The notes beneath the pieces are model-generated. The model saw only the letters and a program-made list of their open reading frames with translations. It searched no databases and was not told where the DNA came from. A stretch of 64,000 nucleotides of DNA from assembly GCF_025869515.1 (NCBI RefSeq), contig NZ_JAOZVR010000016.1:29762-93761 (forward strand), given 5' to 3'. Positions 1 through 64,000 of this stretch are shown here, one piece after another (positions within the stretch are counted from its first letter, which is position 1; the number at the start of each line of letters is the position of its first letter). Source of the stretch: Ferrovibrio sp. GTDB taxonomy: Bacteria; Pseudomonadota; Alphaproteobacteria; Ferrovibrionales; Ferrovibrionaceae. Position numbers and translations under genes: made by a program.

Positions 1-459
1 ACGGATGGCATCGTTGATCGCCGGTTCAAGCGCACGCAGCCGGTCGTTATCGGCATCAGGCAGATCGAAGTCAATTCGTGCCGTGGCATCGGCATTCATC
101 TGTACCCCGGTGACCAGTGCGCCGTCGAAGGCCTGGAAGACCAGCGCATTGATGATGTGCAGATCGGTATGCAGCTCGCGCATGGTCTGCCGGAAAACCG
201 GATCGACCTTGGCCTCCACCTCGCCGGTCAGCTCCACCGGCTGCGCCAGCCTGATCCACAGCCGGCCGTCGATGCTGTCGAACCCCGCCACCGCCACCGC
301 CCCTTCGCTCCAGTGTAGCATGCCCTGGTCGGGTAACTGGCCGCCGCCGCCGGGATAGAAGGGCATCTCGGCCAGGCGCACGAGGCCCGGGCGGCTCTCC
401 GCCACCGTACTGCGCAGCTCCATGACATCGGGATTCAGATGACAGAAATATCGTGACAT
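1..459 (-). CDS. AlaX-like alanyl-tRNA editing protein (3' end missing)
   Basis: Predicted trans-editing hydrolase that clears mischarged Ser or Gly from tRNA-Ala. The reading frame starts at ATG 459 after a GAGGTGG ribosome binding site and stays open to the left edge (153 codons, no stop seen). The N-terminal part carries the AlaX/AlaRS second-additional-domain signature FYPGGGGQLPDQG at about residues 36-48, followed by a diverged form of the zinc-binding HxxxH region, LHTDLHIINALV. That lies where related proteins have HTALHLL. It lies just downstream of the AraC gene on the same strand, so the two may be co-transcribed. The C-terminal half with the Cys and last His ligands is outside the window, so catalytic competence cannot be judged. 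Confidence 0.8.
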   Translation of the reverse strand, partial: MSRYFCHLNPDVMELRSTVAESRPGLVRLAEMPFYPGGGGQLPDQGMLHWSEGAVAVAGFDSIDGRLWIRLAQPVELTGEVEAKVDPVFRQTMRELHTDLHIINALVFQAFDGALVTGVQMNADATARIDFDLPDADNDRLRALEPAINDAIR

Positions 460-549
460 TAACCACCTCATAGTCCTGGGGCGGACGATAGGCAGGCGAT
501 CAGCGGCATTCTTGGTGAAAATTGCGCGCGCGGAACTCCGCCGCCGCAG

Positions 550-1374
550 CTAGCCCGCCTGGGCCGCGACGAACTGCCGGGGCGTGATGCCGTAGATGCG
601 GCGGAAGTGCCGGTTCAGCGCACTCTGGTCGAAGAAGCCGGCCGCCACGGCCGCTTCGGCAATCGGCAGGCCGACCCGCAGATGCCGCAGGACTGCCTTG
701 AGCCGGATCTGGGTGAGATAGGCATGCGGTGTCAGGCCGGTGGCCTGGCGAAACAGCCGGATCAGCTGGAAGGAGCTGAGGTCGAAGGAGGCGCCCAGTT
801 CGGTGAGAGTCAGCCGTTCGGTATGGCGCTCCTGCATTTCCGCAATCAGCCGGCGCAGCAGGTCCGGTATTCCGCCGGCATGCCGGGCCGGCTGGCGGCT
901 GCCGTAACGGCCGCTCAGCAGGGCAAAACCCTGCGCGAGCAGCTCCTGCTGCCGGAACCGGTCGTCGTCCTGCTCGAGTGCGCAATGCAATTCATGGAAG
1001 ATCGTCACCAGTTCCGGGTCGCGGAACAGGTTGGCGGTGAAATAACTCGGCCGGTCCAGGCCGGCCAGCCGGCCGGCCGCGGCGATGGCTGGGCTGTCCA
1101 GATATAATGAACGATAGCGCCAGCGCGGGCTCCGGGCCATCCGGCCGGAATGCGGCTCGCCGGGGTTGAACACCATCAGGGCTTCGGCCCGGGCCTCTTC
1201 GGTGCGGCCGCGGCTGGTGAATTCGGCGCCGCCGGCCTCGGTGACCGCCACCACCAGAGCGTCATGGCTGTGCGGGGCATAATCGTGCCGGGTGAAATCG
1301 GCATGCAGCAGGCTCAGGCCCGGCATATGTCGATCCTGCCAGTAATGGGCTGCATTTTTCGAATTTGCCTGCAT
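550..1374 (-). CDS. AraC family transcriptional regulator
   Basis: A 274-residue one-component regulator. The first half (about residues 1-130) reads as the AraC ligand-binding cupin (HDYAPHSHDALVVAVTEAG, then the FNPGEPHSG turn). The last 100 residues hold two helix-turn-helix motifs, LTELGASFDLSSFQLIRLFR and PIAEAAVAAGFFDQSALNRH, and end in the family's GITPRQFV. The ATG is preceded by AGGAGGGCCC. It lies upstream of the AlaX-like gene on the same strand, as often seen for AraC proteins paired with amino-acid transport or editing genes. The effector is unknown. The family call is firm; the target is only a guess from position. Confidence 0.9.
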   Translation of the reverse strand: MQANSKNAAHYWQDRHMPGLSLLHADFTRHDYAPHSHDALVVAVTEAGGAEFTSRGRTEEARAEALMVFNPGEPHSGRMARSPRWRYRSLYLDSPAIAAAGRLAGLDRPSYFTANLFRDPELVTIFHELHCALEQDDDRFRQQELLAQGFALLSGRYGSRQPARHAGGIPDLLRRLIAEMQERHTERLTLTELGASFDLSSFQLIRLFRQATGLTPHAYLTQIRLKAVLRHLRVGLPIAEAAVAAGFFDQSALNRHFRRIYGITPRQFVAAQAG

Positions 1375-1535
1375 GGGCCCTCCTGAACAGCTGCAGAATA
1401 GTGTCGCCTCGCCCAGGCCACCACAGGATTATCGCCATGCCGGCCCCGCCCTGCGGCCTTGGGTCGCGCCCGGATCGGACGGCGGTCGGGTTCTGGCTGT
1501 TGGATTGCCCCCCGCCGACCCTATATCCTCCAGTC

Positions 1536-1733
1536 ATGCAGACCGTCATCAACATGCTGATCCCGGCCTTTGCCGTGGCCACCTTCCTGGTGCTGTGCGT
1601 GGGCATCTTTGCCCTGTTCCGCGGCGGCCGGTTCAACCGGTCCTATTCCAACCTGCTGATGCGCTGGCGCATCCTGCTGCAGTTCATCGCCATCATCCTG
1701 ATCGGCATTGCCAGCTTCGCCTTCCGCAACTGA
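1536..1733 (+). CDS. Small twin transmembrane-helix protein
   Basis: A 65-residue inner-membrane protein with two hydrophobic helices (about residues 5-28 and 44-61) separated by the basic segment RGGRFNRSYSNLLMRWR. This matches the small twin-helix (HIG1-like) proteins common in alphaproteobacteria, which usually precede the corrinoid adenosyltransferase gene as here (11-base gap). A longer frame reaches back to 1365 but runs into the divergent AraC gene and has no membrane-protein character, so ATG 1536 was chosen. A role in respiratory complexes is known for eukaryotic HIG1 proteins; for this one it is only inference. Confidence 0.75.
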   Translation: MQTVINMLIPAFAVATFLVLCVGIFALFRGGRFNRSYSNLLMRWRILLQFIAIILIGIASFAFRN

Positions 1734-1744
1734 GGCCGCCTTGC

Positions 1745-2323
1745 ATGGTTAAACTCGACCGAATCTATACGCGCGGCGGCGACAAGGGCATGACCTCGCT
1801 GGGCAATGGCGAACGGGTGCCCAAGCATGACCTGCGGGTCGAGGCCTATGGTGCGGTCGACGAAGCCAATGCAACCATCGGCCTGGTCCGCCTGCATACG
1901 GCTGGCGGCGATCTGGATGCCATGCTGTCGCGCATCCAGAACGATCTGTTCGATCTGGGGGCCGACCTTTCCACTCCGGAAGACGAAGATAACGATCCGC
2001 GCCGCCGGCCCGCCCTGCGGGTCACCCAGGTGCAGGTCGACCGGCTGGAAGCCGAGATCGATGCCCTGAATGCCCGGCTCAGCCCGCTGACCTCTTTTAT
2101 ATTGCCCGGCGGCAGTGCGGCAGCCGCCTATCTGCATCTGGCCCGCACCGTCGTACGCCGGGCCGAGCGGCTGGTGACAGCCCTGCAAGACGCCGAACGG
2201 CTGAATCCAGCCGCGCTCAGCTATATCAACCGGCTGTCCGACCATCTCTTCGTTGCCGCCCGCCACGCCAATCAGGATGGCACCGCCGACGTGCTCTGGG
2301 TGCCCGGCCTCAACCGCGGCTGA
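1745..2323 (+). CDS. pduO: PduO-type cob(I)alamin adenosyltransferase
   Basis: A 192-residue cytoplasmic enzyme that adenosylates cob(I)alamin using ATP, giving coenzyme B12. The N-terminal ATP-binding motif YTRGGDKGMTSLGNG (residues 8-22) is the family hallmark. The conserved GAVDEANATIG, FILPGGSAAAAYLHLARTVV and SYINRLSDHLFVAAR segments follow in the expected order, and the length is normal. It starts at ATG 1745, eleven bases after the twin-helix gene, so the pair is probably one transcript. No cobalamin biosynthesis genes lie nearby. Confidence 0.93.
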   Translation: MVKLDRIYTRGGDKGMTSLGNGERVPKHDLRVEAYGAVDEANATIGLVRLHTAGGDLDAMLSRIQNDLFDLGADLSTPEDEDNDPRRRPALRVTQVQVDRLEAEIDALNARLSPLTSFILPGGSAAAAYLHLARTVVRRAERLVTALQDAERLNPAALSYINRLSDHLFVAARHANQDGTADVLWVPGLNRG

Positions 2324-2469
2324 GCCCTGCAGGACCGGCCACACCCGGCAAATTCTGCCGCCACAGCCCCTGCAATGATGTGACACGGCAGAAGCTGCCG
2401 CGTTTACCGAATTCCGAAATATTATGAAATCCCCTGAAATAATAATGCGTTAGCCCAGGCGTCCGGAAC

Positions 2470-2485
2470 TGGCACGACGCTTGCT
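2470..2485 (+). promoter_or_regulatory. Sigma54 (RpoN) promoter upstream of flgE
   Basis: TGGCACGACGCTTGCT matches the sigma54 consensus TGGCACG-N4-TTGCW at every defined position, with GG and GC elements at the -24/-12 spacing. Transcription should start near 2496, about 30 bases before the flgE ATG. Sigma54 control of hook and late flagellar genes is known in alphaproteobacteria such as Caulobacter; use here is inferred from the sequence match and its position. Confidence 0.88.
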
Positions 2486-2525
2486 CATATCCTGCCAAAT
2501 CGGTTTCCAGCCAGGAGGCAGTGTT

Positions 2526-3881
2526 ATGTCAATTAGTGGCGCTTTGCAGACTTCTATTACCGGCCTGAATGGTCAGTCGTCCGCCATCGGCTTCATTTCG
2601 GATAACGTCGCGAACGCGAGCACCATCGGCTACAAGAAAGTCGAATCGCGCTTTCAGACGCTGGTAACGCAATCCAGCGCCCAGGCAAACACCCACTCGC
2701 CGGGCGGTGTGCTCAACCAGCCATTCTTCGCCAACAATTCACAGGGCGCGATCCAGCAGGTGTCTTCCACCACCTCGATCGCCCTGGTCGGCGGCGGCTT
2801 CATGCCGGTGTCCAAGAAGAACGGTACGGACGGCACTACCGGCCTGCCGACCTTCGAGACCACCAGCTACTTCACCCGCGTCGGCGACTTCAACCAGAAC
2901 AACGATGGCTTCCTGGTGAACTCGTCGGGCTACTACCTGCGCGGCTGGCCGATCGATCCGGTCACCGGCGTGGTCGACAGTTCGGCGACCGAAGAAGTGC
3001 GCGTGTCCAACCTGCTCGATGCGCCGGTAGCGACCAGCGTGGTGGATTACGCCGCCAACCTGCCGTCGAATGCGCAGAACGGTTCGGGCTCGCTTCCGGC
3101 CACCCTGCCGGCCAGCTCGATCCAGATCTTCGACGCACTGGGCAATGCCCGCACGCTTGATCTGACCTGGACCCGCACCGGCGGCAACACCTGGGAACTA
3201 AACGTTGGCGCCACAGGAGCCACCTCCACCTCCTTCGGCCCGGTCACCGTGGTCTTCGGCGGTTCGATTGCCGGCACCGACATCGCGCCGGGCACGATCG
3301 CCGCGCTGGGCGCCGCTGACGGCACGACCAGTTCGAACGGCCTGATCGGCTCTCTCGCTTCGGCAACCAACGACGACGCCTCGCTGAGCTTCAGTCTCAA
3401 TTATGGCTCGGGTGGTCAGCAGATCCGCCTGGACCTGGGCTCCTATGGCAACTCGATCGGCACCACGCAGTATGCCGGCGACACCCTGACGCTGAACAAT
3501 TTCCAGCAGAATGGTGTGCCGCAGGGTAACTTCAAGAACCTTGCAATCGACCAGGACGGTTTTGTTTCGGTCACCTTCGACAATGGTAACGTCAAGCAGT
3601 TCTACCAGATCCCGGTGGCCAAATTCCGCGATCCGACCGAACTCGACCGCGTTGCCGGTAACGCCTTCGTCGAAACCCCGAGCTCGGGCGCTGCGGTTCT
3701 GTCGCAGTCGGGTGCAAGCGGCGCTGGCGACTACGTCTCGGCCGCCATCGAAGGCTCGAATGTCGATATCGCGGAAGAGTTTTCCAAACTGATCGTCGCC
3801 CAGCGCACCTACTCGGCCAATGCCCGACTGATCACCGCTGCGGACGAACTGCTGCAGGAAACCATCAACATCCGCCGCTAA
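2526..3881 (+). CDS. flgE: Flagellar hook protein FlgE
   Basis: A 451-residue structural subunit of the external flagellar hook. The N-terminal rod/hook signature GALQTSITGLNGQSSAIGF and DNVANASTIGYKKVESRF lie within the first 45 residues, and the C-terminal signature EGSNVDIAEEFSKLIVAQRT near the end. Between them is the low-complexity, Gly/Ser/Thr-rich D2-type domain expected of a hook protein rather than a rod protein. ATG 2526 was chosen over an upstream in-frame ATG (2481) because AGGAGG at 2512-2517 sits at the right distance and the sigma54 promoter would otherwise overlap the gene. It heads the flgE-flgK-flgL cluster. Confidence 0.95.
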   Translation: MSISGALQTSITGLNGQSSAIGFISDNVANASTIGYKKVESRFQTLVTQSSAQANTHSPGGVLNQPFFANNSQGAIQQVSSTTSIALVGGGFMPVSKKNGTDGTTGLPTFETTSYFTRVGDFNQNNDGFLVNSSGYYLRGWPIDPVTGVVDSSATEEVRVSNLLDAPVATSVVDYAANLPSNAQNGSGSLPATLPASSIQIFDALGNARTLDLTWTRTGGNTWELNVGATGATSTSFGPVTVVFGGSIAGTDIAPGTIAALGAADGTTSSNGLIGSLASATNDDASLSFSLNYGSGGQQIRLDLGSYGNSIGTTQYAGDTLTLNNFQQNGVPQGNFKNLAIDQDGFVSVTFDNGNVKQFYQIPVAKFRDPTELDRVAGNAFVETPSSGAAVLSQSGASGAGDYVSAAIEGSNVDIAEEFSKLIVAQRTYSANARLITAADELLQETINIRR

Positions 3882-3890
3882 GCCTGACCT

Positions 3891-3920
3891 GACTGCCGGG
3901 CAGCCCACCGCCCGGCAGTC
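3891..3920. repeat. Hairpin between flgE and flgK
   Basis: Perfect 11-base inverted repeat GACTGCCGGGC / GCCCGGCAGTC around an 8-base loop in the 71-base gap between flgE and flgK. There is no T-run after the stem, so it is a poor intrinsic terminator. It may instead stabilise or process the message so that hook protein is made in excess over FlgK and FlgL. Confidence 0.7.
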
Positions 3921-3952
3921 GACAGCCCCTCTGTAAAAAAGGTTTCTGTGTC

Positions 3953-5380
3953 ATGTCTCTGAGCGCCGCCCTCAATACCGCCGTGATCGGTCTGCAGACG
4001 CTGCAGAGCCAGACGCGCGTCGCGGCGGGTAACGTCTCGAATGCGCAGAATCCGAACTACACCCGCAAGATCGCCACTCTCACCACACCGGTTGCAGAAG
4101 GCCTGCCGCAGGCCGCCCTGATTTCCAGCGTAGTTCGCGTCGCCGCTCCGGAAATCCAGCAGGATTACTACGAGGCCAATGCCGATTTCGGCCGCCTGCA
4201 ACAGCAGTTGACCTATTCCAAGGAACTGGCCGAAGCGCTGGACGCGACCAATACGACCGGCGACCAGCCGGCCCTGCTGGCCATGATGACCCGCTTCGAG
4301 GATGCCTGGAAGCAGCTGGAAGCGACGCCGGAAAACAACGACCTGAAGAATCTGGTCGTGCAGCGCGGCAACGAATTGGCGACAGAAATTCGCCGTCTCA
4401 ATGGTTTGCAGTCCGAATTGCAGAATCGTGCCCAGGCGAACCTGCAGAGGGATATCGAGGCGATCAACCAGTCGACGATCAAGATCGCCGAACTCAACGG
4501 CAAGATCGCCTCGCAGGCTGCCAGCGGTTCGCCGGTCGGCGACCTGCAGGATCTGCGCGATGCCGAGGTCGCCATCCTGTCCGACAAGGTCGGCGTGCGC
4601 GCCATTCTTAACGACCGTGGCGAGCTGTTTGTTTACACCGAAGGCGGCGTCCAGCTGGTTGGCTCCACCGCCCAGCAGTTCGACTATATTACGACCGCCA
4701 ATCCGCCGACCCATCCGCAGGCCGGCATCTATCTGCAGGGATCGAGCACCGATGTCACCGGCGGCTTCCTGAATGGCTCCACGCGTGCCTCGATCGACTA
4801 TCTGGATGTCACCGCGACCGCCCTTGCCACCAGCGATCCGAATATCGGTGCCCTGCCCAAGTTCTTCAACCAGCTGGACACATTTGCCGCCAACCTCGCC
4901 GATGTGGTGAACACTGCCTACGGCGGCGTCTTCTTCGATTTCAGTGGCGCCATCAGCACGCCGCCGGATGAAGCCGGTCTGATCGTTGTCGAAGCCGGTG
5001 TTATGGGTGATCCCAGCACGCTGGATTCAACAGTGGCCGGCACGGTTCAGCAGGCTATGCGCAACACCACGATGACCAATGCGCAGATCAATCGAACGAC
5101 CGATCCGAACGGCCTGGTGATCGCCAATGTGAACATCTTCGGCGTCGCCAACGGCATCCTGGCTTATCAGGCCCGCGCCGCAGCCGATAATGAAATCCAG
5201 CGCGATTCATCCGAGCGCCTGCAAAACACGCTCGACCAGAAATACCGCAACCTGACCGGCGTGAATATCGACGATGAGCTTGCGCAATTGCAGGTTCTGC
5301 AGAACAATTATGCGGCATTGGCCAATGTGATGAACACGATCACGCAGATGTTCGACACACTCGTCAGCATCGGGAGGTAA
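3953..5380 (+). CDS. flgK: Flagellar hook-associated protein FlgK
   Basis: A 475-residue protein forming the first hook-filament junction ring outside the cell. The N-terminal SLSAALNTAVIGLQTLQSQT and AAGNVSNAQNPNYTRK follow the rod/hook/HAP pattern; the C-terminal heptad-rich segment (GVNIDDELAQLQVLQNNYAA, residues about 440-460) is the HAP1 signature. It is shorter than the enteric protein (about 545 residues), as is usual in alphaproteobacteria with a smaller middle domain. It starts 71 bases after flgE and ends 3 bases before flgL, so the three are expected to be translated from linked transcripts. Confidence 0.93.
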   Translation: MSLSAALNTAVIGLQTLQSQTRVAAGNVSNAQNPNYTRKIATLTTPVAEGLPQAALISSVVRVAAPEIQQDYYEANADFGRLQQQLTYSKELAEALDATNTTGDQPALLAMMTRFEDAWKQLEATPENNDLKNLVVQRGNELATEIRRLNGLQSELQNRAQANLQRDIEAINQSTIKIAELNGKIASQAASGSPVGDLQDLRDAEVAILSDKVGVRAILNDRGELFVYTEGGVQLVGSTAQQFDYITTANPPTHPQAGIYLQGSSTDVTGGFLNGSTRASIDYLDVTATALATSDPNIGALPKFFNQLDTFAANLADVVNTAYGGVFFDFSGAISTPPDEAGLIVVEAGVMGDPSTLDSTVAGTVQQAMRNTTMTNAQINRTTDPNGLVIANVNIFGVANGILAYQARAAADNEIQRDSSERLQNTLDQKYRNLTGVNIDDELAQLQVLQNNYAALANVMNTITQMFDTLVSIGR

Positions 5381-5383
5381 ATC

Positions 5384-6436
5384 ATGGTTGCGCTTGTAGG
5401 AACCACCCAATACGCCACTCAGCTCGACGTGACCCGCAACATCCGGCTGCTGAACCTGCAGCTGAACAAGCAGAACCAGCAGCTGGCAGATGGCCGTTAT
5501 GCCGACGGCCTGATCGGCGTGTCGCAGCGCGCCCAGGAACTGGGCTCCCTTAAGTCTGAAGTCGGCACCGTCAACAACTACAAGAGCGCGGTGCAGACGG
5601 CGCAGAACCGCACCAACCTTTACGCACTGACCATCGAAGAGCTCATCGATATCGCCACCGAGGCGCAGGATACGATGATCAAGAACCGCGATCCGTTCTT
5701 CGCGGCGACCTCTGCTCCCAACGTACAGGCCAATGTGCTGCTCGACCGCGTCGGCAGCCTGCTGCAGACCAAGGATGGTGACCGCTTCCTGTTTGCCGGC
5801 ACCAATTATACCGACAATCCGATCAACGGCGCGATCTCGGGTCTGGCGACCGTCTATCCCGCCGGCGCGGTCCCCGGAATTGGCTTCAATACCTTCGTGC
5901 CGTTCACGGCTCCGGCAGCCTTCCCGGGTACAACGAACTACGCCACGGCCAATGACTTTTACGTCAACCCGACGGCCACCGCGCCGGGCACGTATGACGA
6001 TTTCTACAATACCACCGGCACGACGCTGTATTCCGACGACAACGAGCAGATGAGCTACGGCGTTTCAGCGGCGGAAGATGGCTTCCAGACCATGATCGAC
6101 TCGATCATCCGCTTCCGCGATGCCACCCAGGACATCGCGACCGATCCGAACAATTACCAGGCCCGCGTCGACGATGCGCGTGACCAGCTCAACACCGCGA
6201 TCACCCAGCTGAAGACGATTGCTTCGCGCAACGGCTATAAGCAGCAGCAGATGAAGGAAGTGCAGGGGCGCCATGATCGCGCACTGGATGTCCTCAAGGT
6301 TCGTATCGGCGGCATCGAGAATATCGATATCGGCGAAGTTTCGGTTAACATCAAGAACCTGCAGACCACGCTGGAAGCCAGCTATGTGATCACCCGCGAC
6401 AGTCTGCAGCTTTCGCTGGTCAACTACCTGCGTTAG
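5384..6436 (+). CDS. flgL: Flagellar hook-associated protein FlgL
   Basis: A 350-residue junction protein between FlgK and the filament. Flagellin-like coiled-coil ends are visible: N-terminal TRNIRLLNLQLNKQNQQLAD and C-terminal NLQTTLEASYVITRDSLQLS followed by LVNYLR. The middle is more variable (residues about 140-220). ATG 5384 follows flgK by three bases, and GGGAGG at 5372-5377 inside the end of flgK serves as its ribosome binding site. No flagellin gene follows; the next gene is cysS, so the flagellar set is only a local cluster here. Confidence 0.92.
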   Translation: MVALVGTTQYATQLDVTRNIRLLNLQLNKQNQQLADGRYADGLIGVSQRAQELGSLKSEVGTVNNYKSAVQTAQNRTNLYALTIEELIDIATEAQDTMIKNRDPFFAATSAPNVQANVLLDRVGSLLQTKDGDRFLFAGTNYTDNPINGAISGLATVYPAGAVPGIGFNTFVPFTAPAAFPGTTNYATANDFYVNPTATAPGTYDDFYNTTGTTLYSDDNEQMSYGVSAAEDGFQTMIDSIIRFRDATQDIATDPNNYQARVDDARDQLNTAITQLKTIASRNGYKQQQMKEVQGRHDRALDVLKVRIGGIENIDIGEVSVNIKNLQTTLEASYVITRDSLQLSLVNYLR

Positions 6437-6548
6437 TTCGCACTTTCTGGACGATTTTCCGGCCTGATGAAGCACTGGCGGGCTGCCCCGCCGGTTGCGA
6501 TTCCACGTCCATCGCCTATATTCCGGGCCATAACACGGGCCCCGGACC

Positions 6549-7928
6549 ATGGACATTCAACTTTACAATACGCTTACCCGCCAGAAGGAAGTCTTTTTGC
6601 CGCTCGATCCGCAGCGGGTGACCATGTATGTCTGCGGCCCCACCGTCTACAACTACGCCCATATCGGCAACGCCCGGCCGGCGGTGGTATTCGATATCCT
6701 GTACCGGCTGCTGCAGCGCAGTTTTCCGACCGTGGTTTATGCCCGTAACGTCACCGACGTGGACGACAAGATCAATCAGTCGGCCAGGGACCAGGGTGTG
6801 CCGATCAGCACCATCACCGACCGGTATCTGGCGGCCTATCATGCCGATATGGGCGCGCTCGGCGTGCTGCCGCCGACCATCGAACCGAAGGTGACCCAGC
6901 ATATCGACGCCATTATCGCGATGATCGAGCGGTTGATCGCCAACGGCAATGCCTACGAGAAAGACGGCCAGGTGCTGTTCCATGTGCCGTCGTTTGCACA
7001 ATACGGCCAGCTGTCGCGCCGTGACCGCGACGAGATGATTGCCGGCGCCCGGGTCGATGTCGCCCCGTACAAGCGCGACCCGGCCGACTTCACGCTGTGG
7101 AAACCCTCGACCGAGGACATGGTCGGCTGGGACAGCCCCTGGGGCCGCGGCCGGCCCGGCTGGCATATCGAATGCTCGGCGATGATCGAACGCAATTTCG
7201 GCACCGGCCCGATCGACATCCATGGCGGCGGACACGATCTGATTTTCCCGCACCATGAGAATGAAATCGCCCAGAGCACCTGCGCCCATAACGGCGCGCT
7301 GTTCTGCCGCACCTGGCTGCATAACGGCTTCGTCAACATCAACGCCGAGAAGATGTCGAAATCGCTCGGCAATGTGACGCTGGTGCATGATCTTCTGGAG
7401 CTTGCTCCGGGTGAGGCGCTGCGCCTGGTGCTGCTCTCGGCACATTATCGCCAGCCGCTCGACTGGACCGAGAATGCCGTGAAGGATGCGCGTGCCCAGC
7501 TCGACCGCCTGTATCGCGCACTGGACAGCCTGAAAGATGTCGAGGCCAGCAACAACGCCGTACCGGCCAGCTTCATGACCGCCCTGGCCGACGATCTCAA
7601 CACGCCGAAGGCGCTGGCCGAACTGCACCAGATCGCCAATGCCGCCAACAAGGCCACGGATGCCGCCGAACGCGCCCGACTGAAGGGCGAACTGCTCGCC
7701 GCCGGCTGGCTGCTCGGCCTGCTGCAGCAGGATCCCACCGCCTGGCTCAAAGGCACCGGCGCCGCCGATGTGGATGCAGCCGCCATCGAGGCGCTGATCG
7801 CCGAACGCAAGGCGGCCCGCGCCCGCAAGGACTGGGCCGAGTCCGACCGTATCCGCGATGAGCTTGCCGGCCGCGGCATTCTGCTGGAAGACAAAGCCGG
7901 TGAAACCACCTGGCGGGTAGCATCATGA
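6549..7928 (+). CDS. cysS: Cysteinyl-tRNA synthetase
   Basis: A 459-residue class I synthetase charging tRNA-Cys. Visible signatures: the zinc-ligand Cys in [19 protein letters not shown] with the HIGN motif (residues about 36-39), the GWHIECSAM zinc site, the [14 protein letters not shown] segment, and KMSKS within EKMSKSLGN. Length is typical. The stop overlaps the sufE start by four bases, so cysteine charging and cysteine desulfuration genes are translationally coupled here. Confidence 0.97.
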
Positions 7929-8353
7929 GTGAGCCCGATATCAAGGCCGTGCAGGAAGAGATCGTCGGGGATTTTGCGACATTCGACGACTGGATGGACC
8001 GCTATCGCTTCCTGATCGACCTTGGCCGCGCCCTGCCCGCCTATCCCGACGAGTTACGCACCGACGAATGGCGCGTGAAAGGCTGCATCAACCGCGCCTG
8101 GCTGCATGGCGAGGCGCGCGATGGCCGGGTATATTACCAGGCCAGCAGCGAGTCCGAGATCGTCGCCGGGTTGATCGCCCTGCTGCTCAAGGTCTATTCC
8201 GGCCGCAAGGCGCAGGAGATCGTCGACAATCCGCCGGACTTCCTGCAGCGCATCGGCGTGTGGGAAAATATCACGTCCAACCGCATCAACGGACTGAACG
8301 GCATGATCGCCCTGATCCAGTCGGTGGCAAAGGCCGAGCTGAAGGCTGCCTAG
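7925..8353 (+). CDS. sufE: SufE cysteine desulfuration protein
   Basis: A 142-residue cytoplasmic sulfur acceptor that takes persulfide from SufS and passes it to the SufBCD scaffold. The family motif around the active cysteine is seen as [10 protein letters not shown] (the Cys at about residue 52; related proteins have VxGCxSxVW), followed by [19 protein letters not shown] and the conserved [13 protein letters not shown]. It overlaps cysS by four bases. Its stop shares CTAG with the stop of the convergent IscU-like gene. Confidence 0.93.
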
Positions 8354-8808
8354 ACAGGTTTTCTCGCCGCCTCGATCTGGTCGATCGCCTTTACCGCCGC
8401 CTCGAACGGCAACAGCACGGCATTATGGCGGGCCTTGTGCTCGCGCACCGGTACCAGCACTTCCAGGTCGCAGAAAGCGCCCCCGGCAAAATCCGGGCCC
8501 GGCGGCGCGCCGTTTTCCTTCAGCATGCTGCGCATCACGCCGACCAGCTGGCGCAGTGTGGCGGCATCCTGGCCGACGATATGCTGGCCCAGGATGCTGG
8601 CGGCGGCCTGGCCGAGCGCACAGGCCCGGACCTGCTGGCCATAGGCGGCCACCCGGCCGTCCGGGGCCAGGGTCAGGTCCACGGTAATCCGGCTGCCGCA
8701 AAGCGGGCTATGGTGCGTCACGGTCGCATCCGGGGCGGCCAGGCGCTCGGTTTGCCCGATATGTGCCGCAAAATTAAGGATTTTTTCGTTGTAGAGGGCA
8801 TTCAGCAT
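8350..8808 (-). CDS. IscU/NifU-like iron-sulfur assembly scaffold protein
   Basis: A 152-residue protein of the IscU/SufU scaffold fold. Two of the three expected cluster cysteines are clear: SPLCGSRI (about residue 37) and RACALGQAAASIL (about residue 62). At the third position, where SufU-type proteins have Cys before Ala-x-Leu-Pro, the sequence reads RHNAVLLPFEA, with Asn instead. That variant occurs, as far as I recall, in many alphaproteobacterial members of this group, so it is probably not damage. It is convergent with sufE; scaffold and sulfur-transfer genes are therefore neighbours but on opposite strands. Confidence 0.82.
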   Translation of the reverse strand: MLNALYNEKILNFAAHIGQTERLAAPDATVTHHSPLCGSRITVDLTLAPDGRVAAYGQQVRACALGQAAASILGQHIVGQDAATLRQLVGVMRSMLKENGAPPGPDFAGGAFCDLEVLVPVREHKARHNAVLLPFEAAVKAIDQIEAARKPV

Positions 8809-8934
8809 GGCGCGTAGGCTACTCCTCGGCCGGCTCGGCTTGAAGCACCGGCCACCCGACGATATATAACGGCCATTCTTTCAAGAGCAATCCGGCATCA
8901 CGGGTCCCCCGTCCGGCCGGCAGGAGCAAAGCCC

Positions 8935-9399
8935 GTGTTCGCCAAACGCGTCTCGATTGAGCAGGTTGAGGAAGGCAAGGATCTGGCGCCGAAATTCGAC
9001 GCCGATGGCCTGATTGCCTGTGTCACCACCGCCGCCGAAAGCGGCGAGGTACTGATGCTGGGCTATATGAATGCCGAAGCTCTGCAGAAAACCATCGAGA
9101 CCGGCGAGGCGCATTATTACAGCCGCAGCCGCAAGGTGCTGTGGCACAAGGGCGCCACTTCGGGCCTCGTGCAGAAAGTGGTCGAAATGCGCATCGACGA
9201 CGACCAGGATGCCGTCTGGCTGCGCGTGACGATTCCGGGCGATGCCTCCTGCCATGTGGGCTATCGCTCCTGCTTCTACCGTTCGGTGCCGACCGGCACA
9301 CCGGCCGACAAGCCGGTGGAGCTGACCTTCGAGGAGAACGAAAAGATGTTCGATCCGAAGGACGTCTACGGCGACGCGCCCAATCCTACAATTTTGTAG
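8935..9399 (+). CDS. hisI: Phosphoribosyl-AMP cyclohydrolase
   Basis: A 154-residue enzyme of histidine biosynthesis, opening the adenine ring of phosphoribosyl-AMP; only the HisI domain is present, not the HisE fusion. Conserved blocks: [27 protein letters not shown] and the metal-binding [14 protein letters not shown]. The extra C-terminal tail (residues about 125-154) is charged. The last codons form a palindrome, CCTACAATTTTGTAGG at 9385-9400, that spans the stop codon. Confidence 0.95.
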
Positions 9400-9420
9400 G
9401 GCCGACGATTCTGTAATCCG

Positions 9421-10689
9421 CTAAAGCCCGAGCGCCTCGTAAGGATAGAAGCGTGCGGGCTGGCCCGGCTCCAGTCGCAGCAGGTCTTCCGGCAGTTCCA
9501 GCAGCCCGTCGGTGCGCGTCAGCGACGTGATCACCCCGGCACCGTCGACGGGGTATTTCTCCGCCCGCCAGCCGCCCTTGCCGTCATCCTGCAGCGAGAC
9601 CCGCACCCATTCGCGGCGGTCGGATTTCTTCTTGTAGGAAAAACCGGCCGTGACCGGGAAGCTGCGCATCGGCTTGGGATATGCACCGTTCAGGCGCTGC
9701 AGCAGCGGGCGGGCGAAAAAACAGAATGTCAGCAGGGCAGCCACCGGATTGCCCGGCAGGCCGAAAAACGGTATCCGGCCGATCTGGCCGAGCGCGACCG
9801 GCCGGCCCGGCTTGATCGCCAGGCGCCAGAAATCCAGCCGGCCATGCGCCTCGATGGCGGCCTTCACATGATCCTCGTCGCCAGTCGACACGCCGCCGGA
9901 ACTGACCACCGCATCATGCTCCCGGGCCGCCTGGGCAAAAACACCGGCCAGATGGTCACGGCGGTCGGGCTGGATGCCAAGATCGTTCACCTTGCAGCCG
10001 GCCGCCGTCAGCAAGGCGGCCAGCAATGGCCGGTTGGCGTCATAAATGCCGCCATCGGGCAAGGCGCTGCCGGCCTCATGCACTTCGTCGCCGGTGGAGA
10101 CCAGGGCCACGCGCAGCGGCCGATGCACCGCCAGCATGGCATGGCCGCCGGCCGCGGCCAGCGCCAGGTCGGCGGCCGTCAGGATATTGCCGGCCTTGAG
10201 CACGGTCTCGCCCTGCCGCAGATCCTCACCAGCCAGCCGGCGATTGGCGCCACGCCTGATGCCGGGACGGATCACCACGACATCGCCATCACGCGCGCAG
10301 TCTTCCTGCATCATCACGGTATCGGGACCGCCCGTTTCGCCGAATGGCATGACGGCGCCGGTCAGCATGCGAACGGCCGTGCCGCGCGGTTGCGGCCCCT
10401 CGAAAGGATGGCCGGCCGCGGCACGACCGATCACCCGCAGATGCGTTTCGCCGTCTGCGGAAAGATCATCATGATAAACCGCATAGCCATCGACGGCCGA
10501 ATTGTCGCGCGGCGGCACGGCAACCTTCGCCACCAGCGAGGTGGCAAGAATGCGATTGTGGCACAGCGCCAGCGGCAGGGTCTCCATGGCAGCAATGGGG
10601 ACAAGACGCTGGGTCAGTTCGGCCAGTGCATCGTCCAGCCGCATGAGCGCCCCGCCATGGGCGAAGCAGTCGTCACTCAGCTGCGCCAC
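9421..10689 (-). CDS. moeA: Molybdopterin molybdotransferase MoeA
   Basis: A 422-residue enzyme inserting molybdate into adenylylated molybdopterin. Hallmarks: VPPRDNSAVDGYAVY near residue 50, GAVMPFGETGGPDTVMMQE near 115, VSTGDEV near 195, and SSGGVSTGDEDHVK near 255. A GTG at 10689 (start VAQLSDDCFAHGG) was chosen because that N-terminus is typical of alphaproteobacterial MoeA; an ATG (MRLDDALAEL) lies 15 codons later. It overlaps the end of mobB by 17 bases, so the two are co-translated and feed the formate dehydrogenase in the same region. Confidence 0.93.
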   Translation of the reverse strand: MAQLSDDCFAHGGALMRLDDALAELTQRLVPIAAMETLPLALCHNRILATSLVAKVAVPPRDNSAVDGYAVYHDDLSADGETHLRVIGRAAAGHPFEGPQPRGTAVRMLTGAVMPFGETGGPDTVMMQEDCARDGDVVVIRPGIRRGANRRLAGEDLRQGETVLKAGNILTAADLALAAAGGHAMLAVHRPLRVALVSTGDEVHEAGSALPDGGIYDANRPLLAALLTAAGCKVNDLGIQPDRRDHLAGVFAQAAREHDAVVSSGGVSTGDEDHVKAAIEAHGRLDFWRLAIKPGRPVALGQIGRIPFFGLPGNPVAALLTFCFFARPLLQRLNGAYPKPMRSFPVTAGFSYKKKSDRREWVRVSLQDDGKGGWRAEKYPVDGAGVITSLTRTDGLLELPEDLLRLEPGQPARFYPYEALGL

Positions 10690-11209
10690 GGCGCGCCTCG
10701 CCCCGTGTGGCGGCCGGCCGGCCCATCCACGCCACGATGAAATCCGCCACCTGCTGCGGCCGGTTGGTATCCAGCTGCGGCACACTCAGATTCGGCACCG
10801 GCGCATCGCTGGCCACCGCAATCACGGCGGTATCCTCGATCTGCAGCATCGGCTTGCCAACGGAGGCGCGCCAGACTTCGATCTTGGCATGGCTCGATTT
10901 CTTGAAGCCTTCGACCAGCACCAGATCGACCGGGCTGAGCCGGGCCAGCAGCTCATCCAGTGTCGGCTCCGGTGCGTCGCGATGCTCATGCATGATGGCA
11001 TAGCGTTTCGCCGAACTGATCAGCACCTCGCTGGCGCCGGCCTCGCGGTGGCGATAGGAATCCTTGCCCGGCTGGTCGACATCGAAGTCGTGGTGCGCAT
11101 GCTTGATCGTGGAGACCTTCACGCCGCGCGCCGTGAGCAGCGGGATCAGTTCGGCCAGCAGGGTGGTCTTGCCCGACCCGCTCCAGCCGGAAATGCCCAG
11201 TACTTTCAT
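10673..11209 (-). CDS. mobB: Molybdopterin-guanine dinucleotide biosynthesis protein MobB
   Basis: A 178-residue P-loop GTPase that aids bis-MGD cofactor formation. The Walker A motif GWSGSGKTTLLAELIP is at residues 8-23, followed by STIKHAHHDFDVD, the conserved MobB histidine motif, and LVLVEGFKKSSHAKIEVWR. It sits between the 4Fe-4S protein gene (10-base gap) and moeA (overlap), all on the minus strand. This unit, together with mobA and fdhD, completes the last steps of cofactor supply for the formate dehydrogenase. Confidence 0.95.
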   Translation of the reverse strand: MKVLGISGWSGSGKTTLLAELIPLLTARGVKVSTIKHAHHDFDVDQPGKDSYRHREAGASEVLISSAKRYAIMHEHRDAPEPTLDELLARLSPVDLVLVEGFKKSSHAKIEVWRASVGKPMLQIEDTAVIAVASDAPVPNLSVPQLDTNRPQQVADFIVAWMGRPAATRGEARRGAAE

Positions 11210-11219
11210 GCCGGCACCT

Positions 11220-13268
11220 TCATGACGGCTTCTTGCCGGCCGCCTTCAGTTCGGCGGCGGCACGTTCGGTCAGGTAATCGTCGGTGGTGCGCACATCGGG
11301 TCGCGGCGCGCCGGCATAGGGATCCAGCTTGGTCTCGCTCTGCACGATGATGCGGCAGTCGGCACACATGCGCATGCGGTCGGCAATATCGCCGCCCTTG
11401 CCATACATCCAGTGCTTGCCTTCCAGTTTGGCAATCACCTTCTCGATGGAAGATTTTGTGCCGAACGGCTTGGCGCAGCGGATGCAGTGGAAGGGTTCTT
11501 CTTCCTTGATCAGCCGCGGACGGCCTGAAGCCGTGGTGAAATTCACCCGCGGTTCCAGTGCAATCACCTTCTCCGGGCAGGTCGTCTTGCACAGCCCGCA
11601 TTGCACGCAGGCATCTTCAGTGAAACTGAGACGCGGGGTTTCCGGATCGTCGCTCAGCGCGCCGGTCGGGCAGGACGACACGCAGGCCAGGCACAAGGTG
11701 CAGCCTTCGGCATCGATCTGCAGATTGCCGAAAGGCGCGCCCGGCGGCAGGGCCACTGTGTCGACCGGCTGCGGTGCAACCGCATGCAGGTGCCGGAATG
11801 CCATTCGCGCCAGATCGCGGTTGCGGCCCATCGGCAGATAGCTGGCGCCGCTCGGGCCTTCGCGCCGCGGCAGGGCGGCCAGTGCGCTGCCCAGCTGGTC
11901 CGGATCGTCGGCCTCAATCAGGCCGAGCCGCCCGCCTTCATACCCCAGGCCGACCAGCACGCTTTCAGCCAGCGCCATCTGCTGGCCGATACCGGCGACA
12001 TCGTCGCTGCGCCTGGCCGGCGCCAGCAGGCGCAGATCGGCGGCGCCGTAGGAAAAGGCGGAAGCCAGGAAAGCGACATTGCATTCGCCGAGCGCATGTA
12101 CGGCAAAAGGCAGTACCCGGGCCGGCAGGCCGTCGCCATGACGGGCCAGCGCATCGATCAGCGGCGCGCCGTGTTTGGCATCGTGCAGCAGCACAACGGC
12201 CTGGCGCCCGCCGGCTTCGCGGTAGGCCAGCAGCAGGGCGCGCAGCTGTTCGGTCAGTGTCGCCGGCGGCGGCAGGCTGTATTCGGCCGCGCCGGTGGGG
12301 CAGACTGCACCGCAATTGCCGCAGCCACCGCAGATAAAGGGGTCGATGGCGACATGATCGCCGGCCGGGGTGATCGCGCCGGTCGGGCAGACATCCAGGC
12401 AGCGCGTGCAGCCGGTCTTCTTCGAACGGCTGTGGGCGCAGATTTCGGCATGGTAGCTGACATAGATCGGCTTCTCGAAACTGCCGGTCAGGTCGCTGGC
12501 CTCGAACAGGGCCCGGTGCACTGCCGCCGGATCCTTCGGATCGGGGCGGAAATAGCCGTCGCGCTTTTCATGCGCCGGAAACAGCGGCGTGCCGCCGGTG
12601 AGGTCGATGATGATATCGCATTTCGAGCTGGCCCCGTTGCGGGCCGGGCTGAACACCAGGCTGCGGCGCGACGATGGCAGCGGCAACGCATAATTGTCGA
12701 CCACCAGCTCGAAGGCGCCCAGATGGCCGCGCGCACCGGCGATATGGCCCTGCACGACGGGCAGGTCCATCAGTGGCGGCGCCGCGACGTCTTTCGGGCG
12801 ATCCAGCATGACGGTGACATCCAGCCGGCTGCTGAGCTGGCGCGCGGCGGCAATCGCCACCTCGTCGCGGCCATAGATCAGCGCCACGCCTTCCGATTTC
12901 ATAGTGACGACCGGCAGCGCCGGAGACGGCACCGCAGCCGCCGCAATCAGCGCCGCCATTTTCGGGGTGGCATCGCCCGCTTCGGCGGACCAGCCGGCGG
13001 TTTCACGAATGTTGACGTAAGTGACGGGCGTCTGGCTTTCCAGCTCTTCGCGCTGCTCGTCGAACAGCGGACTTTCCTGGGTGCAGGCCACCGTCAGGGG
13101 CTCGCCGGCCTTCAGCGCGGCCTGGAACACGCCGATCTCGGCGCGGCAGAGCTGGGTCGCGACCTCGCCTGCGACACTCGCGCCACATGCCTTCGCCAGC
13201 GCCTTGCCATCCAGCGGCATGGTGCCTTCGCAGTTGCACACCAGGACGCGTTTTCCGTCCAGCCGCAT
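11220..13268 (-). CDS. Large multi-cluster 4Fe-4S ferredoxin-type protein of the formate dehydrogenase island
   Basis: A 682-residue protein with several iron-sulfur sites. Four CxxCxxC..CP motifs are seen: CTRCLDVCPTGAI (about residue 287), CGGCGNCGAVCPTGA (about 312), CTLCLACVSSCPTGAL (about 523) and CVQCGLCKTTCPEKVI (about 557). A CxxC pair (HCIRC) and MCADC follow near the C-terminus. The N-terminal 280 residues have extra Cys residues (VCNCEGTMPL) but no fold I can name. Proteins like this recur beside mob/moe and DUF3305/DUF3306 genes in formate dehydrogenase islands, suggesting electron delivery or cluster assembly. ATG 13268 with GGGTGG upstream was preferred to a TTG seven codons earlier. 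Confidence 0.85.
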   Translation of the reverse strand: MRLDGKRVLVCNCEGTMPLDGKALAKACGASVAGEVATQLCRAEIGVFQAALKAGEPLTVACTQESPLFDEQREELESQTPVTYVNIRETAGWSAEAGDATPKMAALIAAAAVPSPALPVVTMKSEGVALIYGRDEVAIAAARQLSSRLDVTVMLDRPKDVAAPPLMDLPVVQGHIAGARGHLGAFELVVDNYALPLPSSRRSLVFSPARNGASSKCDIIIDLTGGTPLFPAHEKRDGYFRPDPKDPAAVHRALFEASDLTGSFEKPIYVSYHAEICAHSRSKKTGCTRCLDVCPTGAITPAGDHVAIDPFICGGCGNCGAVCPTGAAEYSLPPPATLTEQLRALLLAYREAGGRQAVVLLHDAKHGAPLIDALARHGDGLPARVLPFAVHALGECNVAFLASAFSYGAADLRLLAPARRSDDVAGIGQQMALAESVLVGLGYEGGRLGLIEADDPDQLGSALAALPRREGPSGASYLPMGRNRDLARMAFRHLHAVAPQPVDTVALPPGAPFGNLQIDAEGCTLCLACVSSCPTGALSDDPETPRLSFTEDACVQCGLCKTTCPEKVIALEPRVNFTTASGRPRLIKEEEPFHCIRCAKPFGTKSSIEKVIAKLEGKHWMYGKGGDIADRMRMCADCRIIVQSETKLDPYAGAPRPDVRTTDDYLTERAAAELKAAGKKPS

Positions 13269-13298
13269 GACCCGTTTTCCACCCGACAATCTGGTAAA

Positions 13299-13325
13299 CT
13301 CAACATCTGAAACTATAGTGTTGAG
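13299..13325. promoter_or_regulatory. Inverted repeat in divergent promoter region
   Basis: CTCAACA and TGTTGAG form a 7-base inverted repeat with a 13-base spacer, placed between the divergent ferredoxin and cytochrome c genes. It could be a shared operator for a dimeric regulator. No regulator is identified; the symmetry is what is seen. Confidence 0.4.
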
Positions 13326-13354
13326 GCAACAGGAAAACCAGCCGGAGGGTCCGG

Positions 13355-13756
13355 GTGCGTATCGTCATTTGGCTGCTGATTCCCGGGCTGCTCGCCTGCG
13401 CCGGGGCGGCATCGGCGCAGGTCGCCAAACCCGAGGACCTGGAGCCGCCGAGCGTGGAGCGCGGCGCCGAATTATGGGGCAAATGCCGGGCCTGCCACAC
13501 CATCGAGGCCAGAGGCCGCAATATCGTCGGCCCGCGTCTCCATGGCGTGTTCGGCCGCAAGGCCGGCAGCGTCGCCGACTACCGCTATTCCGAGGCGATG
13601 AAGACGTCGTCTGTGGTCTGGACGGAGCAGACGATGGACGCCTATCTGGCCGCCACCCAGGACTTCATGCCGGGCAACAAGATGTATGGCGGGCTGGCCA
13701 TCGCCCAGGATCGGGTCGATCTGATCGCTTGGCTCAGACAGGCCTCGTCTCAATAG
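13355..13756 (+). CDS. Class I cytochrome c, exported
   Basis: A 133-residue periplasmic mono-heme cytochrome. The signal peptide covers about residues 1-21 (IVIWLLIPGLLACAGAASAQ). The heme motif CRACH is at about residues 45-49 and the distal Met is in FMPGNKMYGG. HGVFGRKAGSVADYRYSEAM matches the cytochrome c2 / c550 family. The start is GTG 13355 after GGAGGG at 13344-13349. Placed beside the formate dehydrogenase genes, it could accept electrons from a periplasmic chain, but that link is only positional. Confidence 0.9.
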   Translation: MRIVIWLLIPGLLACAGAASAQVAKPEDLEPPSVERGAELWGKCRACHTIEARGRNIVGPRLHGVFGRKAGSVADYRYSEAMKTSSVVWTEQTMDAYLAATQDFMPGNKMYGGLAIAQDRVDLIAWLRQASSQ

Positions 13757-13825
13757 CCAAGCTCTTCCCATTGGTCTGCGAAATCCTATATAATTTAGTT
13801 GTATCAATACTTTGGAGGTCGCCCC

Positions 13826-13969
13826 ATGAAAGCCTTCGTTTCCGGCCTGATCGCCGCCCTGGTTATTGCCATCGGCGCCGCCTTCATTCTGCAGACGGTC
13901 AACAAGCCCGCCGATGTCGCCTTCAGCACGGAAGGCGCACGCGTCACCCACGAGACGCATCAGAATTAA
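13826..13969 (+). CDS. Small single-helix membrane protein
   Basis: A 47-residue reading frame with ATG 13826 after GGAGG at 13814-13818. One hydrophobic helix (residues about 4-22, FVSGLIAALVIAIGAAFI) is followed by a polar tail ending in THETHQN. Codon use resembles the flanking genes. It lies 69 bases after the cytochrome c gene. Function unknown; I recognise no family. Confidence 0.6.
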   Translation: MKAFVSGLIAALVIAIGAAFILQTVNKPADVAFSTEGARVTHETHQN

Positions 13970-13990
13970 ACCGGACTTCGCTGTTGCGGT

Positions 13991-14989
13991 TCAGGATTTC
14001 GGCGCGGGAATCAACGCGCCTGTTTCCAGCGACCAGACTTTGATCACCGTATCGTAGCCGCCCGACACGGCGCGCTTGCCGTCCGGCGTGAAGGCAACCG
14101 ACCAGACCGGCTTTTCATGGCCGGCGAACTGCTTGAGCTGGCGACCCTCTTTCAGATCCCACAAACGCATCAGACGATCCCCGCCGCCCGACAACGCGTA
14201 GCGGCCATCTTTCGAAATCGCAATCGAGGTAATGAAGCTGCCATGGCCAGGCAGTCTGCCGCTTTCGCGTTGCGCGGCCAGGTCCCAGCGTTTGATCGCG
14301 CCATCGGTGCTGCCGGTGAAAGCGGTCTTGCCATCAGGCATCACAGCCACAGCATTCACGCTGGCCTGATGCCCGGTCATCACGGCAAGCTCCCTGCCGC
14401 TGGCGACCTCCCACAGGCGGACGGTCCGGTCGTAAGCCACCGAAACCAGCTGCTTGTCATCCATGGCAAAGGCAACCTGCATCACGTTGGCGTCGTGACC
14501 CTCGAAGCTGCGCTCCAGCGCATTGGTCGACAGGTTCCACAGCTTGACTGTGCGGTCCCAGCTGGCGGTTGCCAATCGGCGGCCATCGCGACTGAGCGCC
14601 ATGCCGGCGATATTGTTGACATGGCCGGTGAGCCTGGCGATTTCCCTGCCGCTGTTCAGATCCCAACGGATCACCATGTGATCCCAGCTGGCCGATAGCG
14701 CGCTTTTGCCATCGGGCAGAAAGACCACGGCATTGACGCTGGCTGTGTGGCCGTCCAGCACCTTCAGCTCGCTCTGCCTGCCAAGATCCCAGAGCCGCAC
14801 GGTGTAATCCCAGCTCGCCGAGAGCAGGCGTTTGCCATCGGCCGAAACCGCCACGGCATTGACCATGGCACCATGGCCGGTCATATCGGCCCTCGCCGCA
14901 TCTGCCGGCAAACCGGTCGCCAGAGCAAGCGCGGCAATAGCCGCATAATGCCGCAACGTCATCCGCCGCATCCTGTGCAACTTTTCCAT
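13991..14989 (-). CDS. Exported WD40 repeat protein
   Basis: About 332 residues from ATG 14989. A signal peptide (MTLRHYAAIAALALATGLPA, cleaved near ADAARA) is followed by seven WD40 repeats, each with a GH dipeptide and ending in W-D/N/E/S-L, e.g. GHGAMVNAVAVSADGKRLLS then YTVRLWDL. That is enough for one complete seven-bladed propeller and little else. Earlier in-frame starts reach 15070; the ATG at 14989 keeps a plausible leader. WD40 propellers of this sort occur near c-type cytochromes in proteobacteria, usually as scaffolds. No partner can be named. Confidence 0.88.
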   Translation of the reverse strand: MEKLHRMRRMTLRHYAAIAALALATGLPADAARADMTGHGAMVNAVAVSADGKRLLSASWDYTVRLWDLGRQSELKVLDGHTASVNAVVFLPDGKSALSASWDHMVIRWDLNSGREIARLTGHVNNIAGMALSRDGRRLATASWDRTVKLWNLSTNALERSFEGHDANVMQVAFAMDDKQLVSVAYDRTVRLWEVASGRELAVMTGHQASVNAVAVMPDGKTAFTGSTDGAIKRWDLAAQRESGRLPGHGSFITSIAISKDGRYALSGGGDRLMRLWDLKEGRQLKQFAGHEKPVWSVAFTPDGKRAVSGGYDTVIKVWSLETGALIPAPKS

Positions 14990-15185
14990 TCCGATGGCGT
15001 TTATCATGCCTGCATGCGCCTGCATTGCAAGCGCGCCTGCGCCCGGACCGGTCACAGCTGCGACGGCCACCGCCGCACCGTCACAGCCCGGCCACGTAAA
15101 AACCGCATCATATTGCTGCGCAGAAGCGTTCCGCCCTATATGAGGCGGGTATCCCAGACGACCAGCACATCATAAGGAGTGAATA

Positions 15186-15791
15186 ATGAGCGCCCCCTTC
15201 ACCATGAAGCCCCTGCCCTATGCCGATGACGCCCTGGATCCGGTGATTTCCGCCCAGACCATCGGCTTTCATTATGGCAAGCATCACACCACCTATCTCA
15301 ATACCCTGAACAAGCTGATTGCCGACGAGCCGTCGCTTCAGGGCAAGAGCCTGGCCGAAATCGTCAGGGCCACACATGGCAAGCCGGACAGAACCGCGAT
15401 CTTCAACAATGCCGGTCAGGTGTGGAATCACGATTTCTACTGGCAGAGCCTGTCGCCCAAGGGCGGCGGAAAACCGGGCGGCCGCATCGCCGAGATGATC
15501 AAGGACAGTTTCGGTGATTATGACAAGTTCAAGAGTGAATTCGCCAATACCGGCGTGACCCAGTTCGGTTCCGGCTGGGCGTGGCTTTGCCTGGAAGGCG
15601 GCAAGCTGGTGCTAAAGAAAACCGCGAATGCGGAAAACCCGCTGCATATGAATGGCGTGACGCCGCTGCTCACCCTCGATGTCTGGGAACACGCCTATTA
15701 TCTGGATTACCAGAACAAGCGGCCCGACCATCTGAACGCCGCCATCGACAAACTGCTGAACTGGGAATTCGCCGAAAAGAATCTCGGCTGA
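15186..15791 (+). CDS. sodB: Superoxide dismutase, Fe/Mn family
   Basis: A 201-residue enzyme dismuting superoxide. Metal ligands are seen in HYGKHHTTYLNTLNKL (His), FNNAGQVWNHDFYW (His), and DVWEHAYYLDYQNKRPDHLN (Asp and His). The Gln in the second motif and GSGWAWL suggest the iron-type enzyme. RBS AAGGAG lies seven bases before ATG 15186. No signal peptide, so cytoplasmic. It is convergent with the formate dehydrogenase operon and separated from it by a strong hairpin. Confidence 0.96.
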   Translation: MSAPFTMKPLPYADDALDPVISAQTIGFHYGKHHTTYLNTLNKLIADEPSLQGKSLAEIVRATHGKPDRTAIFNNAGQVWNHDFYWQSLSPKGGGKPGGRIAEMIKDSFGDYDKFKSEFANTGVTQFGSGWAWLCLEGGKLVLKKTANAENPLHMNGVTPLLTLDVWEHAYYLDYQNKRPDHLNAAIDKLLNWEFAEKNLG

Positions 15792-15809
15792 CGCAACCGG
15801 CACAAAAAG

Positions 15810-15837
15810 AAAGGGCGGTGGAAATCCACCGCCCTTT
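15810..15837. terminator. Bidirectional intrinsic terminator, sodB / formate dehydrogenase operon
   Basis: Perfect 13-base inverted repeat AAAGGGCGGTGGA / TCCACCGCCCTTT with a two-base loop, ending in a T-run on the plus strand and preceded by an A-run that gives Ts on the minus strand. It sits between convergent sodB and the formate dehydrogenase gamma gene and should stop both. Confidence 0.92.
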
Positions 15838-15858
15838 TCGTTTGGTTCGCCTGCCAGT

Positions 15859-16830
15859 CTAGTCGTCGCCCGCGCCACGCGCGGTAACGTCCTTGACCCA
15901 CAGACTGTGATGCTCGCGCGCCCAGTTCACGTCGACCTGGCCGCTGCCCATCGCATCGAAAGCGCCCTCCATGCCGATGCTGCCGATATAGATATGGGCG
16001 AGGATCACCGCCACCATCAGGATGCCGGCAATGGCGTGGACCAGCTGCGCCAGCTGCATGCCGGCGATATCGGTGACGTAGAAAGGAAACATCAGCATAT
16101 AGCCGCTGACTGCCAAGGCGGCGGCACCCAGCACAACCAGCCAGAAGATGATCTTCTGGCCACCGTTGAACTTGCCGGCCGGCGGATGCACACCTTTCTG
16201 CAGCAGCCCGCCACCCTGGCGAAACCACTCCATGTCGATGGCATTGAAGATGTTGTGGCGAATCCACAGCACCGCCATCAGCAGCACGCCCAGCACGAAG
16301 GGGAAGCTGAGGAAGTTATGCGCCAGCTTGCCGAAGGCGGTGAGCCCAGTGAAAGCCTCCGGACCCATCACAGGCAGCAGCAGACTGCGGCCGAACGAGA
16401 TGTTGAGGCCGCTCAGCCCCAGGATGACGAAGCAGATCGCTGTCAGCCAGTGAGCAAAGCGTTCGATGCCCTTGAAGCGTTCGATGGTGCGGCCCGACAT
16501 GCCATGCTCGATCTTGATACGGCCGCGGATCGCCAGGAAAGCGGCAAGCGCCACCACGGTGAGCACCAGCAGCCAGCCGCCGGCCGATTTGACCGGACCT
16601 TCCAGCGTCTGGCGCCAGTCGCGACCCTGCGGCTGGATCAGCACGCCTGACTTGGCATCGGGAATCGAAACACGACCGGTGACGGGCCCGCCCTTGAGCT
16701 GCAGCAACAGCGCAGCCTCGTCGGCCGGGGCCTGCTGCTGGGCCGAAGCCGGCGCAACGGAACCGAGGCTGAGCATGATACCAAAGGCGAGCGCAGCCCA
16801 GATCGTGCGCTTGATGTTGAAAAGGCGCAT
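15859..16830 (-). CDS. Formate dehydrogenase gamma subunit (cytochrome b556)
   Basis: A 323-residue membrane subunit passing electrons from the dehydrogenase to quinone. A signal peptide (residues 1-29, ending SVAPASAQ) and a periplasmic stretch of about 60 residues precede a first helix (WLLVLTVVALAAFLAI) and the four-helix cytochrome b core. Likely heme ligands are the His residues in RFAHWLTAICF, GKLAHNFLSF, QLVHAIAG and ILAHIYIGSIG. ATG 16830 follows GGGAGACACAAG; the longer open frame reaching 17193 merely runs into the beta gene. It is the last gene of the structural operon. Confidence 0.93.
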   Translation of the reverse strand: MRLFNIKRTIWAALAFGIMLSLGSVAPASAQQQAPADEAALLLQLKGGPVTGRVSIPDAKSGVLIQPQGRDWRQTLEGPVKSAGGWLLVLTVVALAAFLAIRGRIKIEHGMSGRTIERFKGIERFAHWLTAICFVILGLSGLNISFGRSLLLPVMGPEAFTGLTAFGKLAHNFLSFPFVLGVLLMAVLWIRHNIFNAIDMEWFRQGGGLLQKGVHPPAGKFNGGQKIIFWLVVLGAAALAVSGYMLMFPFYVTDIAGMQLAQLVHAIAGILMVAVILAHIYIGSIGMEGAFDAMGSGQVDVNWAREHHSLWVKDVTARGAGDD

Positions 16831-16853
16831 CTTGTGTCTCCCTTGAACTGCGA

Positions 16854-17450
16854 TCAGGCCGCGGTGCCGGACTTGTAGGCCGTCGCCCAGCCCCAGGCAC
16901 CGGAGCCATAGCCACGACGGCTGACGCGCTCCTTGTAAATCTGGGCGATCACATCGCCGTCGCCGGCGAGCAGTGCCTTGGTCGAGCACATCTCGGCGCA
17001 GAGCGGCAGCTTGCCTTCGGCCAGACGGTTGGCGCCGTATTTGGCATATTCTTCCTTGGTGTTGTCGGCTTCCGGACCGCCGGCGCAGAAAGTGCACTTG
17101 TCCATCTTGCCGCGGCTGCCGAAGTTGCCGACCTGCGGATACTGCGGCGCGCCGAACGGGCAGGCGTAGAAGCAGTAGCCGCAGCCGATGCACAGGTCCT
17201 TGGAATGCAGGACCACGCCTTCATCGGTCTTGTAGAAGCAGTCGACCGGGCAGACGGCCATGCAGGGTGCATCTTCGCAATGCATGCAGGCCATCGAGAT
17301 GGAGCGTTCGCCCTTGGCGCCGTCATTCAGCGTGACGACGCGGCGGCGATTGATGCCCCACGGCACTTCATTTTCGTTCTTGCAGGCGGTGACGCAGGCG
17401 TTGCATTCGATGCAGCGCTCGGAGTCGCAGAGGAATTTCATGCGGGCCAT
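16854..17450 (-). CDS. Formate dehydrogenase beta subunit, 4Fe-4S
   Basis: A 198-residue electron-transfer subunit. Four 4Fe-4S motif sets are visible: CIECNACVTACKNE (about residues 13-26), CMHCEDAPCMAVCPVDC (about 55-71), CIGCGYCFYACPFG (about 87-100) and CTFCAGG with a later CAEMCSTKAL. It lacks the C-terminal membrane anchor helix of the E. coli FdnH protein and is shorter, like the FDH3-type beta subunits. It lies 23 bases upstream of the gamma gene and 23 downstream of the alpha gene. Confidence 0.95.
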   Translation of the reverse strand: MARMKFLCDSERCIECNACVTACKNENEVPWGINRRRVVTLNDGAKGERSISMACMHCEDAPCMAVCPVDCFYKTDEGVVLHSKDLCIGCGYCFYACPFGAPQYPQVGNFGSRGKMDKCTFCAGGPEADNTKEEYAKYGANRLAEGKLPLCAEMCSTKALLAGDGDVIAQIYKERVSRRGYGSGAWGWATAYKSGTAA

Positions 17451-17473
17451 GGTGTATCTCCCCTAACCTTCGC

Positions 17474-20374
17474 TCAGGCCGCTTCGATGCGGCAGAGCGT
17501 GGCCTTGTTCTCATGCATATGGGTGACCGGGTCGTAGCCGTAGGTGGTCACGCCGTTGACCGATTCACCGAGCACGATTGGATCGGCGCCCGGCGGATAG
17601 TTCTTGCGCTGGTCCACACCCTGCCAGAAGCCGGAGAAGTGGAACGGCATGAAGGCAACGCCTTTGCCGACGCGCGGCGTCACCATGGCTTTGACCCTGG
17701 CCTTGGCGTTGTTTTCCGGACCGTAGACCCAGACATTCTGGCCTTCCTTGATGCCAAGGCGGGCCGCGTCTTCCGGGTTGATCTCGACGAACATGTTCTG
17801 CTGCAACTCGGCCAGCCACTTGTTCGACCGGGTTTCTTCGCCACCGCCCTCGTATTCCACGAGACGACCGGAGGTGAGGATGATCGGGAAATCCTTGCTG
17901 ACATCCTTGTCCTGGATGCTCTTGCCCAGATGCGGCAGACGATAATCGCGGCGGTCGGCCATCGCCGGATACTTGGCGACAAGGTCGCGCCGCGAGGTAT
18001 AGATCGGCTCGCGATGCACCGGGATCGGATCGGGCAGACCGAAGGCATTGGCGCGCGCCTTGGCATTACCCATCGCCTGCACGCCATGCGCCATGGTGAC
18101 GCGAATGATGCCGCAGCTCAGGTCGATCGCCCAGCCGACCGCATCCGGATTGTTGCCGCCGATCTTCTCGATCGTGGCGCGTTCCGCGTCGGTCAGCTCC
18201 TTGTCCCAGCCCATCTTCTTGAGCAGGCCATAGGTGAACTCGGGGTGGCCGTCCTGGATTTCCGAACCCAGCGGGTAGGACCCATCGGCCAGCAGCGACA
18301 CGCCATTGCGCTCGACACCGAAACGGGCGCGGAAGGCGCCGCCGCCGTCTTTCACCGGCAGGTTGGTATTGTAAAGCACATGGGTGCCCGGATGTTTCAT
18401 CTCCGGCGTGCCCCAACAGGGCCACGGCAGACCATAGAATTCGCCCTTGAGCGGGCCCTTGGTGGCGCGCAGCGACACGATGTCGAAGTCGCCCTGGTTC
18501 GCCATATGCTCCTTCAGGCGCTCCGGCGACTGGCCGGAATAGCCGATCGAGATGGTGCCCTTGTTGATCTCGCGCAGGATGTCTTCGACGTTCGGTTCGT
18601 CGCCCTCGTCGATCTTGATGTTCTTGAACAGCTCCTGCTCGAAACCGAGCTTCTTGGCCAGCTTGTACAGAATCCAGTGATCGGGCTTCGATTCGAAGAC
18701 CGGCTTGACGATCTGTTCGCCCCACTGCAGCGAGCGATTCGAGGCGGTGCGTGAGCCGCGCGTCTCAAGCTGGGTGCAGGCCGGCAGCAGGTAGGTGCCG
18801 TTCTTGCGGTCCGGCAGGGCCGCGGCTGTGGTCGGATGCGGGTCGACCACGACCATCAGCTCGACCTTTTCCATGCCGGTGCGCATCTCGGGCATGCGCG
18901 GCACGGTGTTACCGCCATGGCCCCAGAAGAACATCGCCTTCACGTTGTCGGGCTGCTCCAAGTCCTTCTTGTCGATCATGACAGCATCGAACCAGCGGGT
19001 CGACGGGATGCCCTTGGTCTCCATGAACTTCTTGTCCTGGAAGCGGCTGAGCACCCAATTGTAGTCGACATCCCAGACGCGCGACCAATGCTTCCAGGCG
19101 CCTTCGACCAGGCCGTAATAGGCCGGCAGACTGGTGACGTCCAGGCCAAGATCCGTACAACCCTGAACATTGCAATGGCCGCGGAAGATGTTGGCACCGC
19201 CGCCTTCCACGCCGATGTTGCCGAGCGCGAGCTGCAGGATCGACAGCGCACGCACGTTGGCGGTGCCGACGGTATGCTGCGTCACGCCCATGCACCAGAT
19301 CAGGGTGCCGGGCTTGTTCTTTGCCATCAGCTCGGCGACGCGCTTCATCTGCTCGCCGGGAACGCCGGTGACCTTCTCGGTCTCCTCCGGAGTCCACTTG
19401 GCGACTTCGGCGCGGATATCATCCATGCCGTAGACGCGCTGGCGGATGTATTCCTTGTCCTCCCAGCCGTTCTGGAAGATGTGCCAGAGCAGGCCCCAGA
19501 TCACCGGGATATCGGTTCCGGGACGGATGCGCATGTATTCGGTGGCGTGCGCGGCCGTGCGCGTGAAGCGCGGATCGATCACCACCATCGGCGCGCGATT
19601 CTTTTCCTTGCCGCGCAGCACATGCTGCAGCGACACCGGATGCGCCTCGGCGGGGTTGCCGCCCATGATCACGATGCATTTCGAATTGTGAATGTCGTTA
19701 TACGAATTGGTCATCGCGCCGTAGCCCCAGGTATTGGCTACGCCGGCGACAGTGGTCGAATGGCAGATACGCGCCTGGTGGTCGATATTGTTGGTGCCCC
19801 AGAAGGCGGCGAATTTGCGGAACAGGTAGCCGCCTTCGTTGGAGAATTTGGCCGAGCCGAGCCAGTAGGCCGATTCCGGACCGGACTTCTGGCGGATTTC
19901 CAGCAGCTTGTCGCCGATCTCGTTGATCGCGGTATCCCAGCTGATGCGGGTCCATTTCCCGTCGACCAGCTTCATCGGATATTTAAGGCGACGGTCGCCA
20001 TGGGTGAGTTCGCGGATCGAGGCGCCCTTGGCGCAATGGGTGCCGAGATTGATCGGGCTGTCCCAGGTCGGTTCCTGCCCGACCCAGACACCGTTCTCGA
20101 CTTCGGCGGTCACGGTGCAGCCGACCGAGCAATGGGTGCAGATATTCTTCTTCTTGACGAGATTGGCGCTCGATGAGGGCGCTGCTTTGGCAGTCTTGAC
20201 CATTGCCGGCGTCAGCGCCGAAATGGCAGCCAGACCACCAGCAGCAAGACCCGAAGCCTTCAGAAAGCCACGGCGATCCATTGTCTGCAGGGCGGCGCCG
20301 GCCAGGATGCCGGACAGTTTGCCGCCGGCCTTCTGAGGCGCGGCGCCAGTGGTAGAGCTTTTCTTGATCAACAT
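17474..20374 (-). CDS. Formate dehydrogenase alpha subunit, Mo-bis-MGD, Cys type
   Basis: A 966-residue catalytic subunit oxidising formate to CO2. A twin-arginine motif DRRGFLKASG at residues 33-42 marks Tat export; an extra basic stretch of 32 residues precedes it. The 4Fe-4S ligands are C79, C82, C86 and C114. The molybdenum ligand is Cys204 in RICHSTTVAG with His205 next to it, so this is the cysteine, not the selenocysteine, form, and no UGA recoding is needed. GYGAMTNSYNDIHNS follows as in the family. The C-terminal MGD-binding domain is complete. It is fed by the fdhD, mobA, mobB and moeA genes nearby. Confidence 0.97.
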   Translation of the reverse strand: MLIKKSSTTGAAPQKAGGKLSGILAGAALQTMDRRGFLKASGLAAGGLAAISALTPAMVKTAKAAPSSSANLVKKKNICTHCSVGCTVTAEVENGVWVGQEPTWDSPINLGTHCAKGASIRELTHGDRRLKYPMKLVDGKWTRISWDTAINEIGDKLLEIRQKSGPESAYWLGSAKFSNEGGYLFRKFAAFWGTNNIDHQARICHSTTVAGVANTWGYGAMTNSYNDIHNSKCIVIMGGNPAEAHPVSLQHVLRGKEKNRAPMVVIDPRFTRTAAHATEYMRIRPGTDIPVIWGLLWHIFQNGWEDKEYIRQRVYGMDDIRAEVAKWTPEETEKVTGVPGEQMKRVAELMAKNKPGTLIWCMGVTQHTVGTANVRALSILQLALGNIGVEGGGANIFRGHCNVQGCTDLGLDVTSLPAYYGLVEGAWKHWSRVWDVDYNWVLSRFQDKKFMETKGIPSTRWFDAVMIDKKDLEQPDNVKAMFFWGHGGNTVPRMPEMRTGMEKVELMVVVDPHPTTAAALPDRKNGTYLLPACTQLETRGSRTASNRSLQWGEQIVKPVFESKPDHWILYKLAKKLGFEQELFKNIKIDEGDEPNVEDILREINKGTISIGYSGQSPERLKEHMANQGDFDIVSLRATKGPLKGEFYGLPWPCWGTPEMKHPGTHVLYNTNLPVKDGGGAFRARFGVERNGVSLLADGSYPLGSEIQDGHPEFTYGLLKKMGWDKELTDAERATIEKIGGNNPDAVGWAIDLSCGIIRVTMAHGVQAMGNAKARANAFGLPDPIPVHREPIYTSRRDLVAKYPAMADRRDYRLPHLGKSIQDKDVSKDFPIILTSGRLVEYEGGGEETRSNKWLAELQQNMFVEINPEDAARLGIKEGQNVWVYGPENNAKARVKAMVTPRVGKGVAFMPFHFSGFWQGVDQRKNYPPGADPIVLGESVNGVTTYGYDPVTHMHENKATLCRIEAA

Positions 20375-20435
20375 CGGGGCGTCTCCCTAAGACGGGACTT
20401 GGGAATGGGCTGGTCGCGGGCCTGAACGTGCCGGC

Positions 20436-20648
20436 TCAGAGCCGGTTGCTGTCGTAATAGCGCTTCACGTGCTCGGTTTCCTTGTAGCGCTGCTTCTTGC
20501 GGGTCTCGGCATTCTCGGCAGCCTCGGCGCTGGTCGGCGCAACGACAACGCCGGCCACGGCAGCCGCGGCAGCGCCCACGCCTGCGGTGCGCAGGAAACT
20601 GCGACGATCGAGGGCATCTTTCTTCTCAGCGGATTTGTCTTTGCTCAT
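20436..20648 (-). CDS. Small Tat-signal protein of formate dehydrogenase operons
   Basis: A 70-residue protein with a twin-arginine leader, DRRSFLRTAGVGAAAAAVAG (from about residue 14), and a short charged C-terminal half ending KRYYDSNRL. This is the small Tat-targeted peptide that regularly precedes FDH3-type alpha genes. Its job is unproven; a role in assembling or escorting the exported complex is guessed from the leader. ATG 20648 with GGAGGGACCCGCC upstream was chosen over an upstream frame that runs into the TorD gene. Confidence 0.85.
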   Translation of the reverse strand: MSKDKSAEKKDALDRRSFLRTAGVGAAAAAVAGVVVAPTSAEAAENAETRKKQRYKETEHVKRYYDSNRL

Positions 20649-20682
20649 GGCGGGTCCCTCCGTACGCGTGTGTGCCGGCCGC

Positions 20683-21492
20683 TCAGGCGGCCATGGCAAA
20701 GGCCTGATTTTCGATGGTGACGAACAACCGGCCGGCTGTGCCGAGCGGTCGATAGAGTTTCGCGCTGGGCGCCAGTTCGAGATCGGTGAAGAACCGCTCG
20801 CCCCAGGGCGCCAAATGCTGGCGGAACAGGCGTTCCTGCGTCGCCAGCTCGGCCGGACCGCGGCCTTCGCCGCCGCGGATCAGCAGGGCCATCAATTCGC
20901 ACAGCGCGCCCATATGGTCCTCGGGTTCGGCGACATGATCGGCCCGGGCATAACCCAGCTTCTCCATGTCGCCGCGCAGCTTGGCGAGCGGGCGTTCGTA
21001 CAGAAAGCCGGTGCGGTAGAAAGAGGCATAGGGCACCAGTTCGCCGCGCGGCAGCCCGATGAACAGCGTGTCGTATTCGTCCTGGGCGCGTTCCAGCGAG
21101 GTGGTGCGGGCCGCTTCGGCCAGACTGGCGAGCGCCTGACCCATTGGGCTGCTGTCGCCCCTGAGCTGGGCCAGCGCGGTCAGCAGCGCAGTATCGGGAC
21201 GGCGCGCCAGGCCGCGGCCGAGCAATGCGTAAATCTGGGCGCGCCAGAGGTCTTCCTCGGCAATCGCCGGCAACGCATCGGGCGCCTGGGCGTCGGGATA
21301 GAGGTCGGGGCGCAGAGCGTGGCGCGTCACCTGGCCGCCGGTGGCGGTCTCGATGGCCAGGACATACTCGCCCGGCACCCGCTCGGCCTTGTTCAGCCAG
21401 TGCCAGACATTGGCCTGCTTCACGCCGAGCAGCCGGGCCAGTTGCGTCTGGCCCCCTACAATTTCAATCGCGTTCGAGAGTGCGCTGGTCAC
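20683..21492 (-). CDS. TorD-family chaperone fused to an N-terminal YdaS/Cro-type helix-turn-helix
   Basis: A 269-residue protein in two parts. Residues 1-70 read as a YdaS/Cro DNA-binding domain: GGQTQLARLLGVKQANVWHW, then RVPGEYVLAIETATGG and the typical ending TRHALRPDLYP. Residues about 78-255 read as a TorD/DmsD chaperone, including DEYDTLFIGLPRGELVPYAS and EDHMGALCELMALLI. TorD proteins bind Tat leaders of molybdoenzymes; the HTH suggests the same protein could also bind DNA. It heads the operon, starts at GTG 21492 after AGGAAGGG, and has a palindrome 27 bases upstream. Confidence 0.87.
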   Translation of the reverse strand: MTSALSNAIEIVGGQTQLARLLGVKQANVWHWLNKAERVPGEYVLAIETATGGQVTRHALRPDLYPDAQAPDALPAIAEEDLWRAQIYALLGRGLARRPDTALLTALAQLRGDSSPMGQALASLAEAARTTSLERAQDEYDTLFIGLPRGELVPYASFYRTGFLYERPLAKLRGDMEKLGYARADHVAEPEDHMGALCELMALLIRGGEGRGPAELATQERLFRQHLAPWGERFFTDLELAPSAKLYRPLGTAGRLFVTIENQAFAMAA

Positions 21493-21518
21493 GAATCCCT
21501 TCCTGCCGGCGTTAACTT

Positions 21519-21532
21519 ACAAACTGATTTGT
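21519..21532. promoter_or_regulatory. Palindrome upstream of the HTH-TorD gene
   Basis: ACAAACTGATTTGT, a 5-base inverted repeat with a 4-base centre, lies 27 bases before the GTG start of the HTH-TorD gene. It is a candidate autoregulatory operator for that gene's own HTH domain. Only the symmetry and the position are seen. Confidence 0.35.
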
Positions 21533-21732
21533 CGGGCGCCAATCAAAATCGGCATAACCTGCTGATATTTCAGGGTTTTTGCTGCACCTGCGAAATTTTG
21601 AGAGCGATTCTTATTCGCAGTTTATAAGGATTTTAAACTGGAGCAGCGATGTATTAACCGCTGGGCAACTACCTGTATTCCCTGAGAGTTCGACGACCGC
21701 CCATCATTCTGTAGCGTAAGGATTTGACCGGC

Positions 21733-22977
21733 ATGCCGCATGACGCCCCGCTGATCACCATGCTGGCTCTCGCATTCGTGATTGCGTTTGCCTTCGGCAT
21801 GATCGCGCAGCAGTTTCGGCTCTCGCCGCTGGTCGGCTACCTGCTGGCCGGCATTGCCGTGGGTCCGCACACACCGGGCTTCGTCGCCGACAGCGTGCTG
21901 GCGCAGCAGCTGGCCGAGATCGGCGTGATCCTGCTGATGTTCGGCGTCGGCCTGCATTTCTCGCCTGCCGACCTGATACGCGTGCGCTGGATCGCCATTC
22001 CCGGTGCGCTGGCGCAGATTGCCGTCGCCACCCTGCTCGGCTTCGGCATCGCGCAGCTGTTCGGCTGGGGCCTCGGCGGCGGCCTGGTCTTCGGGCTGGC
22101 GCTGTCGGTCGCCAGCACCGTGGTGCTGTTGCGGGCGCTCGAGGCGCGCGGCGAGGTCGACACTGACCAGGGCCGCATCGCGGTCGGCTGGCTGCTGGTC
22201 GAGGATATCCTGATGATCGTGGCGCTGCTGCTGCTGCCGGTTTTCGCCGATCTGCTGGGCGACCGCCCGAGCAGCAGCGACAGCAGCCTGGCGCTGACGC
22301 TCCTGATGACGGCAGTGAAAGTGGCGCTCTTTGCCGCACTGGCGCTGGTGGTCGGCAAACGCGCGATTCCCTGGCTGCTGCAACATGTCGCCGACACCGG
22401 TTCGCGCGAACTGTTCACGCTGGCGGTGCTGGCTTGCGCGCTCGGCATCGCCTTTGGCGCCGCCATGCTGTTCGACGTCTCGTTTGCGCTCGGCGCTTTC
22501 TTCGCCGGCGTGATCATGAACGAATCTGACCTCAGTCATGATGCCGCGCAGCGCTCGCTGCCGTTTCAGGATGCCTTCGCCGTATTGTTCTTCGTCTCGG
22601 TCGGCATGCTGTTCGAACCTGCCATCGTGTTCGAGGCGCCGCTCGCCCTGCTGGCGGTGGTACTGATCATCGTCCTGGGTAAATCGATTGCCGCCTTCCT
22701 GATCGTGCTGGCCTTCCGTCACCCGCTGACCACGGCGCTGACGGTCTCGGCCAGCCTGGCGCAGATCGGCGAATTCTCCTTCATCCTGGCCGGACTGGGC
22801 GTGTCCTTCGGGCTGCTGCCCGCGGAAGGCCGCGACCTGATCCTGGCCGGCGCGCTGCTGTCGATTGCGCTCAATCCGCTGCTGTTCCGCGCGCTGGAGC
22901 CGCTGGAAGACTGGCTGCGCGCACGGCCGGATCTGCTGCGTCGGCTCGGCGCCGACAAGGAGGACGGCAGGTCCTAG
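21733..22977 (+). CDS. CPA2-type monovalent cation:proton antiporter (YbaL/KefB-like), lacking the TrkA-N domain
   Basis: A 414-residue inner-membrane antiporter with about 12 hydrophobic helices. The CPA2 signatures LSPLVGYLLAGIAVGPHTPG near residue 30 and SFALGAFFAGVIMNESD near residue 255 are present. Related YbaL/KefB proteins carry a C-terminal NAD-binding TrkA-N domain; this one ends after the membrane part (RPDLLRRLGADKEDGRS), so the regulatory domain is absent. It is on the plus strand between two minus-strand formate dehydrogenase units and its end overlaps the DUF3306 gene by four bases. Proton/cation exchange could matter to formate metabolism, but that is only context. ATG 21733 was taken over TTG 21724. 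Confidence 0.9.
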   Translation: MPHDAPLITMLALAFVIAFAFGMIAQQFRLSPLVGYLLAGIAVGPHTPGFVADSVLAQQLAEIGVILLMFGVGLHFSPADLIRVRWIAIPGALAQIAVATLLGFGIAQLFGWGLGGGLVFGLALSVASTVVLLRALEARGEVDTDQGRIAVGWLLVEDILMIVALLLLPVFADLLGDRPSSSDSSLALTLLMTAVKVALFAALALVVGKRAIPWLLQHVADTGSRELFTLAVLACALGIAFGAAMLFDVSFALGAFFAGVIMNESDLSHDAAQRSLPFQDAFAVLFFVSVGMLFEPAIVFEAPLALLAVVLIIVLGKSIAAFLIVLAFRHPLTTALTVSASLAQIGEFSFILAGLGVSFGLLPAEGRDLILAGALLSIALNPLLFRALEPLEDWLRARPDLLRRLGADKEDGRS

Positions 22978-23579
22978 CTGGGCAATGCCCCGCCATGCCG
23001 GCGGCGCGACAGCGACACTGCCGGCTCAGCTTCAACCGGCGCAGCTTCGACTGCCGGCTCAGGCCGGGAGACCTGCGCCACGGGCCGCTCATCCGGAACC
23101 GGCAAGGCCTGCTGCGGCTCGGCCGCTGCCTCCGGAACCGCCGGCGGCTCGTCTTCCGGCTTCGGCTCCTGGCTGAATCCCGAAAAGACCTTCTGCGCCA
23201 TCTTCACCACATCGTCGCCCGGCAGCAGGTCGCCATAGCCCGGCGCGGTGAAATCCCAGTTGTAGTCGACCAGTGGCTGGTAATTCACCACGCTGGGCTC
23301 GACCAGCCAAAGTTTGCGCAAAGCCGCGGCCTTCAGGGCCGGGGGCACGCCCTTGCGCAGGAACAGGCTGAAATCGCTTTCGGCTGTCAGGCTGTCGATC
23401 GGCGGCAGCGAAGCCAGATCGATTTCGGGTTCGGCCTCGGTTTCCACGGCAGGGACAGCGTCCGTTTCCGGCGCCTGTTCCTGGCGCCGGATCTCGGCCT
23501 TGCGGCGCGACCAGCGCGACAGGAAGCTGCCGGCTTCCGCGTCGGTCGGGTCGGGCTTGCTGCGGTCGTCGCTGCTCAT
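22974..23579 (-). CDS. DUF3306 protein of formate dehydrogenase islands
   Basis: A 201-residue soluble protein. The conserved block, RKGVPPALKAAALRKLWLVE followed by NYQPLVDYNWDFTAPGYG, is the DUF3306 signature (residues about 75-118). N-terminal FLSRWSRRKAE is also typical. The last 80 residues are Pro/Glu/Ala-rich and look disordered. It overlaps the DUF3305 stop by four bases. DUF3305 and DUF3306 occur together beside formate dehydrogenases; their function is not known to me. Confidence 0.88.
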   Translation of the reverse strand: MSSDDRSKPDPTDAEAGSFLSRWSRRKAEIRRQEQAPETDAVPAVETEAEPEIDLASLPPIDSLTAESDFSLFLRKGVPPALKAAALRKLWLVEPSVVNYQPLVDYNWDFTAPGYGDLLPGDDVVKMAQKVFSGFSQEPKPEDEPPAVPEAAAEPQQALPVPDERPVAQVSRPEPAVEAAPVEAEPAVSLSRRRHGGALPS

Positions 23580-24121
23580 TCGTCTTCCGGCACCTGTCGC
23601 AACGGATCGGATTCGTAAAGCCGCGTGCGCCGCGCCAGCGCTTCGGGGTCGGCGCGGTCACGCTTGCGCTTGTAATGCTCTTTCGTGGGCGGGTGGCGGC
23701 GCACGTAATCCTGCATCCATTCCAGGATCGCCGTCGGCATCGGCACGAAATCGACAATGTCGTCGCCGGTATCGTTATGGGCATGCGCTTCACCCGGGTC
23801 GACCGAAGCGCCGTACAGGGCAATGCCAGGTTCCACATCGCTGTTGCGCAGGAAGACCCAGACAGCGGGCTGCGCGCTTTCGATATTGTAGACGTAGGTC
23901 TCGCTTTCATGGCGATACAGCGCCAGTTCGGCATCGCCGGCATAGAACTGCACCCAGCCTTCGCCCTCGGCCAGCCTGGTCCAGGGCGCCGAGTCCGGTA
24001 CGCCGGGCAGCACCTGCACCGGGCGCCAGCTGTAATCCTTCCAGGGATTGTCGAGCTTGCGACGCTCCAGGATCACACCGACGCGGCGGATTTCGGTTTC
24101 AGGCGGCAGGATATCGGTCAT
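23576..24121 (-). CDS. DUF3305 protein of formate dehydrogenase islands
   Basis: A 181-residue soluble protein. VGVILERRKLDNPWKDYSWR near the N-terminus and the HESETYVYNIESAQPAVWVF block (residues about 70-90) identify DUF3305. The C-terminus is rich in Arg and Lys (HYKRKRDRADPEALARR). It starts three bases after the end of the DUF6352 gene and overlaps DUF3306, so it is translated as part of the fdhD-mobA operon. Function unknown. Confidence 0.88.
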   Translation of the reverse strand: MTDILPPETEIRRVGVILERRKLDNPWKDYSWRPVQVLPGVPDSAPWTRLAEGEGWVQFYAGDAELALYRHESETYVYNIESAQPAVWVFLRNSDVEPGIALYGASVDPGEAHAHNDTGDDIVDFVPMPTAILEWMQDYVRRHPPTKEHYKRKRDRADPEALARRTRLYESDPLRQVPEDE

Positions 24122-24124
24122 GTC

Positions 24125-25141
24125 CTAGCTTCCCGCATTCAGCGGCAGGTTGACCACCAGATTCTGCGGCTTCAGCCGAACCTTGCCATGGTGGTCCATC
24201 GCCATGCCGAGATAGACCGGGCGGCCGGCAATGCGTGGCAGCATCAGCGACGGATCGCGGAATTCCAGCCGGAACAGCGCCAGAATCTGGCGCATGTGAT
24301 CCTCATCCACCGGCTTGCCTTCATACAGCGCATTCATGATGGCGCTGGAGGTCGTGTCCATGCCGACATGCCAGACCCAGCGTTCGTCGCGGATGGTCTG
24401 CACCGGCTGCACCTGCACGGCAGCGCCGGTCAGCCGTTCGACCCAGGCCTCGACCACGCGGGCAAAGGCATCCTGCCCGGTGCGGGTGAAACCGAAGTCG
24501 AGCACGAAATCGTGCCGATCGCTGCGCGACCAGTATCCGGCGGCGTTTTCCTTGGTCAGGATATCCATATCGACGCTGCGCAGCACCGTGCCGGCCTCGG
24601 CCACCAGCGCACCGAGCGACCCGAAACCGCCGCCGGCCGATAGCATCTCGACGGTTTCGTCGTCGGCCAGCAGGATGCGGCTGTCCTGGATCGTGGCCTT
24701 CTGCACGCGGAAGAACAGTTCGGCGGCGCGAACGCGGAAGGCATCGCGGCTGCCGTCCAGCAGGTCGCGCAGGATGGCGGCGGCCAGATGATCCATGAAC
24801 ATGGCCGGCACGGCCGGCGCCTTGGGCCGAAACAGGCCGACATAAGCCGCCTCCAGACTGCCGGCGCGGATCAGGTGGTCGCGGAAGCGCAGGAAGATGG
24901 TGTAATTCTCCTGCGCATCGGCATCGGCCAGCGCGCCGAGATCGGCGGCGGTCACACTGCGCAGCGGTTCGGCCAGCAAAGCGGCATGCAGGGCACGCTC
25001 GGCATCGCAGGCCTCGTCGGGCGGCGCCATTTCCGGCCGGCTGAGATAGGCACGGATGAAATCGCCGCTGACGCCCAGACGCCCATCGGCACCGCGATCG
25101 AGCAGGTCGTAGCCGCTGCTGATCCAGAAGGGTTCAGACAT
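24125..25141 (-). CDS. DUF6352 family protein
   Basis: A 338-residue soluble protein starting MSEPFWISSGYDLLDRG at ATG 25141. I know the family from its constant position between fdhD/mobA and DUF3305/DUF3306 in alpha- and betaproteobacterial formate dehydrogenase islands. No catalytic motif is apparent. Two helical halves are suggested, with a charged middle and a C-terminal segment rich in hydrophobic and basic residues (HGKVRLKPQNLVVNLP). It overlaps DUF6505 by eight bases. Confidence 0.8.
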   Translation of the reverse strand: MSEPFWISSGYDLLDRGADGRLGVSGDFIRAYLSRPEMAPPDEACDAERALHAALLAEPLRSVTAADLGALADADAQENYTIFLRFRDHLIRAGSLEAAYVGLFRPKAPAVPAMFMDHLAAAILRDLLDGSRDAFRVRAAELFFRVQKATIQDSRILLADDETVEMLSAGGGFGSLGALVAEAGTVLRSVDMDILTKENAAGYWSRSDRHDFVLDFGFTRTGQDAFARVVEAWVERLTGAAVQVQPVQTIRDERWVWHVGMDTTSSAIMNALYEGKPVDEDHMRQILALFRLEFRDPSLMLPRIAGRPVYLGMAMDHHGKVRLKPQNLVVNLPLNAGS

Positions 25142-25610
25142 CGGGGGTGATCTCCCAGATCCTGGTATGCGGCTTGTCGCCCGGCGGCGGCACGATGCGG
25201 AACTGCTCGCGGATCGCATCGCCCTCGATGAAGCGGCTCAACGACAGCAGCGTGTTGATCGGGTGCTCGCAGAGCGAGGCTGTATAATCGATCTCTTCCC
25301 TGGCCGCAGCCTTCGCCGTGGCAAAGTCCGGCGCACCGTAATCCTGCTGCAGATGCCGCGCCAGCACCTCGATCACCGCGTCATACTCGTCGCGTTCGAT
25401 GGTCGCCACCGTCACCAGAGTGGACCAGCCGAAACTCTCGAGGCCGAGAAAACCGTTGGCGAAAGCCTGGCGTTCCTGCCGGCTGAGCGTCTCCGGATCG
25501 GCATCGGCAAAGGCGAAGGTGCCCGGCACCGCCCATTCGCCGGGATCGGCGGCTTCGGGGAAAACACGCGTGTCGGACTCATCGAACCGGATGGTGCGCA
25601 GCAGTTTCAT
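25134..25610 (-). CDS. DUF6505 family protein
   Basis: A 158-residue soluble protein starting [17 protein letters not shown] at ATG 25610. The middle part (FLGLESFGWSTLVTVATIER) is well ordered and the end (PGDKPHTRIWEITPDV) is conserved in the family as I remember it. A single Cys (SLCEHPINTLL) is present. It overlaps both neighbours (by four and eight bases), showing a tight operon with the ligase-like gene upstream and DUF6352 downstream. Function unknown. Confidence 0.8.
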   Translation of the reverse strand: MKLLRTIRFDESDTRVFPEAADPGEWAVPGTFAFADADPETLSRQERQAFANGFLGLESFGWSTLVTVATIERDEYDAVIEVLARHLQQDYGAPDFATAKAAAREEIDYTASLCEHPINTLLSLSRFIEGDAIREQFRIVPPPGDKPHTRIWEITPDV

Positions 25611-26332
25611 GACACGGCCTTCACGATCTCGGGCAACTGCCAGCTCGGCTGACGCAGACGGTCGCGCAGGGCATAAACCGTCTTGCCCGCGCCGGCCTCC
25701 AGCCAGGCATCGCCATTGGCTTCGATCTTCAGAGTCTTGTCGTCCAGATCGTGCAGCACCGCGCGACGCACCGGTTCGAAGCCTTCTTCCTGCCAGCGGT
25801 CGAGCCAATGCAGCAGATGGCGGGCAAAAGCCTCCACCAGCTGCGGCACGCTCACCTCGCCGCAACCTTCCTCATGCAGGTCGGTATAGTCCAGTTCGGT
25901 GCCCGGCATATCGTCGTCGCGGTCTGCCGCCATCTGCACGGTGATGCCCAGCACCAGCCAGTCGGGCACATCAATCATGCCCTCTTTCTCGACCAGCGGA
26001 CCGTGCTCCAGCCGGATGCCGCCGACGCAGGCGGCATTCACCAGCAGGCGATCCGGCCAGCCGATGCCGGCCGGCGTCTCCGCCGGCGCCACGGCGGCCA
26101 GGCCGTCATGCAGGCCGAGCAGGCCGACATAGGCGAGCGTCAGCGCCGGCTGGATCGGATCGAGCGGGCGCAGCACCAGCGCCGCCTCGCAGCGATCCTG
26201 ACGGTCGACCATCAGCATGAAGCCATCCTCGGCGCCATCCCGCGCCGCCTGACAGGCCGTGTCGAAGGCATCGGCAACACAGAGCTTCAATATGTAACCC
26301 GGCGGCAGGTCGGGCCATTCATCCGGCGTCAT
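25607..26332 (-). CDS. Biotin/lipoate protein ligase-like protein (DUF4444 type), catalytic Lys not seen
   Basis: A 241-residue protein with the fold signature of biotin/lipoate ligases: [19 protein letters not shown] and [11 protein letters not shown] at residues about 91-132 align with the WPNDLxxxxxKxxGILxE and VIGxGINM blocks of BirA-type enzymes. The lysine before Gly-Gly, needed for substrate activation in true ligases, is replaced (Ala-Cys), and no GRGRxGRxW motif precedes it. The C-terminal 70 residues match the DUF4444 extension. Members sit in formate dehydrogenase islands, so a non-ligase role in maturation is possible. It overlaps mobA and DUF6505 by four bases each. Confidence 0.82.
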
Positions 26333-26955
26333 GCCGCATCTCCCAGCAAATTCAGCAGCCGTTCGGCCTCGGCGAGGTCTTCCGGGGCATTGGCGTTGAA
26401 AAACGGATCGACCGGCGCGGCCGGAAAGTCCACCTGCACCAGCCTATACCGCGCCGTCCAGCGGTCCACCTTGCGGATATCCTCCACCACCACGGCATGG
26501 CGCAGATCATCATGCAGCCGCACCGGCCACAGGCCGACGACCGGATAGGCCTGGCCGGCTGAAACCGCGCAGGCGAGATCGGCGCCGGCCTGCGCCCGCG
26601 CCTCGACCATGCGGGCGACCAGGTTGCGCGGCAGGAACGGTCCATCGCCCGGCACGGTGACGATGTCGGTGATATCGGGCCGGTTCGCCCGAGCCCAGGC
26701 CAGTCCCGCCAGCACGCCGGCCAGCGGACCGACGAAACCTTCGACCGCATCGCCGGCCACCGGCAGACCCCAGGGGGCGAAACGCGCCGGGTCGCCATTG
26801 GCATTGAGGATGATGCCATCCACCTGCGGCGCCAGGCGCTCGATGATGCGGTTCAGGATCGGCTTGCCGCCGAGCAGCTGCAGCCCCTTGTCGCCGCCGC
26901 CCATGCGACGGGCCAGCCCGCCAGCCAGCACCACGCCGAGAACGTTGCCAGACAT
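26329..26955 (-). CDS. mobA: Molybdenum cofactor guanylyltransferase MobA
   Basis: A 208-residue enzyme attaching GMP to molybdopterin to give the MGD cofactor. The nucleotide-binding loop [20 protein letters not shown] (residues about 10-29), the [16 protein letters not shown]g-binding block and the [14 protein letters not shown] ending are all present. ATG 26955 with a one-base gap to fdhD shows a tight operon. With mobB and moeA it supplies bis-MGD to the dehydrogenase alpha subunit. Confidence 0.95.
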
Positions 26956-26956
26956 G

Positions 26957-27850
26957 CTATGCCGCCTCGTCGTCGCGGCCGCCCTTGCGCTGGCTGCGGG
27001 CGTCTTCGTCGGCCACCGCGGCCGGATCGGCATCGAAATGCAGCCGTTCGGTGCCGGCCAGCGCCACGAAACGCCTGCCTTTGGCGCGGCCGATCAGGGT
27101 CATGCCGATCTGGCGGGCGAGTTGCACGCCCCAGGCGGTGAAGCCAGAACGGCTGATCAGGATCGGAATCCCCATCTGCGCCGTCTTGATCACCATCTCC
27201 GAGGTCAGCCGCCCGGTGGTATACATGCTCTTGCCTTTGGCAGTCAGGCCATGCACGCGCATATAACCGGCAATCTTGTCGATCGCATTATGGCGGCCAA
27301 CATCCTCCATGTAGATCAGCGGGCGGTCATTCTCGCACAGCACGCAGCCATGGATGGCGCCGGCTTCGAGATACAGCGACGGCGTCAGGTTGATCTGCTT
27401 CGACAGGCTGTAGATCCACGAAGTGTTCAGCCTGGCATCGGGATCGAGCGACACGCTTTCCACCGCATCCATCATGTTGCCGAACACCGTGCCCTGGGCG
27501 CAGCCCGAGGTCTGGGTCTTTTTCTTCAGCCGCTCCTCATAATCGGTCTGGCGCGCGGTGCGCACCACGATGGTCTCGATCTCGGCATCGAAATCGATGG
27601 CGGTGACCTCGTCCTCGGGCAGCAGCATGCGCTGGTTGATCAGGTAGCCGAGCGCCAAGAAATCCGGATAGTCGCCGATCGTCATCATGGTGACGATCTC
27701 CTGTCCATTGAGAAACAGGGTGAGCGGACGCTCCACCGGCACCTTGGTCTCGACCGGACGGCCATCCTGGTCGATGCCCTGGACGGTCTCGGTCAGCGTC
27801 GGATCGAGCGGGTCGGGGTGGACGAGATAGTCGGGCTGCTGGCTCTTCAT
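26957..27850 (-). CDS. fdhD: Formate dehydrogenase accessory sulfurtransferase FdhD
   Basis: A 297-residue maturation factor that carries sulfur from IscS to the molybdenum cofactor of formate dehydrogenase. [20 protein letters not shown], the loop SGCAQGT (one Cys, where enteric FdhD has CxxC), and the block [20 protein letters not shown] followed by [20 protein letters not shown] and [13 protein letters not shown] are all family hallmarks. The C-terminus has an added charged tail. It is the first gene of the seven-gene maturation operon and has a perfect 12-base palindrome just upstream. Confidence 0.96.
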
Positions 27851-27854
27851 GCAT

Positions 27855-27866
27855 CCCTATATAGGG
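27855..27866. promoter_or_regulatory. Perfect palindrome upstream of fdhD
   Basis: CCCTATATAGGG is a perfect 12-base palindrome five bases before the fdhD ATG, in the 22-base gap after the CBS gene. It overlaps where a ribosome binding site is expected, so it could hide translation initiation or be a regulator site. Chance occurrence cannot be excluded. Confidence 0.35.
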
Positions 27867-27872
27867 CAGAAC

Positions 27873-28304
27873 TCAGCCGGTGGCGATGTACTGCCGCAGC
27901 GCTTCGGCTTCCATCTGGGTGTCGGCGATCCGGCGCTTGACCACGTCACCGATGGAAATCATGCCGGTCAGCTTGCCGTTATCCACAACGGGCAGGTGGC
28001 GAATCCGGCGCTTGGTCATCAGGTGCATCACGTCTTCGATGGTGTCCTTGCTGGAACAGACCATCACGCTGCGGGTCATGATGGTATCGGCGCTCTGCTG
28101 CAGCAGATCGGTGCCGATCATCGCCAGGCCGCGCACGATATCGCGTTCCGACAGGATGCCGGCAATGCCGCCATCGGGCCGCAGCACCATCACTGCACCG
28201 ATACCTTTGTCGGCCAGTTTCTGGCACACCACCTCGATGCCCTCGTCTGGCCTGACGCTGATCACGCCAGGCGTCTTGTCCCTGAGAATTGCCGCAACGG
28301 TCAT
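27873..28304 (-). CDS. CBS-domain pair protein
   Basis: A 143-residue cytoplasmic protein consisting of two CBS motifs (residues about 8-58 and 75-125; a Bateman module): GIAGILSERDIVRGL and GKLTGMISIGDVVKRRI. Such modules bind adenine nucleotides. RBS AGGAGGAACC precedes ATG 28304; a longer frame to 28658 has no gene-like character. It reads into fdhD on the same strand with 22 bases between, so it may be transcribed with the maturation operon. Confidence 0.92.
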   Translation of the reverse strand: MTVAAILRDKTPGVISVRPDEGIEVVCQKLADKGIGAVMVLRPDGGIAGILSERDIVRGLAMIGTDLLQQSADTIMTRSVMVCSSKDTIEDVMHLMTKRRIRHLPVVDNGKLTGMISIGDVVKRRIADTQMEAEALRQYIATG

Positions 28305-28842
28305 GGTGGTTCCTCCTCTTTTATGCCCGGTCGCCGGAGCGCCGGACTTGTTCACGCTCGATCCGGTGACACAGCCTCCTGCAGATGCTGCAGCCGTGCG
28401 GCCGGTGCACGAACGCTGGGGTCTGGTCCGGCGATGCTGCAGAAAATCGATGGTGCGGGGATGGCCGCGCGGCATAGCACTGCCGGTAAAGAGCGGCCTG
28501 CGGCGACCGCGCGGCCGCTGCCGTCGATGTCGCGAGTCGTGGCGCCTGGAAGCGCAGACAGGCCCTTTGTCCCGGTGCTCATGCGGCCTCCCGGTTCCGG
28601 CGCCGTCGAGCCCGCCTGCGGCGGGGCCGGGCGGCACCTTGGCGACAGTGTCGGACAAGCCCGTCGCGATGACAAGACCGTTCGCGACGACCTGAAGGGA
28701 CGGAATTAAGTGCTTGAACCGGCTTCCGCTTTGCCGCGCCCTGCCGGGCGGGTGGGAGCCTTGCGGGCGGGGAGCGGTTCGGTTAAGGTCCGCGCCGTTT
28801 TCGACCCCCGGCGACGGTTTGCACCTTTCGCCGGTTCCTCGC
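28305..28842. other. Intergenic region between CBS gene and tRNA-Ser
   Basis: About 540 bases of GC-rich DNA. Open frames exist on both strands but show no recognisable protein. The last part should contain the tRNA promoter. I see no gene here. Confidence 0.5.
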
Positions 28843-28932
<90 letters not shown>

Positions 28933-29116
28933 AAAACTTCAATAACGTATTGAAATATATAGATTTTATATTAAAAGCCCTGCAATACCCACAATTCTAC
29001 CCACAACATGTTGATCTCTAGCGGGTTGGCTTTACAAGCTTGCGACGGGAATTAGCCCCCCTAGCCCGTTCCTAATTTCTCAAAATTTCAAAAATATTAG
29101 CGTACCGCTAGTCGGG

Positions 29117-32100
29117 TCATTCCTCCGGGTTCCCAAACGGAATCAGGATCTGAGGCGCTTCAGTCAATGCGACTAACTTCACGCCATTCAATGGGCGGAC
29201 GGTCGCGCGATTGGCCGGATCGAATATCAACCGCACCTCGTCCTGATAGCCATCCTCGAGACCGCTGACCAAAGCCAGGATGAAATCGTTGCCGCGTTCC
29301 TTAGCGCGCTCATATTCGGCGTTCGACATCTCGATCGAACTCTGCGGCGCACGGCCAGTCGCTTTCATTTCGACGAAGGTCTTCCAGTCTATCGCGCCAT
29401 CGGCGCCGACTCCATGCCGGTTGCGGAAGTCAATTAGTAGTTCCTCCGCCGAGGTTTCCAGCGCCTGCGTCAGCAGCTCCCAGCCACGTTGTTCTAGATC
29501 GCGATCAGTGTAGGTCGTTGGCGCCGTGCGCGATCCGGGATGGGGTGGTTTTGGCGGAGGCGGCGTGTCGTGCAGCTTCGGCTTTGCTGGCGGTGGTGTC
29601 AGCTTCGGATCGCGCCCCGGCACCACCGTGGCGCCCAGAATAGGGCCAACGCTATTCTTAAGGGTTCGGGGCTTCACGGTGGGGCCTTTCCCACCGGGGG
29701 TGCTCACTGAGATTTTCTTCTTCGGGGCGGCGTTGATCTTTGCAGCTCGGCCTTCCATTGCCTCCACGTGCTCCTCGTCCGATGCCAGACGAATGGCTGC
29801 GGCCGTGGTCTCGCGCGCTTCCTGCCAAGCCACCACCCACTCGGCCTCAATGCCGCGGCGCAATGCATGCGGGAACAACGACGCGATCGCGTGACCGCCG
29901 TATTCACGCTTGGGCAGGGCCTCCTCCCAGACATGCAATTCGAGTGGATCAGGCACGATCAATGCTTGAAGCTGGATTGGAATTTTCCCCGCTGACAATT
30001 CCTCGTCCATTGCCCGAATAGCAATCGGACCGGAGTATACGAATAACGGAATCTCTCGCAGCGCATCCCAACTGATCGCCATGCGCTTGCGTACTTCTGG
30101 ATTGTTGCGTGCTAGTTCATCGGAGAGATGATCGACCGCCTGCCGGAAATGCACTCGCATGCCGTCCCCACGATCCAAGGCTGTCTCGCGATCGTCCGCG
30201 ACGACCAAGGTAGGCTCGCTGCGCGTCACCCCTGTGAAAACCACCAACGACGTTAACTCACGAAGGTCACAAGGCGGCATCCAGAATTTCTTGGCGGGCA
30301 AAGCCTTCGCCAATTGCGATCTAAGTTCGGATTCTTCAACCAGGAAAATGGGCCGCTCAGCCTCCCAACAATCGTCGCAGTACAGCGGCAGGACTTTCAT
30401 CCGCTCACGGTGCCGCCGCTCCGCATTAGCCAGCAGGGGCTCCATATAGCGATATACGTCTATCAGGCGCGATGTGAGCCCAACATCATGCGCTTGCCCC
30501 GCGAGCGACTTTAGAAACATAAGGCAGTCATCAAGCGTAGGCTCACGCACATCCAAAGCAGACCAGAGGCTAGCCAAGGCTGGTCCGCCCGGCACAAAGC
30601 GCGAGCGGTTATGAAAGATATCCTTGCCGCGCATCAATTCATTTGGCCTGCGCCAAACATCGCCACCGATGTGAATAAGGCCCTGATTCTCCGTGAAAGC
30701 CTTGCGCAGATCCTGAATCATCATGTCGCCGATTCGCGTATTCCACGCGACCGTGCTGGGCACGTATCTCGCGAGGTTGCGGTAGATCGCCATGACCTGC
30801 GCGTCGTCGACGACGTCATCCCCATCGCACATACCACGCAGCAGCCTTACTAGATCGCTGACGCGCACCGACGTTACCAACCCCAGTGTCGCCGCGAAGT
30901 CCGCGCTAAAATCCCTCACATCAATGCCAACCGCGAACGCAGTGCTAGCATATAGCGTTTGCGTCTCTTGTGTCTTCACCACGGCTTCGTTCGGCTTCAC
31001 CAACTCACCCTTGCCGACCGCCACCCACGGCATTTCACGCAAGTGGATCAGCCATTGTGCGGTGACAGGCGCCCTCGGATAAACGTAGACGCGCGCCTCG
31101 TGCTGCGAGGCGACCATCTTGCGGTCAGCGTAAGACCGCTCCCAAGCGCGGGCCACGGCCTTAAATAAAGCGGGGCTTCTCTCGCGCAGGTCCTTCTTAG
31201 AGAGCTTTTGGAATGCGGTTAGAACGCGTTCGAGATCCGGACTAATCCAATCGGTCGGCACTTGCTCGGCCTGGGCCGCACGGAGTTCCTGGCTCCGCGT
31301 CCCGCCACCCCAACGGACTAAGCCGGTTTTCTTCAATCGCGGTGCATTTTCCACGCCGAGTAAAGCGAAAAACTTACGCGCGCCCCGCGAGATGGTTCCA
31401 TCAGCGCGTTTACGCTGCGCGCGAGTTGCACCTGTCTTCAGTTTCTCATCGTATCCGGCAGCGATCCAATGAATGCCCGGTACGGTACCAGCCGCCGTGG
31501 GCCAGTTTGGGAAATCACTATCCAACGTCTTGCATAGATAGGCTTCCGTCGGACACACCTTCTGCCTGTGCATCTTACCACGCCTATAAACGAAGCCATC
31601 CACCATCAGCGCCGCGCCTACGGCATGGCCGATCTCTTCCGCACGGCGATCGCTCAGCTCATCGAAGCGATTGCGAAGCTCGCGCAAGTCAGCATCCTCT
31701 ATCTCTAGCGGCGTAGCCCCGAATCGCTCGGCAAAGGCCTCGAGTTCGGTCGATGCATCGACACTTGTTCGGAACGCTGCGTGCTTATTCAGCCAACGAA
31801 TCGCAACATCACCATCCTTTTCGATACCGTATGCCGCATGCAAGCGATCGAGCAGGTTCCACCGCAATGAAAACATTGAAAGCTCTTCGCATAGAACGAG
31901 CGGTTTGTCCGTAGTGCCTAGGCGCTTGCAGGCCACGGCACTGCCTTTGTCCGTCAGCCAGAATGGAGTATCGAATAGCTCCTCATTGACGTGGGTCTCC
32001 ACCAACACGCGCGCAGCCTTCACCCACCAACTTGGTCTCTTCGGTTGGAATACTGATTTCTTGAAGCCCTCAAGCAGTTCCGTCGTGCCAATAATAGTGC

Positions 32101-33538
32101 AGGCTCCGATTTGATCAAGCACGGCGCGCCACCTGCCACCCGCATCGCGAATGTCGCGCGGCAGAGCCCGCGATCCTTCAGCTAATGCCTCGATATCGGC
32201 GTCCATCAGAAGATCGCTTAGACCGGCATGTTCATAGGCGATGTTCGACAGGGCAACGTGCGCGCCTCCAATAAGGACGTCCGCATGGCCGCCAAGCCAA
32301 GCGCGCGCCGTGTCGAACGATTTCGTGAAGCCATTGCGCAGCCAACGGTCACCTTCGTTTCCGATGTACTCAACAGCCAGCGGCACAAACCGCCAGGCCT
32401 CCTTGGGCGCCTCCAGCATCAGGCCATGCGCGATCTCGCCAAGCACATCGCCACATCGCTCGATTAGCCAATTGTTCCAAGTGCTTTCGATCAAGGCTTC
32501 GCGCGTGGTGCTGGGGTCGAATTGCGCGTCGAGCGAAAATGACAGATCCACCGGAACACGCGTTTTAAAGCCGATATAAAGACTCCCCGCACCCGCCTCG
32601 CTTGGAACGGCGATGGAAATATTCGTCACCTCGGCGCGAGCCTTGTGAGCTGGATGCACATGACCCGGCACCGGCAAGGTCGCGCGCCACACGGTCCATG
32701 ATGCCCCCCTTCTGCGTACCTCGCGTCTCGATAGCGCGGTGATGGAGGTGCGACCGCTAACTAGGGCAATGTTTTCCCACGCGCCGAAGCTCAGGATGCG
32801 GCCATCAAGGGTTGCGCCGGCGATATCACACCAGCGGAAACTCGAGACCCAGCTCAGAAAGATTAGGCCGTCTTCCTTCCACTCCGCGAACCAGGCTTTC
32901 AGCCCCTCCTCGCTGAAGTCCGATCTCAGGCGAATTACGATCATGGTATCGGTCGCGGGATCATAGAAGCCTGGCAGTGGCCCTTCCGCTGGCACAACTT
33001 GGATCGAAAGTTGATCCCCGGAAAAATGATACGGTGCCGAATGGACCGCGAGATCATCTGAGATTCGCCTGAGTGTCTTCAGGCCAATGCCAAACCGCCC
33101 GCGCTGATCGGTTCTGTTAGTCTTGGTCGTCACGAATGGTAGTGCCATGCCTAGCACGTGCTGGCAGGCTACCGGCTGACCATTATGCACGATCAATAGC
33201 TCGCGGCTGGCCTCCGTGTCACGCAAAGCGAAGCGCACTTCCGAGGCATGTAAATCATCCGCGTTTTGGATCACTTCCGTCAGCCCCTGAAATGGCTCAA
33301 CGTTCAAATCCTCGGCGGCGGCAGCCGCGCCGCGCATCATCTTCTTCAAGGCACCAGGCGAAGATGCCAAAGCATTCGCCAATCCCGCGATCACGGCATC
33401 CGCAAATTCGGGCGTGCGCGTATCGATCAGATCATCAATACCCGGCTGATCGTCCCAGATCATCCGCGCGGCGCGTGCACCCAAATCGGCGTCACTCTCT
33501 GCCGCAATTTCCGACGGAGGAACCGTTAGTTCGTTCAT
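29117..33538 (-). CDS. Sacsin-like GHKL ATPase with C-terminal DUF3883 (nuclease-like) domain, putative defence protein
   Basis: A 1473-residue protein. Residues about 75-230 read as a GHKL/HSP90-type ATPase: the N-box LTEVIQNADDL and GRFGIGLKTL as the glycine-rich loop, as in sacsin N-terminal domains. The middle (about 230-1230) is long, helical and unrecognised. A Pro/Lys-rich linker follows, then a DUF3883 domain (about 1350-1460) with a D-x-x-x-x-x-x-E-x-K pattern in IDWKTFVEMKATGRA, reminiscent of PD-(D/E)XK nucleases. ATPase-plus-DUF3883 genes of this type occur in defence islands. Its ATG overlaps the stop of a vsr remnant (ATGA). Function is inferred from domains and setting. Confidence 0.8.
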   Translation of the reverse strand: MNELTVPPSEIAAESDADLGARAARMIWDDQPGIDDLIDTRTPEFADAVIAGLANALASSPGALKKMMRGAAAAAEDLNVEPFQGLTEVIQNADDLHASEVRFALRDTEASRELLIVHNGQPVACQHVLGMALPFVTTKTNRTDQRGRFGIGLKTLRRISDDLAVHSAPYHFSGDQLSIQVVPAEGPLPGFYDPATDTMIVIRLRSDFSEEGLKAWFAEWKEDGLIFLSWVSSFRWCDIAGATLDGRILSFGAWENIALVSGRTSITALSRREVRRRGASWTVWRATLPVPGHVHPAHKARAEVTNISIAVPSEAGAGSLYIGFKTRVPVDLSFSLDAQFDPSTTREALIESTWNNWLIERCGDVLGEIAHGLMLEAPKEAWRFVPLAVEYIGNEGDRWLRNGFTKSFDTARAWLGGHADVLIGGAHVALSNIAYEHAGLSDLLMDADIEALAEGSRALPRDIRDAGGRWRAVLDQIGACTIIGTTELLEGFKKSVFQPKRPSWWVKAARVLVETHVNEELFDTPFWLTDKGSAVACKRLGTTDKPLVLCEELSMFSLRWNLLDRLHAAYGIEKDGDVAIRWLNKHAAFRTSVDASTELEAFAERFGATPLEIEDADLRELRNRFDELSDRRAEEIGHAVGAALMVDGFVYRRGKMHRQKVCPTEAYLCKTLDSDFPNWPTAAGTVPGIHWIAAGYDEKLKTGATRAQRKRADGTISRGARKFFALLGVENAPRLKKTGLVRWGGGTRSQELRAAQAEQVPTDWISPDLERVLTAFQKLSKKDLRERSPALFKAVARAWERSYADRKMVASQHEARVYVYPRAPVTAQWLIHLREMPWVAVGKGELVKPNEAVVKTQETQTLYASTAFAVGIDVRDFSADFAATLGLVTSVRVSDLVRLLRGMCDGDDVVDDAQVMAIYRNLARYVPSTVAWNTRIGDMMIQDLRKAFTENQGLIHIGGDVWRRPNELMRGKDIFHNRSRFVPGGPALASLWSALDVREPTLDDCLMFLKSLAGQAHDVGLTSRLIDVYRYMEPLLANAERRHRERMKVLPLYCDDCWEAERPIFLVEESELRSQLAKALPAKKFWMPPCDLRELTSLVVFTGVTRSEPTLVVADDRETALDRGDGMRVHFRQAVDHLSDELARNNPEVRKRMAISWDALREIPLFVYSGPIAIRAMDEELSAGKIPIQLQALIVPDPLELHVWEEALPKREYGGHAIASLFPHALRRGIEAEWVVAWQEARETTAAAIRLASDEEHVEAMEGRAAKINAAPKKKISVSTPGGKGPTVKPRTLKNSVGPILGATVVPGRDPKLTPPPAKPKLHDTPPPPKPPHPGSRTAPTTYTDRDLEQRGWELLTQALETSAEELLIDFRNRHGVGADGAIDWKTFVEMKATGRAPQSSIEMSNAEYERAKERGNDFILALVSGLEDGYQDEVRLIFDPANRATVRPLNGVKLVALTEAPQILIPFGNPEE

Positions 33539-33795
33539 AATTTAAGGGGCCTCAGATAGTATCCTTGCTTAAGAACCGTGAGGATTCTGGCATCTTTTGG
33601 CGCACTGGTCGCGAACATCGGAAATCCCAGGGGCAAACAAGGCAATACCAGATCGGGACAACCCTGCGTTTCTGCCTTATGAAGCCGGAATCGAAATCCC
33701 AATCTATGAACAGCGCGTCTAACGGCAAATTCAGGAGGAGTAGCCCTGCTTGCATACTCGACAATGAACACTCTTCTCAGAAATCTCATGAGCAT
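33535..33795 (-). pseudogene. Remnant of a Vsr (very short patch repair) endonuclease
   Basis: Read on the minus strand, this frame gives ATPPEFAVRRAVHRLGFRFR followed by LHKAETQGCPDLVLP, the classic N-terminal Vsr block. After that, the catalytic FVHGCFWHxH region is missing; the frame resumes with KDARILTVLKQGYYLRPLKL, matching the C-terminal RDxRxxxxLxxxGWxV block. The gene has therefore lost its active centre, most likely by an internal deletion of about 40 codons. Vsr genes normally accompany cytosine methyltransferases; none is present. Its stop overlaps the start of the ATPase gene, which suggests they once formed an operon. Confidence 0.75.
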
Positions 33796-34330
33796 CGACG
33801 GCACCCCTCCAACAGTGGAGAGCATCGCAAACTTGGGACGACATTTAATTGAAAGGTATACGAAAGATGCGGGCGTTTCGGCATATAGACCGGTGATGGC
33901 AAGCGTGTTCGGGCATTGCACCAGAAGCCAAACGTATAAGATATTTCAACTTCTCCCTCACAAAACTGAAAATGGCTTTGAGCAGCAATGTCGTGAGATT
34001 GATATTGAGAATGGCGACTTCCTGTTGATGGGAGATGACGCGGAAGCTTTGAGGCCCAGAATTATCGAACTCGCAGCGAAACAGAATCCTCGTTTTAGAG
34101 GTATAGAACCGAAGATCATTCTACAAAATCGCATCGTCGGCACTGAAGTGGGTACCGTGGGCGGCACTATTCAGGTTGGTATCGCAACTGCGAATTCCTT
34201 CAAAGTCTATGCAAGCGTATTTAATGGACAGCCGGGCGGTGGGGCGATGCAATATTTGGGTTTCTCTCTCGCGGAAGAAATCGAGCCGCAGCTCAATGGT
34301 TATTTCATTCGAATGGAAGGGCTGTTGTAG
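33764..34330 (+). CDS. Hypothetical protein
   Basis: A 188-residue frame on the plus strand, AT-richer than the core genes, starting over the vsr remnant (ATG 33764; another ATG at 33789 is equally possible, and neither has a strong ribosome binding site). Visible features: an N-terminal helical part, FEQQCREIDIENGDFLLMGD and then IVGTEVGTVGGTIQVGIATA, which looks like beta-strand pairs. The layout recalls enzymes with a sandwich core (such as Ntn hydrolases), but the resemblance is too weak to use. No family recognised. Confidence 0.55.
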   Translation: MNTLLRNLMSIDGTPPTVESIANLGRHLIERYTKDAGVSAYRPVMASVFGHCTRSQTYKIFQLLPHKTENGFEQQCREIDIENGDFLLMGDDAEALRPRIIELAAKQNPRFRGIEPKIILQNRIVGTEVGTVGGTIQVGIATANSFKVYASVFNGQPGGGAMQYLGFSLAEEIEPQLNGYFIRMEGLL

Positions 34331-34446
34331 CCGACGCCGCCCACCTAATTAGAAAAGCCGAGTGATAATGTTCCATGTGCCAGTGCCGCATCCTGCTTAA
34401 TCGCCAAGTCGATAATTAACCATTTCTCTCTATCTGTCTGATTCTG

Positions 34447-34474
34447 TTGACAAATTAGCCTGATTTGATATACT
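34447..34474 (+). promoter_or_regulatory. Strong sigma70 promoter upstream of the recombinase gene
   Basis: TTGACA (34447-34452) and TATACT (34469-34474) are separated by 16 bases in AT-rich DNA. Transcription should start near 34481, about 30 bases before the recombinase ATG at 34511. The -35 element is perfect, and the -10 differs from TATAAT at one position. Confidence 0.75.
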
Positions 34475-34510
34475 ACTTATGCGGGTATTTTAAGCGAAAA
34501 TGAGGCTAAA

Positions 34511-35086
34511 ATGGCAGGCAAACAAGCCAAAATCTTAACAAGCGGCCAGTTGCGCCTGGCCGTGGCCGAAGCAGGCCGCAGCCGGCATGGCCGGCGCGAT
34601 CAAGCCATGCTGCTGCTGTCGGTCAAAGCCGGGCTACGCGCCGGCGAGATCGCCGGCCTGACATGGCCAATGGTCGAGACCTCGGACGGGCATCTTGGCG
34701 ACCGCATCGAGCTGCGAGACGGGATCGCCAAGATGGGCAGCGGTCGCACGATCCCGATGCACCCCGATCTGCGGCAGGTTCTGATGCGGCTGCGACGGCA
34801 CCGTGGCCCGAGCGGGTATGTCATCGAATCCGAGCGCGGCGGGCCACTGCGGGCCAGCAGCGTGGTGAACTGGTTCAAAGCATTCTACGGCGAACTCGGC
34901 TTCGCTGGTTGCTCGTCCCATTCGGGGCGGCGGACTTTCATCACCCGGGCCGCCCGGCTGGTTCACAGGGTTCGAGGCAGCCTGCGGGATGTGCAGCAGT
35001 TGGCTGGGCATCGCTCAATCGAGCAGACCCAGCGGTATATCGACGGCGATAACCACGCCAAACGCCGCCTGGTGGCCTTGGTCTAA
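34511..35086 (+). CDS. Tyrosine recombinase/integrase, catalytic domain only
   Basis: A 191-residue site-specific recombinase. All active residues are seen: R43 (GLRAGEIAGL), K74 (IAKMGSGRTIPM), H137 and R140 (SHSGRRTF), H167 (LAGHRS) and the nucleophile Y176 (TQRYID). The N-terminal arm-binding and core-binding domains of phage integrases are missing, so it is a minimal recombinase of the kind often found on plasmids and integrative elements in alphaproteobacteria. It has its own strong promoter. It does not abut the tRNA (5.6 kb away), so it may belong to a second insertion inside the island. Confidence 0.92.
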   Translation: MAGKQAKILTSGQLRLAVAEAGRSRHGRRDQAMLLLSVKAGLRAGEIAGLTWPMVETSDGHLGDRIELRDGIAKMGSGRTIPMHPDLRQVLMRLRRHRGPSGYVIESERGGPLRASSVVNWFKAFYGELGFAGCSSHSGRRTFITRAARLVHRVRGSLRDVQQLAGHRSIEQTQRYIDGDNHAKRRLVALV

Positions 35087-35212
35087 TCAGTCATATGCGT
35101 AACTGGCCGGAAGATTCTGGCCAGGGTTAGTAACGGCAAGCCGGAACGAGCTGATCCGGTGTGAAGCCGCAGTTCCAATCAGCTCCCTCAATCGAAAATC
35201 TGGAGTGATGTC

Positions 35213-36214
35213 ATGCGTGGACCAATTCGGTCGCCGCGGATCGCGGCCCTATGCGTGCTGGGTAAGCGCGCCCATAGAGTATTCGTCAACAAACCCAGGA
35301 GCGAACTGCTGATCGCAGCCGCAACTGCCATCGCGGAGGACACCGCATGGCAGAACCTGGATGCCATGCTGTTGCCCGGTGCCTATTTCCGGCTCTCCAC
35401 ATATATCGGGGACAAGAAACACCCCACCCGGATCAGGCTGCTCGCCAAGGAGTCCTTCATGCCTGCCGTGAGGCGGGCGGCGGCGAGCCTGGCCGATACC
35501 TCACCAGGTAGCCTTTTGGTCTTCGGAGCCGACTCAGCCTCGCCCCGACGCTGGGAGTTCGGCGACCAGCTTTGCATAGGTGTTGGCTCGGATGGGATCG
35601 CCGGTCTCGCCCGGAAGGTCATTCCGTCCAATCCCGACACCATCCACTGCAAGCGGGTCTATGTCCCCGCCCAATCGGACTATTCCTCGCCCCATCGCTT
35701 CGTGACCCTGCCGAGCGGCCACAAGGCAGTGCTCAATTCCTGTTTCGATATGTTCGGAATTTGCGACGACCCCGTCATGCTGAAAAAGCGCGGATCGCCG
35801 ATCCGGGATTTATGGCTCCCGAATGGCAAATGCCCAAGGGTCGAGGAAGCTGGCTTCAAGCCACTCCGCGAACAGGCGCTCCAGGATTGGCAGGCCCTGC
35901 TCGATGAGCACCGTCCTACCCTCGCTCTCGCCGCCATCCATGCTTTCAAGCTGCCGGGGCGGGATGGCTATTGGCAACGGCATGGCCTGGCGGTGGCGTC
36001 TGCTGCGCTTCAAGGCGGTCTGGCTGTCGGGGCGGCGCATTTTGAAGAGAAGCTGCCCCAAGCCAACCAATCGCCCCTGGCAGCTATGAATGTACCCCGT
36101 GAGGCTTTGGCAGAGGGACCGAAACGAGGTCCGTATCGGTTACAGCCGCTCGCCGCCAAAACAATTCAGGTCGGAAATCAAACCGCCCTGCTGCGCCTCT
36201 ACGGCGCTGAGTAA
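35213..36214 (+). CDS. Nitrilase/CN-hydrolase-like protein, accessory island
   Basis: A 333-residue soluble protein. The spacing of DGIAGLARKVIPS (K135) and KAVLNSCFDMFGICDD (C177) recalls the Lys and Cys of the nitrilase superfamily Glu-Lys-Cys triad. E80 in RLLAKESFMP or a nearby acid could supply Glu, although the expected PE motif is not obvious. The C-terminal third (ALAAIHAFKLPGRDGYWQRH) is unlike classical nitrilases. It starts at ATG 35213 after GGAGTG. It lies after the recombinase and ahead of small accessory genes, a layout common on plasmids. The fold guess is tentative. Confidence 0.5.
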   Translation: MRGPIRSPRIAALCVLGKRAHRVFVNKPRSELLIAAATAIAEDTAWQNLDAMLLPGAYFRLSTYIGDKKHPTRIRLLAKESFMPAVRRAAASLADTSPGSLLVFGADSASPRRWEFGDQLCIGVGSDGIAGLARKVIPSNPDTIHCKRVYVPAQSDYSSPHRFVTLPSGHKAVLNSCFDMFGICDDPVMLKKRGSPIRDLWLPNGKCPRVEEAGFKPLREQALQDWQALLDEHRPTLALAAIHAFKLPGRDGYWQRHGLAVASAALQGGLAVGAAHFEEKLPQANQSPLAAMNVPREALAEGPKRGPYRLQPLAAKTIQVGNQTALLRLYGAE

Positions 36215-36311
36215 CCCTCTCTAGTCCACCCAAAAACCCGGAAGTCTCCGCGCCCGCCTCGGCTGGCGCCTGCGCTCCCCTATTGCCCATCGCAACCGAG
36301 AAGGAGATCAC

Positions 36312-36518
36312 ATGATCGAGCGTCCTGTTCATATCCGCCGCATCGTCGACCACGGCAGCGTCGTATCGCTGCTGGGCCAATATGACGATGACGGAACTCC
36401 AGCCCGCATCACCGTGGATCACCGCCCATTTGTCCGGTTCTGGCAGGACTGGGCTTCGGCGGGGCATCCGCAGCCCGTGATGCACGATGCCGACGAAGCC
36501 ACGCTCCGGTTTGAGTGA
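36312..36518 (+). CDS. Small hypothetical protein
   Basis: A 68-residue protein (ATG 36312 after GAAGGAGAT) with a compact, mixed-charge sequence including YDDDGTPARITVDHRPFVRF. It is the first of five closely spaced small genes on the plus strand. No family recognised. The ribosome binding site and clean operon spacing (7 bases to the next start) support it as real. Confidence 0.65.
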   Translation: MIERPVHIRRIVDHGSVVSLLGQYDDDGTPARITVDHRPFVRFWQDWASAGHPQPVMHDADEATLRFE

Positions 36519-36525
36519 GGCCGCC

Positions 36526-37320
36526 ATGAGCATCGAACCCAATATTGAAACAACGCCGGGCCTAGTCATCCGGGCAGTCTTGAGTATCAAAGACAAGGGG
36601 CAGTCTTTCCATATCCGGATCGAACCGCAGGGTGATTCGGTAAGTGTCGCATCGCTCTGTCGCCGGGCCTGCCTCTATGCCTGGTCGCTGCCGCAGTTTG
36701 AGGCAGGTGATTGGGCGGCGGCCTTTCTGGCAGCCGCCAAACCACAGAGGGCTGAAGACAGCCTCAGTGACGGAGCCCATTTCGCGCTTTGCAGTCATTG
36801 GTGGGACCAGGGCCAGCTCGATTTCCGGTATGAAGTTACAGCGGCAGAGGGTGAGTTGGTCATCAAGGCTTGGCGCAGAGATACCTCGGCTCCGGCATAC
36901 CGGCTCTCACTCGCCTTCGTTGGAACACTCGAAGAATTCACTGCTTTCGCAGGACTTGAACCACCGGCTCCGGTCCAGCGGCGCTACCTGGCGCTTTTCC
37001 AGGGTCCGGAGACCGAGCTGTTCATTCTGGCCTTCGATGGCACCGCTGAAGAAGCCGACGAACTGGACAATCGCCTGGAGCGTGCGCGGCATTTGAAGCT
37101 GCTGGTCACGGGCCTGGTGATCTCGGCATTAGGTCCGATTTTTGACCTCGGTGCCGAGAGCATCCATCTCGCCCTGGATCAGCTTTTCAACCGCTTCCCG
37201 CCTCGGAGGCCATTTCCAGATCACGCGTCTGAGGCGCCCACCGGCCCACCACCTCTTTCAACGCCCCCGCCAAGCCTGCTGACACCACCTGCTGGCAGTG
37301 CAAAGGACGGTGCGTCATGA
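36526..37320 (+). CDS. Hypothetical protein with Pro-rich tail
   Basis: A 264-residue protein starting at ATG 36526. The N-terminal 100 residues (VIRAVLSIKDKGQSFHIRIE, then WDQGQLDFRYEV) look like beta strands. Residues 165-225 are helical and acidic (ELFILAFDGTAEEADELDNR) with a modestly hydrophobic stretch, LLVTGLVISALGPIF. The last 40 residues are Pro-rich (GPPPLSTPPPSLLTPPAG). It overlaps the next gene by four bases. No known family recognised. Confidence 0.65.
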   Translation: MSIEPNIETTPGLVIRAVLSIKDKGQSFHIRIEPQGDSVSVASLCRRACLYAWSLPQFEAGDWAAAFLAAAKPQRAEDSLSDGAHFALCSHWWDQGQLDFRYEVTAAEGELVIKAWRRDTSAPAYRLSLAFVGTLEEFTAFAGLEPPAPVQRRYLALFQGPETELFILAFDGTAEEADELDNRLERARHLKLLVTGLVISALGPIFDLGAESIHLALDQLFNRFPPRRPFPDHASEAPTGPPPLSTPPPSLLTPPAGSAKDGAS

Positions 37321-37505
37321 ATTCATCTCGTAAAGGCATGGTCACCCTCGCCGAAGCCGCGCAGGTGGTGCTCGACCGCTGGAGCCGCGGTGACCTGGCC
37401 GCAGCGGTCCGAGAGCTGGATTCGGCGCTCCGGCAATATCGTCACGGCCAGGGCTCCGACCAACCGGCGCAGGATCAAGAGCGAGGCCATCATGACCGTG
37501 GATGA
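37317..37505 (+). CDS. Small hypothetical protein
   Basis: A 62-residue protein that overlaps the gene before it (ATGA) and runs 14 bases into the one after. Helical start (VTLAEAAQVVLDRWSRGDLA, residues 9-28) and a charged, disordered end rich in Gln, Asp and His. The overlapped starts suggest translational coupling. No family recognised. Confidence 0.5.
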   Translation: MNSSRKGMVTLAEAAQVVLDRWSRGDLAAAVRELDSALRQYRHGQGSDQPAQDQERGHHDRG

Positions 37506-37719
37506 CCTCGCTGAACTCCTGGAGGGCGTACCGCTCCGCGCCGAAATCCTGGTGTTGGCGCCGGACGACCGCAATACCGCTTACCGGATTATCAATGTTC
37601 GGGTCTCCAATCCTCGCGCCCAGCGTCACCGGCCAACTTTCCTCTACCTGGTGCTGGAGACGGAAGGCCACCCCGTCTCCCGACTGCGGCTGCTCCGCCG
37701 CCGTCCATTTCGTCCGTAG
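37492..37719 (+). CDS. Small hypothetical protein
   Basis: A 75-residue protein from ATG 37492 beginning MTVDDLAELLEGVPLRAEIL, with a basic C-terminus RLRLLRRRPFRP. It overlaps the end of the previous gene by 14 bases. The order of short accessory genes here resembles plasmid and integrative-element modules that carry DUF3768. No family recognised. Confidence 0.6.
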   Translation: MTVDDLAELLEGVPLRAEILVLAPDDRNTAYRIINVRVSNPRAQRHRPTFLYLVLETEGHPVSRLRLLRRRPFRP

Positions 37720-37801
37720 TCGCGCTTAACCCACCTTCAACGCCAATCCATCAGTGCCGCCTGGACCAACCACCCGGCCGCGCCACAGGAGACTCTTGCC
37801 C

Positions 37802-38164
37802 ATGTCGAACACACCGACCGATCGCGAAGATTCGGCTGAACAGTCCCAGTGCATTGCCAAACTCAATGACGGCTTCCGCACAAGCGGCGGCATCGGGGGG
37901 CGATTTATGATGACTGCCGGCGTCCAGGCGCTCGACCCCATTCATGTGGCCGAACTATGTCGCCTGGTGATCCGGTTCGACGCGTTCACCGAGGACAATG
38001 ATCCCTATGGCGAACATGACTTCGGGAGCATCGAATACAGCGGCCAAAAGTTTTTCTGGAAAATTGATGCCTACGATAAGTCGTTGGAGTTTGGCTCGCC
38101 AGATCCGACCGACCCGGCTGTCACGACCCGCGTGCTGACCCTCATGTTGGCGCAGGAATACTGA
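37802..38164 (+). CDS. DUF3768 protein
   Basis: A 120-residue protein. The family signature is clear: IAKLNDGFRTSGGIGGRFMM followed by TAGV, then DNDPYGEHDFGSIE and FFWKIDAYDKSLEFGSPDP, ending TTRVLTLMLAQEY. ATG 37802 has GGAGAC upstream. DUF3768 is a common marker of plasmids and integrative elements in alphaproteobacteria; its function is not known. It lies convergent to the XRE regulator with seven bases between the stops. Confidence 0.92.
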   Translation: MSNTPTDREDSAEQSQCIAKLNDGFRTSGGIGGRFMMTAGVQALDPIHVAELCRLVIRFDAFTEDNDPYGEHDFGSIEYSGQKFFWKIDAYDKSLEFGSPDPTDPAVTTRVLTLMLAQEY

Positions 38165-38171
38165 GCCGGCG

Positions 38172-38555
38172 TTAGCGCCTGGTTGCCGCTTCAGAAATCG
38201 CCCGCGTCAACTCGGCAATATCCGCCACTGTGACTGCGGCGTTTCCTTCCAACAGGATGCGGAATTTCTCGACCAGTTCGGCCCGGGCCTTCTGTTGGGC
38301 TGTTTGCTTCGGCACATCCGCCCAATCGAAAAGGTCGATAAAGCCGACCTTCAGTGCCTCGGCAATCTCGAACACCGTCGATAGACGTGTCGAGGAAAAC
38401 CCGCGTTCGATGTTCGATACGGTATCGACGCTCTTCCCGATCATCTCGGCCAGGTCTTCCTGACTGAGCTTTCGCTCCTTACGGAGTGCCTTGATCCGGC
38501 GGCCCAACGCCTTTTGGCGGGCCTCGGCCGGGGTCGGTTTTTTACGTTTGTCCAT
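38172..38555 (-). CDS. XRE-family helix-turn-helix regulator
   Basis: A 127-residue protein. The HTH occupies residues about 17-75 (LGRRIKALRKERKLSQEDLA, KSVDTVSNIERGFSSTRLST, IAEALKVGFIDLFDW). The C-terminal 50 residues form predicted helices, perhaps for dimerisation. It lies on the opposite strand to the accessory genes and might control the element. The long leader between it and the membrane-protein gene (38556-38783) could carry its promoter. Confidence 0.9.
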   Translation of the reverse strand: MDKRKKPTPAEARQKALGRRIKALRKERKLSQEDLAEMIGKSVDTVSNIERGFSSTRLSTVFEIAEALKVGFIDLFDWADVPKQTAQQKARAELVEKFRILLEGNAAVTVADIAELTRAISEAATRR

Positions 38556-38783
38556 GCCCGAATGTCGTTTCGGGCCGCTGCATTAACCACCGAAGGAAAC
38601 TACGGAAATGAAGCTTGACCGGACACATACTACGAGGATAATTGCGACTACTTGGAGAGGAACCGCCAAAACCCGGTATTTCCCTCCGAATCGAGGCCCG
38701 CCGGAGACACAACCATCGGCACATAACCGCGCCGGACCACATCTTCCGTAACCACAGCCACCTACCGCCGAAAGAGGCATCCC

Positions 38784-39395
38784 ATGACGAATCCCGATTC
38801 CGTCACCGCTCCCGCTTTGCCCGAATGGGGCAGCATTCCGATCTACCGCAAGCTCTGGCTGGTGGGGATCATCAACGCGCTTGGCGTCGCCCTCTCCTTC
38901 GTAAACGTCCTGGGCTCCCTGGCACTCCTGATACCGGGGTTGATCCTGCTCTGGATGGGGCCGGTCTATAAGCGGAAGAAAGGTGCCGTGGTTCTGCACC
39001 GTACCCGAGATAAGGTGACCTTCTGCATCATCCTGGTCATTGTTCTCGGCTGGAACTTGATGCGGCAGGGTGCTGGAGGTGAATTCAGCCTGACCTCCTC
39101 GCTTCCGACCTGCGAAAGCCGAACTGCTCAAAGCAGCCTGAAAGACGCGGTGAAGAATTCGCCGAAGGGCCGGCGTATGCAGCTCGAAATCCAAGAGATC
39201 GTCACGGCAGGCCCGACAAGCAAGCCCTGGCTCTGGAATAGCCAGGACGCCGTAGTGAAGGGGCCGGCTGGCGACGTGCAAATCTACCTGTGCGAAGCGG
39301 AAGTCATCACCAATGGCGGGAGGCAGCCCGTGCTCTATGGCATCTCTTGGGCCGACAAGGCCAAGGGGCGATGGGTTGTTGAGGCGCGGTTCTAG
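38784..39395 (+). CDS. Membrane protein with a periplasmic C-terminal domain
   Basis: A 203-residue protein with two or three helices in the first 100 residues (IYRKLWLVGIINALGVALSF, NVLGSLALLIPGLILLWMGP, then VTFCIILVIVLGWNLM) and a soluble domain of about 95 residues beginning GGEFSLTSSLPTCESRTAQS, whose two Cys residues (in LPTCES and YLCEAE) could form a disulfide. It precedes two predicted exported proteins. No family recognised. Confidence 0.7.
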   Translation: MTNPDSVTAPALPEWGSIPIYRKLWLVGIINALGVALSFVNVLGSLALLIPGLILLWMGPVYKRKKGAVVLHRTRDKVTFCIILVIVLGWNLMRQGAGGEFSLTSSLPTCESRTAQSSLKDAVKNSPKGRRMQLEIQEIVTAGPTSKPWLWNSQDAVVKGPAGDVQIYLCEAEVITNGGRQPVLYGISWADKAKGRWVVEARF

Positions 39396-39464
39396 CCTGC
39401 GCTTGCTCAGTTTGCCTCATTAGATCGCCGATGCAGGATCCAGCTTAAACGAGGGGGAATCTTC

Positions 39465-40640
39465 ATGAAAAGGCAGGCTTCGGCGATCACTACGCGATGT
39501 GCAACAGCGAGACTAACGCTGAAGTTCGCCAGGATGGTTACGATCGTATGTGCTATCTGTGTGGCAGTTCCGGCCAGTGTCGCTCAAGCACAAGACTGGT
39601 GGGCCAGTGTGTCGGGAGGTTTTCGCCGCGAAGCACCGGTGGCGCGGCTGCCGGCGGCGACGGCCCCTTCACACCTTTCTGCCGCTCCAGCGGATCAGAA
39701 ATTAACGCATCGTGATCCAGCAATTGCCGCCGGCTTCGATGCCCTGCTGCGCCCTCGCTACACTCGCATAGTAATGATCTCAAAGGACCGCAACGTCATT
39801 TATGAGGGCTATGCAGAAAACTGGCTCAAGAAATCGACACCGCTTGGCCTTTCCATATCGAAAAGCCTGACAGCCCTGGCGGTGGGGAAAGCCCTGTGCA
39901 GCGGCGCGATATTCTCACTGCAACTCCGAACAGACGCGATCCTGCCCGCCCTGGCCGGCACATCCTGGGGCAATGCCACCATCGAGCAGATCCTGCTCAT
40001 GCAAAGCGGCTCTGCCGAGGATGGCCCCGCGCACACAGGTTGGCAGACTGAACCGGTCGCGGTTGAGCATCGCGGGATATACAACGGCCGCATGACCAGA
40101 GATTTCATCGAAATGATGCGCCGGCATGATGCGCGGCAATTCAAGCCCGGCGAGAAATACAATTACAACAACTACGATACGCTGGTACTGGGCTTTCTGG
40201 TCGAGGCGGCAACCGGCCGCAAGTTCCCTGACTTTTTCAATGAGATGATTTGGCAGCCGGCCGGCCCCCAACAAGGTGGCGCTTGGATACAGAACAACTC
40301 GGGCCAGACCTCGACCTATAACGGCTTCAGCGCCACACCTGAAGACTGGCTGCGGATCGGCCATTTCGTCATTGAGTCGATGCGCAATCCAGACGACTGC
40401 TTTGCGCGCTACCTAATGACCGCTGCCAAGCAGATGCAGCGCACCCATATTCCGACTCGCTGCTACGGCTATCAGACTTGGAGCTGGTGCAACGAAGACA
40501 ATTTTCTGTTTGTCGGCTATGGCGGGCAGTATCTCGTTATTACACCGAAACGAGGGGTCGTGATGTACGTCCACCAGGCCAGTAACACCAACGACGCCGC
40601 CATGATGGCGCTGTATCAGCGGGCTCTTAAGCTGCTCTAA
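39465..40640 (+). CDS. Exported serine hydrolase, class C beta-lactamase/penicillin-binding-like
   Basis: A 391-residue protein with a leader to about residue 42 (VTIVCAICVAVPASVAQA). The beta-lactamase class C fold motifs are present: SxxK as SISKS near residue 130, YxN as KYNYNNYDT near residue 228, and a late GYGGQYLVI (the KTG/HxG position) near 350. The length is typical of EstB/PBP4-like hydrolases rather than resistance enzymes, and the substrate is unknown. RBS GAGGGGG precedes ATG 39465. It is followed 20 bases later by a ClpP-fold protein, likely in the same transcript. Confidence 0.82.
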   Translation: MKRQASAITTRCATARLTLKFARMVTIVCAICVAVPASVAQAQDWWASVSGGFRREAPVARLPAATAPSHLSAAPADQKLTHRDPAIAAGFDALLRPRYTRIVMISKDRNVIYEGYAENWLKKSTPLGLSISKSLTALAVGKALCSGAIFSLQLRTDAILPALAGTSWGNATIEQILLMQSGSAEDGPAHTGWQTEPVAVEHRGIYNGRMTRDFIEMMRRHDARQFKPGEKYNYNNYDTLVLGFLVEAATGRKFPDFFNEMIWQPAGPQQGGAWIQNNSGQTSTYNGFSATPEDWLRIGHFVIESMRNPDDCFARYLMTAAKQMQRTHIPTRCYGYQTWSWCNEDNFLFVGYGGQYLVITPKRGVVMYVHQASNTNDAAMMALYQRALKLL

Positions 40641-40660
40641 GATTGGAGATACCCCAGGTC

Positions 40661-41698
40661 ATGAAACCTTGGATGCTCCTGATCATCGCCTTGGCCCTTG
40701 TCAGCCCCCTCGCCTATGCCGATGAAGTTATGACCTTTGAGGGACAACCCCCGCCCAAACCGGCCGGAATATTCGGGACAGCCTGGACCATTTATGCGAA
40801 CGGCGAGATCGACGACGATGTCGCCGAACGATTTCGGGGTTTTCTGAAGCAACACCGGATTCCGAAGGGGTCGAGCCTCGTCCTGAACTCTCCGGGCGGC
40901 GATATCCTGGCGAGCATGGAGCTTGGTCGCCTGATCCGCGAACACGCGCTCACTGTCCATATTGGCACCAGGGATTCTACCCGCATCATGAATCCCGGCT
41001 TCTGTCTCAGCGCCTGTGCCCTGGCCTATCTTGGCGGGCGATTCCGGTTCATCGCAGATAATTCGGCCTACGGGGTCCATCGTTTCTACCGGGTCGGCGA
41101 CGGAGCGCAGAACGATGACGAGGCTCAGATCCTATCCGCCGCCATCGTCGCATATATCCGCGAAATGGGCGCCGATCCGGCACTGTTCTCCGAGATGGTC
41201 GCTGCAGGAAGCGACGATATGAATATGCTCAAAGAGGCAAAACTCCTGACCTATAAGGTCGTCAACAATGGCGTCCTGGACCCGAAATGGTCGATCGAGA
41301 GCATACCGGAAGGTCTATATCTCCGGGGTCAGCAGGAGACCATTCGCGGCATGGAGAAGATCATCTTCGGCTGTGACAAGGGCATCCTTCACTTGATGGG
41401 GATATTTAGCGGCAACAACGACACTCTCGGTGCGAGGGCCGCTTCCTTGGTCATCGATCAAGAACAAATCCGCCTGGAGAGCCGCCAGGTCAGCGCCCCA
41501 CAAATAATCAACGGCTTGGAGAATGTGACGATCACTCTCGATGAGCGGCTTCTGTCGAGAATTAGCAAAGCAAAAACCATCGGTCTCATGCTGCAGTTCA
41601 GCTACGACGCCCCGACATTTGTTGGCATCCGGTCACTCGATTTTACAGGTGGTGCCGCCCTGCTGCCGGGCTTTGTCAAAAGCTGCCAGGTGCAATAG
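40661..41698 (+). CDS. Exported ClpP-fold protein (COG3904-like)
   Basis: A 345-residue protein with a leader (MKPWMLLIIALALVSPLAYA). Residues about 45-175 read as the ClpP/crotonase fold: LVLNSPGGDILASMELGRLI, then CLSACALAYLGGRFRFIADN with Ser in SACALAYLGG at the catalytic-serine position and GVHRF supplying a likely catalytic His. The C-terminal 170 residues have no clear family. Related periplasmic ClpP-fold proteins of unknown role occur in rhizobia. It follows the serine hydrolase closely. Confidence 0.75.
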   Translation: MKPWMLLIIALALVSPLAYADEVMTFEGQPPPKPAGIFGTAWTIYANGEIDDDVAERFRGFLKQHRIPKGSSLVLNSPGGDILASMELGRLIREHALTVHIGTRDSTRIMNPGFCLSACALAYLGGRFRFIADNSAYGVHRFYRVGDGAQNDDEAQILSAAIVAYIREMGADPALFSEMVAAGSDDMNMLKEAKLLTYKVVNNGVLDPKWSIESIPEGLYLRGQQETIRGMEKIIFGCDKGILHLMGIFSGNNDTLGARAASLVIDQEQIRLESRQVSAPQIINGLENVTITLDERLLSRISKAKTIGLMLQFSYDAPTFVGIRSLDFTGGAALLPGFVKSCQVQ

Positions 41699-41839
41699 AG
41701 CAACAGTGCTTTGTCTCTAAAATAATTGAACCATAGTCACTAGTGCATTAGCCTGTGCATTGCTGCCGAACAGAAATTTCTGCAGGAACACCACACCTGG
41801 TAGAAATGATACTACCCGCTTTAGAGAATCTGCAGCACA

Positions 41840-42760
41840 TCATTGCGCCACACTTCCGTCTTGGCTTTTCGGGTAGCGGGCAGCGAAACCTTCCGGACGG
41901 AGCTCAATATCCCCGAAGGCTACCTTGGCCCCGATCTCGAGGATCGGCCGGCTGTATCCATAAGCCTGCTTTCCAGTACCGTTCTGGAAAAAGCGTCCGT
42001 GAGGATCGACCATGACATAGGAACGCTCCATGTCCGCGTTATCCTCAATCGTCATCAAATGTTGGAAGGACCGATGACGGTCGACGAAGGCCCGAAATGC
42101 ATTCGTATCGATGATCAAGGCATCGGACAGAACTGGGAGCACACGCATAATCTTCCAGCGATTAGGGCGGAGCCTGAGGATTAGATTCGACAGATTCTCG
42201 CCAGCATTCGCGGAGCTAACCACTGTATTGATCTTGACCACTATGTTGGGGTTAATGCTTCTCACTTGAGCAACAATGTCCATGGCGTCATCGCCGGACA
42301 CGCTTGTTCCAGTCGGACCGACCCGACCGATGGTCCTGTTGGTCTCTTGATTGGGGGAATCAACTGAGATTCCGATCATGTCCAGGTGCTCGGCGGCCGC
42401 CACGATCACGTTGGGACGGCTACCGTTCGTGATCAAAGAGACGCGAAATCCCAGCGACTTTGCCTGGCCTGCAATCTCCGTCAGACGGCCTCCGAGTAAA
42501 GTGGGCTCACCGCCAGCAAGACTCAGCCTCACCCCGCGCCAATGCAGGTGCTCTCGCAACGGGGATGACGGATTCTCCGGGTCAAAAAAGCTGTAAAGCG
42601 ATGACAGCAGACGGCCTGTCTCGCGCTTGTCCTTCCACAACTCTCTTTTGGAAGTTGCCCCCTCCCAGGCAGCAAAGCAGTAGCCGCACCGAAAGTTGCA
42701 AGGCTCGGTAACGTGCCAGTTAATAACCAATTCTTCAATTTCCGGGACAAAATGGTGCAT
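41840..42760 (-). CDS. Prokaryotic viperin (radical SAM, ddhNTP synthase type)
   Basis: A 306-residue radical SAM protein. The cluster motif CNFRCGYCF (C21, C25, C28) follows INWHVTEP, a sequence seen in bacterial viperins. LSLAGGEPTLL binds SAM. The later blocks VVKINTVVSSANAGENLSNL, RPNRWKIMRVLPVL, FVDRHRS, then DNADMERSYVMVDPHGRFF and PILEIGAKVA match animal viperin in order and spacing (its KINSVINRFNVEEDM, VRWKVFQ, RH, DSYLILDEYMRFL). Known relatives convert CTP, GTP or UTP to 3'-deoxy-3',4'-didehydro nucleotides that poison phage RNA polymerase. Which nucleotide this one uses is not decidable from sequence by eye. Confidence 0.88.
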   Translation of the reverse strand: MHHFVPEIEELVINWHVTEPCNFRCGYCFAAWEGATSKRELWKDKRETGRLLSSLYSFFDPENPSSPLREHLHWRGVRLSLAGGEPTLLGGRLTEIAGQAKSLGFRVSLITNGSRPNVIVAAAEHLDMIGISVDSPNQETNRTIGRVGPTGTSVSGDDAMDIVAQVRSINPNIVVKINTVVSSANAGENLSNLILRLRPNRWKIMRVLPVLSDALIIDTNAFRAFVDRHRSFQHLMTIEDNADMERSYVMVDPHGRFFQNGTGKQAYGYSRPILEIGAKVAFGDIELRPEGFAARYPKSQDGSVAQ

Positions 42761-42780
42761 TGGGCGGCCCTTTCTGCGGT

Positions 42781-42798
42781 TCGAGTTGTTTCACTCGA
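42781..42798. promoter_or_regulatory. Inverted repeat in the viperin divergent promoter region
   Basis: TCGAGT (42781-42786) and ACTCGA (42793-42798) with a 6-base spacer lie 20 bases upstream of the viperin ATG, in the 169-base gap to the divergent gene. It is a candidate operator. Only the symmetry is seen. Confidence 0.35.
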
Positions 42799-42929
42799 CC
42801 ACAGCCCCCTCCTGCCCCTCCACGAAACAAGCCGTACAGCGGCGAACTAGCCGGCGCCTGCGACCTGATTCTGTTGGTGTACGGCTCGTTTCGTTTCCAA
42901 TTGCGACGACAAACGCCATACTGACCCGG

Positions 42930-44042
42930 ATGGAAACATTTCGGGCACAGGCAATGGGAACTGTTCCTTCCTACGAGGCACTCCTTCTTGAGCTTCAGCA
43001 ATCTTTCGGTCAGAGCCGCCTCCAAACGGTGCAGAAGCGTCGCTTTGCAGCCCGCGACAAACGGCTTTCCGAGCACAACGAACTGTTTGTTGAAATCCTC
43101 GGTGGAATTTTCGATGCCATCGACTACGAGCACGATCCCGAATTTCTGAACGACCTCAGCGTTTCCGCCGAGGAGATATTCCAATTCTATAGTGTCGTGG
43201 AGAACAATCTCCGCACCTACGGCGCCACCGACAGGCAAGTCGCGTGGCACCTTCTCAGCTACGTATTCGCACCGGGGTTCGCCCGCAAATATGCATTCTG
43301 GAGCTTGGTGGCATACGTCGCACCCGGTATGGCCGGAGGCGATCTCTGGTTCGTACCGCGCCCGTCTCCGTCAGACCCCACTCGCCTTCGCCTTCCCGTT
43401 CAAGTTGTTGTTGAGTGGTGGGAGGACCTGTTGAACTGTCGCCTCGAAGATATTTGGGATGCGAGTGATCATGATGAAGACGCACGTGATTGGATTCGAA
43501 ACCTTCAATACTGGCGCGCCGGAAAACTTCCCCAACCTAATACAATTGAAACGGCCTTCGCTAAAATGCGTCGGTTCAAATATCTCGGGACATTTCGAGA
43601 TGAAATTTCTACCTCACTAGAGACTAGGTATCAGAACGCCGTCTCCTTTGTGAAAGAGCATAAGGGTTTTGATGCCGCCAGGCTGATCCGCGAGATCCCA
43701 TCGACACCATTTCAGGTATTCCAGGCCGGACTGACAGGGACAGCAGACGAGGGTCAAAAGGAGGCTTTCATCGCAGCTGTCACCGAACGTTGGGGAGAGC
43801 CGACTACTGCAACAGTCCGGCGCCGCTTCCTACTTGCCCGAGTCGTGCAAGACTGCCATATCCGACTTGCTGCTCTGATCTGCCCAAAAGTCGACCCCGA
43901 TATTGCCGGCCCGGTGGCCAATAAGGTGATGCAGATTTGGGCTCTATTAGAGGAGACATACAGGCTCACTGTCGCAGCGCAGGTGGGGTGCCGAGCGGCA
44001 ACAAAAAACTTTTGGACACTCGGCTTGATACGAATAACTTAA
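42930..44042 (+). CDS. Uncharacterised protein divergent to viperin
   Basis: A 370-residue soluble protein from ATG 42930 (METFRAQAMGTVPSYEALLL). It appears helical throughout, with Trp- and Phe-rich patches (FWSLVAYVAPGMAGGDLWFV and VVVEWWEDLLNCRLEDIWDA). No P-loop, HTH or nuclease motif is seen, and no membrane segments. The frame extends upstream to 42696 over the viperin gene, but that part has no ribosome binding site and is out of character. Divergent placement with a short shared promoter region suggests a functional link to viperin. I recognise no family. Confidence 0.7.
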   Translation: METFRAQAMGTVPSYEALLLELQQSFGQSRLQTVQKRRFAARDKRLSEHNELFVEILGGIFDAIDYEHDPEFLNDLSVSAEEIFQFYSVVENNLRTYGATDRQVAWHLLSYVFAPGFARKYAFWSLVAYVAPGMAGGDLWFVPRPSPSDPTRLRLPVQVVVEWWEDLLNCRLEDIWDASDHDEDARDWIRNLQYWRAGKLPQPNTIETAFAKMRRFKYLGTFRDEISTSLETRYQNAVSFVKEHKGFDAARLIREIPSTPFQVFQAGLTGTADEGQKEAFIAAVTERWGEPTTATVRRRFLLARVVQDCHIRLAALICPKVDPDIAGPVANKVMQIWALLEETYRLTVAAQVGCRAATKNFWTLGLIRIT

Positions 44043-44197
44043 AAGAATATCGGGGAGTAAAAACCATCCAAAAGAAATTCAGTTAGCCACACGCCCGCCC
44101 TAAATCATCTGTCAGTATATTTTGCACAAAATGTACTTAGCGGGGACCGAACTGAATGTCATACTGAGATGGATTTTCCATTCTAGGGAAACGATAG

Positions 44198-44770
44198 CTA
44201 ATATTTCTGCCGAAATTCTTGCATAGAGATTGTCGATGGCGAACCCCAACGCCAACCATTTTTAGGCCTCACGCGAATTGGCGACAAATGCTGTGGCCGG
44301 TCAATAGCTACTGATGGTTTCACGCGCCTTCTCACGAGTAGCTCTTTGATGTTATAGCCATTCAGGAGCACCCTTTCCAAACTCGTCGAGATGCCGATTT
44401 TCCTGACGGACTTCTGAGCTTTATCGGCACGAGCGAGGCCGCTGTCAAAGCCGCCTTGATCGGCAATGTCGCTCAGCTTCAATGGCATGGCAGTAAGGTC
44501 GTCGATCTTGTCGGCGATCGGATGAATCACCAGGCCTTCGCGCTGTATCTTACCGGTGATACATAGCAGCTGGGAGATTAGGACGGCATGGCGGTATTGT
44601 GGGAATACTTCCGGCCAGATCACGATGTCCCCTATCTCGGTTTCGTCTTCGCTGATGGCGAAGATTCCGCCGCACGTAGTGCTGGGTTGCTGTCTGAGCA
44701 GTATCAAGCCGCCAGCTTGATCGAGCGGTCTCGGGCAGGATTTGCTAGGCCATGGGCCTAGACGATACAC
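44198..44770 (-). pseudogene. Fragment of error-prone DNA polymerase DnaE2
   Basis: The frame encodes about 190 residues whose middle, GGIFAISEDETEIGDIVIWP, VFPQYRHAVLISQLL and GKIQREGLVIHPIADKIDDL, matches the C-terminal OB-fold region of DnaE2 (family form: GVIFLTLEDETGxANVIVWP...GxLQREGxVIHVVAxRLxDL). The polymerase, PHP and helix-hairpin parts (over 800 residues) are absent on either side. It is therefore a decayed terminal fragment. It lies right after the viperin partner and suggests a recombination junction. Confidence 0.72.
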
Positions 44771-45036
44771 AATGGCTTTAGCTGCGGACGCAACAGGGCG
44801 AGGGGTTTAAGAGTTGGGCTAATTCCCCGCTAATCCTGCACCACATGCTCGACAATGGTCCGGCTGGGTAAGCTGACGTCGGACTGAAGTCTGTTTCAAC
44901 AACTGATAGATTATTGCTCTGCGCTGTGATGCTGCTGCCAAACTCGAACAGTACCGCCGGCTTCTTTCCCAGGGCCCGAATTGCAGAGTGGGCTTGGCGA
45001 CGGTTGAGTTATTGGAGTTCAGCAACCATGTTGCAA
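44771..45036. other. Decayed intergenic stretch
   Basis: Short broken frames only. A minus-strand frame (44819-45067) shows no recognisable family. Base composition is mixed. It probably contains decayed mobile DNA between the dnaE2 fragment and the chemotaxis genes. Confidence 0.4.
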
Positions 45037-45531
45037 TTATGTTCCATTTGTTTGATATATCCCGCAAAGCAGCATGTTGATTTTTGTTCCATCGTTTGAA
45101 AGTGGCAAGATCAGGCGCTCAAAGTGCCAGTATGTTTGATCTCTGGCTAACAAAAAAACATGGTCACAGCGCGGGCGGCGATCAACGAGAACATCGCGAA
45201 AGTGGCTCTCGATTAATTCGGAAACCTCAGCGGTTTTGATGTCTTGCGGCGACTTTCCAGTTAGATATTCGCCGTGAATCTCATCCACGTTACTGCCCGA
45301 GAGCCGGAAGCGAAAATATGGCTCTCCCTCGAATACATCGATAAGAAAAATGTTAGGCAGTAAGTCATGGAAATCTAGTGGGTCAATGTCGGCACGGGAA
45401 GGGAATCTCCGCTCCCCGCGCTTAGTGTCCCAATATTCAAATAGCCGCAGCAAACTTGCTTTGCAGCGATGATGATTAACTGCTGAGCACCGCGCACAAA
45501 GCGTTGCTGTACCTGCTTCAAGGGGTGACAT
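45037..45531 (-). CDS. PAS_5-family protein with N-terminal CxxC-x7-C
   Basis: A 164-residue soluble protein. LLRLFEYWDTKRGERRFPSR, DIDPLDFHDLLPNIFLIDVF and PYFRFRLSGSNVDEIHGEYL are the PAS_5 hallmark. The N-terminus carries CARCSAVNHHRC, a Cys triad also found at the same place in the paralogue at 59483-59971. It starts 18 bases after cheW and is the third gene of the MCP-cheW-PAS operon, so it may feed a small-molecule or redox signal to chemotaxis. No output domain is attached. Confidence 0.85.
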   Translation of the reverse strand: MSPLEAGTATLCARCSAVNHHRCKASLLRLFEYWDTKRGERRFPSRADIDPLDFHDLLPNIFLIDVFEGEPYFRFRLSGSNVDEIHGEYLTGKSPQDIKTAEVSELIESHFRDVLVDRRPRCDHVFLLARDQTYWHFERLILPLSNDGTKINMLLCGIYQTNGT

Positions 45532-45549
45532 CGTTGATGCTTCTTGCTT

Positions 45550-46050
45550 TTATGCTGCGGCCAGCGAAACGTCTTCGAATTCTGGCGCGCGACCGCCAAC
45601 CAGAAGGTCGAGGTCGAGCAGTGACACCATACGGGTATCTCGTGGCAGAAGTGCGGTGAGAAAGGCATTCTCCGCTGCCATGCCGGTTTGTGGCACCGGC
45701 TGAAGTTCGCCATTGGCGACAGACATGATGTCCGATACCGCATCGACAAGCAGGCCATAGAAACCCGCTGCCGCTTCGACCACAATTACCACATGGGTGG
45801 CGGTCGGCGTGCTGCGCTCGGCGCCGAGTCGGATGCGCAGATCGTAGATTGGTACGACCTGGCCCCGAAGATTTATGACACCGCGGACGGACGGTGGGCA
45901 GTTAGGCAGCGGATTCTCCACTGTCCAACCGCGGATCTCACGGACTGCCAGGATATCGATGCCATATTCCTGACCGGCAGCCGCAAAGGTGAGATATTCG
46001 CACACGGCATTGCCTGCGGTGCCAGCTTGGGAAGCGATGAGCGTGTCCAT
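45550..46050 (-). CDS. cheW: CheW-type chemotaxis coupling protein
   Basis: A 166-residue adaptor linking receptors to CheA. The SH3-like CheW fold is seen in EYLTFAAAGQEYGIDILAVR, PPSVRGVINLRGQVVPIYDL and FYGLLVDAVSDIMSV. It starts on the last base of the MCP stop codon (TGATG), so the two are translationally coupled. A short acidic tail (EFEDVSLAAA) ends it. Confidence 0.93.
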   Translation of the reverse strand: MDTLIASQAGTAGNAVCEYLTFAAAGQEYGIDILAVREIRGWTVENPLPNCPPSVRGVINLRGQVVPIYDLRIRLGAERSTPTATHVVIVVEAAAGFYGLLVDAVSDIMSVANGELQPVPQTGMAAENAFLTALLPRDTRMVSLLDLDLLVGGRAPEFEDVSLAAA

Positions 46051-47903
46051 CAGAATTCTGCCCAGTTGCCGTCTTCGGTCTTGACCGCCGCATTGCCCTG
46101 CGCGGATGGAGTCTTCATCGCTGCGGCAGTTTTGACGACTGGTCGCTTATCGGCCACGACTTTCAGCGGTGAGCGCTGAGCTCCTGTCGAGGTGGCGCGC
46201 GGCGCAGAATAAGCCGCATTGCCCTGATCCTTTGTTTTGTATCGCTGCACCAGCTGTGCCAGTTCCTCAGCCTGGCCCGAGAGTGCCTGGGCCGAGGCCG
46301 AGGTCTCTTCCACCAGGGCGCCGTTGCGCTGGGTCATTTCATCCATACTGCCAACGGCCGTGTTGATCTGCTCCAGGCCGGTGGCCTGCTCGCGACTAGC
46401 GGCAGCAATCTCGGCGACGATATCCGACACTTTCTTGATCGCACCAACAATTTCGGTTAGCGAGCCGCCGGCTTGATTGACTAAGGTTGCCCCGGTCTTC
46501 ACCTGGGTATTCGAGGCTTGGATCAGCGCCTTTATGTCTTTGCTAGCATTGGCCGAACGCTGGGCGAGCGCCCGCACCTCCTGTGCCACCACCGCAAAGC
46601 CCTTGCCTGCCTCGCCGGCTCTCGCGGCCTCCACGCTGGCATTCAGCGCCAGCAGGTTGGTCTGGAAGGCGATTTCGTCGATCAGGCCGATGATATCGCT
46701 GATCTTCTGTGCGCTCTCCTCGATCTGGTTCACTGCGGTGACCGCATTGGCCACGACACTGCCGCCCTTCTCGGCGGTGTCACGCGCCACGGTCGCTAGC
46801 TGGTTGGCTGCCTGGGCGTTGTCGGCATTCTGCTTCACCGTCATGGTAACCTCGTGCATTGAGGCGGCGGTTTCCTCAATCGAGGCCGCCTGGCTTTCCG
46901 TCCGGCTCGCCAGATCCTGGCTGCCGGTGGAAATCTCGGCTGATGCCGCCGCAATGGTTTCCGAGGCTTCACGGATACCGCCGATAATATCAGCCATTGC
47001 ATCGACCAGATCGTTGACGCCGGTGCACAGCGAGCGGATTTCGCCGGCCCTGCCATCCAGATCGATCCGTTGGGTCAGGTCGTTCGCCTTGGTGGCATCG
47101 ACCACCACCTGCACCTGCTGCACGGCGAGCTGGGTCATCTGTGCCAGTTTGGTCTGCGACGTGATGTCGGTGGCATATTTCACCACCTTATAAGGCCGGC
47201 CATTGGCATCCATGATCGGGTTGTAGCTGGCCTGAATCCAGACTTCCTTACCGCCCTTGCCGATGCGCTTGTACTGGTTGGCGTCGTATTCGCCACGGCC
47301 CAGCTTGGCCCAGAATTCACGATAGTCGGTACTTTCCCGATAGGTCGGCTCGACGAACATGCTGTGGTGTTTGCCTTTTACCTCGTCCAGCGTATAGCCG
47401 AGCGTATTCAAGAAATTCTCGTTGGCATGCAGGATTTTTCCAGTGAGATCGAATTCGATCACTGCCTGCGCCTTGTTGATCGCGGCGAGCTGGCCCTCGT
47501 AATTGGCCATCAGCATCTTCTGTTCGGTGACGTCGGTGGCGTACTTTACGACCTTATAAGGCTTGCCGCGCTTGTCGAAGATCGGGTTGTAACTGGCCTG
47601 AATCCAGACTTCCTTACCGCCTTTGCCGATGCGCTTGTATTGCGCGGCATCGTATTCGCCGCGGCCGAGCTTGTCCCAGAACGCCCTGTACTCAGCGCTG
47701 GCGCGATAGGCCGCATCGACGAACATGCTATGGTGCTGGCCCTTCACTTCATCCAGCGTGTAGCCCAACGCTTTGAGAAAATTCTCATTGGCATGCAGGA
47801 TTTTCCCGGTGAGATCGAATTCGATCACCGCCTGGGCTTTGTTGATGGCATCGAACTGCGCTCGCAGATCACTAGTCGCTGACGCACTGGAAAACTGGAA
47901 CAT
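46050..47903 (-). CDS. Soluble methyl-accepting chemotaxis protein with two tandem PAS domains
   Basis: About 617 residues with no membrane segments. Residues 19-140 and 141-262 are two near-identical PAS domains with PAC motifs (YKRIGKGGKEVWIQASYNPI in both). A helical connector and the signalling domain follow, with the conserved hairpin [20 protein letters not shown] and GKGFAVVAQEVRALAQRSAN. The protein ends in DGNWAEF, an xWxxF tail of the type that tethers CheR/CheB. ATG 47903 follows AGGAGAGCCGAG. PAS domains of this Aer-like kind often bind heme or FAD; the ligand here is unknown. Confidence 0.94.
   Translation of the reverse strand: MFQFSSASATSDLRAQFDAINKAQAVIEFDLTGKILHANENFLKALGYTLDEVKGQHHSMFVDAAYRASAEYRAFWDKLGRGEYDAAQYKRIGKGGKEVWIQASYNPIFDKRGKPYKVVKYATDVTEQKMLMANYEGQLAAINKAQAVIEFDLTGKILHANENFLNTLGYTLDEVKGKHHSMFVEPTYRESTDYREFWAKLGRGEYDANQYKRIGKGGKEVWIQASYNPIMDANGRPYKVVKYATDITSQTKLAQMTQLAVQQVQVVVDATKANDLTQRIDLDGRAGEIRSLCTGVNDLVDAMADIIGGIREASETIAAASAEISTGSQDLASRTESQAASIEETAASMHEVTMTVKQNADNAQAANQLATVARDTAEKGGSVVANAVTAVNQIEESAQKISDIIGLIDEIAFQTNLLALNASVEAARAGEAGKGFAVVAQEVRALAQRSANASKDIKALIQASNTQVKTGATLVNQAGGSLTEIVGAIKKVSDIVAEIAAASREQATGLEQINTAVGSMDEMTQRNGALVEETSASAQALSGQAEELAQLVQRYKTKDQGNAAYSAPRATSTGAQRSPLKVVADKRPVVKTAAAMKTPSAQGNAAVKTEDGNWAEF
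47118..47849 (-). repeat. Tandem duplication of a 366-base PAS-encoding unit
   Basis: Two 122-codon units lie head to tail inside the MCP gene. At DNA level they share long identical tracts (e.g. GTGAGATCGAATTCGATC at 47443 and at 47809, exactly 366 bases apart). The high identity indicates a recent duplication or ongoing gene conversion. Confidence 0.85.
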
Positions 47904-47962
47904 CTCGGCTCTCCTGTTCAGTCTCCGTCGGCAGGATGCCAATGGATTGGTATCTCATATAT

Positions 47963-48124
47963 CTATTTGTGGTCGATTAAGAGGTAGTTAATTGATAATG
48001 CATGGTTGATTCGTATCGACTCGCTGTTCCGACTCAGCTTCCAGCAGAAGCCCCCAATCTGTGGCAGGCCTCCATACGAGCCGACGAGCAGGCAGGCCAT
48101 GAAAAGAGCGCTATTAGCGATCAT
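47963..48124 (-). CDS. Possible small exported protein
   Basis: A 53-residue frame with a strong ribosome binding site (GGAGGAAACGGCC before ATG 48124). The start MIANSALFMACLLVGSYGG looks like a leader or lipoprotein-like signal; the rest (WKLSRNSESIRINHALSINY) is unremarkable. No family recognised; it could be a chance frame. Confidence 0.35.
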   Translation of the reverse strand: MIANSALFMACLLVGSYGGLPQIGGFCWKLSRNSESIRINHALSINYLLIDHK

Positions 48125-48450
48125 GGCCGTTTCCTCCGAACCAGGAATAATGTTTGAGGATTCAGGCTATCCGTGCGCCAGCAAAGGTCAGCGCTCATCT
48201 GCCCGCGATCCTCGGCTGTGCGGACACAGACGACACAGGCGGATGAATTACAGCCGCGTCACGACGTTACCCTTGATGAACTCGAACAGGCTCACGCCGG
48301 GCCGGAGACCTGCCTCCAGGATAATCAGGCGCTTGGCAATCCCTGGGGGGGCTTCCAGCTCAGGTTAAATTCCGATTATGGATGGTCACGCACCATTGCG
48401 TGGGAAGCGGTTTCCTCTGTTGAATAGCGCGGTACGACTTCCGAGTGATT
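48125..48450. other. Intergenic region before the sensor kinase
   Basis: No recognised gene. A minus-strand stretch of 37 codons ending at a stop near 48253 (protein-like, GIAKRLIILEAGLRPGVSLF) has no start and may be a gene remnant. It should also hold the kinase promoter. Confidence 0.4.
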
Positions 48451-50286
48451 ATGCCCGATTCTAGCCCCCATCGTGTCTTCTTCCCTCCGGACCCCGGAAG
48501 TGTCAGGGCTATATCGACTACCATCGATATCCCGGCATCGGCTTTTCATGGCAGTTTCCAAAAAATATTACTGATCTATGCCGGAACCACGGTCTGCTTC
48601 CCCAGCATCACCTGTTTGCTACTGTGGCAGCAACTGCAGGATCACTGGGTCCTTGCCTGGTGGCTGCTGCACATGCTGGCCGTCGTCATCATTGTCATCG
48701 ACTGGTATATCCGCCGTCAGCAGGGCGCCGCAGCGGCGCCGCGCTGGCAGGGCCCGGTCGACATCATGGTCGCCGGCTTTTCCGGTTTGGTCTGGGGTGC
48801 CGGCGCTCTCGGCATGCCGCAGATCGATACAGCCAGTCAGCTGTTGCTGGTGGCGGTGATCGCCGGCGTCATCGGCGGTTCGGCCCCGGCGCTGGCCCTG
48901 ATGCCGGCGGCTGGTGCCGCCTTCATCGTCAACGTGGCTTGGCCCTATGCGGTATATTTCCTGACGCAAGGCAGCGTGATCGGTTATGGCATGGCCGCGC
49001 TGATCGTCGGATATGTTGGCGCGATGATCGTCGCCAACCGCGTACTGCACAGCATCATGGTGCGGAACTGGCGGCTGAGCAGTGAAAACACCGCGCTCTA
49101 CGACCGCATCCGCAAGGCGCAGGACGAACTGCTCGACATCGCCGACAGCAGCGAAGCCTTCGTCTTTTTCGATCATGCCGGCCGGATGCTGCTCTGGAGC
49201 CGCCGCTTCCCCGCCCTGCTGGGCCTGGCCGAAAGCGACCTGAAGCGGCATGGCGCGCTGCAGCCGCTGCTCGAACGCGCCGGCCTGCCGCCCGACCTGA
49301 CGACATCGCATGACGCCGTGGCGGATGATGCCGGGCGCCCCGTGCTGCCGATGCCGAATGGCGGCTGGGCTCGAGCCAGCCTGCGCGACCTGCCGCATGG
49401 CGACCGCGCCCTGTTCTTGGTCGACGTCACCGAGCAGCAACAGGCCAGCAGCCAGCTGCAGAGCCAGAATACCCGGTTGGAGGAACTGTTCCGCGAAGTC
49501 TCGTCGGCGCGCGACGCCGCCCTGCGCGCCAGCCAGGCGAAATCGACCTTCCTCGCCAATATGAGCCACGAACTGCGCACGCCGCTGAATGCCGTGATCG
49601 GTTTTTCTGACATCATCCGGCGCAAACTGTTCGGATCCGTCTCGCCAAAATACGATGAATATATCGACGACGTTTATAACAGCGGCTGTCATCTGCTCGG
49701 CATTATCGACGATATCCTCGACCTCGCTCGCATCGAGGCCAACCAGATCGTGGTGCAGGAAAGCCGGGTCGATCTGGCAGAAGAAATCGCCACCAGCATC
49801 CGCCTGGCCAGCCAACAATTCGGACCCGCTTCGGCAAGCATCACGGTTGCCGTGCCCGACGACCTGCCGGCGCTGCATGCCGATGCACGGCTGGTGCGCC
49901 AGATCCTGATCAACCTGGTCGGCAACGCCCTGAAATTCTCCCCCGGCGGCCTGCCGGTCGAGGTCGGCGCCAGGCTGGAGCCGGCCAGCAACGAGATCCA
50001 GCTCTGGGTGCGCGATTACGGCATCGGCATCGCCAAGCAGGACCAAGCCCGCATCTTCGATCCCTTCGAGCAGGCCGGAGCTCACCTGAGCCGCAATTTC
50101 GGTGGCGTCGGCCTCGGCCTGTCGCTGGTGCGCGCCTTCGTCGTGGCGCATCAGGGCCGCCTTGCCATCGACAGCGAACCCGGCAAGGGCACCCTCATCA
50201 CCGCCAGCTTCCCCGCGACTAGGACAGTTAACATGAACGATCGAGGCGAAGATACCTCTCGATTTGCTCCAAGACGCGCACAATAG
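48451..50286 (+). CDS. Membrane sensor histidine kinase
   Basis: A 611-residue kinase. Five or six hydrophobic helices span residues about 30-205, without a large periplasmic domain. A PAS-like segment (LDIADSSEAFVFFDHAGRML) and a coiled coil follow. The dimerisation box FLANMSHELRTPLNAVIGFS has the phosphorylated His373; the ATPase part shows ILINLVGNALKFSPGG (N box) and RDYGIGIAKQ / GGVGLGLSLVRAFVVAHQG (G boxes). There is no receiver domain and no adjacent response regulator. The last 59 bases overlap the convergent marR gene. ATG 48451 was used instead of GTG 48445. Confidence 0.9.
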   Translation: MPDSSPHRVFFPPDPGSVRAISTTIDIPASAFHGSFQKILLIYAGTTVCFPSITCLLLWQQLQDHWVLAWWLLHMLAVVIIVIDWYIRRQQGAAAAPRWQGPVDIMVAGFSGLVWGAGALGMPQIDTASQLLLVAVIAGVIGGSAPALALMPAAGAAFIVNVAWPYAVYFLTQGSVIGYGMAALIVGYVGAMIVANRVLHSIMVRNWRLSSENTALYDRIRKAQDELLDIADSSEAFVFFDHAGRMLLWSRRFPALLGLAESDLKRHGALQPLLERAGLPPDLTTSHDAVADDAGRPVLPMPNGGWARASLRDLPHGDRALFLVDVTEQQQASSQLQSQNTRLEELFREVSSARDAALRASQAKSTFLANMSHELRTPLNAVIGFSDIIRRKLFGSVSPKYDEYIDDVYNSGCHLLGIIDDILDLARIEANQIVVQESRVDLAEEIATSIRLASQQFGPASASITVAVPDDLPALHADARLVRQILINLVGNALKFSPGGLPVEVGARLEPASNEIQLWVRDYGIGIAKQDQARIFDPFEQAGAHLSRNFGGVGLGLSLVRAFVVAHQGRLAIDSEPGKGTLITASFPATRTVNMNDRGEDTSRFAPRRAQ

Positions 50287-50704
50287 CCTTCACATCATGA
50301 ACCGTTAGGCCGCTCAGCATCTCTGTTTCACGCTGCGCTGCGCTTGTCGCAATCTCTATATATATACCAAGCCCCGCTTCGGTAAGCTTGTTGATGCTAC
50401 GCCGACCATCGATTGGATGAGATACAACAACAAGTCTCCTATGCCGATTTAGCCTGCGCAATGCACGACTAATTGACATTGCATCCAGACCCGTTCTTTC
50501 CGAAATCTCCTTATTCGACAATCCAGGTTCGGCCGCTAAAACAACCATGCAGCGCCATTCGGGTAGACTCAGGTCATACTGAGGGGCTATGCGCTCGATA
50601 AATGGCCTAGCAAGAAGATTGCCAATTAATAGAAGACGAAAAGCAACTGATTCGGTCAGATTAACGAGGGGCTTGGAGGCTGTATTTTTGTTCGATCTGG
50701 GCAT
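50228..50704 (-). CDS. MarR family transcriptional regulator
   Basis: A 158-residue winged-helix regulator: LSLPEWRCMVVLAAEPGLSN, KEISERTGLDAMSISRALRR (recognition helix) and LVVVSHPIDGRRSINKLTEA (wing). It lies 38 bases downstream of dctM on the same strand, so it is the last gene of the TRAP operon and likely its local repressor. The palindrome between dctP and the divergent cupin gene is the likely operator. Its end overlaps the kinase gene by 59 bases. Confidence 0.92.
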   Translation of the reverse strand: MPRSNKNTASKPLVNLTESVAFRLLLIGNLLARPFIERIAPQYDLSLPEWRCMVVLAAEPGLSNKEISERTGLDAMSISRALRRLNRHRRLVVVSHPIDGRRSINKLTEAGLGIYIEIATSAAQRETEMLSGLTVHDVKAIVRVLEQIERYLRLDRSC

Positions 50705-50742
50705 TATCGCGAAATTCGTTCATCCGCGTGGGCTACGGCCCA

Positions 50743-52029
50743 CTATTCGGTCAATTGAGGAAGAAAAGTCGAAACTTCGGGAACAAATACTACTGTCATC
50801 AGAACAAAGATCAAGGCAACCAGAAACGGCCTAAGTTCCCGAACCACCTCAACGACGGAGACCTGTGCTTGACGACCGCATAAATATATCAGGAAACCGA
50901 TTGGGGGGAGAATCAGACCAATTGTGGTTGCCATAACGACTACAACACCAAAATGAACCAAATCAATATGAGCACCGATTGCTACCGGAACCAAAATTGG
51001 CACTAGTACCAATAATATTATGACAGGCTCAAGAACTGTGCCAAGCGCGAGTATGAGAGCGGCAACAATGAACAAAGTTACTTTGGGGTCTGTAGTGATC
51101 CCTGAAATCCATGACGACAATGCTCGCCCGAGACCGAAGCGCGCCGTAATCCATACAAAGATACCGGCGACTGAAGCGATCAAAAGAACCGATATTGCCT
51201 CAATGGCTGCCTGCCGAACGGCTAGCCACAATCCCCGAACAGTCAACTCTCGATAGACAAATAGACTGACGGCCGCCGCATACATAACTGCGACCGCGCC
51301 GAACTCAGTTGTCGTTGCCAGTCCTCCGACTTTCGCGAAAACGATTATCGCCGGCATACCAAGAGCGAGAAGTCCGTCTCGCCCAGTTGCCCAAACATGG
51401 CGCCAGCCGCGGAATGGTTCGGCGGGATAGGATCGCCTGCGTCCAATCCACCAAGTTGTGGCGAACAGGGCAATGCCCATCAAGAAACCAGGAACTATCC
51501 CTGCAATAAATAACTTTCCAACCGAAACCTGCGTCAGAAGGCCGAACAATACGAATGGAATTGATGGCGGAATGATTGGACCGATTGTTGCCGCTGCAGC
51601 CGTAACGGCTGCGGCATACCCGCCTGAATATCCCTGCTGCTTCATAGCCGGCACCAAGATAGAGCCAATAGCCGCCGCATCGGCTACGGCTGATCCTGAT
51701 ACGCCGGCCATCCCCACGTTTGCAACAACATTCACATGCCCGAGGCCGCCACGAATGTGGCCAACCAATGCATGCGCAAAGTTCAACAGTCGTCTACTCA
51801 TGCCACCAGCATTCATGATTGCGCCAGCTAGGAAGAAAAATGGTATGGCGGCAAAAGAATAACTATCAAGACCGTTAACGAAACTCTGAGCGAAAATAAA
51901 ATCCGGCATCACATTCGGATAAAGCAAATAGACCAATAAACCGGCGATCGCCATGGCGAAAAACACTGGCCAGCCAATGGCCATTCCACTCAGCATCCCA
52001 GATATGAGGACCGATAGCGGCCAAATCAT
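50743..52029 (-). CDS. dctM: TRAP transporter large permease, DctM family
   Basis: A 428-residue membrane protein with about 12 helices. FFLAGAIMNAGGMSRRLLNF, GMAGVSGSAVADAAAIGSIL and ATIGPIIPPSIPFVLFGLLT are typical DctM sequences. With DctQ and DctP it takes up an organic acid using the sodium or proton gradient. It overlaps dctQ by four bases. The operon is AT-richer than the core chromosome and may be acquired. Confidence 0.95.
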   Translation of the reverse strand: MIWPLSVLISGMLSGMAIGWPVFFAMAIAGLLVYLLYPNVMPDFIFAQSFVNGLDSYSFAAIPFFFLAGAIMNAGGMSRRLLNFAHALVGHIRGGLGHVNVVANVGMAGVSGSAVADAAAIGSILVPAMKQQGYSGGYAAAVTAAAATIGPIIPPSIPFVLFGLLTQVSVGKLFIAGIVPGFLMGIALFATTWWIGRRRSYPAEPFRGWRHVWATGRDGLLALGMPAIIVFAKVGGLATTTEFGAVAVMYAAAVSLFVYRELTVRGLWLAVRQAAIEAISVLLIASVAGIFVWITARFGLGRALSSWISGITTDPKVTLFIVAALILALGTVLEPVIILLVLVPILVPVAIGAHIDLVHFGVVVVMATTIGLILPPIGFLIYLCGRQAQVSVVEVVRELRPFLVALIFVLMTVVFVPEVSTFLPQLTE

Positions 52030-52517
52030 ATGATTTCATCTTTGCATAATAAGTTGATGCAGCCAGCCGAAGCTAGAAGGCCGCCGCCGGCCATAATTGG
52101 CACATATTTAACAGAGCTATCAAAAGGCAGGCTTCCCATTTCGATGCCGCTGAATGCCCCCATCGCAGTCTGCGCAGAGAATGCCAGCCCCATTCCTCCA
52201 AAAATTACAGCGACATCAGCGGTGTGTTGCAGAATCGCTTGCGTCCGTGTCGACAGTCGGTCCGTCAAAACAGTTACTGCGATATGCCCTCGCGTCATCC
52301 AGAGCAAAGCCGATCCTAGCCAAGTCGCCATAAGAAGAAGCAGGATCGAGACATCTTCAACCCAAGGAAGAGATGTAACGAAAGTATACCGCAGTAGCAT
52401 TTGCATCAACGCAAGCCATACGACAGACAGAACCAACATCCCGACAACGGTGCCGAATGATGTAACCAGCATCATGCGGACACGCCGCATCAATACAACT
52501 CGGGTGACAGAGCTCAT
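52026..52517 (-). CDS. dctQ: TRAP transporter small permease, DctQ family
   Basis: A 163-residue membrane protein with four helices. WLALMQMLLRYTFVTSLPWV (the family R-Y-x-F pattern) and EDVSILLLLMATWLGSALLW then HIAVTVLTDRL are diagnostic. ATGA overlaps join it to dctP upstream and dctM downstream, so the three form one operon. Confidence 0.93.
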   Translation of the reverse strand: MSSVTRVVLMRRVRMMLVTSFGTVVGMLVLSVVWLALMQMLLRYTFVTSLPWVEDVSILLLLMATWLGSALLWMTRGHIAVTVLTDRLSTRTQAILQHTADVAVIFGGMGLAFSAQTAMGAFSGIEMGSLPFDSSVKYVPIMAGGGLLASAGCINLLCKDEII

Positions 52518-53491
52518 TTGATTTTTGCAATCCGCTGACCGAGGCCGGCCGCGAATGCTTTTCCATCCTGCTCTTGCAGAAGTCTTTCCCCCGCATTCCG
52601 GAAGCCGGAAAGATCAACGGTGACAATCTCCATGCCTTTGCTTCTCGCTTTTTCCATTGCTTCCGTCATTTCCCGTGCCAAGCTCGCATTTTGGTCTGCT
52701 TCGGTTCGCAGACATGCCTCCCGTAACCACTGCTGCTGATTGCCCGACAGCTTCGAGAAAGTCTTGCCGTTCATCCAGAGCGCAATGCCAGACTGCATAT
52801 AGTCAATCGGCATATAATACTTCTGTACTTCCGTGTATCCGGCCGCGACAACGTCGATGATCCCATTGTCTTGGCCATCAACTAGACCGGTCTGTAGAGC
52901 GTTATACAGTTCAGCCGCCTTTACAGGCGTCGGGCTAGCCCCAAAGGCTTCGAAGGCGCGAATGAAGGCTGGCGTTTCGGGTACCCGTATTTTTAGCCCT
53001 CTCATATCAGAGACGGAGCGGACTGGGGTCGCGCGCGTCGTCAAAGCCCGCGGGGGACGATCCCCCAGATAGCCGAGATAGACTAATCCTTCCGCATTCT
53101 CGACGACTTGCGCCATTTCACGGAATAAGTCGCTCTTCAAATAGGAGCGCCAATGCGCCTGGTCTCGTATGGCGTATGGGATAGAGAGAACGGAAAAGTC
53201 CTTCGCGGATTTGAGGAATAGGACTGCAGAAAAATCGATCAGTTGAATATCGACGCTGCCCGCTCGCACCTGCCCCCAAAGCTCACCGATCGAGCCGAGT
53301 TGTCCAGCCGGATACACCTCAACATTCATTGTTCTGTTCGAGAGTTGTGCTAGGTGATGCTCGAAGCGTATAGCTGCCGCCTGAAATGAGCTGGTAGGCG
53401 GAGCGACATGCGCAATTCTCAGTGTCTGCGCGCACAAGTCCGTAGCGATCAGCGCCAACAAGGCCACTGACAATATCAGCATCTTCTTCAT
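52514..53491 (-). CDS. dctP: TRAP transporter substrate-binding protein, DctP family
   Basis: A 325-residue periplasmic binding protein with leader MKKMLILSVALLALIATDLC. The family block LKIRVPETPAFIRAFEAFGA, then PTPVKAAELYNALQTGLVDG and QDNGIIDV, includes the Arg (in KIRVPE) that usually binds the substrate carboxylate. It is the first gene of the operon; RBS GGGAGGAATC precedes the ATG. Ligand specificity cannot be read by eye. Confidence 0.95.
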   Translation of the reverse strand: MKKMLILSVALLALIATDLCAQTLRIAHVAPPTSSFQAAAIRFEHHLAQLSNRTMNVEVYPAGQLGSIGELWGQVRAGSVDIQLIDFSAVLFLKSAKDFSVLSIPYAIRDQAHWRSYLKSDLFREMAQVVENAEGLVYLGYLGDRPPRALTTRATPVRSVSDMRGLKIRVPETPAFIRAFEAFGASPTPVKAAELYNALQTGLVDGQDNGIIDVVAAGYTEVQKYYMPIDYMQSGIALWMNGKTFSKLSGNQQQWLREACLRTEADQNASLAREMTEAMEKARSKGMEIVTVDLSGFRNAGERLLQEQDGKAFAAGLGQRIAKIK

Positions 53492-53548
53492 GATTCCTCC
53501 CTTGATTCAGGTTGTTGTCCCGATAACATTTTTCTGCTTCGCATTTTT

Positions 53549-53564
53549 AATAACATTTGTTATT
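53549..53564. promoter_or_regulatory. MarR-type operator between dctP and the cupin gene
   Basis: AATAACATTTGTTATT is a perfect 7-base inverted repeat with a two-base centre, in AT-rich DNA between the divergent TRAP operon and cupin gene. A further half-site (ATAACAT) lies at 53523-53529. Size and shape fit a MarR dimer site and would allow one regulator (50228-50704) to control both directions. Confidence 0.65.
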
Positions 53565-53599
53565 GTTTTGACAAGCAGTTTTTTGCGAACGGAAACGAC

Positions 53600-54388
53600 A
53601 TGAACCTTCAAATTCTCATTCCTCGTATTCGCGATGGAGTCGCGATTGTTCAAAAAAGCGAACTACGATGGGTCGAATCCGCTCGTCCCGGTCAACGTCT
53701 AGCCGCCGTTTATGGTGACGAGGTGACAGGCCGATTTCTGGGGATGGTGGAATTTGATGCCATGGCTACGACAGGCCTTCATCAGCACCTAGATGTCGCG
53801 CACAGTTACTTTTTGGACGGTGGTCTAACGGACTACCAGGGCTCAGTCCAGACAGGGGACTACGGCCTCAATCTCGCCGGAGCCACGCATGAAGCGATTG
53901 CCTATCGCCGCACGCTAACGGCATCCCGCCTTGATGGATCTGTCCTATTCGATGATGATTCGACGCGGGCGCCAACCGTTCATACCGGCGCTATGCGTGG
54001 CAAAATTCAGGTCGCCAACTCCGATATCTTACCGGATCGCAATATCAATCTTGATTCCCTGCCTTGGGAAACTACCGGACAAAAGCTCGTCCGGCGGCGC
54101 CTGATTTTTGACTACTTTCTAACTCCTCACAACCGAAGAGCGGTATGCCTCCAGCTCCTCCCCGGAGCACAGATCCACCCATTTTTGTGCAAGGGCATGG
54201 TCGACATTTTTGTGATAGGTGGCGCCGTCTTAATTAATCAAAATCTCGTATCTGTTGGCGGATTCGCAGTACTGGCTCCAGAAGCCGTACTGCAGATAAG
54301 CACCTCATACGGTGCCCTGCTGATTGCTTGGGCTGACGGGCCTTCCCAATGGCTTGAAAGCGAAGAGCCAGACTTATTCGGTTTCTGA
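53600..54388 (+). CDS. Cupin-fold protein (ChrR-like double cupin)
   Basis: A 262-residue soluble protein. The first half has a cupin pattern, TGLHQHLDVAHSYFLDGGLT, then DYGLNLAGATHEAIA, with metal-binding His residues in the expected places. The second half (CLQLLPGAQIHPFLCKGMVD) looks like a second cupin. Two-cupin proteins of this type include dioxygenases and ChrR-like sensors. It is divergent from the TRAP operon, so it may act on the imported substrate. No RBS is obvious; ATG 53600 was used. Confidence 0.7.
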   Translation: MNLQILIPRIRDGVAIVQKSELRWVESARPGQRLAAVYGDEVTGRFLGMVEFDAMATTGLHQHLDVAHSYFLDGGLTDYQGSVQTGDYGLNLAGATHEAIAYRRTLTASRLDGSVLFDDDSTRAPTVHTGAMRGKIQVANSDILPDRNINLDSLPWETTGQKLVRRRLIFDYFLTPHNRRAVCLQLLPGAQIHPFLCKGMVDIFVIGGAVLINQNLVSVGGFAVLAPEAVLQISTSYGALLIAWADGPSQWLESEEPDLFGF

Positions 54389-54451
54389 CCTTGGGGCCGT
54401 TAAGATTAATCTAGGATCAGTACTCAATTGAGATTTTGTGATTCAAGCCGG

Positions 54452-54697
54452 TCAAGAGGCTTGGTTTATGACGATACTATTCTGGCTCAGTGCCTGCCAC
54501 CGACAGCCCTCGCGCAGCCGATGCACGATACCACTGATCGCCCGAAGGCCGTGAACCCGGCGCGGACTGGTATGAACCTGTGGCAATGGTGGCGTTATCG
54601 CCGCCCATTGCGGGCCACTCCAAGAGAGACAGCGAGTCGATAACCATTCGGGTGACCTCGAAGGTAGAGTTGTACGTGCGGGTAATATCCTTCGCAC
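54452..54697 (-). mobile_element. Remnant of an IS5-like transposase, N-terminal part
   Basis: A minus-strand frame contains WAAITPPLPQVH and LRAISGIVHRLREGCRWQAL, resembling the IS5-group N-terminus (W-x-x-I-x-PLLP ... GIxxxLRxGCxWRxLP). Frame changes interrupt it, and no DDE catalytic part or terminal repeats are seen. It lies in the 550-base gap between the cupin gene and the broken MCP gene, and nothing else is recognisable there. Confidence 0.5.
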
Positions 54698-54940
54698 AAA
54701 CCTTCACCATGTTTAAGCCGATGCTGGTATGGGAACAACTACCCATCTCGTCCAGAAGAGCCTAAGAATCCACAAAGTTAAACCGAATGCAAATCATAAC
54801 ATTTGCAAGTGCCGAGATCCGCCGGTTCAAAGCCACTGATGCCCAAAATCAATCATCGCCATACACGATTAAATGCTAACTCGTAAAAGTTGGCATCACC
54901 GTTCCGATGGTGATGAAAAGTGCGGGAGAAGAAATCTAGA

Positions 54941-57257
54941 ATGCGATCAATGACACTGCGGGCCTTTGCCTGGTTGATCTTCTGCGGTCTGACGCTGGTA
55001 CTGATCGTCGTTCTCGGAAACACCCTGGCCGAGAGCAGCCGTCGGCTCGCCTTTGCCGAGCGCAGCGTCGATTTCGATAAAGCCGTGAATGCCCTTCTGA
55101 TCGCAGTCGAACAACTGAGTGTGGAGCGCGGCCTGACGCAGATGGCACTCCTAGCAACGGCAGCAGCATCTGCCGATACCACAGCCGCCATCGCGCAGCC
55201 TCGCGGCCGCGCCAGCGCCAGAATGGCCGAGGCGATGGCAGCCGTCGCCACTCTATCCTTCGATAGTCGCGATGCGTTGCTGGCCGCCGTCCGGCAGTCG
55301 GCCGAGGAAATTCAGCCGTTGCGAAATCAGGCCGATGCCGCGCTCAAGCTGCCGCGCAGCGAACGCCCGGATGCCTTGCTCCAGCGCTGATATCCGGCGG
55401 CAACCACAGGTGTGCTGCGCATGCAAACTTTATGGCAGGGAATCTCTTCGGAAGCCTCCACGCAGGATGCGTTTATCGCCTTGATGACGGAAACAAAATA
55501 TCTGGCCGGCGCAATGCGGGAATACACCGGACATGAACGCGCGGCGCTCGGTGCGGCCGTAGCTGGAACCACCCCGTTCGATAGCAAGAAGCAGCAGGTA
55601 TCATTCGACCAGCAGACACGCGTCGATTTCGCCTGGAAGCGCATTCAGCAGCTGAACGGCGGCAACGACGCCCCGCCAGAACTGCGAACCGCAATCACCG
55701 CAGGCAAGACGGCTTTTTTCGATACTTACGCCAAGACACGTAATACTGTCGCCGCCAAGGCCGCTGCCGGCGAATTGACCGGGATGCAGCCGCGCGACTG
55801 GTCGGCCACATCGAATCCCGCCCTGCAGATTTTTGTTGATATCCATGGTGCAGCCATTCTCGCCAGCAATCGGTATGTCAACGAACTGATCGCCGCGGCG
55901 CACTGGCGGCAGGGCATTTCCATTGCCGTTCTCATCCTGACGGTCGCCATCGCGGCCGCCGGACTTGTCGTTCTATCGATCCGATATTTGCGTCCCTTGC
56001 ATCTGCTCACCGAGCGCACGGCCCGGCTCACCGCAGGTGATCTCAGCACCGAGGTGTCTGCCGGTAAGCGCGACGATGAAATCGGTCGCCTGGCCAAGGC
56101 CCTCACGGCCTTCCGCGCCAATGCGGAAGAGCGCGATCGGCTTGCCGCCGATATTGCCGCCGAACGAATGGCGGCTGAACGGCTCTACGCGGAACAGAGT
56201 GCCCGGGAAGCCGCTGCCGGCGCCAAGATTTCCGGCCTGGTCAGTAAGATCGCAGCCGGCGATCTGGATGGCCGCATCGATGAAAATGGCAAGGACGGTT
56301 TCTTTCTTGCCACCGGTCGCGAACTCAATCGTCTGGTGGTGATGCTGCAGGGCATGGCGCAAGAAATGACCGATGTCATGGGCTCCTTCGCCGATGGCGA
56401 CCTGTCACGGCGCGTACGCGGCGATTACCACGGGGTATTCAGGACATTAAAAGACAACGTCAACACCACCAGCGAAAAACTGGCTGACACCATGCAAAGC
56501 ATGGCACGTGCCACAAGTGCGGTAAACGATTCCTCGGCCGAAATCTCTTCGGGCAGCCAGGATCTGGCCAGCCGCACGGAATCGCCGGCGGCGAGCATCA
56601 AAGACACGGCCACCTCGATGCATGAGATCACCACGACGGTGAAGCAGAATGCCGACAACGCGCAGGCGGCCAATCAACTGGCCGTCGCCGCGCGCGACAC
56701 CGCCGAAAAGGGCGGTAGCGTGGTGAGCGACGCGGTCACTGCGGTGACGCAGATCAAGGAGAGCGCCCGCAAGATCAGTGATATCGTCGGCCCAATCGAC
56801 GAAATCGCTTTCCAGACGAATCTTCTCGCGCTCAATGCCAGTGTCGAAGCCGCGCGTGCTGGTTAGGCTGGCAAGGGCTTTTGCGGTGGTGGTGCAGGAA
56901 GTGCGCGCGCTGGCGCAGCGTTCGGCCAATACATCGAAGGACATCAAGGAGCTGATCACGGAATCCAATGCGCAGGTCAAGACCGGCGCCAGCCTGGTCG
57001 GCCGCACCGGTCAGTCGCTGACCGAGATCTTCACGGCGATCAAGAAGGTGTCGGATATCGTGGCCGAGATCGCCGCCGCCAGCCGCGAACAGGCCGCCGG
57101 TCTGGAACAGGTCAACGCCACGGTCGACAGCATGGACGAGATGACCCAGCGCAACGGTGCCCTGGTGGAGGAAACCTCGGCCTCGGCCTTGGCCCAGGCC
57201 CTGGCTGACCACGCGACTGAACTCGCCCGTCTGGTCGGTTTCTTCCGCTTAGATTGA
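54941..57257 (+). pseudogene. Broken methyl-accepting chemotaxis protein with HAMP domain
   Basis: Frames join end to end to give a membrane MCP: a first helix near residues 7-27, a sensor domain, a second helix ([20 protein letters not shown]), a HAMP domain ([20 protein letters not shown]) and the signalling hairpin [20 protein letters not shown]. Three lesions are seen: TGA at 55388-55390, TAG at 56864-56866 (where homologues have Glu), and one extra T in the run at 56879-56882 that shifts the frame. The remaining C-terminus (QEVRALAQRSANTSKDIKEL onwards) is otherwise intact. Recent inactivation seems likely. Confidence 0.88.
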
Positions 57258-57462
57258 TCGGCGGATGCGATTGGGTAGTGCTGGCGTGGCATTTGTTGCT
57301 GCCCAAGAGAAGCGTTGTGTTCAACGGAATTTCTGCTTGATTAGGGTAATAATTGCGTAAGATTTCTTTCATCGATGAAGCGCTGGAATGATTGTGGCTC
57401 GATCTGTTTCTGAGCTTTTATGGTGACATTTGTTGTGTCGCCAAACTATAGAGGAGAATGAT

Positions 57463-57939
57463 TTGCAGGGGCCCAGCATCATTGCTGCAGTAGAGAAATC
57501 TATCGCATTGGGATTTGACGGCCTCATTCGTATATCGCTGAGTGACGAAATGATATTCAGCCCGAACCAGGCTGAACTTTGGAGCGCTATGATTGAAGAA
57601 TTGCTTTTGGTTTTATTTAACCTTTCTTCCGCGCGAATAACGATGGAGATCGGATATCCTGTGGCTTCTGAGGATTTACATGAAGCACTAGTATCTCATT
57701 TTGATAATGCACTATTGCCTTTTGGAGATAACGGCATTGAGTTAGCAAATTTGGCAAAGCATACGCCGCTCCCAAGACTCGTTCTCTTCGGGACAATATT
57801 GAGTGAGATTTGTAAAACGGCATCATGGTTGGCTGAAAGAGAAATTTCAGTTGATGCCAATCTCAAAGTGCACGCTGTTTTGCAGAATGCCAATTTCCTG
57901 GGCCAAACCGTTGTTAGGATGTCAGAAACTTTTCTATAG
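57463..57939 (+). CDS. Hypothetical protein
   Basis: A 158-residue AT-rich gene. TTG 57463 was chosen because GAGGAG at 57451-57456 stands in the right place; upstream TTG codons (57430, 57433) have none. The sequence is helical with a hydrophobic patch, ELWSAMIEELLLVLFNLSSA, and ends in a smooth helix, LQNANFLGQTVVRMSETF. The layout recalls histidine-phosphotransferase or HWE-kinase regions but too weakly to claim. It lies after the broken MCP gene. Confidence 0.5.
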   Translation: MQGPSIIAAVEKSIALGFDGLIRISLSDEMIFSPNQAELWSAMIEELLLVLFNLSSARITMEIGYPVASEDLHEALVSHFDNALLPFGDNGIELANLAKHTPLPRLVLFGTILSEICKTASWLAEREISVDANLKVHAVLQNANFLGQTVVRMSETFL

Positions 57940-58124
57940 AATTATTTCCACACCAAAACTGATCGAAGAATAATCTCTCTTCATTGAAGTGGCCTGAATA
58001 GGGTGCATGAATATGACGGTCAACGGATACAAACGCCGCTGATGCCAGCTAAGATCTGTTGCAGCTCAGCGAATTCATCACATGTCCACAAGTGATAAGA
58101 GCTGACTAATGCACTTGTAGGGTG

Positions 58125-58870
58125 TGAACGAACAGGTTTTGGTCAATGAAACTACCCTGCCGACCCTGGCGCGTGGATCGGGCAAGATGAAGATGGCCTG
58201 GTAAGACGTACCTGAACGATGATCCTCCCCGTGGCAGTAGCAATCCGCCGATAGTGGCATACCATTTTGGGGAGAGCCGCGGCGGCTCCTGAGTTTGCCG
58301 TCATCTGGCCGACATCGGCGGGCTGCTGCAGGTCGAGGCTATGCTGACTACTTTACTCTTATCGCGCCTGACAAGGCGGGCGGTTCGCTGACGCTTGCGA
58401 CATGCTGGAGCCATCTGTGCCGATACTTTTATATGTTGCACGATGCCGGCATCTCAACCATCGCCAAGACGGTCATCCGCATGGCTAGGCTCTAGACGAT
58501 CGAGGCGGAGATCCGTGACTGCAGCCGGCCGAGCGTCAGTGGATCTGCGAAGGATAGCACGAAGCTGGCTGAGACGACCCGGTATGGCCCTTACCCGGGT
58601 CGAGGTCTTCAACCGCTACCTCGATGGCGGTCGAATTGAGCTCGACAACAACACGGTCGAACGCGCGATCCTGCCGCTGACCATCATGCACAAAAACCCA
58701 CTTTTTGCAGGATCCGACGGCGGGGGCCTCACCTGGACGACCATCGCAACACTGCTCGCCACCCGTCGCCTCAATGACATCAATCCGCATGCCTGGCTGC
58801 CCCAGACGCTGGAACGCATCGCCCAGAGCTAACTACAGCACCTACTGGACGAACTGCTGCCCTAGAATTA
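58125..58870 (+). mobile_element. Decayed IS66 transposase (TnpC) remnant
   Basis: Across several frames, IS66 TnpC pieces appear in the right order: VNETTLPTLARGSGKMKMAW (58141 on), HLADIGGLLQVEAM, PDKAGGSLTLATCWSHLCRY followed by FYML, RYLDGGRIELDNNTVERAIL, NPLFAGSDGGGLTWTTIATL and NDINPHAWLPQTLERI. Stops and frameshifts break it throughout, and the closing LLDELLPW has TAG for Trp at 58862-58864. TnpA, TnpB and terminal repeats were not seen. It is a dead copy. Confidence 0.85.
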
Positions 58871-59069
58871 CCAGGCAAATTGACGTCGCCACCGCCAAAA
58901 ACCTCCGCACCACCTGATCACCTGCCCTCGATCCGCACGTCAACTGCCTCGGCTGGACGCTTATCGGGGATCGACTGCGCCGGTCACTGAGACGGCACCC
59001 CTAGAATCTAGCGGTTAGTAGAATAGACCTCAAACTAGATACGGGGTATTTTTACTTTTAGAGAGTAAA

Positions 59070-59495
59070 ATGCAGCGTATTGAGTCGTCCGACCGGCAAC
59101 ACAGGTTCGCGGACAGCGAGATCATTGTCAGGAAGACTGACCTCAAAGGGTGGGTTGCCTACGTCAATGACATTTTCTGCCGGACCCGCCTCTACGAGGA
59201 AGGGAATGTGCAGAGCCAACCGCATAGCAGTGAGTGGTATTCCGATTTGTCGCGTACAGTGTTCCATTTGCTCCGGCAGCGCATTCAGGGTAGTGCACAG
59301 GGTGGCGCAGAAACCTTCGCTCATGTGAAGAACATGGCGAGGAACGGCTTTAATTATTGGGTGCCGCCCCATGTCACGCCGAGCCATGGCCTGCAGGGCA
59401 GAGTCGTAAGTTTCCATTCCAAACAGGCGCAGCAGTCGGCCAGCGTCGTCGGCTTTTCCCATCTCCCCAGTTCCCAAGCGTTATGCTCGGTTTAA
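59070..59495 (+). CDS. Aer-like PAS protein, diverged
   Basis: A 141-residue frame matching the N-terminal PAS domain of Aer-type redox receptors: FADSEIIVRKTDLKGWVAYV, QPHSSEWYSDLSRTVFHLLR and VKNMARNGFNYWVPPHVTPS. Many conserved positions are altered (RIQGSAQGGAETFAHVKN has an added piece compared with the family), and the receptor part is absent. It could be a stand-alone PAS protein or a gene early in decay. It overlaps the PAS_5 gene start by 13 bases. Confidence 0.6.
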   Translation: MQRIESSDRQHRFADSEIIVRKTDLKGWVAYVNDIFCRTRLYEEGNVQSQPHSSEWYSDLSRTVFHLLRQRIQGSAQGGAETFAHVKNMARNGFNYWVPPHVTPSHGLQGRVVSFHSKQAQQSASVVGFSHLPSSQALCSV

Positions 59496-59971
59496 CCGCC
59501 CCCACCCGTTTTTCATTCTGTGCCCGATGCTCCGATCAGCGCCGCCAGCACTGCGGCAGCAACCTACTACGGCTCTATGATTATTGGGATGGCAAGCGTG
59601 GTACGCGAGCGTTTCCGGCGCGGCGAGATATCGATCCGATTGAATTAGGCGGTCTTTTACCGCATGTCTTTCTGATCGACGTGCTGCTGTCGGCGCCTTA
59701 TTTTCGCTATCGCTTGGCTGGCACTGGCGTCGATAAAATCCACGGCCAATCCCTGACCGGGAAAACGCCGAGCGATATCCGCACCCCCGAAATCGCCGCA
59801 GGAGTTGAGGCTCAGTATAGCCAGGTGGTGGCCGATCGCCGACCGCGCTGCGATCATGTGATGTTGCTGGCCGCCGACCAATCCTTCTGGCATTACGAAC
59901 GCCTAATTCTGCCGCTCTCCGATGATGGTGCGACCATCAATATGCTTTTCTGTGGCATCTATGAGACCTGA
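59483..59971 (+). CDS. PAS_5-family protein with N-terminal CxxC-x7-C, second copy
   Basis: A 162-residue paralogue of the protein at 45037-45531. Shared: the N-terminal CARCSDQRRQHC Cys triad, LLRLYDYWDGKRGTRAFPAR, DIDPIELGGLLPHVFLIDVL, and the C-terminal RRPRCDHVMLLAADQSFWHY followed by ERLILPLSDDG. ATG 59483 was chosen because it keeps the Cys motif about 20 residues from the start, as in the other copy. As there, it follows a chemotaxis-type PAS gene. Function unknown. Confidence 0.8.
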   Translation: MLGLTAPTRFSFCARCSDQRRQHCGSNLLRLYDYWDGKRGTRAFPARRDIDPIELGGLLPHVFLIDVLLSAPYFRYRLAGTGVDKIHGQSLTGKTPSDIRTPEIAAGVEAQYSQVVADRRPRCDHVMLLAADQSFWHYERLILPLSDDGATINMLFCGIYET

Positions 59972-60501
59972 CGCCGGGTACCGGCCGTGAGGCGTAAGTG
60001 AATATCATGGTCTCGTATATGTCGATTATGTATTTATCTAGCATATTCGCAGCCCCTTTAGACGGACTACAGCAATGCAGCACTTGGGTTATCTGATCGG
60101 CGGGGTATGCGCTGCACCTCAACTGAGATGATCGAAGTTACTTGTGATGGGCCAGGAGTTCTACCAGCCAGGAGCTAAGCTGAAAATCTACTGATGAGGG
60201 TTCTGCTGATTGCCAATCTAGATATTCGCACGGATCAAATTTGGCCTACCTATAGACCGTGATCTGCGGTCTTCAAGAGATACTAATTTAAACTTGGCTC
60301 ACCCATTGTGATGGCAGCTTCTGCATTAAGCATCATGGAGGCCTCAATCTGGGATCGGCTTTATCTCCTGACCTAGGGGCAGTTCAAATCGTAGTTGCCA
60401 AGTACCTCAAGGGCCGCTTTACGATCAGGCAGAAATTGCCGTGGGGATCACCGCCAAAGAGAATGAGTGCATTGGTTGGCGGGATAGAAGCTCACACTGC
60501 C
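59972..60501. other. Intergenic region without recognised gene
   Basis: About 530 bases with short broken frames on both strands. No protein family, RNA or repeat was recognised. It has the look of decayed DNA beside the IS66 remnant and the truncated PAS_5 copy. Confidence 0.45.
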
Positions 60502-60783
60502 TTAGTCGGGGACGACGACAATGCCTTCCATGTCCGGTGAAATCCCACCTGGAATATTGGCGATGGTGCAAAAGACCTCATCCTCATCGAGCCATGGACT
60601 GGTAGGAAGCGGACGTCCCATTGTACGAGCGACGGCAATACAGAATTCGTTGCTCGCAATTCGACGAGCCGACGGCTCATCACGTGCGAATACAGTGCAG
60701 CGTGACTTGTGAGTGCTCGTACTCCAGTTCGGACTGGTCAGGTCCACAGGGCGTAGCGTGAAGGCTTCAAGCGAGGTTGTCAT
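60502..60783 (-). CDS. Small hypothetical protein
   Basis: A 93-residue frame with GGAG ten bases before ATG 60783. It reads as a compact protein: TLRPVDLTSPNWSTSTHKSR, ARDEPSARRIASNEFCIAVA, PWLDEDEVFCTIANIPGGIS. The layout resembles small conserved proteins I have seen in Methylobacterium-like genomes, but I cannot name a family. Composition is good for a real gene even though the flanks are decayed. Confidence 0.55.
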   Translation of the reverse strand: MTTSLEAFTLRPVDLTSPNWSTSTHKSRCTVFARDEPSARRIASNEFCIAVARTMGRPLPTSPWLDEDEVFCTIANIPGGISPDMEGIVVVPD

Positions 60784-60859
60784 GGGAATCGGGCTCCAGC
60801 TTAATTTTACCCAACTCTGGCTTGGCCGTCGATGTCAGTTTGGGGTGCCGTCTTCAAGG

Positions 60860-61195
60860 TCACTTACGACTCGCAGGCTCCGCAAGACTCGGGGAAAACG
60901 CTCCAAGGCCTTCTTTTAGAAGTTGTTTCGGCAAAACAACAGGGGGCGGCCTGCGGTCGGTCAGGGCGCTGTGATACTGACTTTCCATCACCGCAGCCAC
61001 CTCGGCAATCTTGATATCGCGCGGCGACTTGCCGATCAGATTCTGGCCCATGAATCTCGCCGACACCTGTGCCAGACAAGGCGATACCGGAAATATGGGC
61101 GCCTAATTCAACACATCACTGAGAAAGATATTTGGCAGAAAGTCGCGGATCTCGGCTGGATCAAGATCGGCGCGGGCTGGAAACGACTTTAGCCC
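60860..61195 (-). pseudogene. Truncated third copy of the PAS_5 gene
   Basis: On the minus strand, SFPARADLDPAEIRDFLPNI and FLSDVL, then (after a stop and frame change) GQNLIGKSPRDIKIAEVAAV followed by MESQY and TDRRPPP, match the two intact PAS_5 proteins in this window (compare LTGKSPQDIKTAEVSELIES at 45037-45531). The N-terminal Cys motif and the C-terminal end are lost. It shows that the gene family has been copied and lost repeatedly here. Confidence 0.75.
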
Positions 61196-61357
61196 GCACT
61201 TTTCTACCTAGCAATTATGTCCGTGCGTAAACTAACCAATGCATCGCTACTCAACCATCGGTAGATTCTTTCCGATCGGACTATTCATCATTGTCGACAA
61301 AAGTGTTACCATTATTATTCGACCTAGTTAGATATTGAATTAATATGCAGCGGCGTC

Positions 61358-62032
61358 ATGACCAAAGCCCCTAAAAGTATGAAACCTCCAGCCGGACCTA
61401 GCGCCGATGTCCTACAACTATTGCGCGATCGCATCGCATCGCAGGAACTAGCGCCTGGCAGCAAGCTGCGGGAGAACGATCTTGCCGAGGAATTCAATGT
61501 CTCGCGGGCTCGCATCCGCGAGATATTCAGTACACTCGAACAACGCGGCCTGATCGAGCGTATCCCCAATCGCGGTGCTGTAGTGATGCGCCTAGAACCG
61601 AAACAGGTTTTCGAAATCTACGATGTGCGTGAAGTGCTAGAGGGTGCTGCCGTTAGGCGCGCAACCGCAAATACGAAGCCGGGCTCATGGAACAACATGC
61701 TGGAAAAGTTCGGTGATCGGGCGGAGGAGATGATCCGCGGTGGAGACCTCGAAACCTATGCCGAGCTGATCGGCACATTCCGGCGCGAGATCATCATCCA
61801 TTGCGACAGCCCGATCCTGACTTCGATGCTGGATTCGTTGTTTGAGCGCACCGGCTTTCTGGTGCGCCGACTAATCCTTGTGCCCGGTCGTGCGCTCGAA
61901 GGCCTACAGGAACATCGCGGTGTCCTCACCGCCATGAACGAGGGCCGCGCTGACGATGCCGAACAGCTGAAACGGGCCAACATCCGGAATGCGCGGGAAT
62001 GCTTTAGGCGCTACCAGAAGCTGGTACTCTAG
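61358..62032 (+). CDS. GntR family (FCD-type) transcriptional regulator
   Basis: A 224-residue regulator. The winged HTH (residues about 15-80) shows LRENDLAEEFNVSRARIREI and LEQRGLIERIPNRGAVVMRL; the C-terminal FCD-type helical domain follows (DVREVLEGAAVRRATANTKP onwards). It is convergent with accC, and the two stops share CTAG (62029-62032). It probably controls a nearby catabolic set, perhaps the accC / YeiH operon; effector unknown. Confidence 0.9.
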   Translation: MTKAPKSMKPPAGPSADVLQLLRDRIASQELAPGSKLRENDLAEEFNVSRARIREIFSTLEQRGLIERIPNRGAVVMRLEPKQVFEIYDVREVLEGAAVRRATANTKPGSWNNMLEKFGDRAEEMIRGGDLETYAELIGTFRREIIIHCDSPILTSMLDSLFERTGFLVRRLILVPGRALEGLQEHRGVLTAMNEGRADDAEQLKRANIRNARECFRRYQKLVL

Positions 62033-63399
62033 GCGGCCGCCTTCTGCATCTCGAGCACCTCGGCCACCAAGCCAGTATGCACCGCGCCAGCCCGGAACGC
62101 CGGAAAGGCCAGAACCGCACGTAGCAGCGGAATATTTGTCTTCACACCCTCAATCCGACTCGCCGCCAGTGCAGCGTCGAGCCGCTCAATCGCTTGCTCG
62201 CGATCCGCGCCATGGGCGATCACTTTGGCAATCATTGGATCATAATATGGCGTGATCGTATTGCCCTCTGCATAGCCTGTCTCGATGCGAATGCCGGTGC
62301 CCGTGGCTAGGCGGAAAACCGTCAGCGGACCCGGCGATGGCAGGAACCGTACCGGGTCCTCGGCATAAATCCGCGCCTGAATGGCATGGCCGCGCGGTTC
62401 CGGCATCACCGGGATAACATCGCTCAATGGCTCGCCGGCAGCCAGGCGGATCTGGCAGCGCACCAAGTCGAGGCCAGTGATTTCTTCAGTCACCGCATGC
62501 TCCACCTGCAGTCGTGTATTTACTTCGAGGAAGCCGAAGCCAGATGCTTCAGTGTGAAGCGTTTCCACCGTGCCGATGGTGTCATAGCCCATATCCGCCA
62601 TGATCCTCGCCACCTGATTGGCCATACTGCGCGTCACCACTTGCGCCAGGCCAGGTGCCGGCGCCTCTTCGATCACTTTCTGATGCCGACGCTGCACTGA
62701 GCAGTCGCGCTCAAAGACATGAGCAGTGTTACCAGCACGGTCGGCTAGAATCTGGAATTCCACATGGCGCGGTCGCAACAGAAGTTTTTCCAGATAGACA
62801 TCGGCAACCCCGAAGCTGCGCGTGGCCATGGAACGGGCCCGCTCGACCGCCGCAAGCAATTCCGCCTCGTCTGTCGCTGCCAGCATGCCAATGCCACCGC
62901 CGCCACCGGCCGGCTTTACCATCACTGGATAGCCAATCGCAGCAGCAGCAGCAGTGATTTCAGCTGCCGTTGTGCCCAGTACAGGACTACTCGGACCTAC
63001 CGGCATACCATGCGCTGCCATCAAATCGCGCGCACGCGCTTTGTGGCCCATGGCATCGATATGCCGTGGCGACGGGCCGATGAAAATTGCGCCCGCAGCT
63101 TCCACCTTGGAAGCGAAATCGGCATTCTCAGACAGGAAACCATAGCCCGGGTGTAGTGCATCAGCGCCGGTATCCCGCATCACTTCAAGCAACGCCTCCT
63201 GATTGAGATAGCTCTGGTGCGGTGGCGAGCCGCCGATCGGCACGGCCTGGTCGGCCATAGCGAGATAGGACAAAGCGGCATCGGCCTCAGAGTATACCGC
63301 CACGGTCTGCAAGCCCATCGCCTTGGCAGCGCGGATAACTCGGGTGGCCGCAGCGCCGCGATTGGCAACGAGCAGCTTGGTGATCGAACGCGGTATCAT
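62029..63399 (-). CDS. accC: Biotin carboxylase (AccC-like)
   Basis: A 456-residue ATP-grasp enzyme that carboxylates biotin on a carrier protein. VMVKPAGGGGGIGMLAATDE is the ATP-binding loop; HVEFQILADRAGNTAHVFER and DCSVQRRHQKVIEEAPAP carry conserved catalytic residues, and EVNTRLQVEHAVTEEITGLD is the C-terminal signature. The N-terminal motif usually NRGEIAxRVIRAA reads NRGAAATRVIRAA, so the Glu is replaced. No carrier or carboxyltransferase gene is in the window. It follows the YeiH-type gene with a 21-base gap. This may be a specialised carboxylase, not the fatty-acid one. Confidence 0.92.
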   Translation of the reverse strand: MIPRSITKLLVANRGAAATRVIRAAKAMGLQTVAVYSEADAALSYLAMADQAVPIGGSPPHQSYLNQEALLEVMRDTGADALHPGYGFLSENADFASKVEAAGAIFIGPSPRHIDAMGHKARARDLMAAHGMPVGPSSPVLGTTAAEITAAAAAIGYPVMVKPAGGGGGIGMLAATDEAELLAAVERARSMATRSFGVADVYLEKLLLRPRHVEFQILADRAGNTAHVFERDCSVQRRHQKVIEEAPAPGLAQVVTRSMANQVARIMADMGYDTIGTVETLHTEASGFGFLEVNTRLQVEHAVTEEITGLDLVRCQIRLAAGEPLSDVIPVMPEPRGHAIQARIYAEDPVRFLPSPGPLTVFRLATGTGIRIETGYAEGNTITPYYDPMIAKVIAHGADREQAIERLDAALAASRIEGVKTNIPLLRAVLAFPAFRAGAVHTGLVAEVLEMQKAAA

Positions 63400-63420
63400 G
63401 ACCGTTCCTTTCTTTAGAGG

Positions 63421-64000
63421 TCAATGTTCAACTAGAAATACTAGTGCGGTTCCGGCTGCCGCTACGACAATGGCCAGCAGCGATAGAGCTGCAACCAGAA
63501 GCAGCGACGGGCCGCCGTAACGCAGCAAGGCCAGCGGCGAGGTCCGCAAGCCCATGGCGGCGATAGCCGCCAACAGGCAGAAGCGCGACAGATTGTCGAA
63601 CGGACGGCGCAGATCTGGCGGCAACAGACCTAGTGCCGAGAGACCGAGCAATAGCAGGAAAAACAACAAAAATAGTGGCGGGCGGATGATTCGATGTTCG
63701 CCTTCCCCACGCGAGGCAATGCCGACCAACAGAACCAACGGAGCCAGCCATGCGACGCGAATAAGCTTGGTGATCGTGGCGACATCGCCGGATTCCACTC
63801 CGAGCATGTAGCCAGCACCGACTGCCTGAGCGACATCATGAATGCTGGCGCCGATAATCAACCCGGCCAGACGCGGCGACACGCCTAGCAACACCAAGAT
63901 GGACGGAAAGGCCAGCATCAGCAGCGCGCCCGCCAGCGACACTCCAGCCACGGCGCCGATGGTAGCCTGCTCACGGCGCGGCGATGGCGGCAGTATGGCC
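63421..64000 (-). CDS. YeiH-type putative sulfate/anion exporter (N-terminal part beyond the window)
   Basis: At least 193 residues with about six hydrophobic helices, open to the right edge. GLIIGASIHDVAQAVGAGYM and ITKLIRVAWLAPLVLLVG are diagnostic of the YeiH / UPF0324 family (putative sulfate exporters). The frame continues upstream past the GTG at 63951 in character (LPPSPRREQATIGAVAG), so 63951 is not the true start. It lies upstream of accC on the same strand with 21 bases between. Proteins of this family often accompany sulfonate or sulfur-compound catabolism. Confidence 0.88.
   Translation of the reverse strand, partial: AILPPSPRREQATIGAVAGVSLAGALLMLAFPSILVLLGVSPRLAGLIIGASIHDVAQAVGAGYMLGVESGDVATITKLIRVAWLAPLVLLVGIASRGEGEHRIIRPPLFLLFFLLLLGLSALGLLPPDLRRPFDNLSRFCLLAAIAAMGLRTSPLALLRYGGPSLLLVAALSLLAIVVAAAGTALVFLVEH

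Follow-up and report, generated by a model that had tools for sequence, protein, structure and literature searches.

A prokaryotic viperin gene facing a truncated ankyrin-family gene across a divergent promoter region with paired boxes

Prokaryotic viperins (pVips) are radical SAM enzymes whose chemistry, reportedly described by Bernheim in 2021, yields ddh-nucleotides that stop phage transcription. We know of no account of how bacterial viperins are switched on. Excerpts of PMC10865869 mention the viperin chemistry of Bernheim 2021 and name HicA and RelE as viperin neighbours. Viperins with kinase or HicA/RelE neighbours combine an effector viperin with a genetic partner, as does the locus described here; the partners found elsewhere are kinases or RNase toxins, whereas here the partner belongs to an ankyrin-repeat family and the two genes have a common divergent promoter. 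A putative regulator in this position would help to explain why viperin neighbourhoods differ, some holding kinases or toxins and others a regulator. In addition, a partner with a box of fixed geometry and sensor-like repeats, which appears to move with viperin between distant bacteria, would make the question of the switch directly testable.

The partner is alike in its N-domain to the PADLOC model “Ankyrin” (PDLC02908, positions 1-344), but the copy found in the window, which is the whole 64,000-nucleotide stretch of Ferrovibrio sp. DNA that was analysed, is without the helical middle and the ankyrin repeats. The number PDLC02908 adjoins those of pVip (02903-02905), TPR (02907), Csa3 (02909) and VakA (02911). 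Judging from this numbering, the association of viperin with ankyrin is probably already catalogued, and PADLOC probably treats “Ankyrin” as viperin-associated. A further point of comparison is MzaA of the MZA system, described by NCBIfam as a sigma-70 family factor of an anti-phage system, whose profile matches the ankyrin repeats of the partner family at 34-37 bits (cut-off 800). The match is confined to the ankyrin repeats, and no sigma domain was seen in the partner family; by analogy, MzaA may set a precedent for a defence transcription factor with ankyrin repeats. In the open full-text literature, a scope outside which most subscription papers lie, no paper was found that describes an ankyrin partner of a bacterial viperin, and one review mentions prokaryotic viperin and ankyrin separately. 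The paired boxes and the truncated form of the partner appear to be undescribed in the open literature searched.

By its sequence, the viperin gene of the window (Table 1) is a genuine pVip. Its product scores 309.5 bits with the NCBIfam profile NF038283 (cut-off 180) and 290 bits with PADLOC PDLC02903, compared with 82 bits for eukaryotic viperin and at most 40 bits for other radical SAM profiles, and the nearest solved structure is the viperin-like enzyme 7n7h (E 5.2e-20). Twenty other viperins have 55 residues in common without exception, and every one of these is present here, including Cys21, Cys25 and Cys28 of the CxxxCxxC radical SAM cluster motif. The original prediction had recognised a viperin from these cysteines and from the order of the downstream blocks, and both are borne out in the 306-residue reading frame; the profile search, with its score above the curated viperin cut-off, gave no placement outside the viperins, while the tree discussed below took in viperins only. 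The predicted products are likely to be chain-terminating, virus-stopping nucleotides. In sequence, cluster motif, length and invariant residues the gene resembles the pVips modelled by NF038283 and PDLC02903-02905. It is without an adjacent kinase, however, and has a divergent, truncated ankyrin-family gene and common boxes instead.

As judged from profile and alignment matches, the facing gene is a truncated gene for the N-terminal domain of a family of approximately 900-residue ankyrin-repeat proteins and not a member of a natural 370-residue family. Its reading frame matches PDLC02908 with 244 bits over positions 1-344 of 880 and gives no match in Pfam or NCBIfam. The earlier remark that it has “no known motif” thus holds for these two collections and fails for PADLOC, and the supposedly uncharacterised protein is in fact the N-terminal part of a family modelled there, with the sensor-like C-terminal part missing. 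Full-length relatives match PDLC02908 end to end and consist of an N-domain of approximately 345 residues, which is present in the window, a helical middle and C-terminal ankyrin repeats. Aligned with the relative P0003 (56% identity), the similarity stops at 43997; no trace of the helical middle or the ankyrin repeats was detected in window positions 43901-46000, and a search of the source assembly at E 0.001 gave one match, to positions 1-344, and nothing of the rest of the family. As the ankyrin repeats are missing, the window partner is regarded as a truncated derivative and not as a full PDLC02908 member. The N-domain keeps 22 of 22 residues that are invariant in 28 relatives, which points to a recent break or to an N-domain that remains in use. 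Structure prediction, which had been suggested for this protein, gives an N-domain predicted to fold alone (pLDDT 88.6), in which no recognised DNA-binding fold was seen.

The divergent orientation of this gene and the end of its reading frame at 44042 were described correctly at the outset. Homologues begin at the equivalent of the ATG at 42954, however, and the partner therefore probably starts there, with 362 instead of 370 residues and a gap of 193 instead of 169 bp. Just past the break, the reading frame on the opposite strand matches positions 958-1036 of 1047 of NF004225 at 52.7 bits, below the cut-off of 939, and has no Pfam match. A partner that ends before the ankyrin region also exists in one other pair (L064; 647 residues, profile positions 1-632). 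A first, length-limited protein search returned, besides the protein of the window itself, a single relative with 522 residues, and a search of plasmids with the window protein gave four Acinetobacter records. A second protein search, made after these Acinetobacter plasmid copies had been found, scored the 7997 best candidates and yielded 356 proteins, of which the best 120 were listed.

Table 1. Features of the viperin locus in window coordinates
Feature	Position	Strand	Basis
Prokaryotic viperin (radical SAM), 306 aa, intact	41840..42760	-	NF038283, PDLC02903, invariant residues
Divergent promoter region, 193 bp	42761..42953	.	Spacing in 17 pairs
Viperin-facing box CCGCTGTACGGCTTGTTTCGT	42822..42842	-	61 bp from viperin start; weight matrix
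Partner-facing box TTGGTGTACGGCTCGTTTCGT	42874..42894	+	59 bp from ATG 42954; weight matrix
Possible -10 hexamer CATACT, partner promoter	42917..42922	+	22 nt past box; inferred
Truncated ankyrin-family gene, probably 362 aa; N-domain to 43997, then unrelated short tail	42954..44042	+	PDLC02908 1-344, P0003 alignment
ORF with C-terminal end of error-prone DNA polymerase, just past break	44198..44770	-	NF004225

Homologues of the facing gene track viperin, as had been proposed. A scan of one genome per species (84,980 species) with the ankyrin-family alignment identified 31 genomic loci, including four (L069, L071, L072 and L073) that match only part of the N-domain and were used neither in the tree nor in the box tests. 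Viperin is divergently adjacent in 15 of these loci, and the pairing recurs in several Pseudomonadota. L048 is probably a sixteenth pair split by a contig end, as its contig starts 111 bp before the ankyrin gene and a viperin fragment of the same genome stops 41 bases short of where another contig ends. The remaining 15 genomes contain no viperin at E 1e-40. As a background, viperin was found in 4 of 398 Pseudomonadota genomes (E 1e-45; approximately 1%) and, above the cut-off, in 4 of 385 genomes of the same class, two overlapping samples that both include the window's own genome. Among the six other viperin genomes of the two samples, one (G555, locus L082) has a divergent ankyrin gene and five have none, with one of these five viperins sitting on a 3.3-kb contig. 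The neighbourhood survey proposed at the outset thus found an association of the partner with viperin.

The 15 loci, L082 and the window together form 17 pairs, in which the distances between viperins correlate with those between N-domains (r 0.95, p 0.0001). On the N-domain tree (29 rows), the viperin-linked state requires 4 changes against a mean of 9.1 in shuffles, none of 500 being as low. On the viperin tree (21 rows), the ankyrin-linked label is unclustered (3 changes against a shuffled mean of 3.8, with 91 of 500 shuffles as low), in agreement with a partner that some viperin loci have lost or have never possessed. The Formivibrio copy clusters with the Acidocella copies in both trees, two of these three copies being from metagenome assemblies, and this suggests a transfer of the pair between distant bacteria; both trees are quick ones with several long branches, and no rooting or order of gain and loss is claimed from them. 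No relative of the ankyrin family was found in phages, and 44 pattern stretches in viral contigs yielded none that could be confirmed.

Several individual loci show other neighbours. L077, the closest viperin without an ankyrin gene in the sampled genomes (52% identity), faces a 120-residue HTH_31 gene (9637-9999, +), which takes the divergent position held by the ankyrin gene elsewhere. In L082 (8013-12431), viperin is flanked by a VakA-like kinase on one side and by a full-length ankyrin gene on the other. In L044, the usual position of viperin is taken by a gene for a 329-residue protein without a Pfam or PADLOC match (8510-9499, -), and in L063, an Acinetobacter, a 1293-residue DUF4365 protein, possibly a defence gene, is encoded divergently to the ankyrin gene (5870-9751, -).

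The start codons of viperin and partner are separated by 174-193 bp in 14 of the 17 pairs and by 215, 132 and 129 bp in the remaining three, and the window retains this divergent adjacency and short spacing. The gap holds a directional 21-bp box with the consensus GGGGGGTACGnnnnnTTTCAT in two oppositely facing copies, each directed towards its own gene. The main inverted repeat of the gap, where a repeat had been noticed at the outset, is made up of these two boxes; a small repeat beside the viperin start of the window is, by itself, within chance (9 of 100 shuffles equal it). With a weight matrix derived from the 17 pairs, the viperin-facing box is placed in all of them, 55-63 bp from the start (equalled by at most 1 of 200 shuffles), and its partner-facing counterpart in 15, 56-65 bp from the start, with L060 and L082 failing; as the matrix was trained on these very sites, both counts are partly circular. 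Likewise, the boxes of the window, which were first located by pattern in a locus that is part of the training set, are equalled by 1 of 200 (viperin-facing) and 0 of 200 shuffles (partner-facing). In 12 untrained loci, comprising 11 without viperin and L048 and including several near relatives, the partner-facing box was identified in every case, 57-65 bp from the start and with 0 of 200 shuffles as good in each. None of four viperins without an ankyrin gene has a box at matrix level, the best being L081 (9 of 200 shuffles). Most viperin-less loci carry a single box, and L062, L067 and L068 also retain the opposite-facing one. As the box accompanies the ankyrin gene, the best candidate for its reader is the ankyrin protein.

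A role of the box in a global regulon was considered and rejected. A pattern search of 14 genomes (up to one mismatch, which misses some true boxes including those of the window) gave 72 matches against 50 for the reversed pattern and hence no clear enrichment elsewhere; a count of identical sequences assigns 15 of the 72 matches to the loci themselves.

On the ankyrin side, a -10-like hexamer was found 22 nt past the box, with a mean of 3.54 of 6 matches to TATAAT across 26 promoters; the viperin side, tested separately, gave the same best offset of 22 nt (17 promoters, mean 2.47), and 0 of 1000 letter shuffles reached either value. After removal of near-duplicates the means were 3.47 for 19 ankyrin-side promoters (0 of 1000 shuffles) and 2.46 for 13 viperin-side promoters (2 of 1000); L051 was left out of this test as a near-copy of L049. 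The viperin side of the window has nothing good at this offset, and a sigma-70 scan of 42600-43100 found no promoter. A sigma-54 promoter was judged unlikely by eye, the spacing being at odds with the consensus. Separately from the boxes, a small hairpin is located in the last 40 nt before the viperin start of L046, L050, L053, L054, L056, L058 and L064, often with a likely ribosome-binding GGAG in its 3' arm, and possibly exerts translational control. Hairpins near this start beat shuffles in 7 of 17 pairs, compared with 0 of 26 on the ankyrin side.

The best reading of these data is a two-gene defence unit in which the ankyrin protein is a putative regulator or sensor and viperin the effector. 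That the locus represents such a conserved unit, with viperin facing a probable regulator that has been cut after its N-domain in the window, is put forward tentatively and as falling just short of an even chance. The HTH_31 gene that takes the partner's place in L077 also speaks for this reading. In full-length copies, the all-helical N-domain would bind the box just upstream of each promoter and the C-terminal ankyrin repeats would sense a phage cue; both genes would then rise together, and the ddh-NTPs made by the induced viperin would bring phage transcription to a halt. The N-domain left in the window may still be able to recognise the boxes; with the ankyrin repeats lost, the expression of viperin would no longer follow the original signal, unless the partner is simply dead. 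The original prediction had offered a sensor, immunity or effector role for the partner: a sensor or regulator role fits the common boxes, even if the window copy lacks the sensor-like part, and an immunity or effector role may apply. A more far-reaching proposal, which we consider doubtful, is that the ankyrin family senses phage and switches transcription, using a DNA-binding domain that has escaped recognition and the paired boxes to activate viperin and its own gene, as a bacterial counterpart of the inducible, interferon-like control of viperin in animals; the window would then hold a form without the sensor, in which viperin stays either permanently on or permanently off.

The ankyrin protein could instead act, as a sensor or effector, upon viperin itself, upon what viperin makes or upon phage proteins, while a host factor reads the boxes merely for co-expression. 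Ankyrin repeats and helical repeats commonly bind proteins, which agrees with this proposal, as does an N-domain devoid of a recognised DNA-binding fold; moreover, restriction and Septu genes surround several of the copies that occur without viperin, so that the ankyrin protein may have a wider part in defence. Two observations are not what a general host factor would lead one to expect, however: the box accompanies the ankyrin gene in different bacterial orders even where viperin is absent, and it shows no enrichment elsewhere in 14 genomes. This explanation is considered unlikely. It is improbable that the inverted boxes form an RNA hairpin, as a leader or small RNA controlling viperin, in place of paired DNA-protein sites. 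Single sequences do fold long hairpins there, for example in the window and in L061, and the second hairpin at the viperin start that exceeds shuffles would be in keeping with control at the RNA level, but the one-box arrangement of most viperin-less loci allows no hairpin, L060 and L082 retain the viperin-facing box only, the consensus fold of a gappy alignment is weak (-1.63 kcal/mol, 6 pairs) and an Rfam search finds nothing.

For the window itself, there is a real possibility, somewhat below an even one, that the partner is a dead remnant and viperin effectively stands alone, or that the break is an assembly error. More than half of the partner's length is gone and a polymerase-like fragment lies past the break, in a draft assembly of 126 contigs. 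Against this stand the complete sets of invariant residues in viperin and N-domain, the predicted ability of the N-domain to fold alone and the presence of both boxes, features that fit a recent event as well as continued use.

Two further links were rejected. A Tn3 origin of N-domain and boxes was considered because of the GGGG start of the box, which resembles Tn3 end sequences, and because of a weak Pfam match to DUF4158, the N-terminus of Tn3 TnpA. This match occurred in only one of eight pieces (E 0.0011; 19.4 bits, cut-off 27.4), and hhalign gave a probability below 1% for the N-domain in both directions. With a Tn3 profile built from three sequences, the ankyrin family reached at best 0.0 bits against 3.4 for decoys, and in the reverse search one Tn3 sequence scored 3.0 bits (E 0.03) compared with 0.0 for its reversed copy. 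A retron link had been prompted by PADLOC names near “Ankyrin” that resembled those of retron components, but the model is actually placed beside TPR, Csa3 and VakA. RVT_1 was detected in 6 of 16 genomes searched, and in G762 and G767, the two of these with known box places, it is located more than 100 kb from the box places or on other contigs.

Upstream of the viperin locus, a gene for tRNA-Ser (28843-28932), a TmtA-family gene and a recombinase-like reading frame suggest, as far as gene content can indicate, that the locus lies in a defence island. The full-length TmtA-family gene (29117-33538, -; PADLOC PDLC03968, 1689 bits), located beside the tRNA gene and with weak NOV_C and HATPase matches in Pfam, is likely to be a second defence gene of the region. 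The 191-residue tyrosine recombinase (34511-35086, +) matches only the catalytic half of XerC-type profiles and may be a relic of the island's integrase. A search of 28800-48500 for a repeat of the tRNA-Ser end gave none, and in a synteny comparison across 10 genomes of the genus the signal was swamped by chemoreceptor repeats. Defence genes also occur near ankyrin-family genes at viperin-less loci: L065 (1-9909) carries a type I specificity subunit, Septu PtuA and PtuB and a TmtA relative upstream, while the ankyrin-family gene lies beside a type III restriction enzyme in L051 (5838-9233) and beside a type I specificity subunit in L070 (3435-5645).
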